Assembly (NCBI RefSeq): GCF_001921215.1
Contig: NZ_MSIF01000002.1
Location: 310,001-374,000, forward strand
Length of the DNA stretch: 64,000 nt
Origin: Actinophytocola xinjiangensis
GTDB lineage: Bacteria > Actinomycetota > Actinomycetes > Mycobacteriales > Pseudonocardiaceae
Direction: 5' to 3'
Position 1 is the first letter of the stretch. Every line of letters starts with the position of its first letter. A program made the position numbers and the translations under genes. The notes below the pieces were generated by a model. That model did no database searches. It saw nothing but the letters and a program-made list of their open reading frames with translations, and was not told the DNA's origin. This document shows, piece by piece, positions 1 to 64,000 of this stretch.

Positions 1-468
1 CCGGAGTTCGTGCCCCAGAGCCGGATCGACCAGGTCGCCGTGCTCCCCGACGGCACCCGCCGGCCGGTCGAGCCACCGACGGTCTTCGCCGGCCCGGTCG
101 CCGACACACCCGCCGACCCGGCGTTCACCCCGGGCCCCACCCGCCGAATCTCGCTCGGGACGATCGTCGGCGCCCGCTCGGGCGACAAGGGCGGCGACGC
201 GAACCTGGGCGTCTGGGTCCGTGACCCGGCGGCCTACCCGTGGCTGGTCCACGAGCTGACCGTCGAGCGCCTGCGGGAACTGCTGCCCGAGGCCGCCGGC
301 CTGGACATCGACCGCCACCCGCTGCCCAACCTGGGCGCGATCAACTTCGTCCTGCACGGCCTGCTCGGTCAGGGCGTCGCCGCGTCGACCCGCTTCGACC
401 CGCAGGCCAAGTCCCTCGGCGAGTGGCTGCGCTCCCGCCACGTCGACGTCCCGGAGGCTTTCCTGTGA
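1..468 (+). CDS. AtuA (DUF1446) family protein, C-terminal part (partial)
   Basis: Only the last 155 residues lie in the window; the gene begins before base 1. They form the small C-terminal domain of the acyclic terpene utilisation AtuA family, recognised by the stretch GARSGDKGGDANLGVWV and the later NLGAINFVLHGLLGQG. The family was named for citronellol/geraniol degradation clusters of pseudomonads, but its biochemical activity is not settled. The stop codon overlaps the GTG start of the next acyl-CoA dehydrogenase, so it is the upstream part of a coupled degradation operon. Family assignment is firm; the role is inferred from the neighbours. Confidence 0.85.
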   Translation, partial: PEFVPQSRIDQVAVLPDGTRRPVEPPTVFAGPVADTPADPAFTPGPTRRISLGTIVGARSGDKGGDANLGVWVRDPAAYPWLVHELTVERLRELLPEAAGLDIDRHPLPNLGAINFVLHGLLGQGVAASTRFDPQAKSLGEWLRSRHVDVPEAFL

Positions 469-1613
469 GCGACCCGTTCCGGACCCCCGAGCGCATCGCG
501 TTGCGGGAGACCACCCGCCGGTTCGTCGAGCGGGAGATCCGGCCGCACCTCGACGAGTGGGAGCGCGCCGGGGAGCTTCCGCGCGCGCTGCACCGCCGGG
601 CCGGGGAGCTCGGCCTGCTCGGCGTCGCCTTCCCCGAGTCGGCCGGCGGCGGGGGCGGGGACGTCCTGGACGCGCTGACCGTCACCGAGGAGGTGCACTA
701 CGCCGGTGGGTCCGGCGGGGTGGTCGCCGGGCTGTTCACCTCCGGGATCGCGCTGCCGCACCTGGTCACGGCCGGCGACCGGCGCCAGCTCGACCGGTGG
801 GTGGTGCCCACGCTGGCCGGTGAGCTGATCGGCTCGCTCGCGGTCACCGAGCCCGACGGCGGCTCCGACGTGGGCAGCGTCCGCACCACCGCCACCCGCG
901 ACGGCGACCACTACGTCGTCAACGGGGCCAAGACGTTCATCACCTCCGGGGCCCGCGCGGACTTCGTCACCACCGTCGTGCGCACCGGTGGGCCCGGCGC
1001 GCAGGGGCTGTCGCTGCTGGTCGTCGAGCGCGGCACGCCAGGGTTCACCGTCACCCGCACGCTGGACAAGATGGGGTGGCTCTGCTCGGACACCGCAGAA
1101 CTGTCCTATGTGGACTGTCGGGTGCCGGTCGGCAACCTGGTCGGCGAGGAGGGCACCGGGTTCGCCCAGGTCGCGACCCACTTCGTCGGCGAACGGCTCG
1201 CGCTGGCGGTGCAGGCCTACGCCACCGCCCAACGCGCCCTGGACCTGACGCTGGACTGGTGCCGGCTGCGGGAGACCTTCGGCCGGCCGCTGATCTCCCG
1301 CCAGGTCGTGCGGCACCGGCTCACCGAGATGGCCCGCCGCACCGACGTCGCCCGCACCTACGTCCGGGACGTCGCCGTGCGGCACGCCGCCGGGGAGCAG
1401 GTGATCGCCCAGGCGTGCTTCGCCAAGAACACCGCCGTCGAGGCCGGCGAGTGGGTGGTCGACCAGGCCGTGCAGCTGCACGGCGGCCTCGGCTACACCC
1501 GCGAGTCCGAAGTGGAGCGCCACTACCGCGACATCCGGATACTGGGCATTGGTGGCGGCACCACCGAGATCCTCACCGACCTGGCAGCGAAGGTACTGGG
1601 ATACACCGCATGA
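465..1613 (+). CDS. Acyl-CoA dehydrogenase (isovaleryl/citronellyl-CoA type)
   Basis: A 382-residue FAD-dependent acyl-CoA dehydrogenase that would introduce an alpha-beta double bond into an acyl-CoA. The flavin/substrate signature AVTEPDGGSDVG and the C-terminal QLHGGLGYTRE are clear. The usual C-terminal base of medium-chain enzymes is replaced (IGGGTTEI), while a Glu at about residue 243 in VGERLALA sits where isovaleryl-CoA dehydrogenase carries its catalytic base; this points to branched-chain or terpenoid substrates. The GTG start is chosen because it overlaps the previous stop (GTGA) and gives the usual family length. It is followed, with an ATGA overlap, by the carboxylase beta subunit, as in leucine (liu) and terpene (atu) operons. 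Confidence 0.9.
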   Translation: MSDPFRTPERIALRETTRRFVEREIRPHLDEWERAGELPRALHRRAGELGLLGVAFPESAGGGGGDVLDALTVTEEVHYAGGSGGVVAGLFTSGIALPHLVTAGDRRQLDRWVVPTLAGELIGSLAVTEPDGGSDVGSVRTTATRDGDHYVVNGAKTFITSGARADFVTTVVRTGGPGAQGLSLLVVERGTPGFTVTRTLDKMGWLCSDTAELSYVDCRVPVGNLVGEEGTGFAQVATHFVGERLALAVQAYATAQRALDLTLDWCRLRETFGRPLISRQVVRHRLTEMARRTDVARTYVRDVAVRHAAGEQVIAQACFAKNTAVEAGEWVVDQAVQLHGGLGYTRESEVERHYRDIRILGIGGGTTEILTDLAAKVLGYTA

Positions 1614-3208
1614 CGACCCTCCGATCCACACTGGACACCCAGTCGGCCGAGTTCGGCGAGAACCGGCAGGCCATGATCGTCAAACTGGCCGCGCTCGACG
1701 ACGAGTTCGCCAACGCCGTCGCCGGCGGCGGCGAGAAGAAGGTCGAACGCCACCGCGCCCGGGGCAAGCTGCTGGTCCGCGAACGGATCGAGCTGCTGCT
1801 CGACCCCGACTCGCCGTTCCTTGAGCTGTCCCCGCTGGCCGCCTGGGGCAGCGACTACACCGTCGGCGCCAGCGTCGTCACCGGCATCGGTGTCGTCGAG
1901 GGCGTGGAGTGCATGATCTGCGGCAACGACCCGACGATCAAGGGCGGCTCCAGCAACCCCTGGACCGCCAAGAAGTGCTTCCGGGCGGCCGACATCGCCG
2001 CGCAGAACCGGCTGCCGACGATCAACCTGGTCGAGTCCGGCGGCGCGGACCTGCCGACCCAGAAGGAGATCTTCATCCCCGGCGGCCGGATCTTCCGCGA
2101 CCTCACCCGCGCCTCGGCCGCCGGCACCCCGACCATCGCGCTGGTCTTCGGCAACTCGACCGCCGGCGGCGCCTACCTGCCGGGCATGTCCGACCACGTG
2201 GTGATGGTCAGGAAACGCGCCAAGGTGTTCCTCGGCGGCCCACCGCTGGTCAAGATGGCCACCGGCGAGGAGTCCGACGACGAGTCCCTCGGCGGCGCCG
2301 AGATGCACGCCCGCACCTCGGGCCTGGCCGACTACCTCGCCGAGGACGAGCACGACGCCATCCGCCTCGGCCGGCGGATCGTCTCCCGGCTCAACTGGCG
2401 CAAACAGGGCCCGGAACCGGTCACCGACTACGGCGAACCGCTCCACAGCGCCGAGGACCTGCTCGGCCTCGTGCCGGCCGACCTCAAGGCGCCCTTCGAC
2501 CCGCGCGAGGTGATCGCCCGGATCGTCGACGACTCCGACTTCGACGAGTTCAAACCCCTCTACGGCACCAGCCTGGTCACCGGCTGGGCGCGGATCCACG
2601 GCTACCCGGTCGGCATCCTGGCCAACGCCCAGGGCGTGCTGTTCAGCGAGGAGTCGCAGAAGGCCGCCCAGTTCATCCAGCTGGCCAACCAGGTCGACAC
2701 CCCGCTGCTGTTCCTGCACAACACCACCGGCTACATGGTCGGCGCCTCCTACGAGCAGGGCGGGATCATCAAGCACGGCGCCATGATGATCAACGCGGTG
2801 GCCAACTCGAAGGTCCCGCACATCTCGATCCTGATGGGCGCCTCCTACGGCGCAGGCCACTACGGCATGTGCGGGCGCGCCTACGACCCCCGGTTCCTGT
2901 TCGCCTGGCCCAGCGCCAAGTCGGCGGTCATGGGCCCGGCGCAGCTGGCCGGGGTGCTGTCCATCGTCGCCAGGCAGGCCGCCGCCAGCCGGGGCCAGGA
3001 CTACAGCGAGGAGCACGACGCGGCCATGCGCGCCATGGTGGAGAACCAGATCGAGGCGGAGTCCCTGCCGATGTTCCTGTCCGGCATGCTCTACGACGAC
3101 GGCATCATCGACCCCCGCGACACCAGGTCCGTGCTCGGGATCTGCCTGTCGACCATCCACAACGGACCCGTCAGCGGCGCCGACGGCTTCGGCGTCTTCC
3201 GGATGTGA
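1610..3208 (+). CDS. Acyl-CoA carboxylase carboxyltransferase (beta) subunit, methylcrotonyl/geranyl-CoA type
   Basis: A 532-residue carboxyltransferase that moves CO2 from carboxybiotin to an enoyl-CoA. Both crotonase-like halves are present: the N half with NRLPTINLVESGGADLPTQ and FGNSTAGGAYLPGMSD, the C half with LFLHNTTGYMVG and MGASYGAGHYGMCGRAY. Length and these motifs match 3-methylcrotonyl-CoA or geranyl-CoA carboxylase beta subunits rather than propionyl-CoA carboxylase. It starts on an ATGA overlap with the dehydrogenase and ends on a GTGA overlap with the biotin subunit, so stoichiometric coupled translation is likely. Which of the two enoyl-CoAs it prefers cannot be decided by eye. 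Confidence 0.92.
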   Translation: MTTLRSTLDTQSAEFGENRQAMIVKLAALDDEFANAVAGGGEKKVERHRARGKLLVRERIELLLDPDSPFLELSPLAAWGSDYTVGASVVTGIGVVEGVECMICGNDPTIKGGSSNPWTAKKCFRAADIAAQNRLPTINLVESGGADLPTQKEIFIPGGRIFRDLTRASAAGTPTIALVFGNSTAGGAYLPGMSDHVVMVRKRAKVFLGGPPLVKMATGEESDDESLGGAEMHARTSGLADYLAEDEHDAIRLGRRIVSRLNWRKQGPEPVTDYGEPLHSAEDLLGLVPADLKAPFDPREVIARIVDDSDFDEFKPLYGTSLVTGWARIHGYPVGILANAQGVLFSEESQKAAQFIQLANQVDTPLLFLHNTTGYMVGASYEQGGIIKHGAMMINAVANSKVPHISILMGASYGAGHYGMCGRAYDPRFLFAWPSAKSAVMGPAQLAGVLSIVARQAAASRGQDYSEEHDAAMRAMVENQIEAESLPMFLSGMLYDDGIIDPRDTRSVLGICLSTIHNGPVSGADGFGVFRM

Positions 3209-5184
3209 CGGCCGTGATCACCAGACTGTTGGTCGCCAACCGGGGCGAGATCGCCCGACGGATCTTCCGCACCTGCGACACGCTGGGCATCGGCACCGTC
3301 GCCGTGTACACCGACGCCGACGAGCGCTCGCCGCACGTGCGCGCCGCCGACACCGCCGTGCGCCTGCCGGGCAACGCCCCGGCCGAGAGCTACCTGAACA
3401 TCGAGCGGGTCCTGGAGGCCGCGCGGGCCAGCGGCGCGGACGCCGTGCACCCCGGCTACGGGTTCCTGTCGGAGAACGCGGCGTTCGCGCGGGCCGTCAT
3501 CGAACGCGGCCACCGGTGGGTCGGCCCCCCGCCGGACGCGATCGAGGCGATGGGCTCCAAGGTCGAGGCCAAGCGGCTGATGGCCAAGGCCGGCGTGCCG
3601 GTGCTCGCCGAGCTGGAGGCCGAGCGGGTCACCGAGGCCGACCTGCCGGTGCTGGTCAAGGCGTCGGCCGGCGGCGGCGGGCGCGGCATGCGGGTGGTCA
3701 CCGCGCTGGCCGACCTGGACGCCGAGGTGGCGGCCGCGCGGGCGGAGGCCGAGTCCGCCTTCGGCGACGGCACGGTGTTCCTGGAGCGCTACCTGCCTGC
3801 CGGGCGGCACATCGAGGTGCAGGTCCTGTGCGACGCGCACGGCACGGTGTGGGCGGTCGGCGAGCGCGAGTGCTCCATCCAGCGCCGGCACCAGAAGATC
3901 ATCGAGGAGTCGCCGTCGCCGCTGGCCGAGCGGCTGCCCGACCTGCGGGAGCGGCTGTTCGGCGCGGCCCGCGACGCCGCCAGGGCCATCGGCTACGTCG
4001 GCGCCGGCACGGTCGAGTTCCTCGTCGAGGAGGACGGCCGGTTCCACTTCCTGGAGATGAACACCCGCCTGCAGGTCGAGCACCCGGTCACCGAGTGCGT
4101 CACCGGCCTGGACCTCGTCGGCCTCCAGCTGGGGATCGCCGAGGGCCGTCCGCTGCCGGCCGGGCCGCCGCCCTCGCTCGGCCACGCCATCGAGGTCCGG
4201 CTCTACGCCGAGGACCCGGCGGCCGACTGGCGCCCCAGCAGCGGCACCCTGCACCGGTTCGAGATCCCCGGCGTGGCCGCCGAGTTCACCGTGCCACTGG
4301 GCACCGGGCTGCGCCTGGACTCCGGTGTGGACAGTGGGACCGTCGTCAGCCCGTTCTACGACCCGATGCTGGCCAAGCTGATCTCGGTGGCGCCGACCCG
4401 CGACGTCGCCGCCAGGGCGCTGGCCTCGGCGCTGCGCCGGGCCAGGGTGCACGGCGTGACCACCAACCGCGACCTGCTCGTGCGGGTGCTCACCCACGAG
4501 GCGTTCCTGGCCGGCGACACCGACACCGCGTTCCTCGACCGGCACGGCCTGGACACCCTGGCCGCCCCGCTGGCCGACGACCGCGCGGTGCGGCTGTCGC
4601 TGCTGGCCGCCGCCGTGGCCGACTCGGCCGCCAACCGGGCCGAGGCCCGCGTGCAGGGCAGGATCCCCAGCGGCTGGCGCAACGTCCGCTCCCAGGGGCA
4701 GCGCAAACGCTTCACCCACGGCGACACCGAACACGAGGTGCGGTACTCGTTCACCAGTGACGGCCGTCTGCTGGGCGACGCCCCGGACCACGCGAACGCG
4801 ACCGAGGTGACCCCCGAGTCCGTCGTCCTGGTGATCGACAACGTGCGCCGGACGTTCGCCGTCGCCCGCCACCCTGGGCTGTGCTGTGTGGACTCCGCGC
4901 TCGGTTCGGTGGCGCTGGTGCCGGTCGACCGGTTCCCCGACCCCACCGCCCAGGCCGCGCCCGGCTCGCTGCTCGCGCCGATGCCGGGCACGGTCGCGCA
5001 TGTCGCGGTGACCGTGGGGGAGCGGGTGAACGCCGGCCAGCCGCTGCTGTGGCTGGAGGCCATGAAGATGCGACACCAGATCAACGCCCCGGCCGACGGT
5101 GTGGTCACCGAGGTGGGGGTCGAACCGGGAGATCAGGTCGAGGTCGGCCGCGTGCTCGCGGTCGTCGAGGCGGAGGAGACGTGA
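3205..5184 (+). CDS. Acyl-CoA carboxylase biotin-carboxylase/BCCP (alpha) subunit
   Basis: A 659-residue subunit with a biotin carboxylase N half (LLVANRGEIARRIF at the start, ATP-grasp motif KASAGGGGRGMRVV, EMNTRLQVEHPVTE) and a C-terminal biotin carboxyl carrier domain containing LEAMKM; the biotinylated lysine is about residue 621. It makes carboxybiotin from bicarbonate and ATP for the preceding beta subunit. Start: the GTG overlapping the previous stop is preferred; a second in-frame GTG lies three codons downstream. The TGATG junction couples it to the next dehydrogenase. No HMG-CoA lyase or enoyl-CoA hydratase is next to it, so the pathway is completed elsewhere or upstream of the window. 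Confidence 0.93.
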   Translation: MTAVITRLLVANRGEIARRIFRTCDTLGIGTVAVYTDADERSPHVRAADTAVRLPGNAPAESYLNIERVLEAARASGADAVHPGYGFLSENAAFARAVIERGHRWVGPPPDAIEAMGSKVEAKRLMAKAGVPVLAELEAERVTEADLPVLVKASAGGGGRGMRVVTALADLDAEVAAARAEAESAFGDGTVFLERYLPAGRHIEVQVLCDAHGTVWAVGERECSIQRRHQKIIEESPSPLAERLPDLRERLFGAARDAARAIGYVGAGTVEFLVEEDGRFHFLEMNTRLQVEHPVTECVTGLDLVGLQLGIAEGRPLPAGPPPSLGHAIEVRLYAEDPAADWRPSSGTLHRFEIPGVAAEFTVPLGTGLRLDSGVDSGTVVSPFYDPMLAKLISVAPTRDVAARALASALRRARVHGVTTNRDLLVRVLTHEAFLAGDTDTAFLDRHGLDTLAAPLADDRAVRLSLLAAAVADSAANRAEARVQGRIPSGWRNVRSQGQRKRFTHGDTEHEVRYSFTSDGRLLGDAPDHANATEVTPESVVLVIDNVRRTFAVARHPGLCCVDSALGSVALVPVDRFPDPTAQAAPGSLLAPMPGTVAHVAVTVGERVNAGQPLLWLEAMKMRHQINAPADGVVTEVGVEPGDQVEVGRVLAVVEAEET

Positions 5185-6344
5185 TGAACGCATTCACCGA
5201 GTCGCAGGAGCGCACGGCGCTGCGCGCGGCGGTCGCCGAACTGGGCCGCCGCTACGGCGGCGACTGGTTCCAGGGCAAGGCCAGGGGCGGGGAGAAGACC
5301 GCCGAGCTGTGGGACGAGGCCGCCAAGCTCGGCTACCTCGGCGTGAACGTGCCCGAGGAGTACGGCGGCGGTGGCGGCAACATCGGCGACCTCGCCGCCG
5401 TGTGCGAGGAGCTGTCGGCCGCCGGCTGCGGCCTGCTGCTGATGGTCGTGTCCCCGGCGATCTGCGCGACGATCATCACCCGCTTCGGCACCGACGAGCA
5501 GAAGAAGACCTGGCTGCCGAAGTTCGCCGACGGCTCGCTGCGGATGGCCTTCGCCATCACCGAGCCCGACGCCGGCTCCAACGCGCACAAGCTCACCACC
5601 ACCGCCCGCCGCGACGGTGACGACTGGATCCTCACCGGGCGCAAGGTGTTCATCTCCGGTGTCGACGAGGCCGCCGCCGTGATGATCGTCGGGCGCACCG
5701 AGGACGCGAGGACCGGGCGGCTCAAGCCGGCGCTGTTCATCGTGCCCACCGACACCCCCGGCCTGGAGTACCAGCCGATCGAGATGGACATCGTCTCGCC
5801 GGACAAGCAGTTCATGGTGTTCCTCGACGACGTGCGGCTGCCCGCCGGGGCGCTGGTCGGCTCCGAGGACGCCGCGCTGATGCAGCTGTTCGCGGGGCTC
5901 AACCCGGAGCGGATCATGGCCGCGTCCTTCGCCATCGGCATGGGCCGCTACGCCCTGGACAAGGCCGTCGGCTACGTCAACACCCGCAAGGTGTGGGACA
6001 CGCCGATCGGCGCGCACCAGGGTGTCGCGCACCCGCTGGCGGTGGCCAAGATCGAGCTGGAACTGGCCAAGGTGATGACCCAGAAGGCCGCCGCGCTCTA
6101 CGACGCCGGCGACGACGCCGGTGCCGGCGAGTCGGCGAACATGGCCAAGTACGCCGCCGCCGAGGCGTCGATCAAGGCGGTGGACGCCGCCGTCCAGGCC
6201 CACGGCGGCAACGGCCTGACCGCCGAGTACGGCCTCGGTGCGCTGGTCACGGCGGCGCGGGTGAACCGGATCGCGCCGGTCAGCCGGGAGATGATCCTCA
6301 ACTTCGTCGCCCAGAACACCTTGGGCCTGCCCAAGTCGTACTGA
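5184..6344 (+). CDS. Acyl-CoA dehydrogenase, second copy
   Basis: A 386-residue acyl-CoA dehydrogenase with the signature AFAITEPDAGSNAH and the C-terminal VQAHGGNGLTAEYGLG. The canonical C-terminal YEGT base region is altered to RIAPVSREM, so the base is probably the Glu in LNPERIMAA, as in isovaleryl-CoA dehydrogenase. The ATG overlaps the stop of the biotin subunit (TGATG). Two dehydrogenases bracketing one carboxylase suggest two successive oxidation steps or two related substrates, as in citronellol/leucine-type catabolism. The exact acyl chain is not predictable from sequence alone. Confidence 0.9.
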   Translation: MNAFTESQERTALRAAVAELGRRYGGDWFQGKARGGEKTAELWDEAAKLGYLGVNVPEEYGGGGGNIGDLAAVCEELSAAGCGLLLMVVSPAICATIITRFGTDEQKKTWLPKFADGSLRMAFAITEPDAGSNAHKLTTTARRDGDDWILTGRKVFISGVDEAAAVMIVGRTEDARTGRLKPALFIVPTDTPGLEYQPIEMDIVSPDKQFMVFLDDVRLPAGALVGSEDAALMQLFAGLNPERIMAASFAIGMGRYALDKAVGYVNTRKVWDTPIGAHQGVAHPLAVAKIELELAKVMTQKAAALYDAGDDAGAGESANMAKYAAAEASIKAVDAAVQAHGGNGLTAEYGLGALVTAARVNRIAPVSREMILNFVAQNTLGLPKSY

Positions 6345-6355
6345 GTCGTGACGAC

Positions 6356-6970
6356 ATGACCGAGGCCCTACGCGAGCCGAGGCAGGACCGCAGCCGCGCC
6401 ACCCGCAAGCGGCTGCTCGAGGCGGCGATCGAGTGCCTCGCCGAGGTCGGCTGGTCGGGAAGCACGGTGGCGGTGGTGGCCGAGCGCGCGGGCGTGTCCC
6501 GCGGGGCCGCCCAGCACCACTTCCCGACCAGGGAGGACCTGGTCACCTCGGCGGTGGAGTACGTGTCCCAGGAGCGGCTCTCGCGGCTGCGTGAGCACGC
6601 CGTCGACCTGCCGACCGGCCCGGGCCGCACCCAGGCCGTGATCGACATGGTCGAGCACATGTACACCGGTCCGCTGTTCCGCGCGGCCATCCACCTGTGG
6701 GTGGCCGCGTCCTCCGACGAGCGGCTGCGCGAGCGGGTGCTGGTGCTGGAGGCGCAGGTCGGCCGGGAGACCCACCGGGTGGCGCTGGAACTGCTCGGGG
6801 TGGACGAGACGGTGCCGGGGGTGCGCGAGACCGTGCAGGCCACGTTGGACATGGCGCGCGGGCTGGGGCTGGCGAACCTGCTCAGTGACGACACCCGGCG
6901 ACGGGCGCGGGTGCTGCGACAGTGGGCGACGATGCTCGACACCGCGGTCGGGGACGCGCGAACCGTGTGA
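6356..6970 (+). CDS. TetR family transcriptional regulator
   Basis: A 204-residue regulator with an N-terminal TetR helix-turn-helix (TVAVVAERAGVSRGAAQHHF, about residues 35-54) and an alpha-helical ligand-binding domain. It starts 11 bases after the acyl-CoA dehydrogenase stop on the same strand, so it is the last gene of the degradation operon and probably its feedback repressor, with an acyl-CoA as likely ligand; that ligand is an inference from position. An imperfect inverted repeat (CGACAATTTC ... GAAATGTCG) lies directly downstream, in front of the helicase gene, and could be an operator for this or another regulator. Confidence 0.88.
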   Translation: MTEALREPRQDRSRATRKRLLEAAIECLAEVGWSGSTVAVVAERAGVSRGAAQHHFPTREDLVTSAVEYVSQERLSRLREHAVDLPTGPGRTQAVIDMVEHMYTGPLFRAAIHLWVAASSDERLRERVLVLEAQVGRETHRVALELLGVDETVPGVRETVQATLDMARGLGLANLLSDDTRRRARVLRQWATMLDTAVGDARTV

Positions 6971-6971
6971 C

Positions 6972-7029
6972 TTGACATCCGGGTAATAATCGTAAGACCG
7001 ACAATTTCTGGATATCGTCGGAAATGTCG
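6972..7029 (+). promoter_or_regulatory. Putative promoter and inverted repeat before helD
   Basis: The 91-base spacer is AT-richer than its surroundings. It holds a TTGACA box at 6972, a possible -10 (TAAGAC, 15-base spacing, weak) and an imperfect inverted repeat formed by CGACAATTTC (6999-7008) and GAAATGTCG (7021-7029). The repeat lies between promoter and start codon, a position suited to repression. No rifamycin-associated element of the GGGGCTTGC type is visible. Site calls are by eye. Confidence 0.35.
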
Positions 7030-7061
7030 AGTGTGGCGATTGTAACGGATGAGGGGCACTT

Positions 7062-9281
7062 TTGTCAAAGGCAGTGTCAGGCGCTCGGGGAACGCAGAAA
7101 TGGCACGACATCGAGTTGGCGGCCGAGCGCCGGCACATCGAGTTCCTGTACGGCCGGCTGGACGCCGAACGGGCCGCCGTGAACAGCGAGATGACCGGTG
7201 TGCTGGCCAGGTCGTCCACCGAGACCACCGAGGACCTGTGGCAACGCGAGGTCGCGACCGGCACGTTGTCCGCGCGCCTCGGCCGGCTGCGGGTGGCCGA
7301 CAGCGGGCTGTGCTTCGGCCGGCTCGACCGGACCGGCGGTGATCTGACCTACATCGGCCGAATCGGATTGTTCGACGAGGACGACGATTACCGGCCACTG
7401 CTCACGGATTGGCGGGCCCCGGTCGCCCGGCCATTTTACACCGCTACCGCCGCTAATCCGGAAGGGGTGACGCGCCGGCGCCATTTCCGCACCCGGGACC
7501 GCCGCGTCCTCGATTTCCACGACGACGTCCTCGACCACGGTGTCGCCGCCGGTGACGAGGCGCTGCTGGCCGCGCTCAACGCCCCGCGCGCGGACACCAT
7601 GGGCGACATCGTCGCCACCATCCAGTCCGAGCAGGACGAGATCATCCGGCTCGGGCACACCGGCGTGGTCGTCATCGACGGCGGGCCGGGCACCGGCAAG
7701 ACCGTCGTCGCGCTGCACCGGGTCGCCTACCTGCTGTACGCGCACCGCGAACGGATGTCGCGCCGGGGCGTGCTGATCATCGGGCCCAACACCGGGTTCC
7801 TGCGCTACATCGGCGACGTGCTGCCCTCCCTCGGCGAGACCGACACGGTGTTCGCGACCCCCGGCGAGCTGCACCCCGGGCTGGAGACCGACGTCGCCGA
7901 CCCGCCGCTGACCCGCCGCGTCAAGGGCGGCCTGGCGATGGTCGACGTGCTCAAGGCCGCCGTGGCCGACCGCCAGGAACTCCCCGAAACCCCGATCGAG
8001 ATCGAACTGGACGACGTCACCGTCGAGATCGACGCCGAGGTGGCGGCGCGGGCCAGGGCGCGGGCGCGCGCCACCGGCGTGCGGCACAACCAGGCCAGGC
8101 CGGTGTTCCGGGACTCGCTGATCCTCGACCTCGCCGAGCAGGCCGTCGACCGCATCGGCGGCGACTGGCTGGACACCCGCGAGGTGCCCGAACTGGCCGG
8201 TGACCTGCGGGCCGACGTGCGCTCGGAACTGTCCCGCAGCCGGGCGCTGTCGGTGGCGGTGAACACCCTCTGGCCCCGGCTGACGCCCTACGGGCTGCTG
8301 GTGGAGCTGTACGGGTCGCCCGCTCGGCTGGCCACGGCCTGCGCGGGGATCCTCACCGACGACGACCGTGACTCGCTGGCGCGCGAGGCCGGCTCGGCGT
8401 GGACGGTGTCCGACGTGCCGCTGCTGGACGAGGCCGTGGAGCTGATCGGCCCGCTGACCAGGGAGGACGGCGTCGCGGAGCGGTTGCGCCGGGCCGAGCG
8501 GCGCTACGCGCGCGGGGTGCTGGACATCCTGGACACCGAGGAGGACCCCGACGGGGAGGTGCTGCGGGCCGTCGACCTGATCGACTCGGAGCTGCTGGCC
8601 GAGAGGCAGGAGGAGCGGGACCACCGGACGTTGGCCGAACGCGCCGCCGCCGACCGCGAATGGACCTACGGGCACGTCGTCGTCGACGAGGCCCAGGAAC
8701 TGTCCGAAATGGACTGGCGAGTCGTGATGCGCCGCTGCCCCAGCCGGTCGATGACGATCGTCGGGGACCTCGCGCAACGGGAGTCACCGGCCGGGGCGTC
8801 CAGCTGGGGACAGATGATGGAGGCCTACGTCCCCGGGCGCTGGACCTACCGGCGGTTGACCATCAACTACCGGATGCCGGCGGAGATCATGGACGTCGCC
8901 GGGCGGGTGCTGTCCGATCCGTCGATGGTGGTGCCGACATCGGTGCGCAGTACGGGAGTTCGGCCGTGGGCCCGGGCCTGTTCGCCGGAGGAGTTGGCGG
9001 AGGTCGTGCGGGCCGAGGTCGCGGCGGTGGACGGGGAGGGGACCGTGGCCGTGATCGGGCCCGCCGGGTTGGATCTCGGGGTTCCCGTGGTCACCCCCCG
9101 GGAGGCCAAGGGGTTGGAGTACGACACGGTGCTGATCGTCGAGCCCGCCGAGATCCTGGGTGGGGTGGCGGGGGAGGCCGATCTCTATGTCGCGTTGACC
9201 CGGGCCACCCAGCGGGTGGGGGTCGTGCACACCTCCGCGCTGCCGTCGTCCCTGGTTCCTGTTCTCGTTCCCTGGTCCTGA
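7062..9281 (+). CDS. helD: HelD/HelR-family RNA polymerase recycling ATPase (UvrD/Rep-like helicase fold)
   Basis: A 739-residue superfamily 1 helicase-like protein. The N-terminal 80 residues are a charged arm, as in HelD, followed by the split ATPase: Walker A GGPGTGKT at residues 207-214, Walker B VVVDEAQELSEMDW near 540, GDLAQRE, and the C-terminal motif LYVALTRATQRVGV. HelD proteins bind RNA polymerase and dislodge stalled or non-specific complexes; actinobacterial HelR members protect the polymerase from rifamycins. Start is TTG with GAGGGG five bases upstream. The gene stands alone between the acyl-CoA operon and a terminator hairpin. Whether it is a housekeeping HelD or a resistance HelR cannot be settled here. 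Confidence 0.85.
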   Translation: MSKAVSGARGTQKWHDIELAAERRHIEFLYGRLDAERAAVNSEMTGVLARSSTETTEDLWQREVATGTLSARLGRLRVADSGLCFGRLDRTGGDLTYIGRIGLFDEDDDYRPLLTDWRAPVARPFYTATAANPEGVTRRRHFRTRDRRVLDFHDDVLDHGVAAGDEALLAALNAPRADTMGDIVATIQSEQDEIIRLGHTGVVVIDGGPGTGKTVVALHRVAYLLYAHRERMSRRGVLIIGPNTGFLRYIGDVLPSLGETDTVFATPGELHPGLETDVADPPLTRRVKGGLAMVDVLKAAVADRQELPETPIEIELDDVTVEIDAEVAARARARARATGVRHNQARPVFRDSLILDLAEQAVDRIGGDWLDTREVPELAGDLRADVRSELSRSRALSVAVNTLWPRLTPYGLLVELYGSPARLATACAGILTDDDRDSLAREAGSAWTVSDVPLLDEAVELIGPLTREDGVAERLRRAERRYARGVLDILDTEEDPDGEVLRAVDLIDSELLAERQEERDHRTLAERAAADREWTYGHVVVDEAQELSEMDWRVVMRRCPSRSMTIVGDLAQRESPAGASSWGQMMEAYVPGRWTYRRLTINYRMPAEIMDVAGRVLSDPSMVVPTSVRSTGVRPWARACSPEELAEVVRAEVAAVDGEGTVAVIGPAGLDLGVPVVTPREAKGLEYDTVLIVEPAEILGGVAGEADLYVALTRATQRVGVVHTSALPSSLVPVLVPWS

Positions 9282-9285
9282 CCGG

Positions 9286-9314
9286 AGGGGGCAGGGCGCC
9301 CGGCCCTGCCCCCT
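9286..9314. terminator. Bidirectional hairpin between convergent genes
   Basis: A perfect 12-base-pair stem (AGGGGGCAGGGC with its complement) and a 5-base loop lie directly after the helD stop and before the end of the convergent DUF1801 gene. There is no clear U tract, as is common in high-GC actinomycetes. Confidence 0.7.
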
Positions 9315-9319
9315 GCGCA

Positions 9320-9760
9320 TCAGGCCGTCGCCTTCGTGACGAGGGTGGCCAGGGTCGCCTCGGTCTTCGGGGTCATCGAGGTGATGGCGAAGGAGACCGG
9401 CCACAGGTCGCCGTCGTCGAGCGAGGCGTTGTCGGCGAAGGTGAAGGTGGCGTAGCGGGTCTTGAACTTCGCGGAGTCCTGGAAGTGGCACAGGACCTTG
9501 CCCTCACGCGAGTAGGCGACCATGCCGTACCAGAGGCGGGGGACCAGCTCCGGGGCGTTCGTGGTGACGATCTCGTGGATGCGCTGCGCCAGTTCGCGGT
9601 CGGCGTCGCCCATCTCGGCGATGCGGGCCAGGACGTCCCTGGTGCCGTCCTCCCTGGCCTTGGCCGGGTTCCTGGTGGCCTTCTTCTTCAACTCCTTCGC
9701 GTGGTCCTTCATCGCGGCGCGTTCTTCGGTGCTGAAGCCTTCGTAGTTCTTGTCTGCCAT
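9320..9760 (-). CDS. DUF1801 domain protein
   Basis: A 146-residue soluble protein. The N-terminal 55 residues are charged and helical (STEERAAMKDHAKELKKKAT), followed by a DUF1801 fold recognised by the pattern around VPRLWYGMVAYSREGKVLCHF and FADNASLDDGDLWP. The molecular function of the family is not established. The ATG is chosen because GGGGGTGACCACC lies just upstream; a GTG five codons earlier would overlap the preceding gene. It follows the peroxidase-like gene by five bases, so the two are co-transcribed. Confidence 0.75.
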   Translation of the reverse strand: MADKNYEGFSTEERAAMKDHAKELKKKATRNPAKAREDGTRDVLARIAEMGDADRELAQRIHEIVTTNAPELVPRLWYGMVAYSREGKVLCHFQDSAKFKTRYATFTFADNASLDDGDLWPVSFAITSMTPKTEATLATLVTKATA

Positions 9761-9765
9761 GGTGG

Positions 9766-10221
9766 TCACCCCCACGCCCCGGCGATCTGTCGGGTCGTCG
9801 CGTTGAGTCGGTTGAACAGGTTGGTGGTGGCGATCGTCAGGACGATCGCGGCCAGTTGCTTCTCGTCGAAGTACGTCGCTGCCGTGTCCCAGATCTCATC
9901 GTTCACGGCGTCGGGGCGGTCGGCCAGTCGGGTCGCGGCCTCCGCCAGGGCCAGGGCGGCACGTTCCTCGTCGGAGAAGTACGGGGCGTCGCGCCAGGCC
10001 ACGACGGTGGCCAGCTGGTCCTCGGTGGCACCTGCCTTGCGGGTTGACGTGACGCCACCGGCGACGCACGCGCTGCACCCGTTGATCTGGCTGACGCGCA
10101 GGTGCACCAGGTCCAGGATCGCCGGGGGCACGTCGCCCTGGCGGGTCGCGCCCATGATCTGCTGGATGCCCTGCATCGCCCCCGGGAGCAGTGCTGCCGG
10201 GTTCTGCATCCGTGACCTCAT
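9766..10221 (-). CDS. Carboxymuconolactone decarboxylase / AhpD-like alkylhydroperoxidase family protein
   Basis: A 151-residue all-helical protein of the AhpD-like family. It has the redox pair in NGCSACVAGG, the usual disulfide-reductase-type CxxC, and a well-matched C half (LTIATTNLFNRLNATTR). Such proteins reduce organic hydroperoxides or act as thiol-redox partners; the substrate here is unknown. A strong AGGAGG precedes the ATG. The gene is divergent from the NB-ARC regulator, sharing a spacer with three phased repeats, and is the first gene of a two-gene operon with the DUF1801 protein. Confidence 0.85.
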   Translation of the reverse strand: MRSRMQNPAALLPGAMQGIQQIMGATRQGDVPPAILDLVHLRVSQINGCSACVAGGVTSTRKAGATEDQLATVVAWRDAPYFSDEERAALALAEAATRLADRPDAVNDEIWDTAATYFDEKQLAAIVLTIATTNLFNRLNATTRQIAGAWG

Positions 10222-10293
10222 GCTGTCCTCCTGTGGGTGTTGCTCGGTGTTGTGACCAGCACAGCGCGGACCGACCTACGATGGCGAGGGCGG

Positions 10294-10319
10294 TGGGACA
10301 CCCTGGGACAGGTGAGACA
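10294..10319 (+). promoter_or_regulatory. Three phased direct repeats in the divergent spacer
   Basis: TGGGACA occurs at 10294 and 10304 and TGAGACA at 10313, that is at 10- and 9-base spacing, about one helical turn each. The cluster lies between the divergent AhpD-like gene and the NB-ARC regulator and looks like a multimeric operator, possibly for autoregulation. The binding protein is not known. Confidence 0.4.
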
Positions 10320-10377
10320 GCTCTGACCTGCTAGAACTCGACCCGAAAAGGTCCTGTCGCAGTGGGACGGAGGCACG

Positions 10378-12801
10378 GTGGGTACAGACGATCCACAGGA
10401 CGAACTCGCCGCACGGTTACGCTTGGTGCACGAGCTGTCCGGGCGCGGTGTTCGCGCCCTCGCCCGCGACGCGGGGCTCAGCTCCTCGTCACTGTCGCGG
10501 TACCTCAGTGGACAGACCGTCGCGCCCTGGCCGGCGGTGATCGCGCTGTGCCACCAGGTGCGCCGCGACCCCCGCCAGCTGCGGGCGTTGTGGGAACGCG
10601 CCGCCAGCCCGCTGCCCGCGCCGCCGCGGGCCAGCCGGCAGGTGCAGCCACCCGGCGCGCCGCCGCGCAACGACCTGCCGCGTGACGTTCCCGACTTCAC
10701 CGGGCGGGGCGCCGCGCTGGACGCCGTGCTGACCGCCGTGGAGCGGGACAGGGTGGTCGCCGTCGACGGGATGGCGGGCGTTGGCAAGACCTGCCTGGCC
10801 GTGCACGCCGCGCACCGCCTCGCCGCCGACTACCCGGACGCCCAGCTCTATGTCGACCTGCACGGGTTCACCGCCGGGCGCGAACCGCTGGGACCCGACC
10901 CGGCGCTGCGCACACTGCTGGCCGCGCTGGGAGTCGCCTCGGAACGCATTCCGCAGGACGGTGGGCTGGAGCCGCTGGCCGCGTGCTGGCGCGCCGAACT
11001 GGCCCACCGGCGGGCCGTCGTCGTGCTCGACAACGCGGTCGACGCCGAGCAGGTGCGGCCGCTGCTGCCGGGCGCCGGCGAGTCGGTCGCGCTGATCACC
11101 AGCCGCAACCGGCTGCTGGGCCTGGACGAGGTACCGCCGGTGTCGCTGGACGTGCTCAGCCCCGAGGAGAGCGCCGAACTGCTCGCCCGCGCCAGCGGTG
11201 ACCCCGGCGGTGAGGACGGGCGGCTGGGCCGCGACCCGCAGGCCGCCGCCGAGGTGCTGCGGCTGTGCGGGCACCTGCCGCTGGCGCTGCGGCTGGCCGG
11301 CGCCCGGCTGCGGCACCGTCCTGGGTGGACGGCCGGGATCCTGGTGGAGCGGCTGGCGCAGGGCGCCACCGAGTTCGACACGGCCGTCGCGATGTCGGTA
11401 AGGCAGCTGGACCGGCCACGGCAGCGGCTGTTCCGCCTGCTGGGCCACCTGCCCTGCTCGACGTTCGACGAGTACGTCGTGGCGGCCCTGGCCGACCAGC
11501 CGCTGCGGGTGGTCCGCGAGATGCTGGAGGACCTGCTCGACGCGCACCTCGTGCAGCAGCCGGCCGCCGGCCGCTACCGGCTGCACGACCTGGTCCGTGG
11601 TCACGCCCGACGCACCGCCACCACCACGGACGAACCCGCCGAGGCCCTGCGGCGGGTGTTCGACTACTACCTGTACGCGGCGGCCGCCGCCGACGCCGTG
11701 ATGTCCTACGTGACGCCCGTCCACGGCGTCACTGTCGGCACCCCGCCGGCCGAACTGCCGGTCTTCGCCGGCAAACACGCGGCGCTGTTCTGGTTCGTCA
11801 CCGAGTACACCAACCTGATGGGCGTGTTCGAGGCCGCCGCGGCGGCCGGCGCCGACGGGCACGTCTGCGAGCTGCCCCGGTTCATGCGCGCGTACTTCGC
11901 CCGCCGCTGCGGCACCACCCACCTCAACGTCCTGTTCGAACACTCGCTGGCCGCCGCCACCCGCCTCGGTGACCCGACCCACCTGGCCGAGGCCCACAGC
12001 GACCTCGGTTTCGCCCGCTACAACGCCGGCCGGCTGGCCGAGGCCACCGCCGCCTACGACGCCGCCGCCCCGCTGATCACCGACCCGCGCGGCCGTGCCG
12101 AGCTGACCATGCGCCGGGGCTACCTGCGGTGGGACGAGGGTGGGGTCGACGAGCCGCTGGACCTGTTCCGCCGCGCCGGCCGCCTCTACACCGACGCCGA
12201 CTGCCCGATGGGTGCCGCGCACGCCGCCGCCTACGAGGCGTGGGCCATGCTCCAACTGGGGCACCGCGACCAGGCCGCGGATCTCGCCCGCGCCGCCCTG
12301 GCCGTCCCGCACACCGACCCGGCCTGGCCGCCGACGATGACCGCCCGGATCACCCTGGGCCTGGCGCTGGCCCGCGACCGCCCCGACGAGTCCGTCGAGC
12401 ACCTGGAGCGGGCACTGGCCCTGGCCGTGGAGGACGGGCACCGGCACAACGAGGCCTGGTGCCTGAACTGTCTGGGCGTCGCCCTGCGCCAGGCCGGACG
12501 GTACGAGGACGCCCTCGCCAGCCACGCCAGGGCCTTCGCACTGCTGGACGAGCTGTTCGAGGAACACTGGAAGATCCACTTCCTGGACGGCTACGCCGAG
12601 ACGTGCCGGCTGGCCGGCGATCCCGACCGGGCGCTGGCCCTGCACCGCCAGGCCCTGGAGCTGGCCCCGGGCCTGGGTTTCCGGCACGCGCAGGCGTTGG
12701 CCCACGAGGGAATCGCCGCCGTGCTGGCCGACTCCGACCCGGCGACCGCCGACGAGCACCTGGCCGCCGGCCGCGCGCTGCGCGACCAGCTGACGGCATG
12801 A
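10378..12801 (+). CDS. XRE-type HTH / NB-ARC ATPase / TPR transcriptional regulator
   Basis: An 807-residue AfsR-like signal-transduction ATPase without the SARP domain. Order: a Cro/C1-type helix-turn-helix in residues 1-60 (ALARDAGLSSSSLSRYLSG), an NB-ARC domain starting near residue 103 with Walker A GMAGVGKT (131-138), Walker B RAVVVLDNAV and sensor ALITSRNRL, then a C-terminal region of TPR-like repeats from about 530. Such STAND proteins act as ligand-gated switches, often for secondary metabolism or development. Start GTG has GGACGGAGG upstream. Codon 14 is a rare TTA, so expression may depend on the bldA leucine tRNA. Target genes are unknown; the divergent AhpD-like operon is the nearest candidate. 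Confidence 0.85.
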   Translation: MGTDDPQDELAARLRLVHELSGRGVRALARDAGLSSSSLSRYLSGQTVAPWPAVIALCHQVRRDPRQLRALWERAASPLPAPPRASRQVQPPGAPPRNDLPRDVPDFTGRGAALDAVLTAVERDRVVAVDGMAGVGKTCLAVHAAHRLAADYPDAQLYVDLHGFTAGREPLGPDPALRTLLAALGVASERIPQDGGLEPLAACWRAELAHRRAVVVLDNAVDAEQVRPLLPGAGESVALITSRNRLLGLDEVPPVSLDVLSPEESAELLARASGDPGGEDGRLGRDPQAAAEVLRLCGHLPLALRLAGARLRHRPGWTAGILVERLAQGATEFDTAVAMSVRQLDRPRQRLFRLLGHLPCSTFDEYVVAALADQPLRVVREMLEDLLDAHLVQQPAAGRYRLHDLVRGHARRTATTTDEPAEALRRVFDYYLYAAAAADAVMSYVTPVHGVTVGTPPAELPVFAGKHAALFWFVTEYTNLMGVFEAAAAAGADGHVCELPRFMRAYFARRCGTTHLNVLFEHSLAAATRLGDPTHLAEAHSDLGFARYNAGRLAEATAAYDAAAPLITDPRGRAELTMRRGYLRWDEGGVDEPLDLFRRAGRLYTDADCPMGAAHAAAYEAWAMLQLGHRDQAADLARAALAVPHTDPAWPPTMTARITLGLALARDRPDESVEHLERALALAVEDGHRHNEAWCLNCLGVALRQAGRYEDALASHARAFALLDELFEEHWKIHFLDGYAETCRLAGDPDRALALHRQALELAPGLGFRHAQALAHEGIAAVLADSDPATADEHLAAGRALRDQLTA

Positions 12802-12804
12802 GAA

Positions 12805-12835
12805 AGGGTGGCCGCGCGGTCGGCGCGGCCACCCT
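12805..12835. terminator. Bidirectional hairpin terminator
   Basis: A perfect 13-base-pair stem (AGGGTGGCCGCGC with its complement) and a 5-base loop lie between the convergent ends of the NB-ARC regulator and the subtilisin gene. An A-run precedes it and TGTCT follows, so it could serve both directions. Confidence 0.75.
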
Positions 12836-12850
12836 GTCTCCGTGTGAGGT

Positions 12851-15800
12851 CTAGCGGAGCTGGTAAGCCCGCTGGACGGTCTGCTTCACCGTGTTCCCCT
12901 TGGTGTCAGAGGCTTCGGTGCGCAACCACACGTACCCGTCGGTCTTGGACAACCTCGGGTGCCACAGGAACGCCGCGAACTTCCCGGTGCCCACCGGCAA
13001 CGTCAGGGCGCGGACCCACGTCCTGCCCTCGTCGGTCGAGTAGCTGACCGACAGGCGGTTGACCTTCCCGCCGCCGACCGAGCCGTGCGACGGCGCGGCC
13101 GACACCTCGATGGCGTGCGGCAGCCCGGCCCGCGCCCGGTTGTTCAGGTCCAGGCCCAGCGTGTACTGGGTCTGCAGCAACGGTTCCACCCGACAGATCA
13201 GTGCCGAGGGCCGCACGCACTCGTAGTCCGTGGCCGGCCCCGACGTGAACGTCCACACGTTGTCCACCCGGGGTGAGAGCGTGCGCACCGCCTTGCTGGG
13301 GACCTGCCAGTCGGACTCGGGGAGCACGAACGTGCTCTCCATCCGGTAGCGGGCCTGCTCGTCCGGCAGGTAGAACGACGGCACCGGCGCGCCGACCGCC
13401 GGAACCTCCGTGTCACCGTCCGGGCCCGTGCGGTACAGCTTGTGCCGCATCGGGTACGCGCCCCAGTCCACCGCGGTGTAGTGGCCTCTGGTGGAGTCGG
13501 TGAGGTACGGCGTGGAGTACAGCTCCCCGGTCCCGCTGCGCATGAAGCCCGCGTAGCCGTCACCGACACTCGCCGGGGACGTCGGCGCGATCGGGCCGGC
13601 GAACCAGTCCTCGACCGGGCCGTGGTACCCGAACTCCGACTCCTGGGAGAAGTTGCCGTCGCTCCCGTCGCCAGGCTGCAGGGCGCTGGTGCGGCTCCAC
13701 TTCTGGTTCTCGACGATCGGGCCGATGAACGTGTCGATCTCGGCCGGGGCCTGCAGGTACATGCGCGGGTTCGTGCTCGACGACCCACGGTCACCGGTGC
13801 GGTAGCCCCACCACCACTGGTACAGGGCCAGACCGTCCACATCGGCGTGGAAGCGGCTGTTGGTCCGCTTGAGCGCCGACTTGTCCACCTGCCGGTTGAC
13901 CTCCTTGCCGATCCCGTCGGTGGTCGCGTAGTTCAGCACGTACATCGCCGCCGGGTTGCGCTCCACCCGCAGGTCCAGGTCGGCGCCCCGGCCGGCCACG
14001 GCCCGCAGCTTCTCCCCGTCGGCGTTGGTGACCGACAGGACCGGGATCGGCACGGTCGTGCCCGGCCCGCGGGGGTACGGCGCGTCGGTGGCGAGACCGC
14101 CCGTCAGGTCCAGGTAGGGGACCAGGACGGTCGCGCCGGCCTCGGCGGCCCGGCGGGCGGCCGCCAGCGCCAGGTCGCGGGCCTCGTTGATGCCCTGCTG
14201 GTCGTCGCGCTCGGGGGTGGGCAGGCGCACCAGCGCGGCCTTGCCCCGGACGTCGACCGCCGCGAGGTCCTCGGCGGTGCCCGCGCCGGCGAACACCAGC
14301 GGCAGCTTGTGCCTGCCGGCCAGCCTGCTGGTGACCAGGTAGGGGTCGAACTGCGGCGTGAGCCGCACACCGCCGGCCGACATCGTCACGAACTCGGTGC
14401 CCAGCACGTAGTGCTGCTGGTAGAGCAGTCGGCCCCTGGCCGGGGCCGGCGCCGGGGTCACGTACACCTCGACGTCCTCCATCGGCGAGAGGACCACCGA
14501 GGACATGACGCCCGAGATGTTGTCGCCGTCCTGGGCGTAAACCTCCATCTGCCGGTCGTAGGCGTAGACCTTCTCCTTGGTCCGCGCATCGGAGGAGATG
14601 GCCTCGCGGGCGTCCAGGGTGACGGTCAGGTCGGCCGACATCGCGACGTTCGTCTTGGCCAGGATCGTCATCCGGTGCTTGTCGTGGCGGACGTCGCGCA
14701 GGGTGTGCAGGACCGTGTACTTGCCCTCCGGCAGCTGGAACACCCAGTCGCCGGACGCGTTCGCCTCGCCGCGGGAGACCGTCCTCGGGTCGAGGAACGG
14801 GTCGTTGGGCGTGTTCTCGGTGGCCGCCCCGTCGCGCATCGCGTACAGCGGCGAGTCCCACGGGTCGGCCTTGACCTGGTTGCCGTCGCTGTCGAGCACC
14901 CGCACGGTCATCGTGCCGGCGGTGGTCGCCGGGTAGGGCGTGTACCAGCTCACCGGGGTGCGCAGCGCGACGCCCTCGGCCTTGGCGGCCAGGACACCGC
15001 CGTAGAGACCCGGCTCACCGGCGGCCGGGTCGACGGTGAGCGTCACGTCCGCCTTGCCGCCGGCCGGCACGGTCAGCGTGCTGGCCGACAGGGCGGCGGT
15101 GCCGTCCCGGCCGTCCCAGCCGTTGGCCGAGTAGGACAGGGCCAGCGTCACGTCGGTGTCCGTGGCGTTGGTGTAGGTGATCGGGGTCGAGGTGGTCCCG
15201 GCGTCCCGCTCGACGCGGCCGACGCTGACCGCGGAGGGGCCGCTCACCCCGGACAGCGCCGCGAGCGCGGCGGGAACGGCGACCCGGCCGGCGCCCTGCT
15301 CGAACCACGAGCCGCCGACGTCCACGGCGCTGGAGGTCAGCGCGTTCTTCAGCTCGGTGGCCGAGGACCCCGGCTTGACCTGGCTGAGGATGGCGGCCGC
15401 GCCCGCGACGTGCGGGGTGGCCATCGAGGTGCCGGACAGGCCGACGTACTTGGCCTCCGGCGGAACCTGCGGGAAGCCGTCCTTGGCACGCGCGGCGAAG
15501 ATGCTCACGCCGGGCGCGGTGATCTCCGGCTTGACGCCGCCGTCACCGAGCCGGGGACCCCGGCTGGAGAACGGGGCCTGCGCGTCGGACTTGTCGACCG
15601 CGCCGACGGTCAGCGCGGAGCGCGCCGCTGCCGGCGAGCCGATGGTCACGTCACCGCCCGCGTTGCCGGCGGCGACCACGAACAGCGCGCCGGTCTCCTC
15701 GGTGAGCGAGTCGAGAGTGGTGGACATGATGTCCGAGCCGTCGGAGGGCGCGTCGCTGCCCAGGCTCATGTTGATGATCGTGGCGCCGTTGCGGGCGGCC

Positions 15801-16771
15801 CAGGCCATGCCCTCCAGGATCCAGGACGTGACACAGGCGCCGTACTGGTTGCACACCTTGGCGTTGACGATGTCCGCTCCCGGCGCGACGCCCTTGTACT
15901 TGCCGTCCGACGCGGCGCCGGAACCGGCGATCGTGGAGGCGACGTGCGTACCGTGGCCGGCGAGGTCGTTGCCGTCGAGCTCGTCGGGCACGAAGCTCTT
16001 CGACTCGACGACCTGGCCGGCGAGGTCGGGGTTGGCGGCGTCGACGCCGGAGTCCACGACACCCACGGTCACCCCGGTGCCGTCGAAGCCGTTGGACCAG
16101 GCCTCGGGGGCGCCGATCTGCGGCACGCTCTCGGCCAGGTTCAGCTTCACGACCCGGTCCAGGTGGATCGAGGCGACGCCCCGGTCCAGGCGGGTGGTCG
16201 GCGCGCCGGCGGGCGCGTCGATGCCCCGCCAGAACTCCTCGGCCTTGTCGTGGTCAACCTCCAGGGCCGCGCCGTTGATGGCGGTCAGGGGTCTGGATCT
16301 GCCGGCGGCGGGCAGCGCGGCGGCGGTGCGCGCGCCCTTGCCGTAGGACACGATCAGCGGCAGCGCGTCGGTGCCGGAGTTGGTCAGGCCCTGCTCGATG
16401 AGGCCGCTGACGTTGAACAGCTCGCGGTCGACGGTGCCGGCGTCCAGGTAGGACCGCACGTCGCTGGGGATCACGTAGTGGGCCTTGCCGACCCGCTCGG
16501 TGACGAAGCTGATCGCCATGGTGTTCGGCCGGCTCGCCGCGCGGATGGTGATTTCCGGCTCGGCGCCCGCGCGCTCGGTGTAGGTGACGACGTCACCGGT
16601 GATCAGGGTCACGTCCTGAGTGGACGCCTCGGCCAGGCCGGCGGCCGGGAAGGGGTCCTCGACGGTCGGCGGACCGGACGCGGACGGCTCGGCCGACGCG
16701 GCGGCCATGGGTAAGGCGACGACAAAACTCGTCGCCACAGCGACAGCTCGCCACCGATGTGCGAGACGCAT
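12851..16771 (-). CDS. Secreted S8 family subtilisin-like serine protease, large
   Basis: A 1306-residue exported protease. It has a signal peptide (about residues 1-27, cleavage near AAASA-EP), a propeptide to about 200, then the subtilisin domain with Asp240 (VGVVDSGVD), His273 (GHGTHVAS) and Ser449 (SGTSMATPHVAG) plus oxyanion VVAAGNAGG. Beyond about residue 510 come Ig/beta-type domains and a PA-like insert (VRGKAALVRLP), with a long beta-rich tail. All catalytic residues are present, so activity is expected against extracellular protein. It is divergent from a TrmB/LuxR-type regulator, an arrangement that suggests dedicated control of the protease; the spacer holds an inverted repeat. 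Confidence 0.92.
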   Translation of the reverse strand: MRLAHRWRAVAVATSFVVALPMAAASAEPSASGPPTVEDPFPAAGLAEASTQDVTLITGDVVTYTERAGAEPEITIRAASRPNTMAISFVTERVGKAHYVIPSDVRSYLDAGTVDRELFNVSGLIEQGLTNSGTDALPLIVSYGKGARTAAALPAAGRSRPLTAINGAALEVDHDKAEEFWRGIDAPAGAPTTRLDRGVASIHLDRVVKLNLAESVPQIGAPEAWSNGFDGTGVTVGVVDSGVDAANPDLAGQVVESKSFVPDELDGNDLAGHGTHVASTIAGSGAASDGKYKGVAPGADIVNAKVCNQYGACVTSWILEGMAWAARNGATIINMSLGSDAPSDGSDIMSTTLDSLTEETGALFVVAAGNAGGDVTIGSPAAARSALTVGAVDKSDAQAPFSSRGPRLGDGGVKPEITAPGVSIFAARAKDGFPQVPPEAKYVGLSGTSMATPHVAGAAAILSQVKPGSSATELKNALTSSAVDVGGSWFEQGAGRVAVPAALAALSGVSGPSAVSVGRVERDAGTTSTPITYTNATDTDVTLALSYSANGWDGRDGTAALSASTLTVPAGGKADVTLTVDPAAGEPGLYGGVLAAKAEGVALRTPVSWYTPYPATTAGTMTVRVLDSDGNQVKADPWDSPLYAMRDGAATENTPNDPFLDPRTVSRGEANASGDWVFQLPEGKYTVLHTLRDVRHDKHRMTILAKTNVAMSADLTVTLDAREAISSDARTKEKVYAYDRQMEVYAQDGDNISGVMSSVVLSPMEDVEVYVTPAPAPARGRLLYQQHYVLGTEFVTMSAGGVRLTPQFDPYLVTSRLAGRHKLPLVFAGAGTAEDLAAVDVRGKAALVRLPTPERDDQQGINEARDLALAAARRAAEAGATVLVPYLDLTGGLATDAPYPRGPGTTVPIPVLSVTNADGEKLRAVAGRGADLDLRVERNPAAMYVLNYATTDGIGKEVNRQVDKSALKRTNSRFHADVDGLALYQWWWGYRTGDRGSSSTNPRMYLQAPAEIDTFIGPIVENQKWSRTSALQPGDGSDGNFSQESEFGYHGPVEDWFAGPIAPTSPASVGDGYAGFMRSGTGELYSTPYLTDSTRGHYTAVDWGAYPMRHKLYRTGPDGDTEVPAVGAPVPSFYLPDEQARYRMESTFVLPESDWQVPSKAVRTLSPRVDNVWTFTSGPATDYECVRPSALICRVEPLLQTQYTLGLDLNNRARAGLPHAIEVSAAPSHGSVGGGKVNRLSVSYSTDEGRTWVRALTLPVGTGKFAAFLWHPRLSKTDGYVWLRTEASDTKGNTVKQTVQRAYQLR

Positions 16772-16850
16772 GGGGGAAGACCTCCGTGAGGGGGACGGGA
16801 GACGTTGCCTTGGCCAATCATGTGGTGCGGACCCCGGAGGCAGAAGATCT

Positions 16851-16881
16851 ATAGTGGCGCGATCTGGACACTGACCACTAT
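16851..16881. promoter_or_regulatory. Inverted repeat overlapping divergent -10 boxes
   Basis: ATAGTGG and CCACTAT form a perfect 7-base inverted repeat separated by 17 bases in the protease-regulator spacer. Each arm overlaps a possible -10 hexamer: TATAGT facing the regulator and AATAGT facing the protease. Binding here would switch both genes together; autoregulation by the adjacent regulator is the simplest reading. Called by eye. Confidence 0.45.
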
Positions 16882-16902
16882 TCGCCAGCCAGGGAGGGGC
16901 GC

Positions 16903-17892
16903 ATGCTCGACCTCCTCGACCTCACCCCTCATGACCAGGCCGTCTACGAGACCCTGATCGACGGGCCGGCCATGACCCACGCGGAGCTCGCGGCGACGGT
17001 CACCGCCAACGTCGAGGTGCCGTCGGTGATGGCCTCGCTGGAGGCGCGGGGGCTGGTGAGCCGGATCCCCGGCACCCCGGCGCGGTTCGCCGCCGTGGCG
17101 CCGGAGATCGCGCTGGAGGCGCTGTTCCTGGAGCGGGAGCGCCGACTCAAACAGGCGCGCGGCTACGTCCGGCAGCTCAGCGCCCGGTTCCAGCGCTCGG
17201 ACACGCGCGACCCCGCCGAACTGGTCGAGATCGTCTCCGGCCGGCTGGCCATCCGCCAGCGGTCCGAGCAGTTGCAGGGCAGCGCCCGCGACCAGTTCCG
17301 GGGCGTGGACAAACCGCCCTACACCGTCGACACGGTGGACGCCACGGTGGTCGAGGACACGGTGGAGGCGCGGATGCTGCGCACCGGAATCCGCTACCGG
17401 GTGATCTACGACACCGCGGGCCTGGAGTCCTTCCACCAGCTGCGCCCCGACCTGGAGGCCGGCATGGCCCTGGGCGAGGAGGCGCGGGTGCTCACCAACA
17501 CCCCCACCAAACTGATCATCATCGACGACCGGATCGCGATGATCCCCCTCGAACCGGCGTCGGCGTCGCTGGTCAGCATGATCGTGGTGCACCCGTCCGG
17601 CCTGCTCGACGCGCTGTGCTCGCTGTTCGAGGACCTGTGGCGCCGGGCGCTGCCGCTGGCCCTGCCGCAGGCGCGCACCGGCACCGGGGCCTCGCCCGAC
17701 GAGCCGACCGACGAGGAACTGCGCCTGCTGAACCTGCTGGCCACCGGCATCACCGACGACGCCATCGCCAAGCACCTGGGGGTCAGCCACCGCACCGTGC
17801 AGCGCCGGCTGCGCGCGCTGCTGGACCGGCTCGACGCCGAGACCCGGTTCCAGGCCGGGCTCCAGGCCAACCGCCGGGGCTGGCTGTCCTGA
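16903..17892 (+). CDS. TrmB-like / LuxR-type HTH transcriptional regulator
   Basis: A 329-residue regulator with two DNA-binding-type ends. The N-terminal 60 residues resemble the TrmB winged helix (LTPHDQAVYETLIDG, VMASLEARGLVSR). The middle resembles a PLD-like/ligand-sensing segment with VRYR-type strands and LIIIDDRIAMIPL. The C-terminal 65 residues are a LuxR-type helix-turn-helix (DDAIAKHLGVSHRTVQRRLR). GGGAGGGG precedes the ATG. This architecture is widespread in actinomycetes next to secreted hydrolase genes. Divergence from the subtilisin suggests it controls it. Convergent with the P450 gene, with 10 bases between stops. Confidence 0.85.
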   Translation: MLDLLDLTPHDQAVYETLIDGPAMTHAELAATVTANVEVPSVMASLEARGLVSRIPGTPARFAAVAPEIALEALFLERERRLKQARGYVRQLSARFQRSDTRDPAELVEIVSGRLAIRQRSEQLQGSARDQFRGVDKPPYTVDTVDATVVEDTVEARMLRTGIRYRVIYDTAGLESFHQLRPDLEAGMALGEEARVLTNTPTKLIIIDDRIAMIPLEPASASLVSMIVVHPSGLLDALCSLFEDLWRRALPLALPQARTGTGASPDEPTDEELRLLNLLATGITDDAIAKHLGVSHRTVQRRLRALLDRLDAETRFQAGLQANRRGWLS

Positions 17893-17902
17893 GACCGCCC
17901 GC

Positions 17903-19318
17903 TCAGCGGCGGCGCAGGGTCACCGGCAGGCCGTCCTTGGGCAGCGGCAGCGCCATCGGGTCCCAGCGCACGTGGTAGTCGGCCGGCACCGACCACTCGA
18001 ACCGCCGCACCAGCTCGTGGGCCAGCGTCTTGACCTCGTAGGTGCCGAAGTGCATGCCGATGCACTTGTGCACCCCGCCGCCGAAGGGCATGTAGGCGAA
18101 GCGGTGCGAGCGGTCCTCGCGCCGGTCCTGCGCGAAACGCTCCGGGTCGAAGCGCAGCGGGTCGCTCCAGTACTCGGGCAGCATGTGGTTGACCCACGAC
18201 AGGGTCGTGACGATCACCCCGGCCGGCACGTGGTGGCCGAGCAGTTCGGTGTCCTTGACCGTGCGGCGCACCATCCACGGCACCGGCGCCACGAGCCGCA
18301 TCGACTCCTTGAGCACCAGGTCCAGCGCCGGCAGCTGGCCCAGCGCCTCGACGGTCAGCGGCTGATCGCCCATCGCCAGTGACTCGGCGCGCACCCGGTC
18401 CTGCCACTCGGGGTGCTTGCCGAGGTAGTAGACGAGTGCGGAGGTGGCGATGGTGGACGTGTCGTGCGCGGCCATCATCAGGAAGATCATGTGGTTGACG
18501 ACGTCGTCGTCGGTGAACGTCTCGCCCTCGTCGGTGCGCGCGTGGCACAGCGCCGCGAACAGGTCATCGGAGTCGGAGGCGCGCTTGGCGGGCAGCGCGG
18601 CGCGGAAGTAGTCCTCCAGCACGCGGCGCCCGCGCAGCCCGGCGCCCCAGCGGCCGACCGGCAGCCGCACCAGGGCGGTGCCGGCGCGGACGGTGTCGAC
18701 GAACGCCGAGGTCACCCGGTCGGCGTCGGCGCCGACCGAGGACGCCATGAACACCCGGGTCGCCACGTCCAGGGTGAGCTGCTTGAGCGAGCGGTACACG
18801 GGAAAGCCCGTTCCCGGCGCCCAGTCGTCCAGTCCGGACCGGACGACCTCGCTGACCTGGCCCAGGTACCCGGACAGGCGCTCGGCGGTGAACGCCAGCT
18901 GCATGAGCCGGCGGTGGTAGAGGTGCTCCTCGAAGTCCAGCAGCATCAGGCCGCGGGTGAAGAACGGGCCGATGAAGTACTCCCAGCCCTGCTGGGAGTA
19001 GGCCTTGTCCTTGTTGGCCAGCACGGTCTGGGCCGCGTCCGGCCCGGTGGCCGACACCATGTTCACCCCGAACGCCCGCGCCCAGGACACCGGGCCGTGC
19101 TGCTCGTAGCGCTTCATGGCGTAGTTGATGCCCAGCCGCAGCAGCTCGATGCCGTGGCCGATGACCGGCAGGCCGGGGTCGCCGGGGACCGGGCGCAGCC
19201 CGCTGCCGGGCGGCGGCGCGGCGAGGTCGCGGACCGGCCGGCGCCGGTTGAGCAGCCACTCGTTGACGCGGGTGTGGTCCACGTCGTACGGCGGAGGGAC
19301 CACGGTGGACTGTGCCAT
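17903..19318 (-). CDS. Cytochrome P450
   Basis: A 471-residue soluble P450 monooxygenase. Motifs: I-helix oxygen-binding MMAAHDTST, the ExxR pair in LKESMRL, and heme-binding FGGGVHKCIG with the proximal Cys at about residue 419. The ATG start follows the tandem-TetR stop by nine bases; an in-frame GTG three codons upstream is possible. Placement in an operon with a TetR regulator and opposite fadA-fadB suggests a lipid or steroid-like hydrophobic substrate, and the arrangement faintly recalls mycobacterial cyp136 beside a TetR gene, but the family number cannot be assigned by eye. No ferredoxin or reductase gene is adjacent. Confidence 0.92.
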   Translation of the reverse strand: MAQSTVVPPPYDVDHTRVNEWLLNRRRPVRDLAAPPPGSGLRPVPGDPGLPVIGHGIELLRLGINYAMKRYEQHGPVSWARAFGVNMVSATGPDAAQTVLANKDKAYSQQGWEYFIGPFFTRGLMLLDFEEHLYHRRLMQLAFTAERLSGYLGQVSEVVRSGLDDWAPGTGFPVYRSLKQLTLDVATRVFMASSVGADADRVTSAFVDTVRAGTALVRLPVGRWGAGLRGRRVLEDYFRAALPAKRASDSDDLFAALCHARTDEGETFTDDDVVNHMIFLMMAAHDTSTIATSALVYYLGKHPEWQDRVRAESLAMGDQPLTVEALGQLPALDLVLKESMRLVAPVPWMVRRTVKDTELLGHHVPAGVIVTTLSWVNHMLPEYWSDPLRFDPERFAQDRREDRSHRFAYMPFGGGVHKCIGMHFGTYEVKTLAHELVRRFEWSVPADYHVRWDPMALPLPKDGLPVTLRRR

Positions 19319-19327
19319 GGCGCGCAC

Positions 19328-20533
19328 CTACTTCCTGGCGGACAGCACGGTCACCGCGAGCGAGGCCAGCTCGGCGGCGATCCGGGGGCGGGTGACGATG
19401 CGTGGCGTGCGGGCGAGGTCGTTGACGATGGTCAGGGCGGCGTGCACGGTCACCCGGGCGTCCGGCTCCGGCAGGTCGGGGGTGACCGTGCGGACCAGCC
19501 GGATCCAGTGTGCGACGTAGTCACGTTGCACCCGGACCAGCTCCTTGCGGTCCCGGTCGGGCAGGTTTCCCAGTTCGCTGGCGAAGGTCGCCATCAGGTT
19601 GTCCGACCGCAACACGGTGTCCACATAGGACTCCGCGAGCCGGGCGATGGCGTCGGCGGGGTCGGTGGCCTCGCCGATGGCCACCTCGGCCGTCCTGGCC
19701 AGCCGGTCGGCCATCCGGTAGCCGGCGGCCACCAGAATCGCGGCCTTGCCGGGGAAGTACCGGTAGATGCTCGGCCCGGCGATCCCGGCGGCGGCGCCGA
19801 TGTCCTCCATGGACACCGCGTGGTAGCCGTGGTCGCGGAACAGCCCGGTCGCCGCCGCCAGCAGCTCCGCGCGCCGCGACGCCGGCGCGACCACCCGCTG
19901 CCAGGACGCCGGCCTGGCCGGCTCCGGGTCGGCGTCGGTGGCCAGCCCCGGCCAGTCGAGCACCGCCTGCGCGAGGTCGCTCAACAGCGCCTCGAACCGG
20001 CGTCGCGGCGGGCTCACGTGGTGCACCGAGACGCTGCCGAACACGCTCAGCGCCGCCCAGCACAGCAACCGGATCTCCGCCGGGGCCAGCTCCGGGCGCA
20101 CGTCGCCCAGCACGCTGCCCCACCGGGCCATCAGCTCGCCGCCCCGGTGACGGATCTTGGTCTGGTCGGCGCGGTCGAGGTGGCGGCCCTCCCAGCGCCA
20201 CAGCGCCGTCACCTCACGCCGCTCGACGGCCAGCGCGGCGACCGCGTGCAGCAGGCCGCCCAGCTGCTCGGCCGGGGTGCCCGGCTGGGCCAGTGCCTCG
20301 TCGGTGACCAGGCCGAACACGTCCATGCCGGAGAGCAGGACGTGCGCCAGGATGTCCTGCTTGCCGCGGAAGTGCCGGTAGACCGCCGGGCCGGTGACCC
20401 CGGCCGAGGCGGCGATGTCGTTGACCCCGACCTGGTGGTAGCCGTGCCGGCGGAACAGCTCGGCGGCCGAGTCGGCCAGCTGGGCCTTGCGGTTGCGCGG
20501 GCGGCGGGCCGGCACGCGTTCGGTACCCGTCAA
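19328..20533 (-). CDS. Tandem-TetR transcriptional regulator (two fused TetR units)
   Basis: A 401-residue protein with two complete TetR-type units in one chain. Unit 1 has its helix-turn-helix near residues 15-60 (IAASAGVTGPAVYRHFRGK) and unit 2 near 215-260 (IGAAAGIAGPSIYRYFPGK), each followed by a helical ligand domain. A single chain would therefore act as a pseudo-dimer. Start is TTG, preferred because AAGGA lies six bases upstream; an upstream GTG ten codons earlier has no ribosome binding site. It is the first gene of an operon with the P450 and is divergent from fadA-fadB across a spacer with two palindromes, so control of both operons is likely. Confidence 0.85.
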   Translation of the reverse strand: MTGTERVPARRPRNRKAQLADSAAELFRRHGYHQVGVNDIAASAGVTGPAVYRHFRGKQDILAHVLLSGMDVFGLVTDEALAQPGTPAEQLGGLLHAVAALAVERREVTALWRWEGRHLDRADQTKIRHRGGELMARWGSVLGDVRPELAPAEIRLLCWAALSVFGSVSVHHVSPPRRRFEALLSDLAQAVLDWPGLATDADPEPARPASWQRVVAPASRRAELLAAATGLFRDHGYHAVSMEDIGAAAGIAGPSIYRYFPGKAAILVAAGYRMADRLARTAEVAIGEATDPADAIARLAESYVDTVLRSDNLMATFASELGNLPDRDRKELVRVQRDYVAHWIRLVRTVTPDLPEPDARVTVHAALTIVNDLARTPRIVTRPRIAAELASLAVTVLSARK

Positions 20534-20590
20534 CTCCGATCCTTCCCCGGCGTGAAGCGTCACTAGCGACGTTAAACCAGGTCCAAGCCG

Positions 20591-20620
20591 TTGACAATCG
20601 GCCGATGTGGGCCGATAAGT
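20591..20620 (+). promoter_or_regulatory. Promoter with embedded inverted repeat, fadA/tandem-TetR spacer
   Basis: TTGACA at 20591 is followed at 18-base spacing by ATAAGT. Between them lies ATCGGCC, six bases, GGCCGAT (20597-20616), and the first part ATCGGCCGAT is itself palindromic. An operator inside the promoter spacer is typical of TetR repression. Direct visual match; binding is inferred. Confidence 0.5.
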
Positions 20621-20680
20621 GAACGAGCATTCGCGTACGGGTGAGATTGTTGTTGTCTGCGCCACTCTCGAGGAGCCCGA

Positions 20681-20691
20681 CGTTGACAACG
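20681..20691 (+). promoter_or_regulatory. Second palindrome over a -35 box before fadA
   Basis: CGTTGACAACG is a perfect 11-base palindrome that contains a TTGACA -35 box. A possible -10 region follows around 20708-20716 but is weak. It lies about 55 bases before the fadA start and could be a second operator for the divergent regulator. Confidence 0.4.
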
Positions 20692-20746
20692 GCGCGAGAG
20701 GTGCCACGATGTTAACGAGGATTAGCGGCAGGAGAGGACCCTGAGC

Positions 20747-21961
20747 GTGCCTACCGAAGCTTTCGTCTACGACGCGATCCGGACCCCGCGCGGCCGGGGC
20801 AAGGACAACGGATCCCTGCACGGGACCAAGCCGATCTCGCTGGTCGTTGGCCTCATCGACGAACTGCGCAAGCGCAACCCCACCCTGGACGTCGACCGGG
20901 TGTCGGACCTGTTGCTCGGCGTGGTCACCCCGATCGGGGACCAGGGCAGCGACATCGCCAAGACCGCGGCCATCGCCGCCGGCCTGCCCGACACCGTCGG
21001 TGGCGTGCAGCTGAACCGGTTCTGTGCCTCGGGCCTGGAGGCGGTCAACATGGCCGCGCAGAAGGTCCGCGCCGGCTGGGACGAGGTCGTCATCGGCGGC
21101 GGCGTCGAGTCGATGTCGCGGGTCAAGATGGGCTCGGACGGCGGCGCGTGGGCCATGGACCCGGTCACCGCCTACGACACCTACTTCGTGCCCCAGGGTG
21201 TCGGCGCCGACCTGATCGCCACCATCGAGGGCTTCTCCCGCGAGGACGTCGACGCCTACGCGGTGTCCTCCCAGCAGCGGGCCGCCCACGCCTGGGAGCA
21301 GGGCTACTTCGCCCGCTCGGTCGTGCCGGTCGTCGACCAGAACGGCCTGACCGTGCTGGACCGCGACGAGCACATGCGCCCGCAGTCGACCGTCGAGTCG
21401 CTGGGCAAGCTGCCGGCGTCGTTCGCGGCGATCGGCGAGATGGGTGGCTTCGACGCGGTGGCGCTGCAGAAGTACCACTACGTCGAGCAGATCAACCACG
21501 TGCACTCGCCCGGCAACTCCTCGGGCATCGTCGACGGCGCCGGGCTGGTGCTGGTCGCCAGCGAGGCCGCCGGCACCGCGATGGGCCTCACGCCCCGCGC
21601 GCGCATCGCCGCCACCGCCACCTCCGGCGCCGACGCGACGATCATGCTCACCGGCCCGATCCCGGCCACCGAGAAGCTGCTGGCCGCCACCGGGCTCACC
21701 GTCGAGGACATCGACCTGTTCGAGCTGAACGAGGCGTTCGCGTCGGTGGTGCTGAACTACCAGAAGAAGCTGAACATCCCGAGCGAGAAGCTCAACGTCA
21801 ACGGCGGTGCGATCGCCATGGGCCACCCGCTCGGCGCGACCGGGGCGATGATCCTGGGCACGATGGTGGACGAGCTGGAGCGGCGCCAGGCCCGCCGGGC
21901 GCTGATCACCCTGTGCATCGGCGGCGGCATGGGTGTCGCCACCCTGATCGAGCGCGTCTGA
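20747..21961 (+). CDS. fadA: Acetyl-CoA C-acyltransferase (thiolase) FadA
   Basis: A 404-residue thiolase catalysing the last step of beta-oxidation, cleavage of 3-ketoacyl-CoA by CoA. The nucleophilic Cys is about residue 93 in [27 protein letters not shown], the C-terminal [16 protein letters not shown] and the second catalytic Cys in LCIGGGMG are all present. GTG start with GGAGAGG about ten bases upstream. It precedes fadB by 39 bases and forms with it the trifunctional beta-oxidation complex. The divergent tandem-TetR protein is the likely regulator. Confidence 0.93.
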
Positions 21962-22000
21962 GTCCGCATCCCTTCGCACAGCGACAAGGAAAGACACTCA

Positions 22001-24166
22001 ATGACTGAGAGCAGCACCATCCGGTGGGACAAGGACGCGGACGGGATCGTCGTGCTCACCATGGACGACCCGGACCACTCCGCGAACACCATGAACCGGT
22101 CCTACCTGGCGTCGATGGGTGCGACGCTCGACCGGCTGGAGGCGGAGAAGGACGACATCACCGGGGTGGTCCTCACGTCGGCGAAGAAGACCTTCTTCGC
22201 CGGCGGTGACCTCAACGAGATGGTCGTCGCCGGGCCGGAGGACACCGAGGTCGCGTTCGAGTTCGTCAGCACGGTGAAGTCGCAGCTGCGCCGGCTGGAG
22301 ACGCTGGGCCGGCCGGTCGTCGCCGCGATCAACGGCACGGCGCTGGGCGGCGGCTGCGAGATCACGCTGGCCTGCCACCGGCGGATCGCCGCCGACGTGA
22401 AGGGCTCGCAGATCGGCACCCCCGAGGTGTCGCTCGGTCTGCTGCCCGGCGGCGGCGGGATCGTGCGCACCGTGCGGATGCTGGGGATCCAGAACGCCCT
22501 GCTGGGCGTGCTGTTGCAGGGCCAGCGGCACAAGCCGGCCAAGGCGCTGGAGATCGGCCTGGTCGACGAGCTGGTGTCGTCGGTGGACGAGCTGCTGCCC
22601 AAGGCCAAGGAGTGGATCAGGGCCAACCCGGACGCCGTGCAGCCCTGGGACACCAAGGGCTACAAGATCCCCGGCGGCACCCCGTCGAACCCGAAGTTCG
22701 CGGCCAACCTGCCGGCGTTCCCGGCGAACCTGCGCAAGCAGCTCAAGGGCACCAACATGCCGGCCCCGAAGGCGATCATGGCCGCCGCGGTCGAGGGCGC
22801 CCAGGTCGACTTCGACACCGCGCAGGTGATCGAGTCCCGGTACCTGGTCGAGCTGGTCACCGGCTCGGTGTCCACGAACATGATCAAGGCGTTCTTCTTC
22901 GACCTGCAACACATCAACTCCGGCGGTTCCCGCCCGGACGGCTTCGAGAAGTACACCGCCCGCAAGGTCGGCGTCCTGGGCGCCGGCATGATGGGTGCGG
23001 GCATCGCCTACGTGTGCGCCAGGGCCGGCATGGACGTCGTCCTCAAGGACGTGACGCCCGAGGCGGCGAACAAGGGCAAGGACTACTCGGTCAAGCTGTG
23101 TGAGAAGGCCGTGTCCCGTGGTCGGACCACCCAGGAGAAGGCCGACGAGCTGCTGGCCAGGATCCACCCCACCGAGCGACCGGAGGACCTGGCCGGCGCC
23201 GACCTGGTGATCGAGGCGGTGTTCGAGAGCCAGGAGCTCAAGCACAAGGTGTTCGCCGAGATCGAGGGCTTCGTCGAGCCGGACGCGCTGCTGGCGTCGA
23301 ACACCTCGACGTTGCCCATCACCGGCCTCGCCGAGGGCGTGAAGCGCCAGGAGGACTTCATCGGCCTGCACTTCTTCTCGCCGGTGGACAAGATGCCGCT
23401 GCTGGAGATCATCGTCGGCGACCGCACCAGCGACGCCGCGCTGGCCAAGGCGTTCGACGTGGCGCAGCAGATCAAGAAGACCCCGATCGTGGTCAACGAC
23501 TCGCGCGGCTTCTTCACCAGCCGGGTCATCGGCACGTTCCTCAACGAGGCCATCGCCATGGTCGCCGAGGGCGCCCACCCGGCGTCGGTGGAACAGGCCG
23601 GCTCCCAGGCCGGCTACCCCGCGCCGCCGCTGCAACTGATGGACGAGCTGACCCTGACCCTGCCCCAGAAGATCCGCAAGGAGACCAAGGCGGGCGTCGA
23701 GGCCGCCGGTGGCACGTGGGTCGTCCACGCGTCCGAGCCCCTGGTCGACCGCATGGTCGAGGAGTTCGACCGCAAGGGCCGCTCGTCCGGGGCCGGGTTC
23801 TACGAGTACGAGGACGGCAAGCGCACGCGCCTGTGGCCCGGCCTGGTGGAACACTTCACCAAGCCGGACGTGGAAATCCCGTTCGAGGACATGAAGGAGC
23901 GCATGCTCTTCGCCGAAGCCCTCGAAACGGTGAAGTGCTTCGACGAAGGCGTCCTGCGGTCCGTGCCGGACGCCAACATCGGATCCATCATGGGCATCGG
24001 CTTCCCACCGTGGACCGGCGGCGTCATCCAGTACATCAACAACTACCCGGGCGGGATCGCCGGCTTCGTCACCCGCTCCCGCGAACTGGCCGACCGCTAC
24101 GGCGACCAGTTCCAGCCCCCGGCCTCCCTGGTCGAGAAGGCCGAGAAGGGCGAGATCTTCGAGTAA
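22001..24166 (+). CDS. fadB: Multifunctional 3-hydroxyacyl-CoA dehydrogenase / enoyl-CoA hydratase FadB
   Basis: A 721-residue two-enzyme subunit. The N-terminal crotonase domain ([31 protein letters not shown]) hydrates enoyl-CoA; the Rossmann domain starting near residue 320 ([14 protein letters not shown]) and the two C-terminal 3HCDH domains oxidise 3-hydroxyacyl-CoA with NAD. The catalytic His lies in [21 protein letters not shown] precedes the ATG. It is the second gene of fadA-fadB and ends at a strong terminator. Confidence 0.94.
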
Positions 24167-24177
24167 ACCGGCGCACG

Positions 24178-24219
24178 ACAACGCCGGCGGACCACCACGT
24201 GGTCCGCCGGCGTTGTGTT
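24178..24219 (+). terminator. Strong intrinsic terminator after fadB
   Basis: An 18-base-pair perfect stem (first arm ACAACGCCGGCGGACCAC) with a three-base loop is followed by GTTT. It lies 11 bases after the fadB stop and also faces the end of the small convergent HTH gene, so it may serve both. Confidence 0.85.
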
Positions 24220-24232
24220 TGCCACTGCCACG

Positions 24233-24472
24233 CTATTGATTTTTGGCGAGCAGTGTCGCGTAGGAGAGGCCATCCCCGTATTTGGCGGTAACTCTCGCGA
24301 TCAGGCGTATGCGCCCGGGTCGCACCGGGTCGATTCCATTGATCACGTTGCGCATCGTCCCTTCTGGGAATTCTTCACCGCTGAGGACGCTGCATTCATT
24401 GGCCAGACGTTTGACTGACCAATCGTGATCCTCCAGCCAGCGCCGAATTGTCTCTCGGTCGAGCTTGGGCAT
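24233..24472 (-). CDS. Small XRE-like HTH protein
   Basis: A 79-residue protein that is almost entirely a Cro/C1-type helix-turn-helix: SVKRLANECSVLSGEE as the first part and GTMRNVINGIDPVRPGRIRL as recognition helix plus wing. It has no effector domain, so it would act as a small repressor or anti-repressor. It starts three bases after the preceding 89-residue gene, with GATAGAGG abutting the ATG, hence coupled. Base composition is clearly lower in GC than flanking genes. No close function recognised. Confidence 0.6.
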   Translation of the reverse strand: MPKLDRETIRRWLEDHDWSVKRLANECSVLSGEEFPEGTMRNVINGIDPVRPGRIRLIARVTAKYGDGLSYATLLAKNQ

Positions 24473-24475
24473 CCT

Positions 24476-24745
24476 CTATCCCACGGACGACCTGTAGGCG
24501 GCGGCCCAGACATCCGAGTCCCACACGATGTCCACGGGAACGATCTGGCTCCAACGCGCGCACGCGGCCTCGGCCGACGTGTGCTGTGCCAGAGTACCTG
24601 TGTCGTTCGAATTGTGGATGTAGACGATTGTCTTTCGGGTAGTTTCCGATGTTTCGGGATCCTCGGAGGTGATGATCTCCATCCCCCAGGCGAAAATCTG
24701 TTCGGGGTTGTCGACAGGAATCAGGCTGAACAGTGACGCATGCAT
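24476..24745 (-). CDS. Hypothetical 89-residue protein
   Basis: I do not recognise a family. The protein is acidic and soluble, with a hydrophobic start (MHASLFSLIPVDNPEQIFAW), a TIVYIHNSND strand and a tryptophan-rich C terminus (WSQIVPVDIVWDSDVW). AAAGGA lies nine bases before the ATG. It sits between a small membrane protein and a small HTH protein on the same strand, and shares their lower GC content, so the three are probably one transcript. Function unknown. Confidence 0.55.
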   Translation of the reverse strand: MHASLFSLIPVDNPEQIFAWGMEIITSEDPETSETTRKTIVYIHNSNDTGTLAQHTSAEAACARWSQIVPVDIVWDSDVWAAAYRSSVG

Positions 24746-24769
24746 GAGGTCAAATCCTTTCGCGGGTAG

Positions 24770-25120
24770 CTACAGGGTTTGGTTGGCTGTTTTCGGGTGG
24801 CTGGGTCGTAAGGCCATCAGGCAGAGCGGGCATCGAGGGCGAGGCGCGTGCTCCATGGGGGCCGGCAGGAACATGGTGTCGCACATGGCGCGGTACTGGC
24901 CGTGCCCGAAAGTGCGACCGATCACTGCCTCGTTGTCGGTGACCGCGTGGTCGTGGGCGCTGTTCTGGGCGGTGATCCAGGTGAACCACGCCTGGCCGAC
25001 CTGCGGTGTGCTCGGCGGCATCCGCTGATCATGGGCAGTGCCTCGAACAGTCAACCCGGCGATCAGCCCGGCGGCGAGGATCAGTACTACAGCTACCACG
25101 ACGGCAGAGAGTTCGTGCAC
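24770..25120 (-). CDS. Small membrane-anchored protein with C-terminal CxxC
   Basis: A 116-residue protein with one N-terminal transmembrane helix (AVVVAVVLILAAGLIAGLTV, residues 6-25) and a small domain with three cysteines ending in PRPRCPLCLMAL, the form seen in small actinomycete zinc-ribbon-like proteins. GTG start, AGG eight bases upstream; upstream in-frame starts lack a ribosome binding site. First gene of a three-gene operon divergent from the XRE regulator. Function unknown; a signalling or redox partner role is only a guess. Confidence 0.55.
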   Translation of the reverse strand: MHELSAVVVAVVLILAAGLIAGLTVRGTAHDQRMPPSTPQVGQAWFTWITAQNSAHDHAVTDNEAVIGRTFGHGQYRAMCDTMFLPAPMEHAPRPRCPLCLMALRPSHPKTANQTL

Positions 25121-25132
25121 AGGAGGACCTCG

Positions 25133-25405
25133 ATGATGGACGAATATCAGGTGTCCACCGTCAGGTCGGAAACCGGGACGGGCCATGTCCCGTTCGGCAT
25201 GACCTATCTCCTGGCGGGCATCGCGCCTGGTAGCCGCCCGGCTCGTTCGGACGCGTTCACCCGTTCGTGGATTCTGGTGGCGCAGGTACGCTGGTCAGAG
25301 CCAGATCGGTCGACATCGGCGGGGGCAGATGAGCGTGTCCGGACTGTGGAGAGGTGCCGACCAGGGCCGGCGTTGTGCTGGTTGCGGAACCATGCTGGCC
25401 GGTGA
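25133..25405 (+). CDS. Possible small ORF overlapping the start of the XRE gene
   Basis: An AGGAGG six bases before ATGATG starts a 90-residue frame (MMDEYQVSTVRSETGTG...) that runs 77 bases into the XRE regulator gene in another frame. The ribosome binding site is the best in this locus, but the C-terminal half merely overlaps the known gene and I recognise no domain. It may be a leader peptide, a real small protein, or chance. Confidence 0.25.
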   Translation: MMDEYQVSTVRSETGTGHVPFGMTYLLAGIAPGSRPARSDAFTRSWILVAQVRWSEPDRSTSAGADERVRTVERCRPGPALCWLRNHAGR

Positions 25406-26786
25406 CAACACCGCACGTCTGTGCGGTAGGTGCCATCGGGAGCAACGTGACCAACTACGGACACCGCCGACTCAGCTCAGGAACGAGTTCTTCGAGACGG
25501 ACGAGTTCTGGCTGGCGTTCGAGAGCCGGCACATCGGAAAGATCTTCAAGGCGTTCCGTAACCACCCTCGTCATCTCCAGTTGTTCGGCAAGGCGTTGAA
25601 CCAGGAGCTGCTCGGTCGATGGCTGGGTCTGAACCAGACGCAGGTCAGCAAGATTGAGAACGCCAAGCGGCCGGAACAGAACATCGAGACGCTACAGAAG
25701 TACGCGCGCATCCTCCATCTGCCGCAACATCTGCTCTGGTTCGACCTTCCGGGACGAAGTCGCCTGCAAGACCTGCGTACGCAGGGTGGCGAGAGCACGC
25801 CCGGGTCTCCGAACGAGGAGCTGATCGCGGCGACCGGTATGGACACTTTGGAACTGCTGCACCGCGTGCGCACGTCGGCCATCGACACCGCGACGGTCGA
25901 CGCGCTGACCATCACCGTGGACCAGCTGTGCTGCGACTACCAGCACGCGGACGCCCGCACGCTCATCACCGCCGGTAGGGGATGGCTGGCCAAGGTCACC
26001 GACCTGCTCGGGAACCGACTCTCGCTCGCCCAGCACCGCGAGATACTCACCAACGCCGGGATGCTTGCGCTGCTGGTCGGCTGCCTGGAGTACGACCTCG
26101 GCGACGCGGTTGCCGCCGAGTCGACCCGGCGGATGGCGCTGGCGCTGGGCCAGGAGGCCGGTGATCCCGGCCTCGTCGGCTGGGCCCACGAGATGCTTGC
26201 CTGGTTCCAGCTCACGACCGGTCACCACCGTGCCGTACTTCCCGTGGCAGACGCCGGAATCCGGGCCGCGCCCACTCGCTCGGTGGCGGTGCAACTGCTC
26301 GGCCAGCAGGCGAAGGCCCACGCGCGGATGGGGAGGCCGGAGAAGGTCCATGAGGCGCTGGAACGTGGTCGGGCACTGCTGGACCAGCTGCCGTACCCGG
26401 ACCGACCGGACCACCATTTCGTGGTCGACCCAGACAAGTGGGACTTCTACGCCATGGACATCTACCGCATCGTCGGCGAGGACCGGCTGGCCGGGCGCAA
26501 CGCCGATGAGGTGATCCGCCGCAGTGTGAACTCCGACGGTGTCGTGGTCTCACCCATGCGCCGTGCCGAGGCGCAGCTGACGCTGGCCGTCATCGCCGCA
26601 CGGCAGGGTGACCTGGACGAGGCGACGTCCCTGGGCCTGGAGGCGTTGCGGGAGGGCCGTCGAAGCCGCCCGTCCCTGCTGATGGTCGCCGGTGAACTCG
26701 AACGGGAGATCCGCTCCCACGGCTCGGGCGCTGGAACGGAGTTCACCGCACTACTGGCGGATCTCCAGCGTGCTCCCCTCACGTGA
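25329..26786 (+). CDS. Zinc-ribbon XRE-family regulator with TPR-like sensor domain
   Basis: A 485-residue regulator. Residues 16-35 hold a zinc ribbon (CAGC ... CGRC); a Cro/C1 helix-turn-helix lies near 80-130 (ELLGRWLGLNQTQVSKIENA); the rest is alpha-helical repeats of the TPR-like kind common in actinomycete XRE regulators that sense small ligands. The ATG follows GGGGGCAG. The gene is divergent from the three small genes and convergent with the GH20 gene, overlapping its end by eight bases. The ligand and targets are unknown; the divergent small operon is the natural candidate. Confidence 0.82.
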   Translation: MSVSGLWRGADQGRRCAGCGTMLAGDNTARLCGRCHREQRDQLRTPPTQLRNEFFETDEFWLAFESRHIGKIFKAFRNHPRHLQLFGKALNQELLGRWLGLNQTQVSKIENAKRPEQNIETLQKYARILHLPQHLLWFDLPGRSRLQDLRTQGGESTPGSPNEELIAATGMDTLELLHRVRTSAIDTATVDALTITVDQLCCDYQHADARTLITAGRGWLAKVTDLLGNRLSLAQHREILTNAGMLALLVGCLEYDLGDAVAAESTRRMALALGQEAGDPGLVGWAHEMLAWFQLTTGHHRAVLPVADAGIRAAPTRSVAVQLLGQQAKAHARMGRPEKVHEALERGRALLDQLPYPDRPDHHFVVDPDKWDFYAMDIYRIVGEDRLAGRNADEVIRRSVNSDGVVVSPMRRAEAQLTLAVIAARQGDLDEATSLGLEALREGRRSRPSLLMVAGELEREIRSHGSGAGTEFTALLADLQRAPLT

Positions 26787-28239
26787 GGTTCCTGGGTCGG
26801 CCCGGTACTCCGGGGCGGGTTTGCCACGGGTGGGGGCCGGTCAGCGGTCGGTACTCGACTCCGAGGGCGTCGAGGCGGGGAAGGTGGTGGCGTTCCAGCC
26901 GACGGCGGAACTCGTCGTAGGAGCGGGGGCCGTCGGACCACACGACCTCGGCGAAGGCTGACAGGCGGGGGAACGCGGCGTAGTCGATCCGCCGGGGGGT
27001 GTCGAGGTGTTCGGTCCACAGCTGGGCCTGGGCGCCCAGCACCCCCGCCGCCGGTTCGTAGGCGTAGACGTCGGCCAGGGTGCGTAGGTAGCCGACGGGG
27101 ATCGGCTCGTCGGGGTGGTCGGACTGGCGGTGGTCGAGGTAGGTGTGTTGTTCGGGGCACAACACCACCTCGCGGCCCGACTCGATGGCTCGGCGGCCGT
27201 TGTCGCGCCAGGCGCCGATGATGGTGGACGGGGGCAGCGGGCCGGTGTCGAGGAGTTCGTCCCAGCCCAGGGCGCGGCGGCCCAGGGTGGCCAGGTGGTC
27301 CACCAACTGGGAGACGAACCAGCCGTGCAGGTGCGCCGGGGACGGCAGACCCAGGTCGACGGCGCGTTGGCGGACCGCCGGGCTCGCGGTCCACTGGGTG
27401 GTGGGGACCTCGTCCCCGCCCACGCAGATCACGGGGGAGGGGAAGACCGACGCCACATGGGTGAGGACCTCGCGATAGAACTCCACCGCCTCGTCGGTGG
27501 GGTTGAGGATGTTCTCGCTGACACCCCACGCCGTCCAGACCGGCAGCTCCGCCCCGGTGACGCCCAGCCACGGGTACGCGGCGATCGCCGCCTGGCTGTG
27601 GCCGGGCACGTCGATCTCCGGCACCACCGTGATGTGCCGGGCCGCCGCGTAGGCGACGATCTCGCGCAGGTCATCGGTCGTGTAGTAGCCGCCGTGTGGT
27701 CTCCCGTCGTGGTCGGGCGTTCCGTCCGGTTGGCGGCCGACCCACGAACCCGCCCGCCACGCGCCCACCGACGTGAGCCGGGGATGGGCGGGGATCTCGA
27801 TGCGCCAACCCTGGTCGTCGGTCAGGTGCAGGTGCAGGACGTTGAGGCGGTGGACCGCCATCAGGTCCAGGAAACGCAGCACCCCCGCCTTGGGCAGGAA
27901 GTGCCGGGCCACGTCCAGCAGACACCCCCGCCACCCGAACCGGGGATGGTCCTCGATCAGGCCGCAGGGCAACGTCCACTCACCCTCGTGGATGTCGGCG
28001 GCGCGGAAGGCGTCCGGACCCAGCAGTTGGCGCAGGGCGCCTTCGGCGTAGTACGCGCCGGCCGCGTCGGCGGCGACGGTGGTGACCGCGCTGGGGGTGA
28101 TGGTGACGCGGAAACCCCGGGGGACGGCGACCGGGTCGACGGTCAGGACCGTCGACACCTGGGACGGCAGGCCGGTCAGGCGGTACACCCCGGCCGCCGG
28201 GTCCACCCGCACCGGGCGGGGAAGCAGGGCCTCGAACAT
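26779..28239 (-). CDS. Beta-N-acetylhexosaminidase, GH20, intracellular
   Basis: A 486-residue GH20 enzyme. The N-terminal alpha/beta domain (about residues 1-95) precedes the TIM barrel, with the catalytic Asp-Glu pair at 276-277 in GGDEVP and the substrate-holding HLHLTDDQGW and WTEHL. No signal peptide or lipobox, so it acts in the cytoplasm on imported chitobiose-like or other beta-HexNAc oligosaccharides, releasing HexNAc. It starts four bases after the permease stop, last gene of the importer operon. This pairing of an intracellular GH20 with a DasR-type ABC importer fits chitin or peptidoglycan amino-sugar uptake. Confidence 0.93.
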   Translation of the reverse strand: MFEALLPRPVRVDPAAGVYRLTGLPSQVSTVLTVDPVAVPRGFRVTITPSAVTTVAADAAGAYYAEGALRQLLGPDAFRAADIHEGEWTLPCGLIEDHPRFGWRGCLLDVARHFLPKAGVLRFLDLMAVHRLNVLHLHLTDDQGWRIEIPAHPRLTSVGAWRAGSWVGRQPDGTPDHDGRPHGGYYTTDDLREIVAYAAARHITVVPEIDVPGHSQAAIAAYPWLGVTGAELPVWTAWGVSENILNPTDEAVEFYREVLTHVASVFPSPVICVGGDEVPTTQWTASPAVRQRAVDLGLPSPAHLHGWFVSQLVDHLATLGRRALGWDELLDTGPLPPSTIIGAWRDNGRRAIESGREVVLCPEQHTYLDHRQSDHPDEPIPVGYLRTLADVYAYEPAAGVLGAQAQLWTEHLDTPRRIDYAAFPRLSAFAEVVWSDGPRSYDEFRRRLERHHLPRLDALGVEYRPLTGPHPWQTRPGVPGRPRNLT

Positions 28240-28242
28240 GTG

Positions 28243-29076
28243 TCACCCCTTGAGTGCGCCGCCCAGGCCGGAGACCAGGTGGCGTTGGACAACGACGAAG
28301 AACACCAGCACCGGCACCGTCATCAGCGTCGCACCCGCCATGATCGCGCCCCAGTCCTGCTCCTCGGGCTTGAAGAACACCAACAGCCCCAACGGAAGCG
28401 TGCGGTTGTCGGTGCCGGAGATGAGGAACGTCCTGGCGAACAGGAAGTCGTTCCACGCGTGGATGAACGACAGCACACTCGCCGCCACCAGGCCCGGCGC
28501 CACCAGCGGGAACAGCACCCGCCAGGTGAACCGGAACCGCGACGCGCCGTCCAGCGCGGCCGCCTCCTCCAGCTCCACCGGCACCGCCGCGACGAAACCG
28601 CGCAACATCCAGATCGCGAACGGCAGACTGAACGCCAGATGCACCAACACCAGCGACCCCAGCTGGTTGAGCCCCACCGCCGGCACCACCTCGCCGAACG
28701 AACGCATCAGGAAGAACAGCGGAATCGTCAGCGCCTCCACCGGCACCATCTGCGCCACCAGCAACATCACCAGCAGCACCGTGCGGCCACGGAACCGGAA
28801 CCGGGTCAGCGCCACCGCAGCCAGGAACGCCGCCACCAGCGACAGCGCCACCACCAGCAACGCCACCACCAGACTGTTCACGAAGTACAGCCCGAAGTTC
28901 TGCACGTCGAGCACCCGGCGGAAGCTGTCCAGCGACGGCGCCAGCGTCCACGGCCTCGGATCGGCCGACTGGATCTCGCCCGGCGGCTTCAGCGCGGCCA
29001 GCACCATCCAGTACAGCGGGAACGCCACCGCCGCCGCGATCAGCACGCACGCGGCGTTCGCCGCCCGCCGCCTCAC
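28243..29076 (-). CDS. Carbohydrate ABC transporter permease, MalG/DasC type
   Basis: A 277-residue inner-membrane permease with six predicted helices and the EAA loop ELEEAAALDGASRFRFTWRV, which contacts the ATPase. The GTG start overlaps the stop of the partner permease (GTGA), and two permeases of this size make the usual heterodimeric importer core. No ATPase gene is adjacent; actinomycete sugar importers commonly share a single ATPase (MsiK), so one encoded elsewhere is presumed. Confidence 0.92.
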   Translation of the reverse strand: MRRRAANAACVLIAAAVAFPLYWMVLAALKPPGEIQSADPRPWTLAPSLDSFRRVLDVQNFGLYFVNSLVVALLVVALSLVAAFLAAVALTRFRFRGRTVLLVMLLVAQMVPVEALTIPLFFLMRSFGEVVPAVGLNQLGSLVLVHLAFSLPFAIWMLRGFVAAVPVELEEAAALDGASRFRFTWRVLFPLVAPGLVAASVLSFIHAWNDFLFARTFLISGTDNRTLPLGLLVFFKPEEQDWGAIMAGATLMTVPVLVFFVVVQRHLVSGLGGALKG

Positions 29077-30011
29077 CGGCGGATCCTCAGGTACACCACG
29101 GTGATCAGCATCAGCAGCACCGTCATCACCACACCGATCGCCGCGCCGAGGCCGTAGCGCTGTCCGGCGAACGCCTCCTGGTAGGCGAACACGTTGAGCA
29201 CCAGGTTCTGCCCGGCCACCCCGCCACCGTTGGTCATCACGTAGATCTGGGTGAAGACCTTGAAGTCCCAGATGGTCGACTGCACGGTCGCGATCGCGAT
29301 CAGCGGCCGCAGGATCGGCAGCAGGACCGAGGTCGCCGTGCGGGTCGCCGACGCGCCGTCCAGCGCCGCCGCCTCCACGACCTCCCTCGGGATCGCGCTG
29401 ATACCGGCGTACATGGTCACCATGACGAACGGGAACGAGCACCAGATGATCTCCCCGGCGACCAGGCCGAACGCCGAGAACCGGCCGAAGGTCCACGAAT
29501 GCCCGTCCACCGCCAGGCCCAGCGTCGAGAGCACCTCGTTGACCAGGCCGAAGTCCTGGTCGAACAGGAACAGCCACACGTAGGAGCCGGCCATCGCCGG
29601 GGTCGCCCACGCGCCGAGCGCCGCCAGGAACAGCAGCTTGCGCGCCCACGGGCTCGCCCGGGTGGCCAGCACCGCCAGCGCCGTGCCGACCAGCAGGCTG
29701 CCGCCGACACACACCGCCGCGAACAGCACGGTCGCGGCCAGCACGTCCCAGAACCGCGGGTCGCCCAGCAGCGACACGTAGTTCTCGAAGCCGAGGAACA
29801 CCAGCGGCGCCGCGCCGGCCGCCTGCGGCTGGCCGTAGTCGTAGAGCGAGATGACGACCAGTTGGTAGAGCGGGTAGGCCAGCAGGCCGACCAACACCAC
29901 CCCGGCCGGCACCAGGTACAGCAGCGCCGAGCGGGTCTCGCCTCGGTGGAGCCCCTGTCGCGCCGCACGGGTGCGGGCGTCCGGCGCGACAGGGGTGATC
30001 GGGGGCGCCAT
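29073..30011 (-). CDS. Carbohydrate ABC transporter permease, MalF/DasB type
   Basis: A 312-residue permease with an N-terminal cytoplasmic tail, six or seven membrane helices and the EAA-type loop REVVEAAALDGASATRTATS. It follows the binding-protein gene by ten bases and overlaps its partner permease. The ribosome binding site is weak, which suggests translation coupled to the upstream gene. Substrate is inferred from the neighbouring hexosaminidase and DasR-like operator. Confidence 0.92.
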   Translation of the reverse strand: MAPPITPVAPDARTRAARQGLHRGETRSALLYLVPAGVVLVGLLAYPLYQLVVISLYDYGQPQAAGAAPLVFLGFENYVSLLGDPRFWDVLAATVLFAAVCVGGSLLVGTALAVLATRASPWARKLLFLAALGAWATPAMAGSYVWLFLFDQDFGLVNEVLSTLGLAVDGHSWTFGRFSAFGLVAGEIIWCSFPFVMVTMYAGISAIPREVVEAAALDGASATRTATSVLLPILRPLIAIATVQSTIWDFKVFTQIYVMTNGGGVAGQNLVLNVFAYQEAFAGQRYGLGAAIGVVMTVLLMLITVVYLRIRR

Positions 30012-30021
30012 CAGCGGCCGG

Positions 30022-31311
30022 TCACCCGGCGAACGCGGCGTCCATCTCGGCCGCGGCGGCCGAGGTCGCCGTGTTCACGTCCAGCTCGCCGGTGGCGACC
30101 TGTTGCAGCGCGGTCGGCAGCACGGCCTGCGCGTCGATCTGGGTCCAGGCCGGGGTGGCCGGGACGAAACGCGTGCCGGCCTGAACGGTCTCGATGAACG
30201 GCACCAGGAACTCGTCGTCACCGGCGATGCCGTCCTGGACGTCGGTGAAGGTCGGCATGGTGCCCATCGCGTCGTACATGGCGCGCTGGTAGTCCTTGCC
30301 GCCCAACAGTCGCACGAACTCCCAGCCGAGCTGGCGGCGGTCGCTGGAGCGCAGCACGCCGAGCAGGTTGCCGCCGGCGAAGGCGGGGGCGATCTGGCCG
30401 TCGGTCGTGCCGGGCAGCGGGACCACCCCGTACTTCCCCTTGACCGCGCCCTCGTCGACCGCGGCCCGGTTGAAGTCGCCGCCGATGGTCATCGCCGCCT
30501 TGCCACCGGCGAACGCGGCCACCGACTGGCTGCCGGTGAGCTGCGCGCACTGGGCCGGCGGGCAGATGTCCGGCGTGATCAGCTCGGCGTACCGGGCGAA
30601 ACCCGCACGCGCGGCCGGGCTGTCGATGGTGGCCGACCACGCGTCGCCGTCTCGTTCGGCGATGTCGCCGCCGTGGGCCCACACGTAGGGCAGCAGGGCG
30701 AACAGGTACTTGCCGCCGACCGCGATCCCGTACAGGTCGGGTTTCGCCGCGCGGATCGCGCGCGCCGTCTCGGTCAGCTCGGCGAGCGTGGCCGGCGGCT
30801 CGAGCCCCAGCTCGGTGAACACGTCGGTGCGGTAGTAGAGCGCGCGGGTGCCGGTGAACCACGGCACGCCGTAGACCTTGTCGTCGATCGTGGCGGTGTC
30901 CAGCACGTCGGGCACCAGGTCGGCGCCCTCGTCCCAGGCGTCGAGGTCGGCGGTGAGGTCGGCGAAGCCGTTGGACGCGGCGTAGCCGGCGAGGTCGGTG
31001 TTGCCGAACTCGGCGACGTCCGGGGCGCTCGCCGGGTCGTTGAACGCGCCGTTGAACCGGGGGGCGCGGCCGTCGACCGGCAGGTACTCGACGTTGACCG
31101 TGACGCCCTCGTGCGCCTGCTCGAACTCGGCGACGGCCCGGTCGACCACCGCCTCCTTCGGACCGTTGCTGGCCTCCTGGAACAGCCACACGGTCAGCTC
31201 GCCGGTGGTCTCCCCGCCGCCCTGATCACCGGTGTTGTCCGCCTGCGGCGGCGCGCACGCGGCAACGACGGTGACGACCAGGACGGTGGCGCAGGCATGG
31301 CGAAACCTCAT
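30022..31311 (-). CDS. Sugar-binding lipoprotein of ABC transporter (DasA/MalE class)
   Basis: A 429-residue extracellular solute-binding protein. The lipobox VVAAC puts the lipidated Cys at residue 19, and the mature protein starts with a disordered linker followed by the strand ELTVWLF typical of family 1 sugar-binding proteins. Conserved elements PWFTGTRALYYRTDVF and AAMTIGGDFNRAA are in the family pattern. ATG is preceded by GGGGGTCC. It is first in the importer operon and directly downstream of a DasR-like site; chito-oligosaccharide or GlcNAc-type ligands are inferred, not shown. Confidence 0.9.
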   Translation of the reverse strand: MRFRHACATVLVVTVVAACAPPQADNTGDQGGGETTGELTVWLFQEASNGPKEAVVDRAVAEFEQAHEGVTVNVEYLPVDGRAPRFNGAFNDPASAPDVAEFGNTDLAGYAASNGFADLTADLDAWDEGADLVPDVLDTATIDDKVYGVPWFTGTRALYYRTDVFTELGLEPPATLAELTETARAIRAAKPDLYGIAVGGKYLFALLPYVWAHGGDIAERDGDAWSATIDSPAARAGFARYAELITPDICPPAQCAQLTGSQSVAAFAGGKAAMTIGGDFNRAAVDEGAVKGKYGVVPLPGTTDGQIAPAFAGGNLLGVLRSSDRRQLGWEFVRLLGGKDYQRAMYDAMGTMPTFTDVQDGIAGDDEFLVPFIETVQAGTRFVPATPAWTQIDAQAVLPTALQQVATGELDVNTATSAAAAEMDAAFAG

Positions 31312-31375
31312 CGGACCCCCAGCAGCCGCGACGCTCCGGACACTTCGGATGCTAGGCGCCACAAGGGGTCCGCAC

Positions 31376-31389
31376 AAGGTCTAAACCAA
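31376..31389 (-). promoter_or_regulatory. DasR-responsive element (dre)-like operator
   Basis: AAGGTCTAAACCAA contains GGTCTAAACC, which matches nine of ten bases of the dre core GGTCTAGACC from the known consensus ACTGGTCTAGACCACT. It lies about 65 bases upstream of the binding-lipoprotein start, the classical position for DasR control of N-acetylglucosamine importers. It also overlaps the stop region of the upstream aldolase gene. Match seen directly; DasR binding is inferred. Confidence 0.65.
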
Positions 31390-31394
31390 TGTCG

Positions 31395-32021
31395 TCAGCC
31401 TGCCTCGGCCACCGCCGCGACGAACTCCCTGGCCCGCTCGCCGATCTCGGCCAGCCGGGACTCGGCGGCCAGCGCGGCACCGACGACCCCGCTGCCGGCG
31501 CAGACCGCGAGCGCCCCGGCGGCCAGGTAGCTCGCCGCGTTCCCGGTGGTGACCCCGCCGGTGGCGACCAGCGGAACGTCCGGGTACGGGCCGTGCAGGT
31601 CGCTGAAGTAGGCCGGGCCCAGTCGCGCGGCCGGGAACACCTTGACCGCGGTCGCACCGAGGTCCACGGCGGCGGCGACCTCGGTCGGGGTCATCGCGCC
31701 GAGCACCACCGGCACCTTCTGCCGGACCGCCTCGGCGGCGACCTCCGGGCGCAGGCCCGGGGTGAGCAGGAACGACGCCCCTGCCGAGATCGCGTCCCGG
31801 GCGTCCTGGGCGGACATGACCGTGCCGGCACCGATCACGATTCCGTCCACTGTGGACGCCTGCTCGATGAGCCGGGGGGCGTCCGGTGTGGTCAGCGCGA
31901 ACTCGACGATCGGCAGGCCGGCCCCGACCAGGGTCCCGGCGAGCCCGACCGGGTCCGGGATGGCCGGCGCGCGGATGATGCACAGCGTGCGGCGGGCGGT
32001 CAGTTCGGCGAGCAGGTCCAT
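31395..32021 (-). CDS. eda: KDPG / KHG aldolase
   Basis: A 208-residue class I aldolase that splits 2-keto-3-deoxy-6-phosphogluconate into pyruvate and glyceraldehyde 3-phosphate. The Schiff-base Lys is about residue 127 in AVKVFPA and the catalytic Glu about residue 40 in PIVEFALTT; GAGTV and TGGVTTGN complete the barrel. It follows the deaminase-like gene by 18 bases on the same strand and faces the kinase gene that would make its substrate. Together these suggest a KDG branch rather than a full Entner-Doudoroff pathway, since no 6-phosphogluconate dehydratase is present. Confidence 0.92.
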   Translation of the reverse strand: MDLLAELTARRTLCIIRAPAIPDPVGLAGTLVGAGLPIVEFALTTPDAPRLIEQASTVDGIVIGAGTVMSAQDARDAISAGASFLLTPGLRPEVAAEAVRQKVPVVLGAMTPTEVAAAVDLGATAVKVFPAARLGPAYFSDLHGPYPDVPLVATGGVTTGNAASYLAAGALAVCAGSGVVGAALAAESRLAEIGERAREFVAAVAEAG

Positions 32022-32039
32022 CGTTCTCCTTGATACTGA

Positions 32040-33326
32040 TCAGAAGTAGGTGCGGACGAGGTCGACGACCATGCCGTCGTCGACCACCGGGATCAGCGTC
32101 CACTTGTCGAACGCCGTACACGGGTGGGAGATGCCGAGACCGACCCGGTCGCCGACCGCCAGCGAGTCGTGCCGGACGTAGGCGTGCTGGTCGTTGACCT
32201 TGAACACGGTCGCGGTCAGCGGCTCCTCGGTCGTGGCGCCGCGCCGCCGGACCACCTCCGGGTTGGGCAGGTCGGAGTCGAACGGTACGTCCCGGCGTCC
32301 GGCGGTGAGCAGCGCCAGCCCCGGCTCCGGCGCGGAGGTGACCTCCGCCCAGATCCGCACGGCCGGCCGCAGCGGCGCCGCGTCGCTGATCCGGGGTGAC
32401 TCGCCCAGCGGCGACTGGCGGCGGTAGGTGCCGGCGTCGTGGGTGACGTAGGCGCCGCTGCGCACCACCGGCAGCACCGGCAGCCCGCCGGGCCACGGCC
32501 CGGCGAACACCTGCGCCACCTGGTCGAAGTAGGCGCTGCCGCCGGCGGTGACGATCACCTCGGCCACGCCGTCGAAGTGTCCCCGCCCGGCCAGTTCCCC
32601 GGTCAGCGTGCGCAGTCCGTCCAGCCACGCGTGCACCCGGCCCAGCGCCTCGGCGGTGGTGTCGTGGGTGACCGGGCCCTCGTAGCCGCCGACGCCGACC
32701 AGCCGCAGCGCCGGGCTCGCGGCCACCGCCTCGGCGACCGCCACCCCCTCGGCCAGGTCCCGCACGCCGGTCCGCCCGCCGGGGACACCCTGTTCCACCA
32801 GCACGTCCACCGGCCGGCGGGTGCCGCGCAGGCCCTCGGTCATCAGCTCGACGCCGCGCACCGAGTCCACCCAGCAGCGGAACCCGAATGACGGGTCGCG
32901 GTCGAGTTCCCTGCCCAGCCAGGCCAGCCCGGCGGGGTCGACCAGCTGGTTGGCCAGCAGGACCTGGTCGACGCCGAAGGCCCGGTAGACCCGCAGCTGG
33001 CTCAGGTTCGCGCAGGTCTGGCCCCAGGCGCCGTGGTCGAACTGCCGGGCGAACAGCTGCGGGGCCATCGTGGTCTTGCCGTGCGGGGCGTGTGCGAGGC
33101 CGTGGGCGGCGCACCAGCCGGCGAACGTGGCGAGGTTGTGTTCCAGCGCACCGGCGTCCAGCGTCATCAGCGGCAGGACGAAACCGCCGGTGGCCAGCTC
33201 GCGCCGCTCGGTGACCAGGTCGCCGATGGTCGTGCCCGGCGGCAGGTCCGGCATGCCCTTGAAGCGGTGGTCGACGGGTTCGTCGCGGATCGCGGCGACG
33301 GCGTCTCGGTCCAGCTGCCCGGCCAT
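32040..33326 (-). CDS. PLP-dependent D-amino-acid deaminase/dehydratase (DSD1 / D-threonine aldolase-like)
   Basis: A 428-residue fold-type III PLP enzyme. The N-terminal alanine-racemase-like barrel carries the PLP lysine near residue 84 (HAPHGKTTMAP). The C-terminal beta domain has the metal pair His401 and Cys403 (SHPCTAFDKW) that defines metal-dependent D-serine dehydratases and D-threonine aldolases. Such enzymes eliminate ammonia from beta-hydroxy D-amino acids to give keto acids. Context is striking: KDPG aldolase directly downstream, KDG kinase and RidA on the opposite strand, hexosaminidase and amino-sugar importer beyond. An amino-sugar acid such as D-glucosaminate is therefore a plausible substrate; plain D-serine or D-threonine remain possible. 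Confidence 0.82.
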   Translation of the reverse strand: MAGQLDRDAVAAIRDEPVDHRFKGMPDLPPGTTIGDLVTERRELATGGFVLPLMTLDAGALEHNLATFAGWCAAHGLAHAPHGKTTMAPQLFARQFDHGAWGQTCANLSQLRVYRAFGVDQVLLANQLVDPAGLAWLGRELDRDPSFGFRCWVDSVRGVELMTEGLRGTRRPVDVLVEQGVPGGRTGVRDLAEGVAVAEAVAASPALRLVGVGGYEGPVTHDTTAEALGRVHAWLDGLRTLTGELAGRGHFDGVAEVIVTAGGSAYFDQVAQVFAGPWPGGLPVLPVVRSGAYVTHDAGTYRRQSPLGESPRISDAAPLRPAVRIWAEVTSAPEPGLALLTAGRRDVPFDSDLPNPEVVRRRGATTEEPLTATVFKVNDQHAYVRHDSLAVGDRVGLGISHPCTAFDKWTLIPVVDDGMVVDLVRTYF

Positions 33327-33333
33327 GAGGCTC

Positions 33334-33362
33334 CTATTGCGTCATATGCAACGGCTATTGCG
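33334..33362 (+). promoter_or_regulatory. Direct repeats in the deaminase/kinase spacer
   Basis: CTATTGCG occurs at 33334 and 33355, 21 bases (two helical turns) apart. The first copy is part of a loose inverted repeat TTGCGTCATATGCAA. The spacer is AT-rich and lies between the divergent deaminase and kinase genes, so it is a likely operator for the IclR regulator encoded downstream. Visual call. Confidence 0.45.
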
Positions 33363-33432
33363 CTATGTGCCGCACTGGTGTGTAGCATCTCGTTGCCCGA
33401 CCAGTCAACGCGAGTCCGAGGAGGTCAGCGGC

Positions 33433-34392
33433 GTGGAGGTGCTCTGTCTGGGCGAGTCCATGGCGCTGTTCGTGCCGGCGCAGGACGGTCCGCCCGAGTC
33501 CGTTCGCACCTGGTCACGGACCGTCGGCGGCGCCGAGTCCAACGTGGCCTGCCACCTGGCCGGCCTCGGCGTGCCGTCGGCCTGGGTCAGCGCCGTCGGC
33601 GACGACGCGTTCGGCCGCGCGGTCACCGCCTTCGTCGGCGGCTACGGCGTGGACGTCTCCGGCGTGCTGGTCGACCCCGACCGGCCGACCGGCCTCTACG
33701 TCAAGGAGTCCGACGGCAGCCCGGTGCGCTACTACCGGCGCGGCTCGGCCGCCTCCGCGCTGGGCCCTGACCTGCTGCCGAAGCTGCCGCTGGACGGCGT
33801 GCGGCTGGTCCACACCAGCGGCATCACGCCCGCCCTGTCGGACTCCTGCCTGGCGTTGATGCGCGAGCTGTTCGCGCTCCCACGGACCCACCTGCTGTCC
33901 TTCGACCTCAACTGGCGCCCGGCGCTGTGGCCCGGCCGCGACCCCGACGTGCTGCGTGAGCTGGCCGCCGCCGCCGACATCGTGCTGGTCGGCGCCGACG
34001 AGGCGGCCACCGTCTGGGGCACCGACGGCCCGGCCGCGATCCGCGCCCTGCTGCCCGAACCCGCCACGCTCGTGGTCAAGCAGGCCGCCGACGGCGCGAC
34101 GCTGATCGAACGCGACCCGGCCACCGGCGAGGACCGGCCCGAGGTGTTCACGCCCGCGCTGCGGGTGGACGTGGTGGAGGAGGTCGGCGCGGGCGACGCG
34201 TTCGCCGCCGGGTTCCTCGCCGCCACCCTGCACGGCACCGCCGGCCCCGGCCACCGGCTGCGCGCCGGCCACCTGCAGGCCGCCGCCGTGCTGCGCACCC
34301 GCGACGACGTCTGCGGGCCCCTGCCGGCGGACACCGTCGAGCGCCTGCTGGCCGCCGACGACGCGCAGTGGGCGGCGGCCCACATCCGGTGA
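33433..34392 (+). CDS. kdgK: PfkB-family sugar kinase, 2-keto-3-deoxygluconate kinase type
   Basis: A 319-residue ribokinase-fold kinase. N-terminal GESMALFVPAQDGPP and VGGAESNVACHLAGLG, ligand loop DRPTGLYVKE, and the ATP/anion-hole motif VGAGDAFAAGF are present. KdgK phosphorylates 2-keto-3-deoxygluconate to KDPG, the substrate of the aldolase encoded across the divergent spacer. GTG start with AGGAGG about seven bases before. The IclR gene starts on its stop (GTGA). Specificity for KDG is inferred from sequence type and neighbours; other ketose kinases of this family are alternatives. Confidence 0.82.
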   Translation: MEVLCLGESMALFVPAQDGPPESVRTWSRTVGGAESNVACHLAGLGVPSAWVSAVGDDAFGRAVTAFVGGYGVDVSGVLVDPDRPTGLYVKESDGSPVRYYRRGSAASALGPDLLPKLPLDGVRLVHTSGITPALSDSCLALMRELFALPRTHLLSFDLNWRPALWPGRDPDVLRELAAAADIVLVGADEAATVWGTDGPAAIRALLPEPATLVVKQAADGATLIERDPATGEDRPEVFTPALRVDVVEEVGAGDAFAAGFLAATLHGTAGPGHRLRAGHLQAAAVLRTRDDVCGPLPADTVERLLAADDAQWAAAHIR

Positions 34393-35168
34393 GCCAGAGC
34401 CTGGACCGGGCGTTGGCCCTGCTCGACGAACTGGCCGACGGCCCCAAGAACCTCGACCAGCTCGCCGTGCGGGTCGGGGTGCACAAGTCGACCGTGCTGC
34501 GGCTGCTGCGCACGCTGGAGGCGCGCCGGTTCGTGCAGCGCGCCGACGCGCGCCACTACCGGCTCGGCCCGTCGCTGTTCGACCTGGCCTTCCGGGCCCT
34601 GGACGAACGCGACGTGCGCCGCGCGGTCGAGCCGGCGGCCAGGGAACTCAACGCCGCCACCGGACACACCGTCCACCTCGCGTCCTATGAGGACGGTGAG
34701 GTGATCTACATCGACAAGTACGAGTCCCGGCACAACGTGCGGATGTACTCGCGCATCGGCCGGCGCGCCCCGCTGCACTGCACCGCCGTGGCCAAGGTCC
34801 TGCTGGCCGCGCTGCCCGACGAGGAACGTCGCCGGATCGCCGAGGGCCTGGACTACCACCGGTTCACCGCCGCCACCATCACCGGCGCGCCCGCCTTCCT
34901 CACCGAGCTGGCGACCGTGCGCTCGCGGGGTTTCGCGGTGGACGACACCGAGCACGAGGACTTCATCCACTGTCTGGCCGCCCCCGTGCGCGGCGCGCGC
35001 GGCGAGGTGCTCGCCGCGCTGTCGCTGTCGGTGCCGGTGGTGCTGCTCGACCGCGACGGGCTGCTGGCCCTCGTCCCGGCGCTGCGTGCCGCCGCGGACC
35101 GGGCGTCGGCGGAGTGTGGGTACCAGAACGGTAACCAGGACGGCTGTCAGGACAAGGAGACGCAGTGA
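34389..35168 (+). CDS. IclR family transcriptional regulator
   Basis: A 259-residue regulator with an N-terminal winged helix (LDQLAVRVGVHKSTVLRLLR, about residues 20-40) and a C-terminal IclR effector domain (RRAPLHCTAVAKVLLAALP, GFAVDDTEHE). IclR proteins of sugar-acid loci usually sense a keto-acid intermediate such as KDG or KDPG. Coupled to the kinase at its start and to RidA at its end, both by GTGA overlaps. It probably controls the divergent promoter region in front of the kinase. Confidence 0.9.
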   Translation: MSQSLDRALALLDELADGPKNLDQLAVRVGVHKSTVLRLLRTLEARRFVQRADARHYRLGPSLFDLAFRALDERDVRRAVEPAARELNAATGHTVHLASYEDGEVIYIDKYESRHNVRMYSRIGRRAPLHCTAVAKVLLAALPDEERRRIAEGLDYHRFTAATITGAPAFLTELATVRSRGFAVDDTEHEDFIHCLAAPVRGARGEVLAALSLSVPVVLLDRDGLLALVPALRAAADRASAECGYQNGNQDGCQDKETQ

Positions 35169-35545
35169 CCAAGAGCGTGATCTCGCTGCCGGAGGACCGG
35201 CGGATCTCGGTGCCGTTGAGCCACGGCATCCGCAAGGGCAACATCCTGCAGGTCGCCGGGCAGGTGGCGCTCGACCCGGCCAGCGGCGAGGTGGTCGGCA
35301 CCACGGTCGCCGAGCAGACCGTCCAGTGCCTGACCAACGTCGCGGCGATCCTGGAGGCCGGCGGCGCCAGCTTCGAGGACGTGGTGATGCTGCGCGTCTA
35401 CCTCACCGACACCGCGCACTTCGCCGAGCTGAACGAGGCCTACGCGGCGTTCCTGCCCGAGCCCTACCCCGCCCGCACGACCGTCTACGTGGGACTCCCG
35501 GCCGGTTTCCTGGTGGAGATCGACGCGCTGGCGGTACTGGACTGA
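35165..35545 (+). CDS. ridA: RidA family reactive-intermediate deaminase
   Basis: A 126-residue YjgF/YER057c/UK114 family protein. The key Arg lies in PYPARTTVYVG and the conserved Glu in LVEIDALAVL; GQVALDPASGEVVG is the family N-terminal motif. RidA hydrolyses enamine/imine intermediates released by PLP-dependent dehydratases such as 2-aminoacrylate. Its coupled position in the same locus as a PLP deaminase supports an enamine-generating deamination step there. Confidence 0.9.
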   Translation: MTKSVISLPEDRRISVPLSHGIRKGNILQVAGQVALDPASGEVVGTTVAEQTVQCLTNVAAILEAGGASFEDVVMLRVYLTDTAHFAELNEAYAAFLPEPYPARTTVYVGLPAGFLVEIDALAVLD

Positions 35546-35550
35546 CGGGC

Positions 35551-35590
35551 GGTGCCCCGGCCGGCGCGACGATGCGCCGACCGGGGCACC
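35551..35590. terminator. Bidirectional hairpin terminator
   Basis: Two 17-base arms, GGTGCCCCGGCCGGCGC and its near-complement with one mismatch, are separated by a six-base loop. The structure lies between the convergent ends of ridA and the GH9 cellulase gene. Confidence 0.8.
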
Positions 35591-35594
35591 GGCC

Positions 35595-37850
35595 TCAGGC
35601 CTGGTCGTCGAGGAACGACGAGATCCAGGCGAGGGCGGAGTTCCAGTTGATCGCCACCTCGTTCGTCGAGTACGACTGGATGTCGTCCACGTAGCAGAAC
35701 TGTGGCGCGCAGCCGTCCAGCAGGTCGGCGGCGAACGGGTCCTCCAGAGCGGAGTTCGCGCCGCCGGCCAGTGAGCCGGACGGCGGGTTGGGCGAGTTCG
35801 GGTCGAGCTGGCGGCCGAAGATCCGGCTGTGCTGGTTCTGCGGCGTCTTCGTTCCCCAGTCGGTGACGTAGGAGTGGTTGAGCGCGTTGCGGCCGAACAC
35901 GTAGTCCATGCCCTGCAACGCCCCCGCCCGGTAGCGGCGGTCACCGGTCAGGTCGAACGCGGTCGCCAGCACCACCGTGTTGTTGATGATGTTGCCGTTG
36001 CCGCCCCAGAAGTAGCTGTCGGCCGCGCCGGGGATCGGCACCCCGTAGGCCTGGCCGGCGATGGTCGCCAGGTACTCGTCGGCCGCCGACACCACGTCCC
36101 TGGCCATCATCAGCCGCTTGAACCAGGACAGCCGGCTCGGCACGGTCGCCAGGTCCAGCTTGGCGAGCGCGGCGGTCGATGGCCAGCTGAACCCGTTGGG
36201 CTCGAACACCTCGCCGGTGTGGTGCGGGGACGCGGTGAGGTCGGCCAGGTAGCGCTGTTCGCCGGTGGTCAGGTACAGCTCGGCGGCGGCCCAGTAGAAC
36301 TCGTCGGTCACGTCGTTGTCGCTGTAGGCGCCGCCGCCGATGCCGTCGGCCGGGTCGGCGTAGCGGGCCGGGTTGGCCTTCGCGGCGGTGTAGGCGGTCC
36401 GCGCGGCGCTCAGGCAGCGGCTGGCGAACGTGGCGTCGAAGCCCCGGTACAGCCGGCCGCACTGGGCGGCGGTGGCGGCCAGGTTCAGCGTCGCGGCGGT
36501 CGATGGCGCGTGCAGCTCACGCGGCTGCGGGTCGTCCTCGGGGGCCAGCGGCAGGCCGGTCCACGCGGCGTCGTGGATCTTGTGGTGGGCCATGCCGGCC
36601 AGTGGTTGGCCGGCCGGAACCTGCATACGCAGCAGGAACTCCAGCTCCCAGCGGGCCTCGTCGAGGATGTCGGGCACCCGGTTGCCGCGTTCGGGCACGC
36701 GCAGCGTGCTGTCGCCCAGGGCGCCCGGGGTGGCGCTGGGCGCGGTCCGGGTCCGCTCGAAGGTGCTGAGCAGCTGGTAGGTGGCGAGGCCGCCGTTCAC
36801 GACGTACTTGCCGTGGTCACCGGCGTCGTACCAGCCGCCGCGCACGTCGAGCCGGTGGTCGCAGACCCCGGCCTGGCACGGCACGTCGGTGTCGCCCTGG
36901 TTGGGCGCGACGCCGAGGTGGCCGGCGGGGCGGGCGTACTCCTGGCCGACGAGCGCGCCGTCGATCGGGAGGCCGCTGCGCTGGATGTAGAAGAACTGCA
37001 ACGAGTCCGAGCGCAGGTCGGCGTAGACGTCGCCGATGGCGAACGGGTAGCTGGTCTCGCCGTCGGCACTGAGCGTGTAGCCGGTGCCTTCGGCGGTGAC
37101 GCGGGAGAAGTCGACGCTGTGTGTGTTCTGGCCCGAGGCCGGGTCGACGCCGCGCGGGGTGGTCTGCCCGGTGGCCACGGCCGTGCCGGACGCGTTGGCC
37201 AGGGTCCAGGCCAGCGGCTGGGTGGACTCGGTGACCACGGTGGCGTTCTTCGGGCCGTCGGGCAGGTAGCCGACCTGGTTGACCCGCACCCGTGGTCCGG
37301 TGTCCGGTTCGTAGACCGGTGGTTCGGCGCCGCCGGTGAGGGAGACGTTGTCCAGGCAGAAGGTCCACGGCTGGGCTGAGCCGCCGACCTGGAAGGCCAC
37401 TTGGTCGGCGGCGCTGTCGGTGTCGGCGGTGAAGGTGTAGCTGAACGTCTGCGGCGCGGTGTCCAGGATGGTGGGCGCCGAGAGCCGTTCGGTCCACGGG
37501 TCGACCTGGAGCTGCACCTTGGCGAGCACGCCGACGGGGGCCGACGCCGAGGCGTCGAAGGTCAGCTCGTAGGTCTCGCCGGCCTGCAGGGCCAGGTCGT
37601 TCTGGCCGACGATGGCGTCCCACGGGTTCACGGTGCCGCCGGCGATCTGGGCGCAGAGTTGGCCGTCGACGACCGAGGCCGGCGCGTTGTCGGTCCACCA
37701 CCAGGGTGCGGTGCCGGAGTCGAAGGTGCCGTTGTCGATCAGTTCGGGTGGCTGCGCGGCGGCGGCGGAGGGGAACAGGGTGGCGGCGACGAGCGCGGCG
37801 GTGCCGGCGGCGACGGATCTGGCCGCGCGACGACGGAACGGGCGAGACAC
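35595..37850 (-). CDS. Secreted GH9 cellulase with N-terminal carbohydrate-binding module
   Basis: A 751-residue exported endoglucanase. It has a signal peptide (to about residue 34), a CBM4/9-like module (about 36-175, [17 protein letters not shown]), an Ig-like CelD_N domain (about 185-280, [16 protein letters not shown]) and the GH9 barrel. Catalytic base/nucleophile aspartates are in DAGD (342-345) and the acid Glu is about residue 731 in [16 protein letters not shown] is also conserved. GTG start with AAAGGA upstream. A perfect CebR operator lies 45 bases before the start, so cellobiose-responsive expression is expected. Confidence 0.93.
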
Positions 37851-37895
37851 GGCAGGGTCCTTTCCGTGGTGACGACGATGACGACCACGAGAATC

Positions 37896-37909
37896 TGGGA
37901 GCGCTCCCA
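37896..37909. promoter_or_regulatory. CebR operator, GH9 side
   Basis: TGGGAGCGCTCCCA, the 14-base palindrome recognised by the cello-oligosaccharide repressor CebR in actinomycetes, is present without mismatch and extends to a 16-base palindrome with flanking C and G. It lies 45 bases upstream of the cellulase GTG. Confidence 0.92.
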
Positions 37910-38022
37910 GTTTTCGCCACCGATCGTGGCCACGCGATGCCGTCCTTGTCAACACGCGGGCCCCGATCGGCCCGAAAAGCCGCCGATTGGCGGGATGGAA
38001 CCGGCGATCTCCCGGGTACCGT

Positions 38023-38036
38023 TGGGAGCGCTCCCA
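38023..38036. promoter_or_regulatory. CebR operator, PQQ-dehydrogenase side
   Basis: A second perfect TGGGAGCGCTCCCA lies 28 bases upstream of the ATG of the PQQ sugar dehydrogenase. Centre-to-centre distance to the first copy is 127 bases, close to twelve helical turns, so looping between them is conceivable. Confidence 0.92.
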
Positions 38037-38064
38037 GTTCTCGCGACCCCCTTAGGAGCCCTCC

Positions 38065-39306
38065 ATGTCGCGACGGCGCCGTCGCCAGGTGGCCCTGCTG
38101 GCCCCTCTGCTCGTGCTCACCCTCTCCGCCCCACTGCTGCCGGCCGCCCAGGCCAGCGACACCACCACCGACACCACCGCAACCACCGGCCCGGTGGCGT
38201 CACTGTCCGAGCTGACCGTGGTCAACGAACAGGTCGCCTTCGGCTTACAACGCCCGATCGCCCTCACCGGCCTGCCCGACGGCCGGCTGCTGATCGCCGA
38301 GAAACGGGGCACCGTCCGCGTCTACCACCCCGACACCGGACTGGCCGCCGACCCGATCCTCGACCTCACCGACAGGATCGACCCGTCGGACAACGAACGC
38401 GGCCTGCTCGGCCTCACCCCGGCGCCCGACTTCGCGCGCACCGGCATGCTCTACGTCTCCTACACCGCCCTGCCCGACGGCCGGCTCACCCTGTCCCGGA
38501 TGCCGATCACCGCGCCGGACCGCGAACAGATCCTGCTCACCCAGGACCACTCCCAGTACGGCAACCACAACGGCGGGCAGGTCGCCTTCGGCATCGACCG
38601 CTACCTGTACTGGTCACTCGGTGACGGCGGCTACGCCAACGACCCGTTCGACACCGGCCAGGACCTGACCACCCTGCTCGGCAAGATCGTGCGCATCGAC
38701 GTCGGCGGCCCGTGCGGGTCCAAGCCCTACTGCATCCCGCACGACAACCCCTTCGCCAACACCCCCGGCGCGCTGCCCGAGATCTGGGTCTACGGCGTGC
38801 GCAACGCGTGGCGCTTCTCCATCGACCCCGCCGACAACTCGCTGTGGATCGGCGACGTCGGCCAGGGCTGGCTGGAGGAGGTCAACCACGTCCGCCAGTG
38901 GCAGAGCGGCGCCAACCTCGGCTGGTCCTGCCGCGAGGGCACCACGGTGTTCGACGAGGCCCAGTGCCGCGACGGCCAGCGCTACGTCGACCCGGTCTTC
39001 GAGTACGACCACCTCGACGGCAACTGCTCGATCACCGGCGGTGTCGTCTACCGGGGCAGCCAGACCCCCGAGGCACGCGGCGTCTACCTCGCCTCGGACT
39101 ACTGCTCGACCACCGCCTTCGCCGTACGCCCCAAGCACAACGGCTACGAGAGCGCGGTCGTGGGCACCCTGCCGATCCAGCCGACGGCCATCGCGCCGGA
39201 CGCCAACGGCGAGTTGTACGTGCTCAGCGATCTGCCCGGCTGGCTCAGCCGCGTGCGGTTCGAACGGGTTGAGCAGGACTCCAGCGTCGGGGCGGCGAAT
39301 CGCTGA
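38065..39306 (+). CDS. Secreted PQQ-dependent sugar dehydrogenase
   Basis: A 413-residue six-bladed beta-propeller of the soluble glucose/sorbosone dehydrogenase class. The signal peptide ends near residue 30 (LLPAAQA-SD). Family landmarks: NERGLLGLTPAPDF, NHNGGQVAFG with the catalytic-type His, LYWSLGDGG, GVRNAWRFSID, IGDVGQGWLEEVN. It would oxidise an aldose outside the cell with PQQ and pass electrons on. TAGGAG precedes the ATG. Codon 61 is a rare TTA. Shared CebR control with a cellulase implies cellulose-derived sugars, or electron supply to other oxidative enzymes. A conventional PQQ synthesis cluster is not in the window. Confidence 0.88.
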   Translation: MSRRRRRQVALLAPLLVLTLSAPLLPAAQASDTTTDTTATTGPVASLSELTVVNEQVAFGLQRPIALTGLPDGRLLIAEKRGTVRVYHPDTGLAADPILDLTDRIDPSDNERGLLGLTPAPDFARTGMLYVSYTALPDGRLTLSRMPITAPDREQILLTQDHSQYGNHNGGQVAFGIDRYLYWSLGDGGYANDPFDTGQDLTTLLGKIVRIDVGGPCGSKPYCIPHDNPFANTPGALPEIWVYGVRNAWRFSIDPADNSLWIGDVGQGWLEEVNHVRQWQSGANLGWSCREGTTVFDEAQCRDGQRYVDPVFEYDHLDGNCSITGGVVYRGSQTPEARGVYLASDYCSTTAFAVRPKHNGYESAVVGTLPIQPTAIAPDANGELYVLSDLPGWLSRVRFERVEQDSSVGAANR

Positions 39307-39328
39307 ACGAATAAGTACAGTTCCATGG

Positions 39329-39826
39329 ATGTCCGACGACACGGGGCTGGCCCGGCTCAACCACGCTGAGCCGGGCCCGGCCGAGCGGGAGCTGCTGGCC
39401 TGCTGCGCCGCCCGTCGCTGGGCCGACGAGATCCTCGCCCGCCGCCCCTACCGCGACCTCGCTGAGCTGCGCGAAGTCTCCTCGACGGTGCTCGCGCGGC
39501 TGTCCTGGGGCGACGTGGAGCAGGCCATGGCCGCCCACCCCAGGATCGGCGAGCGGGCCGCCGGGGACGCCCGCGAGGCCGGGTGGTCGCGTGCCGAACA
39601 GTCCGGTGTCACCGGCTCGGCCGACGATCTGGTGGCCGGCAACCTCGCCTACGAGGAACGGTTCGGCCACGTTTTCCTGATCTGCGCGACAGGACTGTCC
39701 TCGGCGACGATCCTGTCCAGACTGCGGGAGCGGCTGGGCAACGACCGGGACACCGAGCGGGAGGTCGTGCGCGCCGAACTCGGCAGGATCGTGGATCTGC
39801 GACTGGGGAAGGCGTTCGCGACGTGA
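39329..39826 (+). CDS. uraD: 2-oxo-4-hydroxy-4-carboxy-5-ureidoimidazoline (OHCU) decarboxylase
   Basis: A 165-residue all-helical enzyme giving (S)-allantoin from OHCU, the last step of urate oxidation. The catalytic His lies in the signature AAHPRIGER and the conserved C-terminal region has YEERFGHVFLICATG. It begins 22 bases after the PQQ dehydrogenase stop with a weak ribosome binding site, and overlaps uraH (GTGA). First gene of the purine operon. Confidence 0.92.
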   Translation: MSDDTGLARLNHAEPGPAERELLACCAARRWADEILARRPYRDLAELREVSSTVLARLSWGDVEQAMAAHPRIGERAAGDAREAGWSRAEQSGVTGSADDLVAGNLAYEERFGHVFLICATGLSSATILSRLRERLGNDRDTEREVVRAELGRIVDLRLGKAFAT

Positions 39827-40140
39827 GTCTGTCCACCCATGTGCTCGACACGAGTGCCGGCCGCCCGGCACCCGGTGTCCCGGTGCGCCTGCAGGCCCGT
39901 ACCGGCGACGGCTGGACGGCCGTCGCCGAGGGCCGCACCGACGCCGACGGCCGGCTGTCCGGCTGGGGCGTGGACGCCCCCGGCGTGTACCGGCTGGTCT
40001 TCTCGACCGGCGACCACTTCGGCCAGGAGTCGTTCTACCCGGAGGTGGTCGTCGCCTTCCGGATCACCGACCCGGCCGAGCACTACCATGTCCCGTTGCT
40101 GATCAGCCCGTTCGGGTACAGCACGTACCGAGGGAGCTGA
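39823..40140 (+). CDS. uraH: 5-hydroxyisourate hydrolase (transthyretin-like)
   Basis: A 105-residue transthyretin-related enzyme hydrolysing 5-hydroxyisourate to OHCU. Hallmarks are the N-terminal STHVLDTSAGRPA and the C-terminal YSTYRGS tetrapeptide region, with the active-site His and Arg in these segments. GTG start overlaps the uraD stop; one base separates its stop from the urate oxidase start. Confidence 0.94.
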   Translation: MSLSTHVLDTSAGRPAPGVPVRLQARTGDGWTAVAEGRTDADGRLSGWGVDAPGVYRLVFSTGDHFGQESFYPEVVVAFRITDPAEHYHVPLLISPFGYSTYRGS

Positions 40141-40141
40141 G

Positions 40142-41011
40142 ATGGACCTACGCCTTGGCGACAACCAGTACGGCAAGGCCGAGGTGCGGCTGGTGCGCGT
40201 CGACCGGGCCGAGGCCGGCCACACGGTCACCGACCTCAACGTCAGCACCGCGCTCGCCGGAGACCTGGACGCCACCCACCTCACCGGCGACAACAGCGGC
40301 GTCCTGCCGACCGACACACAGAAGAACACCGTGTACGCGTTCGCCCGCGACGGCGTCGGCGAGCCGGAGGAGTTCGGGCTGCGGCTGGCGCGCCACTTCG
40401 TCGACACCACCCCGACGATCACCAGGGCCCGGGTCCACCTGGAGCGCTACCGCTGGGAGCGGATCACCGTCGACGGCCAGCCGGCGCACCACTCGTTCGC
40501 CAGGGCGGCCGGCGTCCGCACCGCGACCGTCACCTACGACGGCACCACCGCGTGGGTCGTGTCCGGTCTGACCGACCTGACCGTCATGAACACCACCGGC
40601 TCGGAGTTCCACGGCTTCCACCGCGACCGGTTCACCACCCTGCCCGAGGCGACCGACCGGATCCTCGCCACCGCCGTGACCGCCCGCTGGCGCCACGCCA
40701 CGGACACCGCGAACTGGGCCGAGTCGTTCGGCCTCGCCCGTGGCGCGCTGCTGGAGGCCTTCGCCGACACCCACTCCCGTTCGCTGCAGCAGACCCTGCA
40801 CGCCATGGGCGAGCGGGTGCTGCGCGGCCAGCCCGACCTGGCGCAGATACGGCTCTCGCTGCCGAACAAGCACCACTTCCTGGTCGACCTGAGCCCGTTC
40901 GACCTGGACAACCCCGGCGAGGTGTTCTTCGCGGCGGACCGGCCGTACGGGTTGATCGAGGGCGAGGTGATCCGGGACGGCGCACCGGATCCCGGTCTGG
41001 CGTGGTGGTGA
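40142..41011 (+). CDS. uox: Urate oxidase (uricase)
   Basis: A 289-residue cofactor-free uricase converting urate to 5-hydroxyisourate. Conserved elements: the N-terminal YGKAEVRLVRV, the catalytic-loop GDNSGVLPTDTQKNTVYAFA with Thr, and TTGSEFHGFHRDRFTTL. Length matches the tunnel-shaped tetrameric family. The next gene, the FAD subunit of xanthine dehydrogenase, starts four bases later. Confidence 0.95.
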   Translation: MDLRLGDNQYGKAEVRLVRVDRAEAGHTVTDLNVSTALAGDLDATHLTGDNSGVLPTDTQKNTVYAFARDGVGEPEEFGLRLARHFVDTTPTITRARVHLERYRWERITVDGQPAHHSFARAAGVRTATVTYDGTTAWVVSGLTDLTVMNTTGSEFHGFHRDRFTTLPEATDRILATAVTARWRHATDTANWAESFGLARGALLEAFADTHSRSLQQTLHAMGERVLRGQPDLAQIRLSLPNKHHFLVDLSPFDLDNPGEVFFAADRPYGLIEGEVIRDGAPDPGLAWW

Positions 41012-41015
41012 TCGC

Positions 41016-41870
41016 GTGGACTTCCTGAGGCCAGGCTCGCTCGACGAGGCGCTCGCGATGAAGGCGGCGACCCCCGAGGCCGTCCCGATCGCCGGCGGCA
41101 CCGACGTCATGGTCGAGCTGAACTTCGACAAACGCCGCCCGCCGGCCCTGCTCGACCTGGGCCGGGTGGCCGAACTGTCCGGCTGGCGCACCGACGACGG
41201 CCACGTGCGCCTTGGCGCGACCGTGCCCTACGCGCGGATCGTCGGCGAACTCGGCGACCTGCTGCCGGGCCTGGCGATGGCCGCGCGCACCGTCGGCTCG
41301 CCGCAGATCCGCAACCGGGGCGGCGTCGGCGGCAACCTCGGCTCGGCGTCCCCGGCCGGGGACGCGCACCCGCCGCTGCTGGCCACCGGCGCCACCGTCG
41401 AGCTGGCCTCGGTGCGGGGCGTGCGCACGGTGCCGGCCGACGAGTTCTTCCTGGGCCCCAAGCGATCCGTGCTCGCCGCCGACGAGCTGGTCACGGCGGT
41501 CACCGTGCCGAGCGCGGCCGGGCCGCAGCAGTTCGCGAAGGTCGGCACGCGCAACGCGATGGTCATCGCGGTCTGCTCGTTCGGCCTCGCGCTGGACACC
41601 GGCACGCGCCGGGTCGGCACCGGGATCGGGTCGGCCGGCCCGACCCCGCTGCGCGCGGCGGCGGCCGAGGACTTCGCCGCGGAGGTTCTGCCCTGGGACG
41701 ACCCGCCGGCACTGACCGACGAGGTGGCCAGGGAGTTCGGCGAACTGGTCGCGGCCGCCGCGACCCCGATCGACGACGTGCGCGGCAGCGCGGCCTACCG
41801 CCGGCGCGCGTTGTCGGTTCTCGCCCGGCGCACGCTGCGTTGGGCCTGGCAGGACGTGAGGGTGAGGTAG
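41016..41870 (+). CDS. xdhB: Xanthine dehydrogenase FAD-binding subunit
   Basis: A 284-residue FAD subunit of the molybdenum hydroxylase family. The FAD-binding loop is PIAGGTDVMVELN near residue 25 and the second motif TVGSPQIRNRGGVGGNLGSASPAGD is clear (conserved core RNRGGVGGNLG). It transfers electrons from the iron-sulfur subunit to NAD or another acceptor. GTG start; it is followed three bases later by the 2Fe-2S subunit. Confidence 0.94.
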   Translation: MDFLRPGSLDEALAMKAATPEAVPIAGGTDVMVELNFDKRRPPALLDLGRVAELSGWRTDDGHVRLGATVPYARIVGELGDLLPGLAMAARTVGSPQIRNRGGVGGNLGSASPAGDAHPPLLATGATVELASVRGVRTVPADEFFLGPKRSVLAADELVTAVTVPSAAGPQQFAKVGTRNAMVIAVCSFGLALDTGTRRVGTGIGSAGPTPLRAAAAEDFAAEVLPWDDPPALTDEVAREFGELVAAAATPIDDVRGSAAYRRRALSVLARRTLRWAWQDVRVR

Positions 41871-41873
41871 CGG

Positions 41874-42341
41874 GTGCGGGTCAACATCGAGATCAACGGC
41901 GAGCGGCACACCGCCGACGACGTGTGGCCGGGGGAGAGTCTGCTCTACGTGCTGCGCGAGCGGCTGGGCCTGCCGGGGTCGAAGAACGCGTGCGAACAGG
42001 GCGAGTGCGGCTCGTGCACGGTGTACCTGGACGACACCCCGGTGTGCGCGTGCCTGGTCGCCGCCGGCCAGGCCGAGGGCCGGTCGGTGCGCACGGTCGA
42101 GGGCCTGGGCACCGAGGACGAGCTGGACCCGGTGCAGGAGGCGTTCGTGCGCACCGGCGCGGTGCAGTGCGGGTTCTGCACGCCGGGTCTGATCGTCGCC
42201 GCGCACGAGTTGGTGCACCGCTCCCCGGACGCCACCGACGCCGAGATCCGCGAGGCGCTGGCCGGAAACCTGTGCCGCTGCACGGGTTACGAGAAGATCC
42301 TGGACGCGGTCCGGTTGGCGGCCAAGGGGGTCCAGCGGTGA
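41874..42341 (+). CDS. xdhC: Xanthine dehydrogenase 2Fe-2S subunit
   Basis: A 155-residue subunit with two [2Fe-2S] clusters. The plant-ferredoxin type motif is CEQGECGSCTVYLD and the second is GFCTPG with CRCTGY. It links the molybdenum centre to FAD. The gene overlaps the deaminase gene by GTGA. All three xanthine dehydrogenase subunits are present but the Mo subunit is separated by the deaminase. Confidence 0.95.
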   Translation: MRVNIEINGERHTADDVWPGESLLYVLRERLGLPGSKNACEQGECGSCTVYLDDTPVCACLVAAGQAEGRSVRTVEGLGTEDELDPVQEAFVRTGAVQCGFCTPGLIVAAHELVHRSPDATDAEIREALAGNLCRCTGYEKILDAVRLAAKGVQR

Positions 42342-43687
42342 GGATCGTCATCGAGAACGCCGCCATCGTCACCGTCACCGGGGGCGAGTACCCGTCCGGT
42401 CACGTCGTCACCAACGACGGGCTCATCGAGTCCGTGGGCGCCGGGCCCGCCCCCGACGGCCCGGTCGACGAGCGGGTCGACGGCACCGGGTGCCTGGTCA
42501 CGCCCGGCCTGGTGAACACCCACCACCACCTGTACCAGTGGGCCACGCGCGGCATGGCCCAGCAGGCCACCCTGTTCCAGTGGCTCACCGAGCTGTACCC
42601 GGTGTGGGCCGGCCTGGACGAGAAGGTCACCCACGCCGCCGCCGTCGCCGGAGTGCTGCGGCTGGCGAGGACCGGCTGCACCACCGTTGCCGACCACCAC
42701 TACGTCTACCCGCGCCACGGCGGTGACCTGGCCGCCGCCGTGATCGACGCCGCCGCCACCGTCGGCACCCGGATGCACCTGGTGCGCGGCTCGATGGACC
42801 GGGGCGAGTCCCACGGCGGCCTGCCGCCGGACTCGGTCATCGAGGACACCGACACGGCGCTGGCCGCCACCGCTGAGGCCATCGACACCCACCACGACCC
42901 GTCGCCCCAGGCGTTCACCCGGGTCGCCGTCGGGCCGTGCTCGCCGTTCTCGGTGTCCACCGACCTGATGCGGCTGGCCGCGGAACTGGCGCGGGACAAG
43001 GGAGTCCGGCTGCACACCCACCTCGCCGAGACCGTCGACGAGCAGGACCAGTGCCAGGCCGAACACGGCTGCACGCCCGTCGAGTACGCCGAACGCACCG
43101 GCTGGCTCGGCGAGGACGTGTGGCTCGCGCACGGCGTGCACCTGTCCGACGACGCCGTCGCCCGCCTCGGCGCCACCGGCACCGGCGTGGCGCACTGCCC
43201 CACCTCCAACGGCCGCCTGGGCACCGGCATCGCCCGGATCGCCGACCTGATCGGCGCCGGTGCCCCGGTCGGCCTGGGCGTCGACGGCGCCGCCTCCAAC
43301 GAGGACGGCGGCCTGGGCGTCGAACTGCGCCAGGCCACCTACCTCGCCCGGCTGCGCGGCGGTCCGGCCGCGCTGACCGCCCGGGGCGCGCTGCGCCTGG
43401 CCACCCTCGGCGGCGCGCGCTGCCTGGGCCGGGACGACGAACTCGGCTCGCTGGAACCCGGCAAGCTCGCCGACCTCGCTGTCTGGCGGCTCGACGGCGT
43501 CGAACACGCCGGCATCGCCGACCCGGTGGCCGCGCTGGTGTTCGGTGCCCTGCCGCCCCTGGCGCTGCTGCTGGCCGGCGGCCGGCCGGTCGTGCGCGAG
43601 GACACCGCCCTGAACGTGTCCGACGTGGACGTGGCGGCGAACCTGCGCCGGGAGAGCGCCCGGCTGCTCGCGGCGGTGGACCGGTGA
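42338..43687 (+). CDS. 8-oxoguanine deaminase (amidohydrolase)
   Basis: A 449-residue metal-dependent amidohydrolase. The metal-binding HxH lies in VNTHHHLYQWATRG, further ligands in HTHLAETVDE and in VDGAASNEDGG, all in the pattern of 8-oxoguanine/guanine-type deaminases. It would make urate from 8-oxoguanine, or xanthine from guanine, feeding the neighbouring enzymes. Starts and ends in GTGA overlaps with xdhC and xdhA. Guanine deaminase is the main alternative. Confidence 0.85.
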   Translation: MRIVIENAAIVTVTGGEYPSGHVVTNDGLIESVGAGPAPDGPVDERVDGTGCLVTPGLVNTHHHLYQWATRGMAQQATLFQWLTELYPVWAGLDEKVTHAAAVAGVLRLARTGCTTVADHHYVYPRHGGDLAAAVIDAAATVGTRMHLVRGSMDRGESHGGLPPDSVIEDTDTALAATAEAIDTHHDPSPQAFTRVAVGPCSPFSVSTDLMRLAAELARDKGVRLHTHLAETVDEQDQCQAEHGCTPVEYAERTGWLGEDVWLAHGVHLSDDAVARLGATGTGVAHCPTSNGRLGTGIARIADLIGAGAPVGLGVDGAASNEDGGLGVELRQATYLARLRGGPAALTARGALRLATLGGARCLGRDDELGSLEPGKLADLAVWRLDGVEHAGIADPVAALVFGALPPLALLLAGGRPVVREDTALNVSDVDVAANLRRESARLLAAVDR

Positions 43688-45972
43688 GCGCCCCCACCCG
43701 CCAGGGCGGGTTGACCTCCACCGGCACCGGCGGCGTTGGCGACAGCCCGCAGCGCCCGGACGCGAACCTCAAGGTGCGCGGCGAGTTCGCGTACTCCTCG
43801 GACCTGTGGCACGAGGACATGCTGTGGGGGGCGACGCTGCGCAGCCCGCACCCGCACGCGCGGATCCGTGGCCTGGACACGAGTGCCGCGCTCGCCGTGC
43901 CCGGCGTGTACGCGGTGCTCACCCACGAGGACGTCCCCGGCGAGAACATCTATGGCCTCGAACACCCCGACCAGCCCGTGCTGGCCGCCGACGTCGTGCG
44001 CTACCAGGGCGAACCGATCGCGATCGTGGCCGCCGACCACCCGGAGACCGCCCGCCGCGCCGCCGCCAGGGTCCGCGTCGACTACGAGGTGCTCGACCCG
44101 GTGACCGACGCGGCCGCCGCGCTGCGCGCCGACGCACCGGTGCTGCACCCGCACAACCCCGGCGGGAACCTGGTGCGCCACGCCAGGATCCGCCACGGTT
44201 CCGGCCCGCTGACCGCCGACGTCGTGGTCACCGGCGAGTACACCGTCGGCATGCAGGACCAGGCGTTCCTCGGCCCGGAGTCCGGGATGGCCGTGCCGGC
44301 CGAGGACGGCGGCCTCGACCTCTACATCGCCACCCAGTGGCTGCACGCCGACCGCCGTCAGATCGCCCGCGCGCTGGGCATGGACGAGGAGAAGGTGCGG
44401 CTGCACCTGGCCGGGGTCGGCGGCGCGTTCGGCGCGCGCGAGGACCTGTCGATGCAGGTCCACGCGTGCCTGCTGGCGCTGCGGACCGGCAAACCCGTGA
44501 AGATCGTCTACGGCCGCGAGGAGTCGTTCTTCGGCCACGTGCACCGCCACCCGGCCGTGCTGCGCTACGAGCACGGCGCCACCCGCGACGGCGACCTGGT
44601 GTACGTGCGCGCGTCGATGATCCTCGACGGCGGCGCCTACGCGTCGACCACCGCCGCGGTCACCGGCAACGCCGCGACCCTGGGCGCCGGGCCCTACCAG
44701 GCGCCGACCGTCGAGATCGACTGCTACGGCGTCTACACCAACAACCCGCCGTGCGGTGCGATGCGCGGCTTCGGCGCGGTCCAGGCGTGCTTCGCCTACG
44801 AGTCCCAGATGGACAAACTGGCGCAGGCGCTTGGCATGTCGCCGGTGGACGTGCGGGTGCGCAACGCCGTCGAGCAGGGCTCGGTGATGCCCACCGGCCA
44901 GGTCGTTGACTCCGCCGCCCCGGTCGGCGAGCTGCTGGCGCTGGTGCGTGACCGGCCGCTGCCGCCCGAGCGCGGCGCGACGTTCGACCTGCGCGAGCTG
45001 CCCGGCGGGGTGTCGAACACAACCCACGGCGAGGGCGTGGTGCGCGGGGTCGGGTACGGCGTCGGGATCAAGAACGTCGCCTTCTCCGAGGGCTTCGACG
45101 ACTACTCGACCGCGCGGGTGCGCCTGGAGGTCACCGGCGGCGAGCCGGTGGTGTCGGTGCACACCGCGGCCGCCGAGGTCGGCCAGGGCCTGGTGACGCT
45201 CAAGGCGCAGATCGCGCGGACGGAGCTGGGAGTGGCGCGGGTGGTGATCCTGCCCTCGGACACGGCCGTCGGCAGCGCCGGCTCCAGCTCGGCGTCGCGG
45301 CAGAGCTACGTGACCGGCGGGGCGGTGCGGGCGGCGTGCGAGCGGGTCCGGGCCGACGTGCTGGCGCTGGCCGGCGGCGCGGCGGCCGGCCTGGCCGGTG
45401 GGAAGGTCGTCGACGGCGCCGGCGTCGTGCTCGCCGACCTCGTGGAGGTCCTCGGTGAGGCGGTGGTCGAGCACACCGTGGAGTGGCGCCACCGGCCGAC
45501 CGAGGCGCTGGACCCGGTGACGGGTCAGGGTTTCGCGCACGTCCAGTACGCGTTCGCGGCGCACCGCGCGGTGGTCGACGTGGACGTGGAGCTGGGTCTG
45601 GTGCGGGTGGTGGAGCTGGCGTGCGCGCAGGACGTTGGCCGGGCGATGAACCCGGACGCGGTGGTGGGCCAGATCCAGGGCGGGTCGGCGCAGGGGCTGG
45701 GGCTGGCGGTGATGGAGGAGATCCAGGTGGTCGGCGGTGTCGTGCGGAACCCGTCGTTCACCGACTACCTGATACCGACCGTGTTGGACATGCCGCCGAT
45801 GCCGATCGACGTGCTGGAGCGGGCCGACCCGCACGCGCCCTACGGGCTGCGCGGGGTGGGGGAGCCGCCGACGCTGTCCTCGACCCCGGCGATCGTGGCG
45901 GCGATCCGGGCGGCGACCGGAAAGGCGCTGACCAGAGTGCCGGTCCGGCCGGAACACATCGTGGGCGATTGA
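43684..45972 (+). CDS. xdhA: Xanthine dehydrogenase molybdopterin-binding subunit
   Basis: A 762-residue catalytic subunit oxidising hypoxanthine and xanthine to urate. The N-terminal ald_Xan_dh domain (KVRGEFAYSSDLWHEDMLWG) is followed by the molybdopterin domains with GVGGAFGAREDLSMQ, GAMRGFGAVQ, TAAAEVGQGLVT and the C-terminal region LRGVGEPPTLSS, whose Glu corresponds to the catalytic base. GTG start. It is the last gene of the operon; no clear intrinsic terminator follows within 60 bases. Confidence 0.95.
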   Translation: MSAPTRQGGLTSTGTGGVGDSPQRPDANLKVRGEFAYSSDLWHEDMLWGATLRSPHPHARIRGLDTSAALAVPGVYAVLTHEDVPGENIYGLEHPDQPVLAADVVRYQGEPIAIVAADHPETARRAAARVRVDYEVLDPVTDAAAALRADAPVLHPHNPGGNLVRHARIRHGSGPLTADVVVTGEYTVGMQDQAFLGPESGMAVPAEDGGLDLYIATQWLHADRRQIARALGMDEEKVRLHLAGVGGAFGAREDLSMQVHACLLALRTGKPVKIVYGREESFFGHVHRHPAVLRYEHGATRDGDLVYVRASMILDGGAYASTTAAVTGNAATLGAGPYQAPTVEIDCYGVYTNNPPCGAMRGFGAVQACFAYESQMDKLAQALGMSPVDVRVRNAVEQGSVMPTGQVVDSAAPVGELLALVRDRPLPPERGATFDLRELPGGVSNTTHGEGVVRGVGYGVGIKNVAFSEGFDDYSTARVRLEVTGGEPVVSVHTAAAEVGQGLVTLKAQIARTELGVARVVILPSDTAVGSAGSSSASRQSYVTGGAVRAACERVRADVLALAGGAAAGLAGGKVVDGAGVVLADLVEVLGEAVVEHTVEWRHRPTEALDPVTGQGFAHVQYAFAAHRAVVDVDVELGLVRVVELACAQDVGRAMNPDAVVGQIQGGSAQGLGLAVMEEIQVVGGVVRNPSFTDYLIPTVLDMPPMPIDVLERADPHAPYGLRGVGEPPTLSSTPAIVAAIRAATGKALTRVPVRPEHIVGD

Positions 45973-46106
45973 GCCGTAAGGATTATTGGCGTATCGTCAA
46001 TTCGGCGATCTGCGTCGGGCAGTAATCGCTATTTCCGGTGTTTCCGTTAACCGCGACGCCGTAACCGTCGGTAGTTCACCCGTTTGGCCCAGCGCCGACC
46101 ACATAG

Positions 46107-46147
46107 GGTGTGCATCTGCGGGTGCAGGTGCACACCGTTTGGGTGCA
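46107..46147 (+). promoter_or_regulatory. GTGCA-type repeat cluster before the GGDEF/EAL gene
   Basis: GGTGTGCA (46107) and TGCACACC (46129) form a perfect 8-base inverted repeat, and GGGTGCA recurs at 46120 and 46141, 21 bases apart. The 267-base spacer is markedly less GC-rich than the genes around it. It looks like a multi-site operator, with TAGGGT at 46104 as a possible -10. The binding protein is unknown. Confidence 0.4.
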
Positions 46148-46239
46148 GAGAGCGTGACAACCGGGCTGGTAGCGTCAACCCGCGGCTCACCGGACAAGGA
46201 CGACGAGAATCCCGATGACATGGTCTATGGACGGCTCCG

Positions 46240-48324
46240 GTGGATCGACCTGAGTTGGTCGGCGATTGGGCGGGTGCGCTGGCTCAGGTCATCTACATCG
46301 CGAGGTCCAGGGACGCGATCGAGCGCGAGCTAGGGGCAGCGCTCGATGTTCTCGTGCGCACCGTCACGGCCGAGCCGTTCGACGAACAACCGGCGACGGC
46401 AGTCGCGGAACGACTGGTGGAACTGGGCTTGGTCAGTTCCGAGTGTTTCGAGATGTCGATCAAGGTACTGGGTACGGGCATGCCTCACTTACCTGAGCTC
46501 GACGGCAGGGGCGACACGGCCGACAGACTCGTGCGCCTGTTCAGCTCGATGGCGCGCGGCTTCAGCGAGGGGTTGCGGCGCAAGCTCTACGACGAGCAGG
46601 AGGACCTGACCAGGGCACTGGTCCAGGCCAGGGAGAACGCCGAGCGCGCGCTGTCGGACAGCGAGGCCCGGTTCGAGGAGATCTTCACCAAGTCGTCGAC
46701 CGGCATGGCCATCAGCGACCTGGAGGGGACGCTGATCAGGTCCAACCGGGCGCTGACCAAGATCCTCGGCCGGGACCGGGAGAAGGTGCCCACGGCGCGC
46801 CTGGAGGACATGTTCCATCCCGAGGACGCCACGTACCTGAAGATGCGCTACCAGGTCCTGCTGGACGACGACACGATCCCGTTCCGCGAACGCCGCCGCC
46901 TGGTCCGCGAGGACGGCGAGGAGGCGCTGGTCTTCCTGTCAGCCTCGGTCCTGCGTGATCCGGACGGGACCGCGCGCTACTTCGTCACCTCCGCCGAGGA
47001 CGTCTCGGACAAGTACCTGCTGGAGGACCAACTCCACTTCCAGGCCACCCACGACGCGCTGACCGGCCTGGTGAACCGCCCCCGGTTCATCGGCAGACTC
47101 GAAGAGGCACTGCGCGGAAGACAGTCGCACGACGACGTCACCGTGTTCCACCTGGATCTGGACGGCTTCCGGGCGATCAACAACGGCCTGGGCAGAGAGG
47201 TCGGGGACCGCCTGCTCCAGACCGTGGCCGCCCGCCTTCGCGACGTGTTCGGGTCCGAGAAGGCGATGGTCGCCCGCTTCGACGGCGACGAGTTCGGCAT
47301 CCTCGTCGAGAACACCTCCGACACCCCCAGCGTGGAGAACCTGGCCGCCCGCATCAACGAGGACCTGGCGGAGCCGGTCTACCTCGGCGACCAGGGCGTG
47401 GCCGCGACAGCGAGCATCGCCGTCATGCACCGCCCACCCAGGGACTCCCTGCCCGCCAACGTCCTGAGAGCCACCGACATCACCCTCCAACGGCTCAAGA
47501 CGACGGGCCGCCGCCAGTGGGGCATGGTCGACCTGGAGGCCAACGAACGCGACCGCGCCCGCTTCTCCCTGGCCAGTTCACTGCCCGGAGCGTGGGAGAA
47601 CGGCGAACTGGAACTGGAGTACCAGCCACTCGTCGCGGTCAACGGCCGCGCGGTGGACGCGGTCCAGGCACTCCTGCGCTGGGACCACCCGGAGCACGGA
47701 CGCCTCGACCACGAACGCTGCCAGGAGATCCTCGCCGAGACCGGCCTGGCACTGCCGATCGGCCGCTGGCTGCTGACCAGGGCCTGCGAACAACTCAGGT
47801 CATGGGCTGACCGGTTCGACGGCGGTTTACCCAGGCTGTACGTGGAGTTGAGCCGCGAGGTGGCTGCGGATCCCGACCTGGTGTCCAGCGTTCAGGAGGT
47901 CCTGACCGAGGCCGGTCTCGGCGCCGACCAACTGTGGCTGGGAATGCCGGTCCAGGCCCTGTGTATGAACGACGGGCTCGCCGAGGACAACCTGGAAGTG
48001 CTGGGGGACTTGGGGATTTCCGTTGTCCTGTACAACTTCGGCACCACCCGGGGAGACCTCGCCTGCCTGGAGGACCTGTCGGTCGCCGCGGTGAAGATGT
48101 CGGCGGCCGTCGTCGCCCGGGTCGCGCGGGAGACCTCGCTGTTCGCGCGGTCGATACGTCAGTTGGTGCCGCTGGTGCGTGAGGCGGGGACGCCGGTGAT
48201 CGTGGGGCACGTCGACACGGCGGCGCAGTTCGAGTGGTGGGCCGGGCTCGACGTCGAGACCGTGCAGGGTGACTTCACGGGTGCCGCTTCGTCCTCCCAG
48301 GACGCCGAGCACTTCTTCGTGTGA
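46240..48324 (+). CDS. PAS-GGDEF-EAL protein (cyclic di-GMP signalling), degenerate
   Basis: A 694-residue soluble protein. A helical N-terminal domain (1-140, ending in a coiled coil ERALSDSEARF) leads into a PAS domain (about 145-265), a GGDEF domain (about 270-440) and an EAL domain (about 445-690). The cyclase motif reads DGDEF and no RxxD inhibitory site is seen. The EAL motif reads QAL (VQALLRW) and other metal ligands are replaced, for example KMS where KxD is expected, so phosphodiesterase activity is improbable. GTG start. Two TTA codons (84 and 530) make expression potentially bldA-dependent. It could be a weak cyclase or a c-di-GMP/GTP sensor. Confidence 0.88.
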   Translation: MDRPELVGDWAGALAQVIYIARSRDAIERELGAALDVLVRTVTAEPFDEQPATAVAERLVELGLVSSECFEMSIKVLGTGMPHLPELDGRGDTADRLVRLFSSMARGFSEGLRRKLYDEQEDLTRALVQARENAERALSDSEARFEEIFTKSSTGMAISDLEGTLIRSNRALTKILGRDREKVPTARLEDMFHPEDATYLKMRYQVLLDDDTIPFRERRRLVREDGEEALVFLSASVLRDPDGTARYFVTSAEDVSDKYLLEDQLHFQATHDALTGLVNRPRFIGRLEEALRGRQSHDDVTVFHLDLDGFRAINNGLGREVGDRLLQTVAARLRDVFGSEKAMVARFDGDEFGILVENTSDTPSVENLAARINEDLAEPVYLGDQGVAATASIAVMHRPPRDSLPANVLRATDITLQRLKTTGRRQWGMVDLEANERDRARFSLASSLPGAWENGELELEYQPLVAVNGRAVDAVQALLRWDHPEHGRLDHERCQEILAETGLALPIGRWLLTRACEQLRSWADRFDGGLPRLYVELSREVAADPDLVSSVQEVLTEAGLGADQLWLGMPVQALCMNDGLAEDNLEVLGDLGISVVLYNFGTTRGDLACLEDLSVAAVKMSAAVVARVARETSLFARSIRQLVPLVREAGTPVIVGHVDTAAQFEWWAGLDVETVQGDFTGAASSSQDAEHFFV

Positions 48325-48343
48325 GTGTCGTCGTGAAAACCGG

Positions 48344-48466
48344 ATGACGACGCCGCGACCACCTGGCATCCTCACCACCATGTTCCTGGCATCCACGATC
48401 GCTACACCCGCGGGCATCGCCCTGCCGGGTGCGGTCGCGGATCGGCTGGCCGCATCCCGACGCTGA
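48344..48466 (+). CDS. Possible 40-residue leader ORF before tuf
   Basis: An ATG-started frame ([17 protein letters not shown]...) ends exactly at the base of the hairpin that precedes the EF-Tu gene. The ribosome binding site is weak and no family is recognised. It may be a leader peptide or chance. Confidence 0.2.
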
Positions 48467-48506
48467 CCCTCCTCACACGCGTCCCGGGGAACCCCCGGGG
48501 AGGGTC
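48465..48506 (+). terminator. Stem-loop in the tuf leader
   Basis: GACCCTCC (48465) pairs with GGAGGGTC (48499), with an additional internal CCGGGG/CCCCGG element. It lies between the GGDEF/EAL gene and the EF-Tu start, 49 bases before the latter. It could end the upstream transcript or act as an attenuator; no U tract follows directly. Confidence 0.45.
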
Positions 48507-48554
48507 GGCCTCCCAGCGGTTCCCCCTTTTCCAGCCAGGCCAGAGGAAAACGAG

Positions 48555-49739
48555 ATGCGCAAGGAATTCCAACGGACGAAGCCGCACCTGAACATCGGCA
48601 CGATGGGTCATGTCGACCACGGCAAGACCACGCTCACGGCCGCGATCACGAAGGTTCTGGCCGAGTCCGACCCGGACAGCACGAGCTACGTCGCCTTCGA
48701 GGGGATCGACCGGGCGCCGGAGGAGCAGGCCAGGGGCATCACGATCAACATCGCCCACGTGGAGTACGAGACGGCCACGCGGCACTACGCGCACGTGGAC
48801 ATGCCGGGTCACGCCGACTACGTGAAGAACATGATCACCGGCGCCGCCCAGCTGGACGCCGCGATCCTGGTGGTGTCGGCCGAGGACGGGGCGATGCCGC
48901 AGACGCGCGAGCACATCGTGCTCGCCCGGCGGATCGGGGTGCCGCACGTGATCGTCGCGTTGAACAAGGCCGACGTGGTGACCGACGTTGACCTGCTCGA
49001 CCTGGTGGAGCTGGAGTTGCGGGAACTGTTGTCCCACCACGGTTTCGACGGTGCGGCGGTGCCGTTCGTGCGGGTGTCGGGGCTGGGGGCGCTGCGCGGG
49101 GAGCCGCGGTGGACCCAGGCCGTGCGGGACCTGCTGGCGGCGGTGGACGAGCACGTGCCGTTGCCGGTGCGTGCCCTGGACCTGCCGTTCCTGATGCCGG
49201 TGGAGAACACGATGACGATCACCGGCCGGGGAACGGTGGTCACCGGCGCGATCGAGCGCGGAACGGTCGCGCTCGGGGACACGGTGGAGGTGTTGGGGTT
49301 CGGCGCCGGCCGGACCAGTGTGGTCACCGGTCTGGAGACGTTCGGCAAGTCGTTGCCGCGTGCCGAGGCCGGCGACAACGCCGCGGTTCTGCTGCGCGGT
49401 GTCCGCCGTGACGAGGTGCGGCGGGGTCAGGTGCTGTGCGTGCCCGGCAGCGTCACCGAGCACGAGACGTTCACCGCGCACGTGTACCTGCTCTCCGCCG
49501 GCGAGGGTGGCCGGCGCACCGGGTTCACGTCCGAGTACCGCCCGCAGTTCCACTTCCGCACGGCCGACGTTCCCGGCACGGTGACCCTGACCGAGACCCC
49601 GCTCGCCCTCCCCGGCGACTCGGTCACGATGTCGGTCCACCTCGGCAGGCCGGTCCCGCTGACCCCCGGCCAGGGTTTCGCCATCCGGGAGGGCGGCCGG
49701 ACGGTGGGTGCGGGCACCATCGCCACCCTGCCCACCTGA
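48555..49739 (+). CDS. tuf: Elongation factor Tu, divergent second copy
   Basis: A 394-residue EF-Tu with three intact domains: P-loop GHVDHGKTT, switch ARGITIN, DMPGHAD, NKAD, and the domain 3 motifs [14 protein letters not shown] and [13 protein letters not shown]. It stands alone, not in the str operon, so it is a paralogue like EF-Tu2/3 of streptomycetes. Compared with E. coli numbering, positions known for kirromycin resistance are altered: Leu120 is Val122, Gln124 is Arg126, Tyr160 is His162 here. GAGGAAAACGAG precedes the ATG. Translation function is very likely; an antibiotic-tolerance role is inference. Confidence 0.93.
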
Positions 49740-49742
49740 ACA

Positions 49743-49773
49743 GCGGGGGCGGTCCACCGTGGACCGCCCCCGC
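49743..49773. terminator. Hairpin after tuf
   Basis: A 15-base perfect inverted repeat (GCGGGGGCGGTCCAC and its complement) with almost no spacer begins three bases after the tuf stop. It resembles the long GC stems that end actinomycete transcripts without a U tract. Confidence 0.75.
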
Positions 49774-49834
49774 CTCCGGTCGTTCCCGGCGGGGGAGCGG
49801 CGCCGACCGGGGTGGGCAGGGCATGCTGGAGGGC

Positions 49835-50230
49835 ATGGAGTTCCTGCGGAGTCGGATCATTGTGCGGCCGCGTGACCCGGAGCGGTCGTTGCGGTTCTAC
49901 CGGGACACGCTCGGCCTGGCGATCTACCGGGAGTTCCCCGGTGGAACGGTCTTCCTCGCCGGTAACGGGCTGGTGGAGGTGTCCGGCACGGGCAGCGCCG
50001 GGCCAGGGCCGGACGTCGTGCTCTGGTTGCAGGTTCGGGACCTGGCCGCCACGGCCAGCGAGCTCACTGAACGTGGTGTGGACATCGTGCGGGAGCCCCG
50101 GCGGGAACCGTGGGGTCTGGTGGAGATGTGGATCGCGGACCCGGACGGGTTGCGGATCGTGATCGTGGAGATTCCGGCCGACCATCCACTTCGGGTAGAC
50201 CAGCGCTCTATTGAGAAAACGGAGAAATAA
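49835..50230 (+). CDS. VOC (glyoxalase/bleomycin-resistance fold) family protein
   Basis: A 131-residue vicinal-oxygen-chelate protein with two beta-alpha-beta-beta-beta units: RSLRFYRDTLGLAIYREF in the first and MWIADPDGLRIVIVE, with the C-terminal metal-ligand type Glu, in the second. Substrate unknown; the family includes dioxygenases, glyoxalases and drug-binding proteins. An ATG four codons upstream is an alternative start; the chosen one begins with MEFLRS, as in typical relatives. Transcription is probably independent, after the tuf hairpin. Confidence 0.8.
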   Translation: MEFLRSRIIVRPRDPERSLRFYRDTLGLAIYREFPGGTVFLAGNGLVEVSGTGSAGPGPDVVLWLQVRDLAATASELTERGVDIVREPRREPWGLVEMWIADPDGLRIVIVEIPADHPLRVDQRSIEKTEK

Positions 50231-50235
50231 AAGGG

Positions 50236-50508
50236 TCAGGCGGCCGCTGGGGCCAATGCGGCGACGCCGGCTTCGGTCAGTCTGGCCGGGACCAGGTCGC
50301 CGATCGCGCCGGTGGCCACGGGTTCGATCAGGCCGGCGTGTGCCAGTGAGTGCGCCATGTACTGGTCACAGCAGGCCACGTCATCGATGAACAGGTCAGG
50401 TTCGCTGCTGCAGCTGATGGTCGCCCGTCCGGCGACGACCGCGCGGAGCATCGAGAGTGCTCGGTGGTTCAGACCTTCTGGCAGTGGTACGACGAGGGCG
50501 GACATCAT
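50236..50508 (-). CDS. Small cysteine-containing hypothetical protein
   Basis: A 90-residue protein with a central cysteine-rich stretch (ATISCSSEPDLFIDDVACCD) and hydrophobic helices. I believe similar small proteins occur in Pseudonocardiales, but I know of no function. GGGGAAAAG lies before the ATG. It converges on the VOC gene. A DasR-like palindrome lies about 155 bases upstream of the start. Confidence 0.6.
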   Translation of the reverse strand: MMSALVVPLPEGLNHRALSMLRAVVAGRATISCSSEPDLFIDDVACCDQYMAHSLAHAGLIEPVATGAIGDLVPARLTEAGVAALAPAAA

Positions 50509-50661
50509 CTTTTCCCCGGTACTGTTGGCTTCCCCTGCGAGTCTGTTGTAGCACTCGTCCCTGACAGATCGTTGGATGCTCGCTGACCCCGATCGGTTTC
50601 ATCGAAGTTTCCGAACGAGTTGTTACCCAACAGGAGTGCCCCTCGGCCCGGCCAGATACGC

Positions 50662-50675
50662 TTGGTCTTGACCAA
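50662..50675. promoter_or_regulatory. Second dre-like palindrome
   Basis: TTGGTCTTGACCAA has perfect 6-base arms and matches 11 of 12 bases of the dre core TGGTCTAGACCA. It lies in a 202-base AT-richer spacer upstream of the small cysteine-containing gene and downstream of the SnoaL-like gene. A short site in one place; it may be chance or DasR-related. Confidence 0.4.
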
Positions 50676-50710
50676 TCGTGACCTCGTCACCCGATTGATG
50701 TAGACCTGGC

Positions 50711-51136
50711 TTACCGATCGAGTTTTGCTCGCACCCACGTCGGCCACCCGCGCGGACGCCGGGCGAACGCACCGAGCAGTCGCAGACCGTCGAAGTTCGC
50801 GACGCGTTCGGCGATGAGGCCGTCACGGAGCACAATCTTGTCGACGGTGACCCACTCGATCGGGCGTCGCCCGAACGTGCCGGAGAGTTTGAGTTCGACA
50901 AACACGGTGTCCTCGCCGGTCGACGCCCACGTCAGCACCTCCCCGCGCAGGTCGGGGATGGTCTGGAGCAACTCGTCGAGGAAGTTCGACAGGCCGTCGT
51001 GCCCGCGCGCCGTCGTGGACAGCGGCTGGCTGAACGTGGCGTCGGGCTGGGTCAGCGCCACCAGGCCCTCGACGGTCGGCGCCGCCCACGCGTCGGCGAA
51101 CCGGCGGACGAACGTCGGCGTGTCGGTCTGGTACAT
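50711..51136 (-). CDS. SnoaL-like / NTF2-fold protein
   Basis: A 141-residue protein of the NTF2-like superfamily, with the start FVRRFADAWAAPTVEGLVAL and the later VTVDKIVLRDGLIAERVANFD typical of SnoaL-like nuclear transport factor 2 domains. Members are polyketide cyclases, isomerases or binding proteins; no catalytic assignment is possible here. It is a monocistronic gene just after the LysE exporter gene. Confidence 0.75.
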   Translation of the reverse strand: MYQTDTPTFVRRFADAWAAPTVEGLVALTQPDATFSQPLSTTARGHDGLSNFLDELLQTIPDLRGEVLTWASTGEDTVFVELKLSGTFGRRPIEWVTVDKIVLRDGLIAERVANFDGLRLLGAFARRPRGWPTWVRAKLDR

Positions 51137-51156
51137 GGCCTCACGCTAACGGAACG

Positions 51157-51798
51157 TCAGGCCGGGGCCGGCGAGCGGTCGGTGGCCAGCCGGACCGCCA
51201 GCCCACCCAGCACCCCACCCATCACGTAACGCTGGGCGCGCAGCCACCCCGGCCGCCGGCGCAGGAACCCGGCGAGCGACCCGGCCCCCAGCGCCACCAG
51301 GGCGTTGACCAGCACCGCGACCACCACCTGGATCGACCCCAGGGTCAGGCTCTGCAACGCCACCGACCCCCGCTCGTGGTCGATGAACTGCGGCAGCAGC
51401 GCCACGTAGAGCACCGCGATCTTCGGGTTGAGCAGGTTGGTGACCAGGCCCATGGTGAACAGCCGGCGCGGCCGCTGCACCGTCAGCTCCCTCGGCTCGA
51501 ACGCCGACCGCCCGCCGGGCCGCACCGCCTGCCACGCCAGGTACAGCAGGTACGTGGCGCCGGCGATCTTGAGCACCGTGTACGCCGCCGGCACCGCCAC
51601 GAACACCGCCGTGAGCCCGGCCGTCGCGGCGGCCAGGTAGACGAGGAAACCGACCGCCACGCCGAGCAACGACACCAGCCCGGCGCGGCGACCCTGGGTG
51701 ATCGACCGGGACACCAGGTAGATCATGTTCGGCCCGGGGGACAGGGCCATGCCCAGCGACACCAGCGCGATCCCGGCAGCGGCCGTCCAGCTCACCAT
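51157..51798 (-). CDS. LysE/RhtB family amino-acid exporter
   Basis: A 213-residue membrane protein with six helices. The family N-terminal signature LSPGPNMIYLVSRSITQG is present, as is the central NLLNPKIAVLYVALLPQF. These proteins export amino acids or related metabolites; the substrate is not predictable. It lies downstream of the GH13 gene with 43 bases between, so weak co-transcription with the LacI-controlled operon is possible. Confidence 0.9.
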   Translation of the reverse strand: MVSWTAAAGIALVSLGMALSPGPNMIYLVSRSITQGRRAGLVSLLGVAVGFLVYLAAATAGLTAVFVAVPAAYTVLKIAGATYLLYLAWQAVRPGGRSAFEPRELTVQRPRRLFTMGLVTNLLNPKIAVLYVALLPQFIDHERGSVALQSLTLGSIQVVVAVLVNALVALGAGSLAGFLRRRPGWLRAQRYVMGGVLGGLAVRLATDRSPAPA

Positions 51799-51841
51799 GC
51801 GCCCAGCCTACGTTCGCGCTGGTGGGGCTCCCACCAGGTGG

Positions 51842-53368
51842 TCAGCGGCGGAACACGGCGTAGCCGAAACCGTCGGCCACCAGCCGGCCGCCCTCGTACC
51901 GCACGCCCTCGCCGAGCACCCGGTCGCCGGGCGCGGGGATGTCGGCGGTCGCCCGGGTGAAACCCGGGTTGATCGCCACGGTGAACTCGCCGCGCCGGTA
52001 GACCAGGGGCAGACCGGGGTTGACGATCTCCAGGCCGCCGCCGGTGCCCAGGGCGGGGTTGTCCCGGCGCAGCGCGATCAGCTCACGCACCAGGGTGAGC
52101 TGCGAGCCCGGGTCGTCGCGCTGGCCGGCGACGCTGGCCCGCTCCGGCGACGGGTCGGGCGGCAGGTAGGTGACGTCCGGGTCGGCGGCGTCCCACTGCA
52201 TCGGCGTGCGCGAGCCGGCCCGGTTGTAGCCGGCGTGCACCGGGCCCAGCACGCTGCCCTCGAAGTCGGGCAGGCCCGGCTGGTACTGCATGCCGATCTC
52301 GTCGCCGTAGTAGATCGCCGGCAGGGTCTGCCAGGTCAGCAGGAACACCAGGGCGGTGCGGGCCTGGTAGGGCGTGCGGGAGCCGGCGACCAGGCGGGGG
52401 AAGTCGTGGTTGGCCGAGGGCAGGATGATGTGCCCGCCGTCACCGATGATCGTCCTGGCGGTGGCCCACTCGGCCAGGAAGTCGGCGATCGAACCCTCGC
52501 CGGAGGCGTCGAAGAAGCACGGCCGGGGCCGCCAGGTGCTGTCGTAGGCCGCGCCGTTGTGGAACAGCGAGCGGAACGCCCGGCTGGAGCCGAAGTGCAG
52601 GAAGAAGTCGGCGTGGAAGCCGGCGGGCACCGACACCTGTGGCTGGGCCCACTCGCTGAGCAGCGCCGCGTCCGGGTGGGTGGTGTCGATCCACGACCGC
52701 AGCTCGCGCCACAGCTTGGCGGTCTCGACCTTGCCGGCGTCGTCCTTGACCAGCGACGCCGCCATGTCCACGCGGAAACCGGACACGCCAAGGCGCAGCC
52801 AGTGGTCCATGATCTCGCGCAGTGCCTGCCGGTTGGCGCGCGGGCCGTCGGCGTCCACCGGCTGGCGCCACGGCTGGGCCTGGTCCATCCGCGCGTAGCC
52901 GAAGTTCAGCGCGGGCTGGACGGGGAAGAAGTTGGGCAGGTAGTAGCCCTCGCGACTGCCGGGCGAGGGCTGGAAACCCTCGGCCGGGCGGTCGGACCAG
53001 ATGTAGCGGTGGTCGCCGGGGTCGTTGGCGGAGTGGGTGAACCACGGGTGCTGGTCGGAGGTGTGCCCGGCGACGAGGTCGAGCAGGACCCGGATCCCGC
53101 GTCCCCTGGCCGCCTCGACGAGGCTGACCAGGTCGTCGGTGGTGCCGTAGCGGGGGTCGATCGCCAGGTAGTCGGCGACGTCGTAGCCGGCGTCGCGCAT
53201 GGGGGAGACGAAGCACGGGTTGAGCCAGACGGTGTTCACGCCCAGCCAGCTCAGGTAGTCCATCCTGGACTCGATGCCGGCGAGGTCGCCGATGCCGTCG
53301 CCGTTGCTGTCGGCGTAGCTCTGCGGGTAGATCTGGTACAGGACGGCGTCGGCCAACCAGTCGGGCAT
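51842..53368 (-). CDS. GH13 alpha-glucosidase / oligo-glucosidase-like enzyme
   Basis: A 508-residue cytoplasmic GH13 enzyme with no signal peptide. The four family regions are visible: DLVAGHTSDQHPWF (normally NH before TS; here GH), GFRVDMAAS with nucleophile Asp201, LLSEWAQP with acid Glu239, and ANHDFP with Asp322. GAGGAGG precedes the ATG. Typical substrates are short alpha-glucosides. It follows the GH39 gene by 13 bases in a LacI-controlled operon. The region I Asn-to-Gly change may alter specificity. Confidence 0.87.
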   Translation of the reverse strand: MPDWLADAVLYQIYPQSYADSNGDGIGDLAGIESRMDYLSWLGVNTVWLNPCFVSPMRDAGYDVADYLAIDPRYGTTDDLVSLVEAARGRGIRVLLDLVAGHTSDQHPWFTHSANDPGDHRYIWSDRPAEGFQPSPGSREGYYLPNFFPVQPALNFGYARMDQAQPWRQPVDADGPRANRQALREIMDHWLRLGVSGFRVDMAASLVKDDAGKVETAKLWRELRSWIDTTHPDAALLSEWAQPQVSVPAGFHADFFLHFGSSRAFRSLFHNGAAYDSTWRPRPCFFDASGEGSIADFLAEWATARTIIGDGGHIILPSANHDFPRLVAGSRTPYQARTALVFLLTWQTLPAIYYGDEIGMQYQPGLPDFEGSVLGPVHAGYNRAGSRTPMQWDAADPDVTYLPPDPSPERASVAGQRDDPGSQLTLVRELIALRRDNPALGTGGGLEIVNPGLPLVYRRGEFTVAINPGFTRATADIPAPGDRVLGEGVRYEGGRLVADGFGYAVFRR

Positions 53369-53381
53369 GCGAACCTCCTCG

Positions 53382-55169
53382 TCACTGCCGCCGGGTGAGG
53401 CGCAGGGATCGGATACCGGGCATGGGTAGCTCCACGGTCACCGTCGCGGTGCCCGTCGTCTCCACCCTGCCAAGGTAGTCGACACCGAGGGTGTCGCCGA
53501 GTCGCAGTGCCTGCCACTGGGTGTCGGTCGGCCAGGTGTGGCCGTCGAGGTCACGCCAGGTGCGGCCGATGTTGCCGTGCCGCTCGTCGACCCGCCGGGA
53601 GGTCAGCTCGTAGGTTCCCGGTGTCAGGCCCGATACCTCGACGTCGACCGTCCGGTCGAGAGCCGGGCAACCGTCGATTTTGGACTGGTCGAGGGTTCCG
53701 TTCCACACCAGTACGTCCACTGTGGACTCCGTGGTGGTGGCGAGCGCCTCGACCATCGCCTCGGCGCCGTCGCCGGTGACCGCCGCCGGGACCCGGCCGC
53801 CGGCCAGCCCGGAAAGCAGGGCCAGCGCCCAGAACCGGGGCTTGCGCAGGTTGCCGACGGTCAGCAGGCCGAACCCGCCGTGCAGCAGCTCCGGCGCCCA
53901 GCCCTGTTCCTCGAACTGGTCGGAGGCCACCCAGTAGGCCAGGCAGTCGGTGGTGTCCAACGCGCTCTTCATGCCCCGCAGCAGGAACGGCGCGGCGAAG
54001 ACGGTGTCGTTGACCCGGTGGAAGTGGGTGGGCGTGACGCCCCACTCGGTCCACAGGATCCTCGGCTCCGGCCGCCCGGTGTGCTCGGCGAACGAGCGGG
54101 TCAGCGGCCGCAGGTCCAGCGGCGCGTTGCCGTAGGTGTGGGTGGAGACGAAGTCGACCGGGACCTCGCCCGCCCGGCAGTGTTCCAGCAGCGCCCCGAC
54201 CCAGCCGGCGGCGGCCGAGGACGGCCCGCCGACCGGGATGCGCGGGTCGACGCCCTTGACCGCGCGGGCGGCGACCTCGTACAGGCGCAGGTAGTCGGCC
54301 TGGGTGCCGTTCCAGAAGACCGCCAGGTTGGCCTCGTTCCAGACCTCGAAGTCCCAGCCGGCGACCTCGTCGGCGCCGTAGCGCTCGCGCAGGTGCACGG
54401 TCAGGTCGCGCACCAGGTCGCCCCAGCGTGACCAGTCGGCCGGCACCGACACCTGCGCCCCGTAGGCGAAGACCGTGTGGTCGGGGTCCGCGCACAGCTC
54501 CCGTGGCAGGAACGACAGCTCGACGACGGGCTTGAGACCGAGGCCGAGGAACCGGTCGTAGACGGCGTCGAGCCCGGTGAAGTCGAACGTCCCGTCGGCG
54601 TTGACGGTGACCGTCTCCGGCAGGAACGTGCCGTGCGCGCGGACCGCCGCCACCCCGATCTCGTCACGCATGATCCCCAACGCCTCGGCGAACTCGGCGG
54701 CGACGTCCGAACCGCCGGGGCCGGGCCCGTCCCACAGCAGCAGGGACAGGTGCTCGGACCCGATCACCCGCCGCCACACGTCCGGCAACGGCCCCGGCGG
54801 CGCGCCGGCGTCGACGGCGACCCGCGCCCGCGACGGCAGCGGCCCGGCGGCCAGCGGGACGGCCGACGCGGTCGCCGACAGCGGCCCCGCCGAGCCGTCC
54901 GACCAGGTGGCGACCCGGTAGTGGTACCGAACACCCGGCTCGACGAGGGTGTCGGCGTAGGGCGGGTGCGGGACGGCGAGCACGTCGCCGCCGAGGTGGT
55001 CCAGCGGCGTGAACGGGCCGTCCTGGTGGCTCGCGCGGTGGACGAGGTAGCCGAGCGCGTGCTCCACCCTGGGCCAGTCGAGCCGGACCAGGCCGGTGCC
55101 GGCCGTGGCGGTGAGGGTGGCCGGCGGGGGGAGTTCGGTGGTCCCGGCCAGCGGGCGGGCGTCGGTCAT
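53382..55169 (-). CDS. GH39-like glycosidase with N-terminal fibronectin-type domain
   Basis: A 595-residue intracellular glycosidase. Residues 18-105 look like a fibronectin type III domain (PPATLTATAGTGLVRLDW, GVRYHYRVATWSDG). The TIM barrel follows, with acid/base Glu279 in FEVWNEANLAVFW and nucleophile Glu375 in ILWTEWGV, then a beta domain. The pattern fits GH39 beta-xylosidase/iduronidase-like enzymes. No signal peptide. GGGGGCAC precedes the ATG. It is operonic with GH13 and lies downstream of a LacI gene with an operator between. Substrate is unknown; xyloside-type is a guess. Confidence 0.85.
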   Translation of the reverse strand: MTDARPLAGTTELPPPATLTATAGTGLVRLDWPRVEHALGYLVHRASHQDGPFTPLDHLGGDVLAVPHPPYADTLVEPGVRYHYRVATWSDGSAGPLSATASAVPLAAGPLPSRARVAVDAGAPPGPLPDVWRRVIGSEHLSLLLWDGPGPGGSDVAAEFAEALGIMRDEIGVAAVRAHGTFLPETVTVNADGTFDFTGLDAVYDRFLGLGLKPVVELSFLPRELCADPDHTVFAYGAQVSVPADWSRWGDLVRDLTVHLRERYGADEVAGWDFEVWNEANLAVFWNGTQADYLRLYEVAARAVKGVDPRIPVGGPSSAAAGWVGALLEHCRAGEVPVDFVSTHTYGNAPLDLRPLTRSFAEHTGRPEPRILWTEWGVTPTHFHRVNDTVFAAPFLLRGMKSALDTTDCLAYWVASDQFEEQGWAPELLHGGFGLLTVGNLRKPRFWALALLSGLAGGRVPAAVTGDGAEAMVEALATTTESTVDVLVWNGTLDQSKIDGCPALDRTVDVEVSGLTPGTYELTSRRVDERHGNIGRTWRDLDGHTWPTDTQWQALRLGDTLGVDYLGRVETTGTATVTVELPMPGIRSLRLTRRQ

Positions 55170-55255
55170 GACGCGTGCCCCCGGGGTCGGCGTGGTGGTC
55201 GGTTCGCTGCGCAAGCCTGGCTCACGGCGGCCCCTCGTCGCGTGTACCCGCATCC

Positions 55256-55269
55256 TGTAAGCGCATACA
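55256..55269. promoter_or_regulatory. LacI-type operator before the GH39 operon
   Basis: TGTAAGCGCATACA is a 14-base near-palindrome with one mismatched pair, in the form typical of LacI/GalR operators centred on GCGC or CG. It lies 87 bases upstream of the GH39 start, between it and the LacI gene. Confidence 0.65.
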
Positions 55270-55331
55270 CTAGGCGGCCCGCGCGGCCACCGGCAAGGCA
55301 CGAAAACCTCAGCGCAGCCACTCGCCTGGCA

Positions 55332-56411
55332 TCAGCCGAGCCGGGACAGGCCGGCCTCCGGCGCCGGTGACGGGCACCCGCAACTCTCCCGCCGGGTCTG
55401 GGTCACCGGCAGCAGCATCGACCTCGGCGACCGGTTCGGCTCGCCCAGTCGCTCCACCAGCAGGTCCACCGCCGCCTCACCGAGCTTGCGCATCGGCTGG
55501 GTCACGGTGGTCAGCGACGGGCGCACCATGCGGCCAAGCGGGATCCCGTCGAAGCCGACGACCGCCACGTCCTGTGGCACGCGCAAACCCTGACGCTCCA
55601 ACGCCTGCAACGCGCCGAGCGCCATCTGGTCGTTCGCGCACACCATCGCCTCCGGCGGCTGGCCGACGCGCTGGAGCAGCCGGTCGGTCGCCGCCCGGCC
55701 GTCGGCCTGGGTGAAGTTGCCGCGCGTGTCCGGTTCGTCCGGCACGGCCAGGCCGGCCGCCGCGCACGCCCGCTGGAAGCCGTGGAACCGGGCCTCCGCG
55801 TCCGGCGAATCCGTTGTGCCGCCGAGGAAAGCCAGCCTCCGCAGGCCGTGGTCCCTGATCAGGTGGGTCGCCATCTCGTACTCGCCGTCGGCGTTGGCGA
55901 CCTCAAGGTGGTCGAGGTGGTCGATCTCGCGCGGCCCGGCGATCATCACCACCGGCAGTCGCCGCGAGATGATCTCCAGGTCCTCGGTCGGCACCGTCCG
56001 CGCCAGCACCGCGAACCCGTCGACCCGGCCGGCGACCTTCGCCACCAGGCTCTCCGGGCCGCCGGCCAGCGACGCGGCGATCAGCAGCGCGTACCCGTGC
56101 CGGCGCGCGGCCCGCTCCATGCCCCGGGTGATCTCGTCGGCGTAGAGCATCTGCTCGGGATCGTCGGCCGCGCCGTCGTCCTCCACCTCGGGGTCGGCGT
56201 AGTCGGGGAAGCACAGGCCGAGCACACCGGTGCTGCGGCTGGCCAGCCCGCGCGCGTTCCCGCTCGGCACGTAGCCGAGTTCGCGCGCCACCGCGAGCAC
56301 CCGGTCCCTGGTCTGCGACCGGACCGTGTCGGGGTTGCGGTAGACGCGTGACACCGTGGCGATCGACACCTGTGCCCGCTTGGCGACGTCGTAGACCGTG
56401 GGGGCGCCCAT
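55332..56411 (-). CDS. LacI/GalR family transcriptional regulator
   Basis: A 359-residue repressor. The N-terminal helix-turn-helix is VYDVAKRAQVSIATVSRVYR (about residues 6-25), followed by a hinge and a periplasmic-binding-type sugar sensor (VCANDQMALGALQALE, VGFDGIPLGRMVRPSLTTV). AGGGAGGCAG precedes the ATG. It is upstream of, and on the same strand as, the GH39/GH13 operon. Two related near-palindromes, one before GH39 and one just before this gene, suggest it represses both. Confidence 0.92.
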   Translation of the reverse strand: MGAPTVYDVAKRAQVSIATVSRVYRNPDTVRSQTRDRVLAVARELGYVPSGNARGLASRSTGVLGLCFPDYADPEVEDDGAADDPEQMLYADEITRGMERAARRHGYALLIAASLAGGPESLVAKVAGRVDGFAVLARTVPTEDLEIISRRLPVVMIAGPREIDHLDHLEVANADGEYEMATHLIRDHGLRRLAFLGGTTDSPDAEARFHGFQRACAAAGLAVPDEPDTRGNFTQADGRAATDRLLQRVGQPPEAMVCANDQMALGALQALERQGLRVPQDVAVVGFDGIPLGRMVRPSLTTVTQPMRKLGEAAVDLLVERLGEPNRSPRSMLLPVTQTRRESCGCPSPAPEAGLSRLG

Positions 56412-56420
56412 CTGCCTCCC

Positions 56421-56434
56421 TGGAAGCGCATCGG
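56421..56434. promoter_or_regulatory. Possible autoregulatory LacI operator
   Basis: TGGAAGCGCATCGG matches ten of 14 positions of the operator before the GH39 gene and lies ten bases upstream of the LacI start. Repression of its own transcription is plausible; the core AAGCGCAT is identical. Confidence 0.45.
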
Positions 56435-56446
56435 AGCCAGGCAACC

Positions 56447-58213
56447 CTACCCGGCACCCGTCCAGCTCCGCCACAGTTCCGCGTAGCGTCCGCCGGCCGC
56501 CACCAGATCCGCGTGCGTCCCGGTTTCCACCACCTGACCGTGGTCGAGCACCAGTACCCTGTCGGCGAGTTCGGCCTGCGTCAACCGGTGCGCCACGATC
56601 ACCGTCGTGCGGCCCTTGGTCGCGGCGACCGCCGCCCGCTCCAGGTCACGCGCGCCGGCACTGCCCGCCTCGGCCGTCGCCTCGTCCAGGATCGCGACCG
56701 TCGGGTCGGCCAGTACCAGCCTGGCCAGCGCCACCTGCTGGGCCTGCGCCGCGGTCAGCCGGTGGGCGCTCTCGCCGACGACGGTGTCCAGCCCCTCGGG
56801 CAGCGCCCGCACCCAGTCCATCGCCCCGACCAGCGACAACGCCGCTCGCACGTCGTCGAGGTCGGCGTCCGGGCAGGCCAGCCGCAGGTCGGCGACCAGC
56901 GGCCCGGAGAACACGTGCACCTCCTGGCTGAGCATCGCCAGGTGCCGGCCCCGGTCCAGCTCGCCGACCGGCACGCCGCCGACCCGCACCTCGCCGGCCA
57001 CCGGGTCGAGCACCCCGGCGACGATCCCCGCCAGCGTCGACTTCCCGGCCCCGGACGCGCCGACCACCGCCAGCCGCTCACCCGGCGCGACCCGCACCGA
57101 CACCCCGGACAGCACCCGCGGCCCGTCCTCGTAGCGGTGCCCGACCCCGGTCAGCTCCAGCCCGGCGCCTTCCGGCTCGCGGACCACCGCCGGCGGTCGC
57201 GGACGGTCCAGTGACGCGACGCCGACCAGCCGCGCCAGGCTCGCCCCGGCCGACTGGATCTCGTCGAACTGCAGGATCACCGCGCCGATCGGGTTGAACA
57301 GCCGGTGGAAGTACAGCGCGGCGGCCGTGGTCGCGCCGACGGTCACCAGATCCGCGCGCACCAGCAGGAAACCGCTGGCCAGGATGGCCGCCAGGCCGAC
57401 GAACTCGGCCCGGTTGAGTCGCCCGACCAGCCGGGTGAACAGCCGGAACACCCCGACCGACAGGTCCATCGCCGCCCGCGAACGCCGCTCGACGGCCGAC
57501 GTGTGCTCGTCCTCCAGCCGGTAGGCGCGCACGGTCTGACCGGCCTGCAACGAGCTGACCATCGCCTGCGCCCGCTCGCCGACCGCGACCCGTTCCCGCG
57601 CGTAGAACGGGCCGGACCTGGGCAGGTACCAGCGCACGGCGAGCACGTACAACGGCGCGGCGACCAGCCCGGCCAGGCCCAGCCGCCAGTCCAGGGCGAA
57701 CAGGCCGCCGGCGGTCAGCCCGATCGTCAGCAGCGCCGAGACCAGCTGCGGGCCGGTGGTGACCAGGGCGGTGGTGACCGACGAGACGTCGTCGCCGACG
57801 CGGGAGAGCAGGTCGCCGGTGCCGACCCGGTCGAGGGTGGCGCCCGGCAGGTGCAGCGCGCGGTCGAGCACCCGTTCCCGCAGTCTGGCCAGCACGGTCT
57901 CGCCGAGGCGGCTGAGCAGGGCCGAGGACAGGGCGGTGAGCACACCGGTGCCCAGCGCGGCGACCGCGATGATCACGGCGGCGGTGACGACCGGGCCGCG
58001 TCCGGCGCCGCCGGCGGTGTCGTTGATGCCGGCGCCGCCGGCGATGTCGTCGACCATCGTGCCCAGGACCCAGGGGGCGACCAGGCCGCCGGCGCTGGCC
58101 CCGATCGCGGTGACCAGCGTGGCGACGCCGAGCCAGCGCAGCGCCCGGACCTCGGTCCACAGCGCCGCCCAGGTCCGGCGGGGGGAGGCGATCGGCAGCA
58201 GTTCGCGGGTCAT
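56447..58213 (-). CDS. ABC exporter half-transporter, intact Walker A, degenerate signature
   Basis: A 588-residue fused membrane-ATPase protein: six-helix exporter domain in the first ~320 residues, ATPase after. Walker A is VGASGAGKST and Walker B is VAILDEAT, both intact, and the H-loop VAHRL is present. The signature motif LSGGQ is replaced by LTAAQ. The partner gene upstream has the opposite defect, so together they form one working ATP site. ATGA overlap with the partner. Substrate unknown, likely a hydrophobic drug, peptide or siderophore. Confidence 0.92.
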   Translation of the reverse strand: MTRELLPIASPRRTWAALWTEVRALRWLGVATLVTAIGASAGGLVAPWVLGTMVDDIAGGAGINDTAGGAGRGPVVTAAVIIAVAALGTGVLTALSSALLSRLGETVLARLRERVLDRALHLPGATLDRVGTGDLLSRVGDDVSSVTTALVTTGPQLVSALLTIGLTAGGLFALDWRLGLAGLVAAPLYVLAVRWYLPRSGPFYARERVAVGERAQAMVSSLQAGQTVRAYRLEDEHTSAVERRSRAAMDLSVGVFRLFTRLVGRLNRAEFVGLAAILASGFLLVRADLVTVGATTAAALYFHRLFNPIGAVILQFDEIQSAGASLARLVGVASLDRPRPPAVVREPEGAGLELTGVGHRYEDGPRVLSGVSVRVAPGERLAVVGASGAGKSTLAGIVAGVLDPVAGEVRVGGVPVGELDRGRHLAMLSQEVHVFSGPLVADLRLACPDADLDDVRAALSLVGAMDWVRALPEGLDTVVGESAHRLTAAQAQQVALARLVLADPTVAILDEATAEAGSAGARDLERAAVAATKGRTTVIVAHRLTQAELADRVLVLDHGQVVETGTHADLVAAGGRYAELWRSWTGAG

Positions 58214-59898
58214 CGCAGCACCGCCTCCCGGTAGCGTTCATCCACTTCGGACAGTTCGGCGTGGGTGCCGGCGGCGGTGATCCGGCCGCCGTCGAGCACC
58301 AGGACCCGGTCGGCGACGGCGAGCAGCGCGGGGCTCGCGGTGACCAGCAGCGTGCACGCCGAGCCGCGTAACTGCGCGATGCCCCTGGCGATCCGCTCCT
58401 CGGTGACCGCGTCGACGGCGGTGGTCGGCTCGTGCAGCACGAGCACCGGCGGGCCGGTCGCCAGCGCCCTGGCCAGCCCGAGGCGCTGGCGCTGCCCGCC
58501 GGAGAGCGTGCTGCCCCGGTCGGTGACCGGGTGGTCGAGCCCGTCGGGGTGCGCGGCCACGATGTCCTCGGCGGCGGCCGCCGCCAGGGCCGCCTCGACG
58601 GTGTGCGCCGGGTGTTCGGTGCCGGCGTTGAGGTTGCTGCGCAGCGTTCCCTCGAACAGCGCGACGTCGTGCTGCTCGACGAGCACCATGCCCCGGCTGG
58701 CCGCGAGGTCCAGTTCGGCCAGCGGCACGCCACCGACCGACACCGACCCTCGGTAGTCCCCGGCCGGCACGGTCCCGGCGAGCAGTTCCAGCAGCGCGTC
58801 GCAGTCGCGCTGGTCGTAGCCGACGACGCCGACGGTCTCCCCGGGCGCCAGGTCGAGGTTCAGGTCCGCGAGCGTGCGGTAGCCGACGTCGTGCAGCGTG
58901 ACGCCGGTGTCCGGCAGTGCGGTGCGGGTACCGGGGGCGACCACCGGCGGCGCGGTCAGCACCCGCACCAGCCGGTCGGCCGACGCGCGGGCCCTGGCCA
59001 GGATCGGCCCGGCGAAGCCGAGGACGCGCACCGGTTCGGCGATGAACTGGGCCAGCCCGACGACGGTGATCAGCTCGCCGATCGTGATCCGCCCGTCGAG
59101 CGCGAGCCAGCCGGCGAACCCGGCGACCGCCGCGAGGAACAGCCCGCTGACCGCCGCGGTGAGGCCCTGCTGGACGCCGGTGGTGGTGGCCGCGCGCAGG
59201 CTCGCGCGCAGCGCGGTGCGGCTGGAGGTGCGGTAGGCGTCGGCGGCGCTGGCCTGGGCGCCGATCCCGCGCAGCGCCCGCACGCCGCGCACCAGGTCGG
59301 TGGCCAGCGCGGTCGTCTCGCCGGCGGCGGCCTGGGCGGCGGCGGCGCGGCGGGTGAGCAGCGGGCTGAGCAGGTGCAGGCCGGCGACCAGCACCGGTAC
59401 CCCGACCAGGACGGTGATCCCGAGCGGCACGTCGATCGTCAGCAGCGACACCGCCGACACGGCGAGCCCGGTGGTCGCGGCGGCGGCCATGGAGACGGCG
59501 TGCATGACCGCGGCGGCCTTCTCGGCGTCGGAGGTGGCGACCTGGAGGACCTCGCCGGTGCGCAGGCCGGTGCGGTGCCCGCGCGGGTCGAGCACCCGGG
59601 TGACGACCTCCATCCGCAGTTGGTGCATCTCCCGTTCCATGGCGATGACGCCGTGCCGGGCGCCGTGCCGCCAGCACAGGGTCAGCGCGGTGAACAGGGC
59701 CGCGAGGACCAGCACCCACAGCAGCAGGGCCAGCGTGTCGCCGGTGCCGACGGCCCGGTCGATGATCACCCCGATCATCACCGGCACCAGCGCCTCGGCG
59801 GCCTGGTGACCGGCCAGCAGGATCACCGCGGCGGCCATCCGGCGGCGGTGTCGGCCGATCGACCTGCGCAGCAGGCGGCCACCGGTCAGCTCGCGCAC
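58210..59898 (-). CDS. ABC exporter half-transporter, degenerate Walker A/B, intact signature
   Basis: A 562-residue exporter half with the same architecture. The Walker A region reads VGVVGYDQRDCDALL, without the GKS/T, Walker B reads VLVLHEPTTAVD with His in place of the usual Asp, and no H-loop His is seen (LLVTASPALL). In contrast LSGGQRQRLGLARAL is perfect. GTG start with GGAGGAG upstream. It is the first gene of a two-gene operon with the intact-Walker partner, and divergent from the Clp-N gene. Confidence 0.9.
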   Translation of the reverse strand: MRELTGGRLLRRSIGRHRRRMAAAVILLAGHQAAEALVPVMIGVIIDRAVGTGDTLALLLWVLVLAALFTALTLCWRHGARHGVIAMEREMHQLRMEVVTRVLDPRGHRTGLRTGEVLQVATSDAEKAAAVMHAVSMAAAATTGLAVSAVSLLTIDVPLGITVLVGVPVLVAGLHLLSPLLTRRAAAAQAAAGETTALATDLVRGVRALRGIGAQASAADAYRTSSRTALRASLRAATTTGVQQGLTAAVSGLFLAAVAGFAGWLALDGRITIGELITVVGLAQFIAEPVRVLGFAGPILARARASADRLVRVLTAPPVVAPGTRTALPDTGVTLHDVGYRTLADLNLDLAPGETVGVVGYDQRDCDALLELLAGTVPAGDYRGSVSVGGVPLAELDLAASRGMVLVEQHDVALFEGTLRSNLNAGTEHPAHTVEAALAAAAAEDIVAAHPDGLDHPVTDRGSTLSGGQRQRLGLARALATGPPVLVLHEPTTAVDAVTEERIARGIAQLRGSACTLLVTASPALLAVADRVLVLDGGRITAAGTHAELSEVDERYREAVLR

Positions 59899-59955
59899 AA
59901 GGGCTCCTCCCCAGTTCGGTAAGGGGAGCCTAACCAATGAGCTGGAGTTGTCCCG

Positions 59956-59975
59956 TAACCCCATTAGGGGGTATA
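59956..59975. promoter_or_regulatory. G-tract inverted repeat resembling a CsoR-type operator
   Basis: On the lower strand the site reads ATACCCCCTAATGGGGTTA; ACCCC and GGGGT arms are separated by five bases. This resembles TACCCC-n-GGGGTA operators of the CsoR/FrmR family. It lies ten bases upstream of the Clp-N gene and about 58 bases from the ABC exporter start. Visual resemblance only. Confidence 0.35.
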
Positions 59976-59984
59976 TCTGGGTGT

Positions 59985-60695
59985 ATGCCGAAGCTGAACG
60001 TGTACGTGCCGGACGACCTCGCCGAGAGCGTCAAGGAGACCGGCCTGCCGGTCTCGGCCATCTGCCAGCGCGCACTGGAACAGTCGGTCAAACGCGTCGG
60101 CGCCATCCGCGCCACCACCATCGGCGACCTCGACCAGGCCGACCCGACCGCCGGGCTGACCCAGTTCACCCCCAGGGCCAAGCAGGCCTTCCGGCTCGCC
60201 GTCACGCGCGCCCGCGACCGTGGTGCCGCCGAGATCGGCACCCGCGACCTGCTGCACGGCATCCTCACCGAAGGCGCCAACCTCGCCCTGCGCATGCTGG
60301 CCGCCCTGGAGGTCGACCCCGCGATCGTCCTGCGCGAGGTCGAACGGCTGCCCACCGAGGACACCGGCGGCGAGGGCACCCGCCTGGGCCGCACCGCCGC
60401 CAACGCGCTGGAGCTGACCGTCGTCGAGGCCATCCTCGCCGGCCACAACTACGTCGGCTGTGAGCACCTGCTGCTCGGCCTGGTCGCCGAACCGGACGGC
60501 GCCGGCGGCGAGGTGCTGCGCGGGCTCGGCGTGGAAACCCGGCGCACCAGGCAGATCGTGGCGGCGGCCCTGTCCGGGGCGGTGCACCTGCGGACCAACC
60601 ACGACCAGGGCGACCAACTCGCGCAGGTCATGGACAAGGCGCTGGAGCAGATCCTGGCGCGCCTGGACCGGCTGGAGGACCGGGTCGGACGCTAG
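59985..60695 (+). CDS. Clp N-domain protein with ribbon-helix-helix-like N terminus
   Basis: A 236-residue protein without an AAA+ module. The first 40 residues (MPKLNVYVPDDLAESVKETG) resemble a ribbon-helix-helix or related DNA-binding head, and residues ~75-205 carry the two repeats of the Clp N-terminal domain (ALRLAVTRARDRG-like, GTRDLLHGILTEGANLALR; VGCEHLLLGLVAEPDG). It ends in a coiled-coil-like MDKALEQILARLDRLEDR. Clp N domains bind substrates or adaptors; here a regulator or adaptor role is inferred. Its stop overlaps the stop of the next gene. Confidence 0.78.
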   Translation: MPKLNVYVPDDLAESVKETGLPVSAICQRALEQSVKRVGAIRATTIGDLDQADPTAGLTQFTPRAKQAFRLAVTRARDRGAAEIGTRDLLHGILTEGANLALRMLAALEVDPAIVLREVERLPTEDTGGEGTRLGRTAANALELTVVEAILAGHNYVGCEHLLLGLVAEPDGAGGEVLRGLGVETRRTRQIVAAALSGAVHLRTNHDQGDQLAQVMDKALEQILARLDRLEDRVGR

Positions 60696-61147
60696 TCGTC
60701 CTCCTCGACCGTGGCGTGGGGCACGCCGTCCACGCAGCGCAGGCGGACCTCGATCTCCCGGTCGCCGGACTGGAACTTCACCGACGGGTGGTCGTCGAGG
60801 TCGTCGTCGTCCGCGTCGACCTGGAAACCCTGGGCCGGCACCGTTTGCAGCAGCCGCACCAGACCGCCCTCGCACCGGGAGATCACCGTGCCGCCGGCCG
60901 TCGTGGTCTCCCGGCTCGCCCCGCCGGGCGGCGAGGACGGCGGCGAGGTCGTCGAGGACGGCGGCTGTGACGTCGGCGACGGCGCCGTGCTCAGCTCGCT
61001 GTCCACTTCGGACTGGCTGAGCGGCGTCGGGCCGCTGCCGAAGATGTCCGTGCCGATCGCCGAGACCGCGGTCATGCCGACCGCGGTCGCCGCCGCCGCG
61101 GCCACCAGCCACAGCAGCACACCGGTGGTGACCCGTCCGCGCCGCAT
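60692..61147 (-). CDS. Membrane-anchored hypothetical protein with Pro/Ser/Thr linker
   Basis: A 151-residue protein with one N-terminal transmembrane helix (VLLWLVAAAAATAVGMTAV), a long disordered linker rich in Pro, Ser and Thr (SPTSQPPSSTTSPPSSPP), and a C-terminal globular segment with two cysteines (SRCEGGLVRLL, RLRCVDG) that could form a disulfide outside the membrane. No function known. It is divergent from the response regulator, so it may belong to that two-component regulon. Confidence 0.7.
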   Translation of the reverse strand: MRRGRVTTGVLLWLVAAAAATAVGMTAVSAIGTDIFGSGPTPLSQSEVDSELSTAPSPTSQPPSSTTSPPSSPPGGASRETTTAGGTVISRCEGGLVRLLQTVPAQGFQVDADDDDLDDHPSVKFQSGDREIEVRLRCVDGVPHATVEEDD

Positions 61148-61251
61148 GCCCCGAGTATGCCCGCCGCCAGGGTTAACGTGGTCCTAACGCCGCCCTATCG
61201 GCCCCCTGTCGGGTACGTGCACGGCGGGTCCGTGCCTTAGTGTTCGACCAC

Positions 61252-61935
61252 ATGGCCCAGGTACTCGTGGTCGAGGACGACGCCACCATCCGCTCGTCGA
61301 TCATCCGCGGGCTCACCGAACGCGGCCACGCCGTGGTGTCCGCGCCGACCGCCATGGCCGGCCTCGAACTGGCCGTCAGCGGCCGGCCCGACGTCGTGGT
61401 GCTCGACCTCGGCCTGCCCGACCTCGACGGCACCGCCATGCTGCGGATGCTGCGCGGCGTGTCGGCCGTGCCGGTCGTGGTCGCCACCGCCCGCGACGAC
61501 GAGAACGAGATCGTCGCCGTGCTCGACGCCGGCGCCGACGACTACGTCGTCAAACCCTTCGGCGTCGCCCAACTCGACGCGCGCATCCGCGCCGTGCTGC
61601 GCCGGGGCCCCGACGAACCCGTCGACCAGACCGTCACCGTCGGCGGCCTGCGGGTCGACCCGCGCTCGCGGCGCGCCTCGCTCGACGGCCGCGTCCTGGA
61701 ACTGACCCCCCGCGAGTTCGACCTGCTGCACTACCTCGCCGCCCGCGCCGGCGAGGTGGTCAGCAAACGCGAACTGCTCACCGAGGTCTGGCAACTGCCC
61801 TACGGCGGCGCCGACAAGACCGTCGACGTGCACCTGTCGTGGCTGCGCCGCAAGCTCGGCGAGACCGCCCAGCAGGCCCGCTACCTGCGCGCCGTGCGCG
61901 GGGTCGGTGTGCGGCTCGCGGCGCCGGGGGAGTGA
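61252..61935 (+). CDS. OmpR/PhoB-type two-component response regulator
   Basis: A 227-residue regulator: receiver domain with acidic pocket VEDDAT, phospho-acceptor Asp in VVVLDLGLPD, TAR and VVKPF, then a winged-helix output domain (LTPREFDLLHYLAARAGEVV, VDVHLSWLRRKLG). The spacing of a TTAGTG -10-like box eight bases before the ATG and the absence of a Shine-Dalgarno suggest a leaderless mRNA. It is followed six bases after its stop by its kinase. Confidence 0.92.
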   Translation: MAQVLVVEDDATIRSSIIRGLTERGHAVVSAPTAMAGLELAVSGRPDVVVLDLGLPDLDGTAMLRMLRGVSAVPVVVATARDDENEIVAVLDAGADDYVVKPFGVAQLDARIRAVLRRGPDEPVDQTVTVGGLRVDPRSRRASLDGRVLELTPREFDLLHYLAARAGEVVSKRELLTEVWQLPYGGADKTVDVHLSWLRRKLGETAQQARYLRAVRGVGVRLAAPGE

Positions 61936-61941
61936 GCGACG

Positions 61942-63210
61942 GTGCGCCGACGCGTGCTGCTGCTGGTAGCGGCCACCACCACCCTCGTGCTGGTCGCGTT
62001 CCTCGTGCCGCTGGCCATGCTGCTGCGCAACGCCGCCGCCGACCAGGCCGTGCAGCGCGCGACCGTGCAGGCCCAGGCGCTGACCGCGCTCGTGGTGACC
62101 ACCGACCGGGAGGCGCTGGACCTGGCCGTGCGGCAGGTCAACGCGCGCACCGACCAGGACGTCACCGTGTTCCTCGACGACACCCGCCTCGGCGTCGCGG
62201 TCGATCCCACGCCGCTGGTCGAACTGGCGCGGCGCGGGCGCAGCGAGTCGGCCAGCGTGCCCGGCGGTCAGGAGATCGTGTTCGCCGTGCAGCGCCCGGG
62301 ATCCACGACCGCCGTGATCCGCACGTTCGTGCCCGACGCCGACCTGACCAAGGGCGTGCCGAGGGCGTGGCTGCTGCTCGGCGGGCTCGGACTGCTGCTG
62401 CTGGCGGTGTCGCTGGTGGTCGCCGACCGGCTGGCCCGCACCTTCGTCAAGTCCACTGTGGACCTCGCGGCGGTGTCCCACCGGCTGGGCGCCGGCCAGC
62501 TCGACGCCCGCGCCGACGAGACCGCCCCCGGCGAACTGGGCGTGGTCGCCGGCGCGCTCAACGGCCTGGCCACCCGCATCGACGAGGCCCTGCGCGAGGA
62601 ACGCGAGACGATCGCCGACCTGTCCCACCGGGTGCGCACCCCGTTGACCTCACTGCGCATGGACGCCGAGTCACTGTCCGAGAAGGACGGTGAACGGATC
62701 ATCGCCGGGGTCGAGGCGGTGAACCGCGCGGTCACCGACGTCATCGGGCAGGCCCGCCGCCGAGGTGTGGCCCCCGAGGCCGCCGTCACCGACGCCGCCG
62801 CCGTGGTGACCGCCCGCGTCGCGTTCTGGGCGGTGCTCGCCGAGGACACCGAACGCGCGCTCACCGTCGACGTGCGGCCCGGCCCGCTGCCGGTCCCCCT
62901 CAGCCAGGCCGACCTTGAGGCGTGCGTGGATGCCCTGCTGGGCAACGTGTTCGCCCACACCCCGCACGGCACGGCGTTCGCCGTGCGGCTCGACCCGGTG
63001 CCCGGCGGGGCGCGGCTGGTGGTCGCCGACTCCGGGCCGGGCCTGCCGGCCGGACCGGTGCTGCGGCGCGGCGTCAGCGGATCCGGGTCCAGCGGCCTCG
63101 GCCTGGACATCGTGCGGCGGGCGGCCGAACGGACGGGCGGAGCGGTCGAGCTGTCGCCCGGGCGGCGCGGCGGACTGACGGTGACCGTCACGTTCTTAGG
63201 GTCGCGTTAA
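61942..63210 (+). CDS. Sensor histidine kinase
   Basis: A 422-residue membrane kinase with two transmembrane helices (about 5-28 and 138-158) around a ~110-residue extracellular sensor, a HAMP segment, H-box DLSHRVRTPLTSLR with the phospho-His, and an ATPase domain with N box LLGNVFAHTPHG, VADSGPGLP and SGLGLDIVRRAAE. The GTG start is six bases after the response regulator. The signal is unknown; the next gene encodes a PepSY protein, often linked to such kinases. Confidence 0.92.
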   Translation: MRRRVLLLVAATTTLVLVAFLVPLAMLLRNAAADQAVQRATVQAQALTALVVTTDREALDLAVRQVNARTDQDVTVFLDDTRLGVAVDPTPLVELARRGRSESASVPGGQEIVFAVQRPGSTTAVIRTFVPDADLTKGVPRAWLLLGGLGLLLLAVSLVVADRLARTFVKSTVDLAAVSHRLGAGQLDARADETAPGELGVVAGALNGLATRIDEALREERETIADLSHRVRTPLTSLRMDAESLSEKDGERIIAGVEAVNRAVTDVIGQARRRGVAPEAAVTDAAAVVTARVAFWAVLAEDTERALTVDVRPGPLPVPLSQADLEACVDALLGNVFAHTPHGTAFAVRLDPVPGGARLVVADSGPGLPAGPVLRRGVSGSGSSGLGLDIVRRAAERTGGAVELSPGRRGGLTVTVTFLGSR

Positions 63211-63285
63211 CCGGCGGGCAGCGCGGCGCTAGGCCGGTGCCGGCGACAGTGGTGGGGTACGCGATCCCAGGAGGAAGGATCCACC

Positions 63286-63822
63286 ATGAACCGCAGGACC
63301 ATCATCGTCGCGGCCGCCGCGGGGGTACTCGTCGTGTCGGCCGGCAGCGCCATCGCGCTCGCGGCCAACGACCGTAGCGTGAACGCCGCAGACTCGCTGG
63401 CCCTCCAGCCGACCGTGACGTCCTCGACCACCACGTCCACCACCGGCGACACGTCCAGCACGTCGACCTCGCCGACGTCCTCCTCGTCCTCCTCCTCGGT
63501 CACGCCCGCCGGGCCCGGTCTCGGCCCCGACGACGCCGTGGCCCTGGTCCAGAAGCGCCTGGGTGGCGGCCAGGTACACGAGGTGGAGCGCGAGCACGAG
63601 CACGGCCGCCTGGAGTGGAAGGTCGAGATCACCAAGGACGGCGTCACCTACGACATCCGCGTCGACGCGAGCAGCGGCGAGGTCACCCGCGTCGAGACCG
63701 ACGACGATGACAGCGATGACCGCGACGACGACCGCTACGACGACGACCGTGACGACGACCGCCACGGCGACGACGATGACTGGGACGACGACCGGGACGA
63801 CGACAAGGGCGGCGATCGTTGA
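63286..63822 (+). CDS. Secreted PepSY-domain protein with acidic tail
   Basis: A 178-residue exported protein. Signal or anchor helix (IIVAAAAGVLVVSAGSAIAL), a Ser/Thr linker, a PepSY domain (about 75-138, DDAVALVQKRLGGGQVHEVE and YDIRVDASSGEVTRVE) and a tail of about 38 residues consisting mostly of Asp and Arg with His. PepSY domains inhibit or bind proteins at the envelope; the acidic tail could bind cations such as calcium. AGGAGGAAGG precedes the ATG. It is 75 bases downstream of the histidine kinase and probably in its regulon. Confidence 0.88.
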   Translation: MNRRTIIVAAAAGVLVVSAGSAIALAANDRSVNAADSLALQPTVTSSTTTSTTGDTSSTSTSPTSSSSSSSVTPAGPGLGPDDAVALVQKRLGGGQVHEVEREHEHGRLEWKVEITKDGVTYDIRVDASSGEVTRVETDDDDSDDRDDDRYDDDRDDDRHGDDDDWDDDRDDDKGGDR

Positions 63823-63849
63823 TCGTTTCGCGGGGTTAACCTGCAGGTT

Positions 63850-64000
63850 GTGCACAGGGGCATCAGGGTGCGGTCGACCGACGCGATCCAGCTCGGCCGG
63901 CATGCCACGCGGCTGGACACGTTGTACCGCAGGTGTTTCACCGAGCCGCCGTGGCTGGCGTCGGCGCAGCGGCTCGCCGGTTTCCCCGCCCGCCTCACCG
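63850..64000 (+). CDS. N-terminal part of a GNAT-like acetyltransferase (partial)
   Basis: The last 151 bases open a frame from GTG that runs off the window end. Its sequence (RHATRLDTLYRRCFTEPPWL) matches the N-terminal alpha helices of actinomycete GNAT acetyltransferases, where a CF-EPPW-like segment is common. TTG two bases earlier is out of frame; no clear ribosome binding site, so it could be leaderless. Assignment rests on fifty residues. Confidence 0.5.
   Translation, partial: MHRGIRVRSTDAIQLGRHATRLDTLYRRCFTEPPWLASAQRLAGFPARLT

Follow-up and report, generated by a model that had tools for sequence, protein, structure and literature searches.

A gene cluster in the analyzed window, a stretch of 64,000 nucleotides from Actinophytocola xinjiangensis, probably represents a reduced version of an actinobacterial pathway that consumes C1-oxidized chitin ends. 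Judged by sequence, we find in it and its relatives an apparent actinobacterial counterpart of the ong-type pathway, in which an amino-sugar acid is converted via KDG and KDPG to pyruvate, as shown genetically and biochemically in Pseudoalteromonas (Jiang et al. 2022, PMC9537276). There the substrate is C1-oxidized chitooligosaccharides made by LPMOs, and the sections of that paper considered report the pathway almost only from Gammaproteobacteria. The preliminary description of the window had proposed the same route from amino-sugar acid to pyruvate, which agrees with the published enzyme classes and with the neighborhoods of related loci, but its suggestion that the pathway was undescribed does not stand, as the chemistry was published in 2022 (PMC9537276).

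The cluster is composed of two divergent gene sets with one common operator. Pfam and NCBIfam scans of the window recovered every gene named in the preliminary description, and all nine are open and complete. The minus strand carries a fold-III PLP deaminase (32040-33326; PF14031 (D-ser_dehydrat) at 64.5 bits plus PF01168 (Ala_racemase_N)), a KDPG/KHG aldolase (31395-32021; PF01081, and TIGR01182 at 159.7 bits against a cut-off of 156.05), the sugar-binding protein of an ABC importer (SBP_bac_8; 30022-31311; PF13416/PF01547), two importer permeases (both PF00528, BPD_transp_1; permease 1 at 29073-30011, permease 2 from 28243 to about 29094, where the start is not fixed) and a GH20 β-N-acetylhexosaminidase (26779-28239; PF00728, 337 bits) in which no signal sequence was seen by eye. 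The binding protein is lipoprotein-like, with a lipobox recognized by eye; its frame opens at TTG 31377, but the ATG at 31311 is the better start. Gaps of 18 bp (deaminase-aldolase), 83 bp (aldolase-binding protein), 10 bp (binding protein-permease) and 3 bp (permease-GH20), together with the overlap of the two permease genes, make a single operon likely. No gene for an importer ATPase was noticed beside these importer genes. On the plus strand follow a PfkB sugar kinase (about 33433-34392; PF00294), an IclR-family regulator (34368-35168; PF01614, PF09339) whose uncertain start overlaps the kinase end, and a RidA-family enamine/imine deaminase (35165-35545; PF01042). Since the gene order recurs across many genera and a tandem operator, TTGC-N7-GCAA-N6-TTGC (33337-33361), lies in the divergent deaminase-kinase promoter, the arrangement is not random.

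This operator matches once in the window and in none of 100 shuffles. It was found in 75 of 87 loci with a D-aminoacylase and in only 1 of 45 with neither a D-aminoacylase nor a close IclR gene, while beside the LPMO genes of L001-L005 and L024 no match passed the score threshold applied. The IclR protein, for which the KdgR model scores best (182 bits, below its cut-off of 275), presumably binds it. The kinase is a probable KDG kinase by sequence: it scores best against NCBIfam models of KDG/KDGal kinases (133.9 bits, below the cut-off of 400), the top one being bifunctional, and among solved structures it matches the Thermus KDG kinase 1v19 (E 2.8e-35).

For the deaminase, the only PF14031 protein in the window genome, we propose an OngC-like role converting D-glucosaminate to KDG. 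Residues K84, H401 and C403, which we take to be the PLP and metal residues, are invariant in an alignment of 14 deaminase relatives. The enzyme shares 35.6% identity with OngC of strain CF6-2 and 43.5% with the L056 enzyme, which belongs to a cluster of IclR, RidA and amino-acid ABC transporter genes. In a quick tree of the deaminases the gammaproteobacterial OngC group stands apart, and deaminases of non-ong context are closer to the window enzyme. Orthology therefore does not prove the substrate, and the functional assignment rests on gene context.

That context is widely conserved. With D-aminoacylase scored as present at ≥50% identity (at least 50%), deaminase and D-aminoacylase occur together in 60 of 80 named loci, spanning 22 genera; most of these loci also hold the kinase, IclR and RidA genes, and in 52 the D-aminoacylase directly adjoins the deaminase on the same strand. 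The same gene order appears in many genera; it speaks against the pathway reading that the kinase is present in 47 of the 80 named loci and the aldolase in only 9. A subset of loci adds a lactonase with a twin-arginine leader, the ABC importer and a signal-less GH20, and every locus with GH20 has both lactonase and D-aminoacylase (12/12). Complete sets are found in Rhodococcus rhodnii (L118), Thermocrispum agreste (L134) and one genome of the window's own genus (G200). The nearest solved structure of the lactonase is the gluconolactonase PpgL, and visual inspection showed a twin-arginine leader in 13 of 14 lactonases among the matches listed, of 19. Twelve mycobacterial loci among the 80 have the deaminase but no D-aminoacylase, no kinase and no RidA.

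AA10 LPMO genes accompany the fuller clusters. In the order sample, uncorrected for kinship, they occur in 12 of 12 genomes with the importer/GH20 cluster but in just 2 of 12 whose only cluster gene is the deaminase; among genomes with deaminase and D-aminoacylase but without GH20, 6 of 13 lack them, again uncorrected for kinship. The window genome has five, none inside the cluster.

The window cluster lacks D-aminoacylase, lactonase and GntP. Four of six genomes of the genus (G200-G203) carry a D-aminoacylase beside the deaminase, but no close homolog was found in the window genome assembly, where the best match is 39%; the same holds for G204 (39%), in whose 19.9 kb locus, of the genes sought, just the deaminase and the kinase are left. 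The window cluster may work on a substrate that is already deacetylated, rely on a deacetylase encoded elsewhere, or be in decay. The one clear D-aminoacylase homolog of the window genome (G000:C1:655309-656853, 514 aa) has subtilase, P450 and MFS genes as neighbors. Roughly 20 kb separate it from an AA10 gene next to a dipeptide-type importer, which is too far to claim a link, and we regard it as a candidate replacement only. In G104 and G196 a D-aminoacylase (65-66%) is encoded next to a MarR gene rather than in the cluster; the distance to an AA10 gene is 31 and 16 kb, respectively, and we claim no tight linkage. The G201 locus (L204) holds an insert that encodes a Kelch protein and an importer of the glycine-betaine type.

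From these gene contents we infer the reactions in this organism, along with secretion, substrate and regulation. In the complete relatives, secreted AA10 LPMOs would leave chains ending in an amino-sugar lactone or acid, the secreted lactonase would open the lactone and the ABC importer would bring the short aldonic oligosaccharide into the cell. In the cytoplasm, GH20 would then release GlcNAc and GlcNAc1A, from which the D-aminoacylase would remove acetate. The fold-III deaminase would convert GlcN1A to KDG and ammonia, RidA assisting; the kinase would form KDPG, and the aldolase would yield pyruvate and glyceraldehyde-3-phosphate. The IclR protein would control both gene sets via the common operator. 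As the window cluster has apparently lost deacetylase, lactonase and GntP but kept the rest, it most likely handles already deacetylated oxidized ends or borrows another deacetylase. The pathway reading is supported because the same enzyme classes, RidA included, form the demonstrated pathway and because the relatives' neighborhoods fit it. LPMO-made C1-oxidized chitooligosaccharide is the most likely substrate source and would account for the D-aminoacylase, as deacetylase, in the relatives and the lactonase in a subset.

It is rather unlikely that the cluster instead serves D-amino-acid catabolism, with the deaminase acting as a D-serine/D-threonine dehydratase (with N-acyl-D-amino acids involved in the relatives) and kinase, aldolase and importer devoted to other substrates. 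The closest solved structure, 3gwq (aligned over 411 residues), is named a D-serine deaminase, the 43.5% identical deaminases are found in clusters without kinase or D-aminoacylase, and the 12 mycobacterial loci also suit this explanation. OngC itself deaminates D-serine and D-threonine (PMC9537276), which is consistent with it too and weakens the preliminary proposal to reject the pathway if the window enzyme acted on these alone. However, the deaminase repeatedly has kinase, aldolase, lactonase, GH20 and a sugar-type importer as neighbors under the same operator, and G202 and G204 hold a separate cluster of a clearly different D-aminoacylase, a deaminase at 26-29% identity and a dipeptide-type importer, which looks like a true N-acyl-D-amino-acid system.

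We likewise consider it unlikely that loss of the deacetylase left a decaying remnant without a working pathway. G204 retains two of the genes sought, and in the quick tree the terminal branch of the window deaminase is 0.40, versus 0.17 for G201 and 0.24 for G204. Yet its identities to outgroups differ little (59-62%, versus 61-66% for the sisters and up to 70% for L206), so we do not claim faster evolution; all nine genes are intact, as is the operator, and aldolase and kinase are 88% and 83% identical to those of G201. Very unlikely is the same chemistry acting on galactosaminate or another N-acetylhexosaminate. The GH20 family also acts on GalNAc, the best kinase model is bifunctional and proteobacterial clusters annotated with KDGal kinase and KDPGal aldolase exist, but the lactonase, the GH20 and the accompanying AA10 LPMO genes fit oxidized chitin best.

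Actinomycetes are major soil chitin degraders, and the genomes examined carry several AA10 LPMOs. A search of open-access full text found no description of actinomycete use of oxidized chitin ends; a conserved cluster that has a clear operator and occurs in 22 named genera makes it directly testable. It would also sharpen the annotations "alanine racemase", "D-aminoacylase" and "sugar kinase" met on these genes. More tentatively, the actinobacterial pathway may have been assembled largely independently of marine Gammaproteobacteria, with a secreted lactonase, ABC uptake of intact aldonic oligosaccharides, intracellular hydrolysis, a GlcNAc1A deacetylase derived as a D-aminoacylase variant whose metal-site motif is altered (GQDG instead of GNCG), and an IclR regulon recognizable by the tandem operator; window-like lineages might then have given up the deacetylase and shifted to oxidized ends of the chitosan type.

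Among known systems, the D-serine dehydratase/D-threonine aldolase family (fold-III PLP) has the same domain architecture as the window deaminase, which differs by its sugar-acid catabolism gene context. Another enzyme leading from an amino-sugar acid to a keto-deoxy acid, which we take to be fold-I, is described as using a phosphorylated substrate, unlike the one proposed here. The predicted GlcNAc route of archaeal Natrarchaeobius, as outlined in PMC12343721, also has a glucosaminate intermediate, with IclR and RutC-type genes in chitinase clusters, but proceeds via glucose dehydrogenase and glucosaminate-6-phosphate lyase. The ong cluster of Pseudoalteromonas prydzensis shares GH20, fold-III deaminase, sugar kinase and RidA with the window at about 30-36% identity (RidA 30% to OngD), while its D-aminoacylase OngB has a divergent counterpart in most of the window's relatives and none in the window; ong-type clusters of Vibrio, Klebsiella and Serratia carry kdgA, as the window has an aldolase. 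In the parts of PMC9537276 consulted, ong uses TonB receptors and a sodium (SSS) symporter, an RpiR-type regulator and a periplasmic GH20 with a signal sequence, and no lactonase is described; the window has an ABC importer, an IclR regulator with a tandem operator and an apparently cytoplasmic GH20, and its relatives add the lactonase.

Family scans confirmed every gene that the preliminary description had named in the window. The minus-strand set begins with a fold-III PLP deaminase (32040-33326), continues with a KDPG/KHG aldolase (31395-32021), a lipoprotein-like sugar-binding protein (SBP) and two permeases, and ends with a GH20 hexosaminidase (26779-28239) in which no signal sequence is visible. 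The divergent plus-strand set consists of a PfkB kinase starting at about 33433, an IclR regulator and RidA, next to which lies a minus-strand GH9 cellulase (35595-37955). A glucose/sorbosone dehydrogenase family protein (38065-39306) follows the cellulase, and an NsdA-family TPR-like regulator (25329-26786) adjoins the GH20 gene. Genes for uricase, a FAD-binding molybdopterin dehydrogenase subunit and 8-oxoguanine deaminase at 40142-43687 suggest a purine catabolism cluster.

The pathway has a precedent in the ong genes of Pseudoalteromonas. According to Jiang et al. (2022, PMC9537276), the GH20 OngA cuts C1-oxidised chitooligosaccharides to GlcNAc1A, the D-aminoacylase OngB deacetylates it, the fold-III enzyme OngC deaminates the product to KDG and KdgK phosphorylates KDG. 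OngC also deaminates D-serine and D-threonine, the RidA protein OngD is essential in vivo with its role left unexplained there, and clusters of Vibrio, Klebsiella and Serratia additionally hold a putative KDPG aldolase. The chemistry proposed earlier, deamination of D-glucosaminate to KDG and cleavage via KDPG, was thus right in kind, but its novelty does not stand since this chemistry had been published; the observation is confirmed and its interpretation supported in part. The authors report complete pathways for Gammaproteobacteria only, bar one betaproteobacterium, and searches of open-access papers yielded no actinobacterial version.

Of 200 genomes from the order, 88 gave a deaminase match (E ≤ 0.001); by hand count, 62 of these, the window organism included, fell below 1e-60 and the rest were weak. 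We retrieved 40 loci, drawn from 37 of the remaining 61 strong-match genomes, and mapped the genes around each. Among the 17 loci from the window organism's own family (L064-L080), D-aminoacylase lies within the cluster in 14, importer and GH20 in 12 and the kinase in 11. Six of nine frames from cluster gaps are PF10282 lactonases by family scan and three (L064, L068, L074) had no family match; tblastn finds the lactonase in all 12 importer/GH20 loci, L064 and L068 included. The clusters L068 and L079 carry GH20, importer and lactonase without D-aminoacylase, and their genomes (G104, G196) encode one (65-66%) elsewhere, beside a MarR gene (L229, L232). From a scan of named genomes we took the best 80 of 598 matches, a sample biased to close relatives. 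Counted over whole loci among these 80, D-aminoacylase is found in 62 (60 at ≥50% identity), IclR in 60, RidA in 60, kinase in 47, GntP in 42, lactonase in 19, SBP in 14, GH20 in 12 and aldolase in 9. Of the 60 with a D-aminoacylase at ≥50%, 52 have it next to the deaminase in the same orientation, and all 12 GH20 loci hold lactonase and D-aminoacylase, nine also the kinase. These 60 D-aminoacylase loci represent 22 named genera (hand count from record titles), including Amycolatopsis, Saccharopolyspora, Lentzea, Streptomyces, Kitasatospora, Actinomadura and Rhodococcus, and the module is visible under public annotation in a Tsukamurella record.

Oxidised chitin is the most likely source of the sugar acid handled by the cluster. 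C1 oxidation by LPMOs gives a lactone as first product. The nearest solved structure to the cluster lactonase is the gluconolactonase PpgL, and 13 of the 14 lactonases listed (of 19), all but L122, show by eye a twin-arginine motif with a hydrophobic stretch after it. The signal-less GH20 comes after the sugar importer genes. Of the 200 order genomes, 61 encode AA10 LPMOs. When tabulated by hand against cluster class, they are present in 12/12 genomes with deaminase, importer and GH20, in 7/13 with D-aminoacylase and without GH20 (two of the 13 with a D-aminoacylase of only 36-38%), in 2/12 with deaminase alone and in 40 of the remaining 163, a set that contains the window organism and unfetched strong deaminase matches. 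Fisher's test for 12/12 versus 2/12 gives 7e-5, inflated by kinship because all 12 genomes belong to one family; within that family AA10 occurs in 21/22 strong-deaminase genomes versus 3/7 without (p 0.007). The single exception, G156, also misses D-aminoacylase. Elsewhere in the window organism's genome (L233:8243-16105; G000:C1:634242-642104), an AA10 gene has as neighbours a CBM2 protein and an ABC importer of the dipeptide type (SBP_bac_5, oligo_HPY ATPase), which may offer chitin fragments a second way into the cell.

A tandem motif, TTGC-N7-GCAA-N6-TTGC, was found in 58/59 divergent intergenic regions. Within an interval that starts 400 bp upstream of the deaminase match and reaches 60 bp into it, the motif is present in 75/87 loci with ≥50% D-aminoacylase, in 5/6 without one but with a close IclR gene, the window included, and in 1/45 with neither; 0 of 3000 mononucleotide shuffles contained it. 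We infer that it is the operator bound by the IclR protein. In five relatives (L137, L064, L067, L068, L079) the single palindrome recurs at the SBP or GH20 gene or immediately ahead of it, so the same control would cover those genes; matches in L118 and L121 look incidental. The window organism's genome holds the pattern twice, the second site differing in sequence.

The window appears to be a reduced member. Gaps of 18 bp between deaminase and aldolase and 83 bp between aldolase and binding protein leave no deacetylase, GntP or lactonase inside its cluster, the level at which GntP is absent. Genome-wide, the best lactonase match is 34% with two stops in frame, and genome searches of the window organism and of G204 gave a D-aminoacylase homologue of 39% only. 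Of six same-genus genomes, G200-G203 have next to the deaminase a D-aminoacylase that is 71-79% identical to the L065 protein. G200 holds the whole set, lactonase and GntP included, and G202 has no lactonase; the clusters of G201 and G203 are readable in part, not to the cluster end, and in G204 deaminase and kinase alone remain of the genes sought. AA10 genes are still present in all six. Between D-aminoacylase and aldolase, G201 has a glycine-betaine-type importer and, beside D-aminoacylase, a Kelch/galactose-oxidase-like protein (L204:12488-17507). A quick tree with SH-aLRT support only joins the window, G201 and G204 in a supported group, nested in a larger one mostly with D-aminoacylase; within the smaller group, G201 has it. 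From this placement among carriers, the simple reading is that D-aminoacylase was lost, once or twice.

Use of a D-amino acid such as D-serine or D-threonine is the main alternative. The window deaminase is closer to L056 (43.5%), from enterobacterial IclR-RidA-amino-acid-ABC clusters, than to OngC, and its nearest solved structure is named D-serine deaminase; its function therefore rests on gene context, not orthology. A kinase together with an aldolase fits the breakdown of a sugar acid better than that of a small amino acid; the kinase and above all the aldolase are often missing from the cluster in the best 80 loci. Twelve mycobacterial loci (L155, L159, L162, L164, L165, L166, L168, L170, L174, L175, L179, L186; deaminases 50-53%) have the deaminase but none of D-aminoacylase, kinase and RidA, so the Mycobacterium/Mycolicibacterium lineage probably uses it for something else. 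A separate cluster in L235 and L236 (G204:C172, G202:C1), with dipeptide-type importer, IclR, RidA, D-aminoacylase (37-38%) and deaminase (26-29%), looks like N-acyl-D-amino-acid utilisation. The 43.5% relation slightly raised the D-amino-acid explanation and slightly lowered our confidence in the most far-reaching account: that Actinobacteria largely independently assembled their own pathway for LPMO-oxidised chitin, and that window-type lineages later dropped the deacetylase and moved to chitosan-type ends. We hold that account tentatively, at a little short of an even chance.

For comparison with the ong enzymes we used Pseudoalteromonas sp. CF6-2 (CP091443, accession from the data section of PMC9537276). 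The deaminase shares 35.6% and RidA 30% identity with their counterparts, the kinase 31% over only 113 residues and GH20 35.5% over 259 residues. The actinobacterial D-aminoacylase is about 31% identical to OngB, which is itself 51% identical to a D-aminoacylase of another context. In the alignment, the metal-site motif is GQDG in the actinobacterial enzyme versus GNCG in OngB, whose Cys we take to be a metal ligand; GQDG is found in 83 of 87 D-aminoacylases at ≥50% identity, the other four being unmatched by the expression. Four gammaproteobacterial OngC proteins form a separate supported group in the quick tree (SH-aLRT). Judged from these sequences, the differences are consistent with an actinobacterial cluster that may have been assembled independently of the ong cluster.
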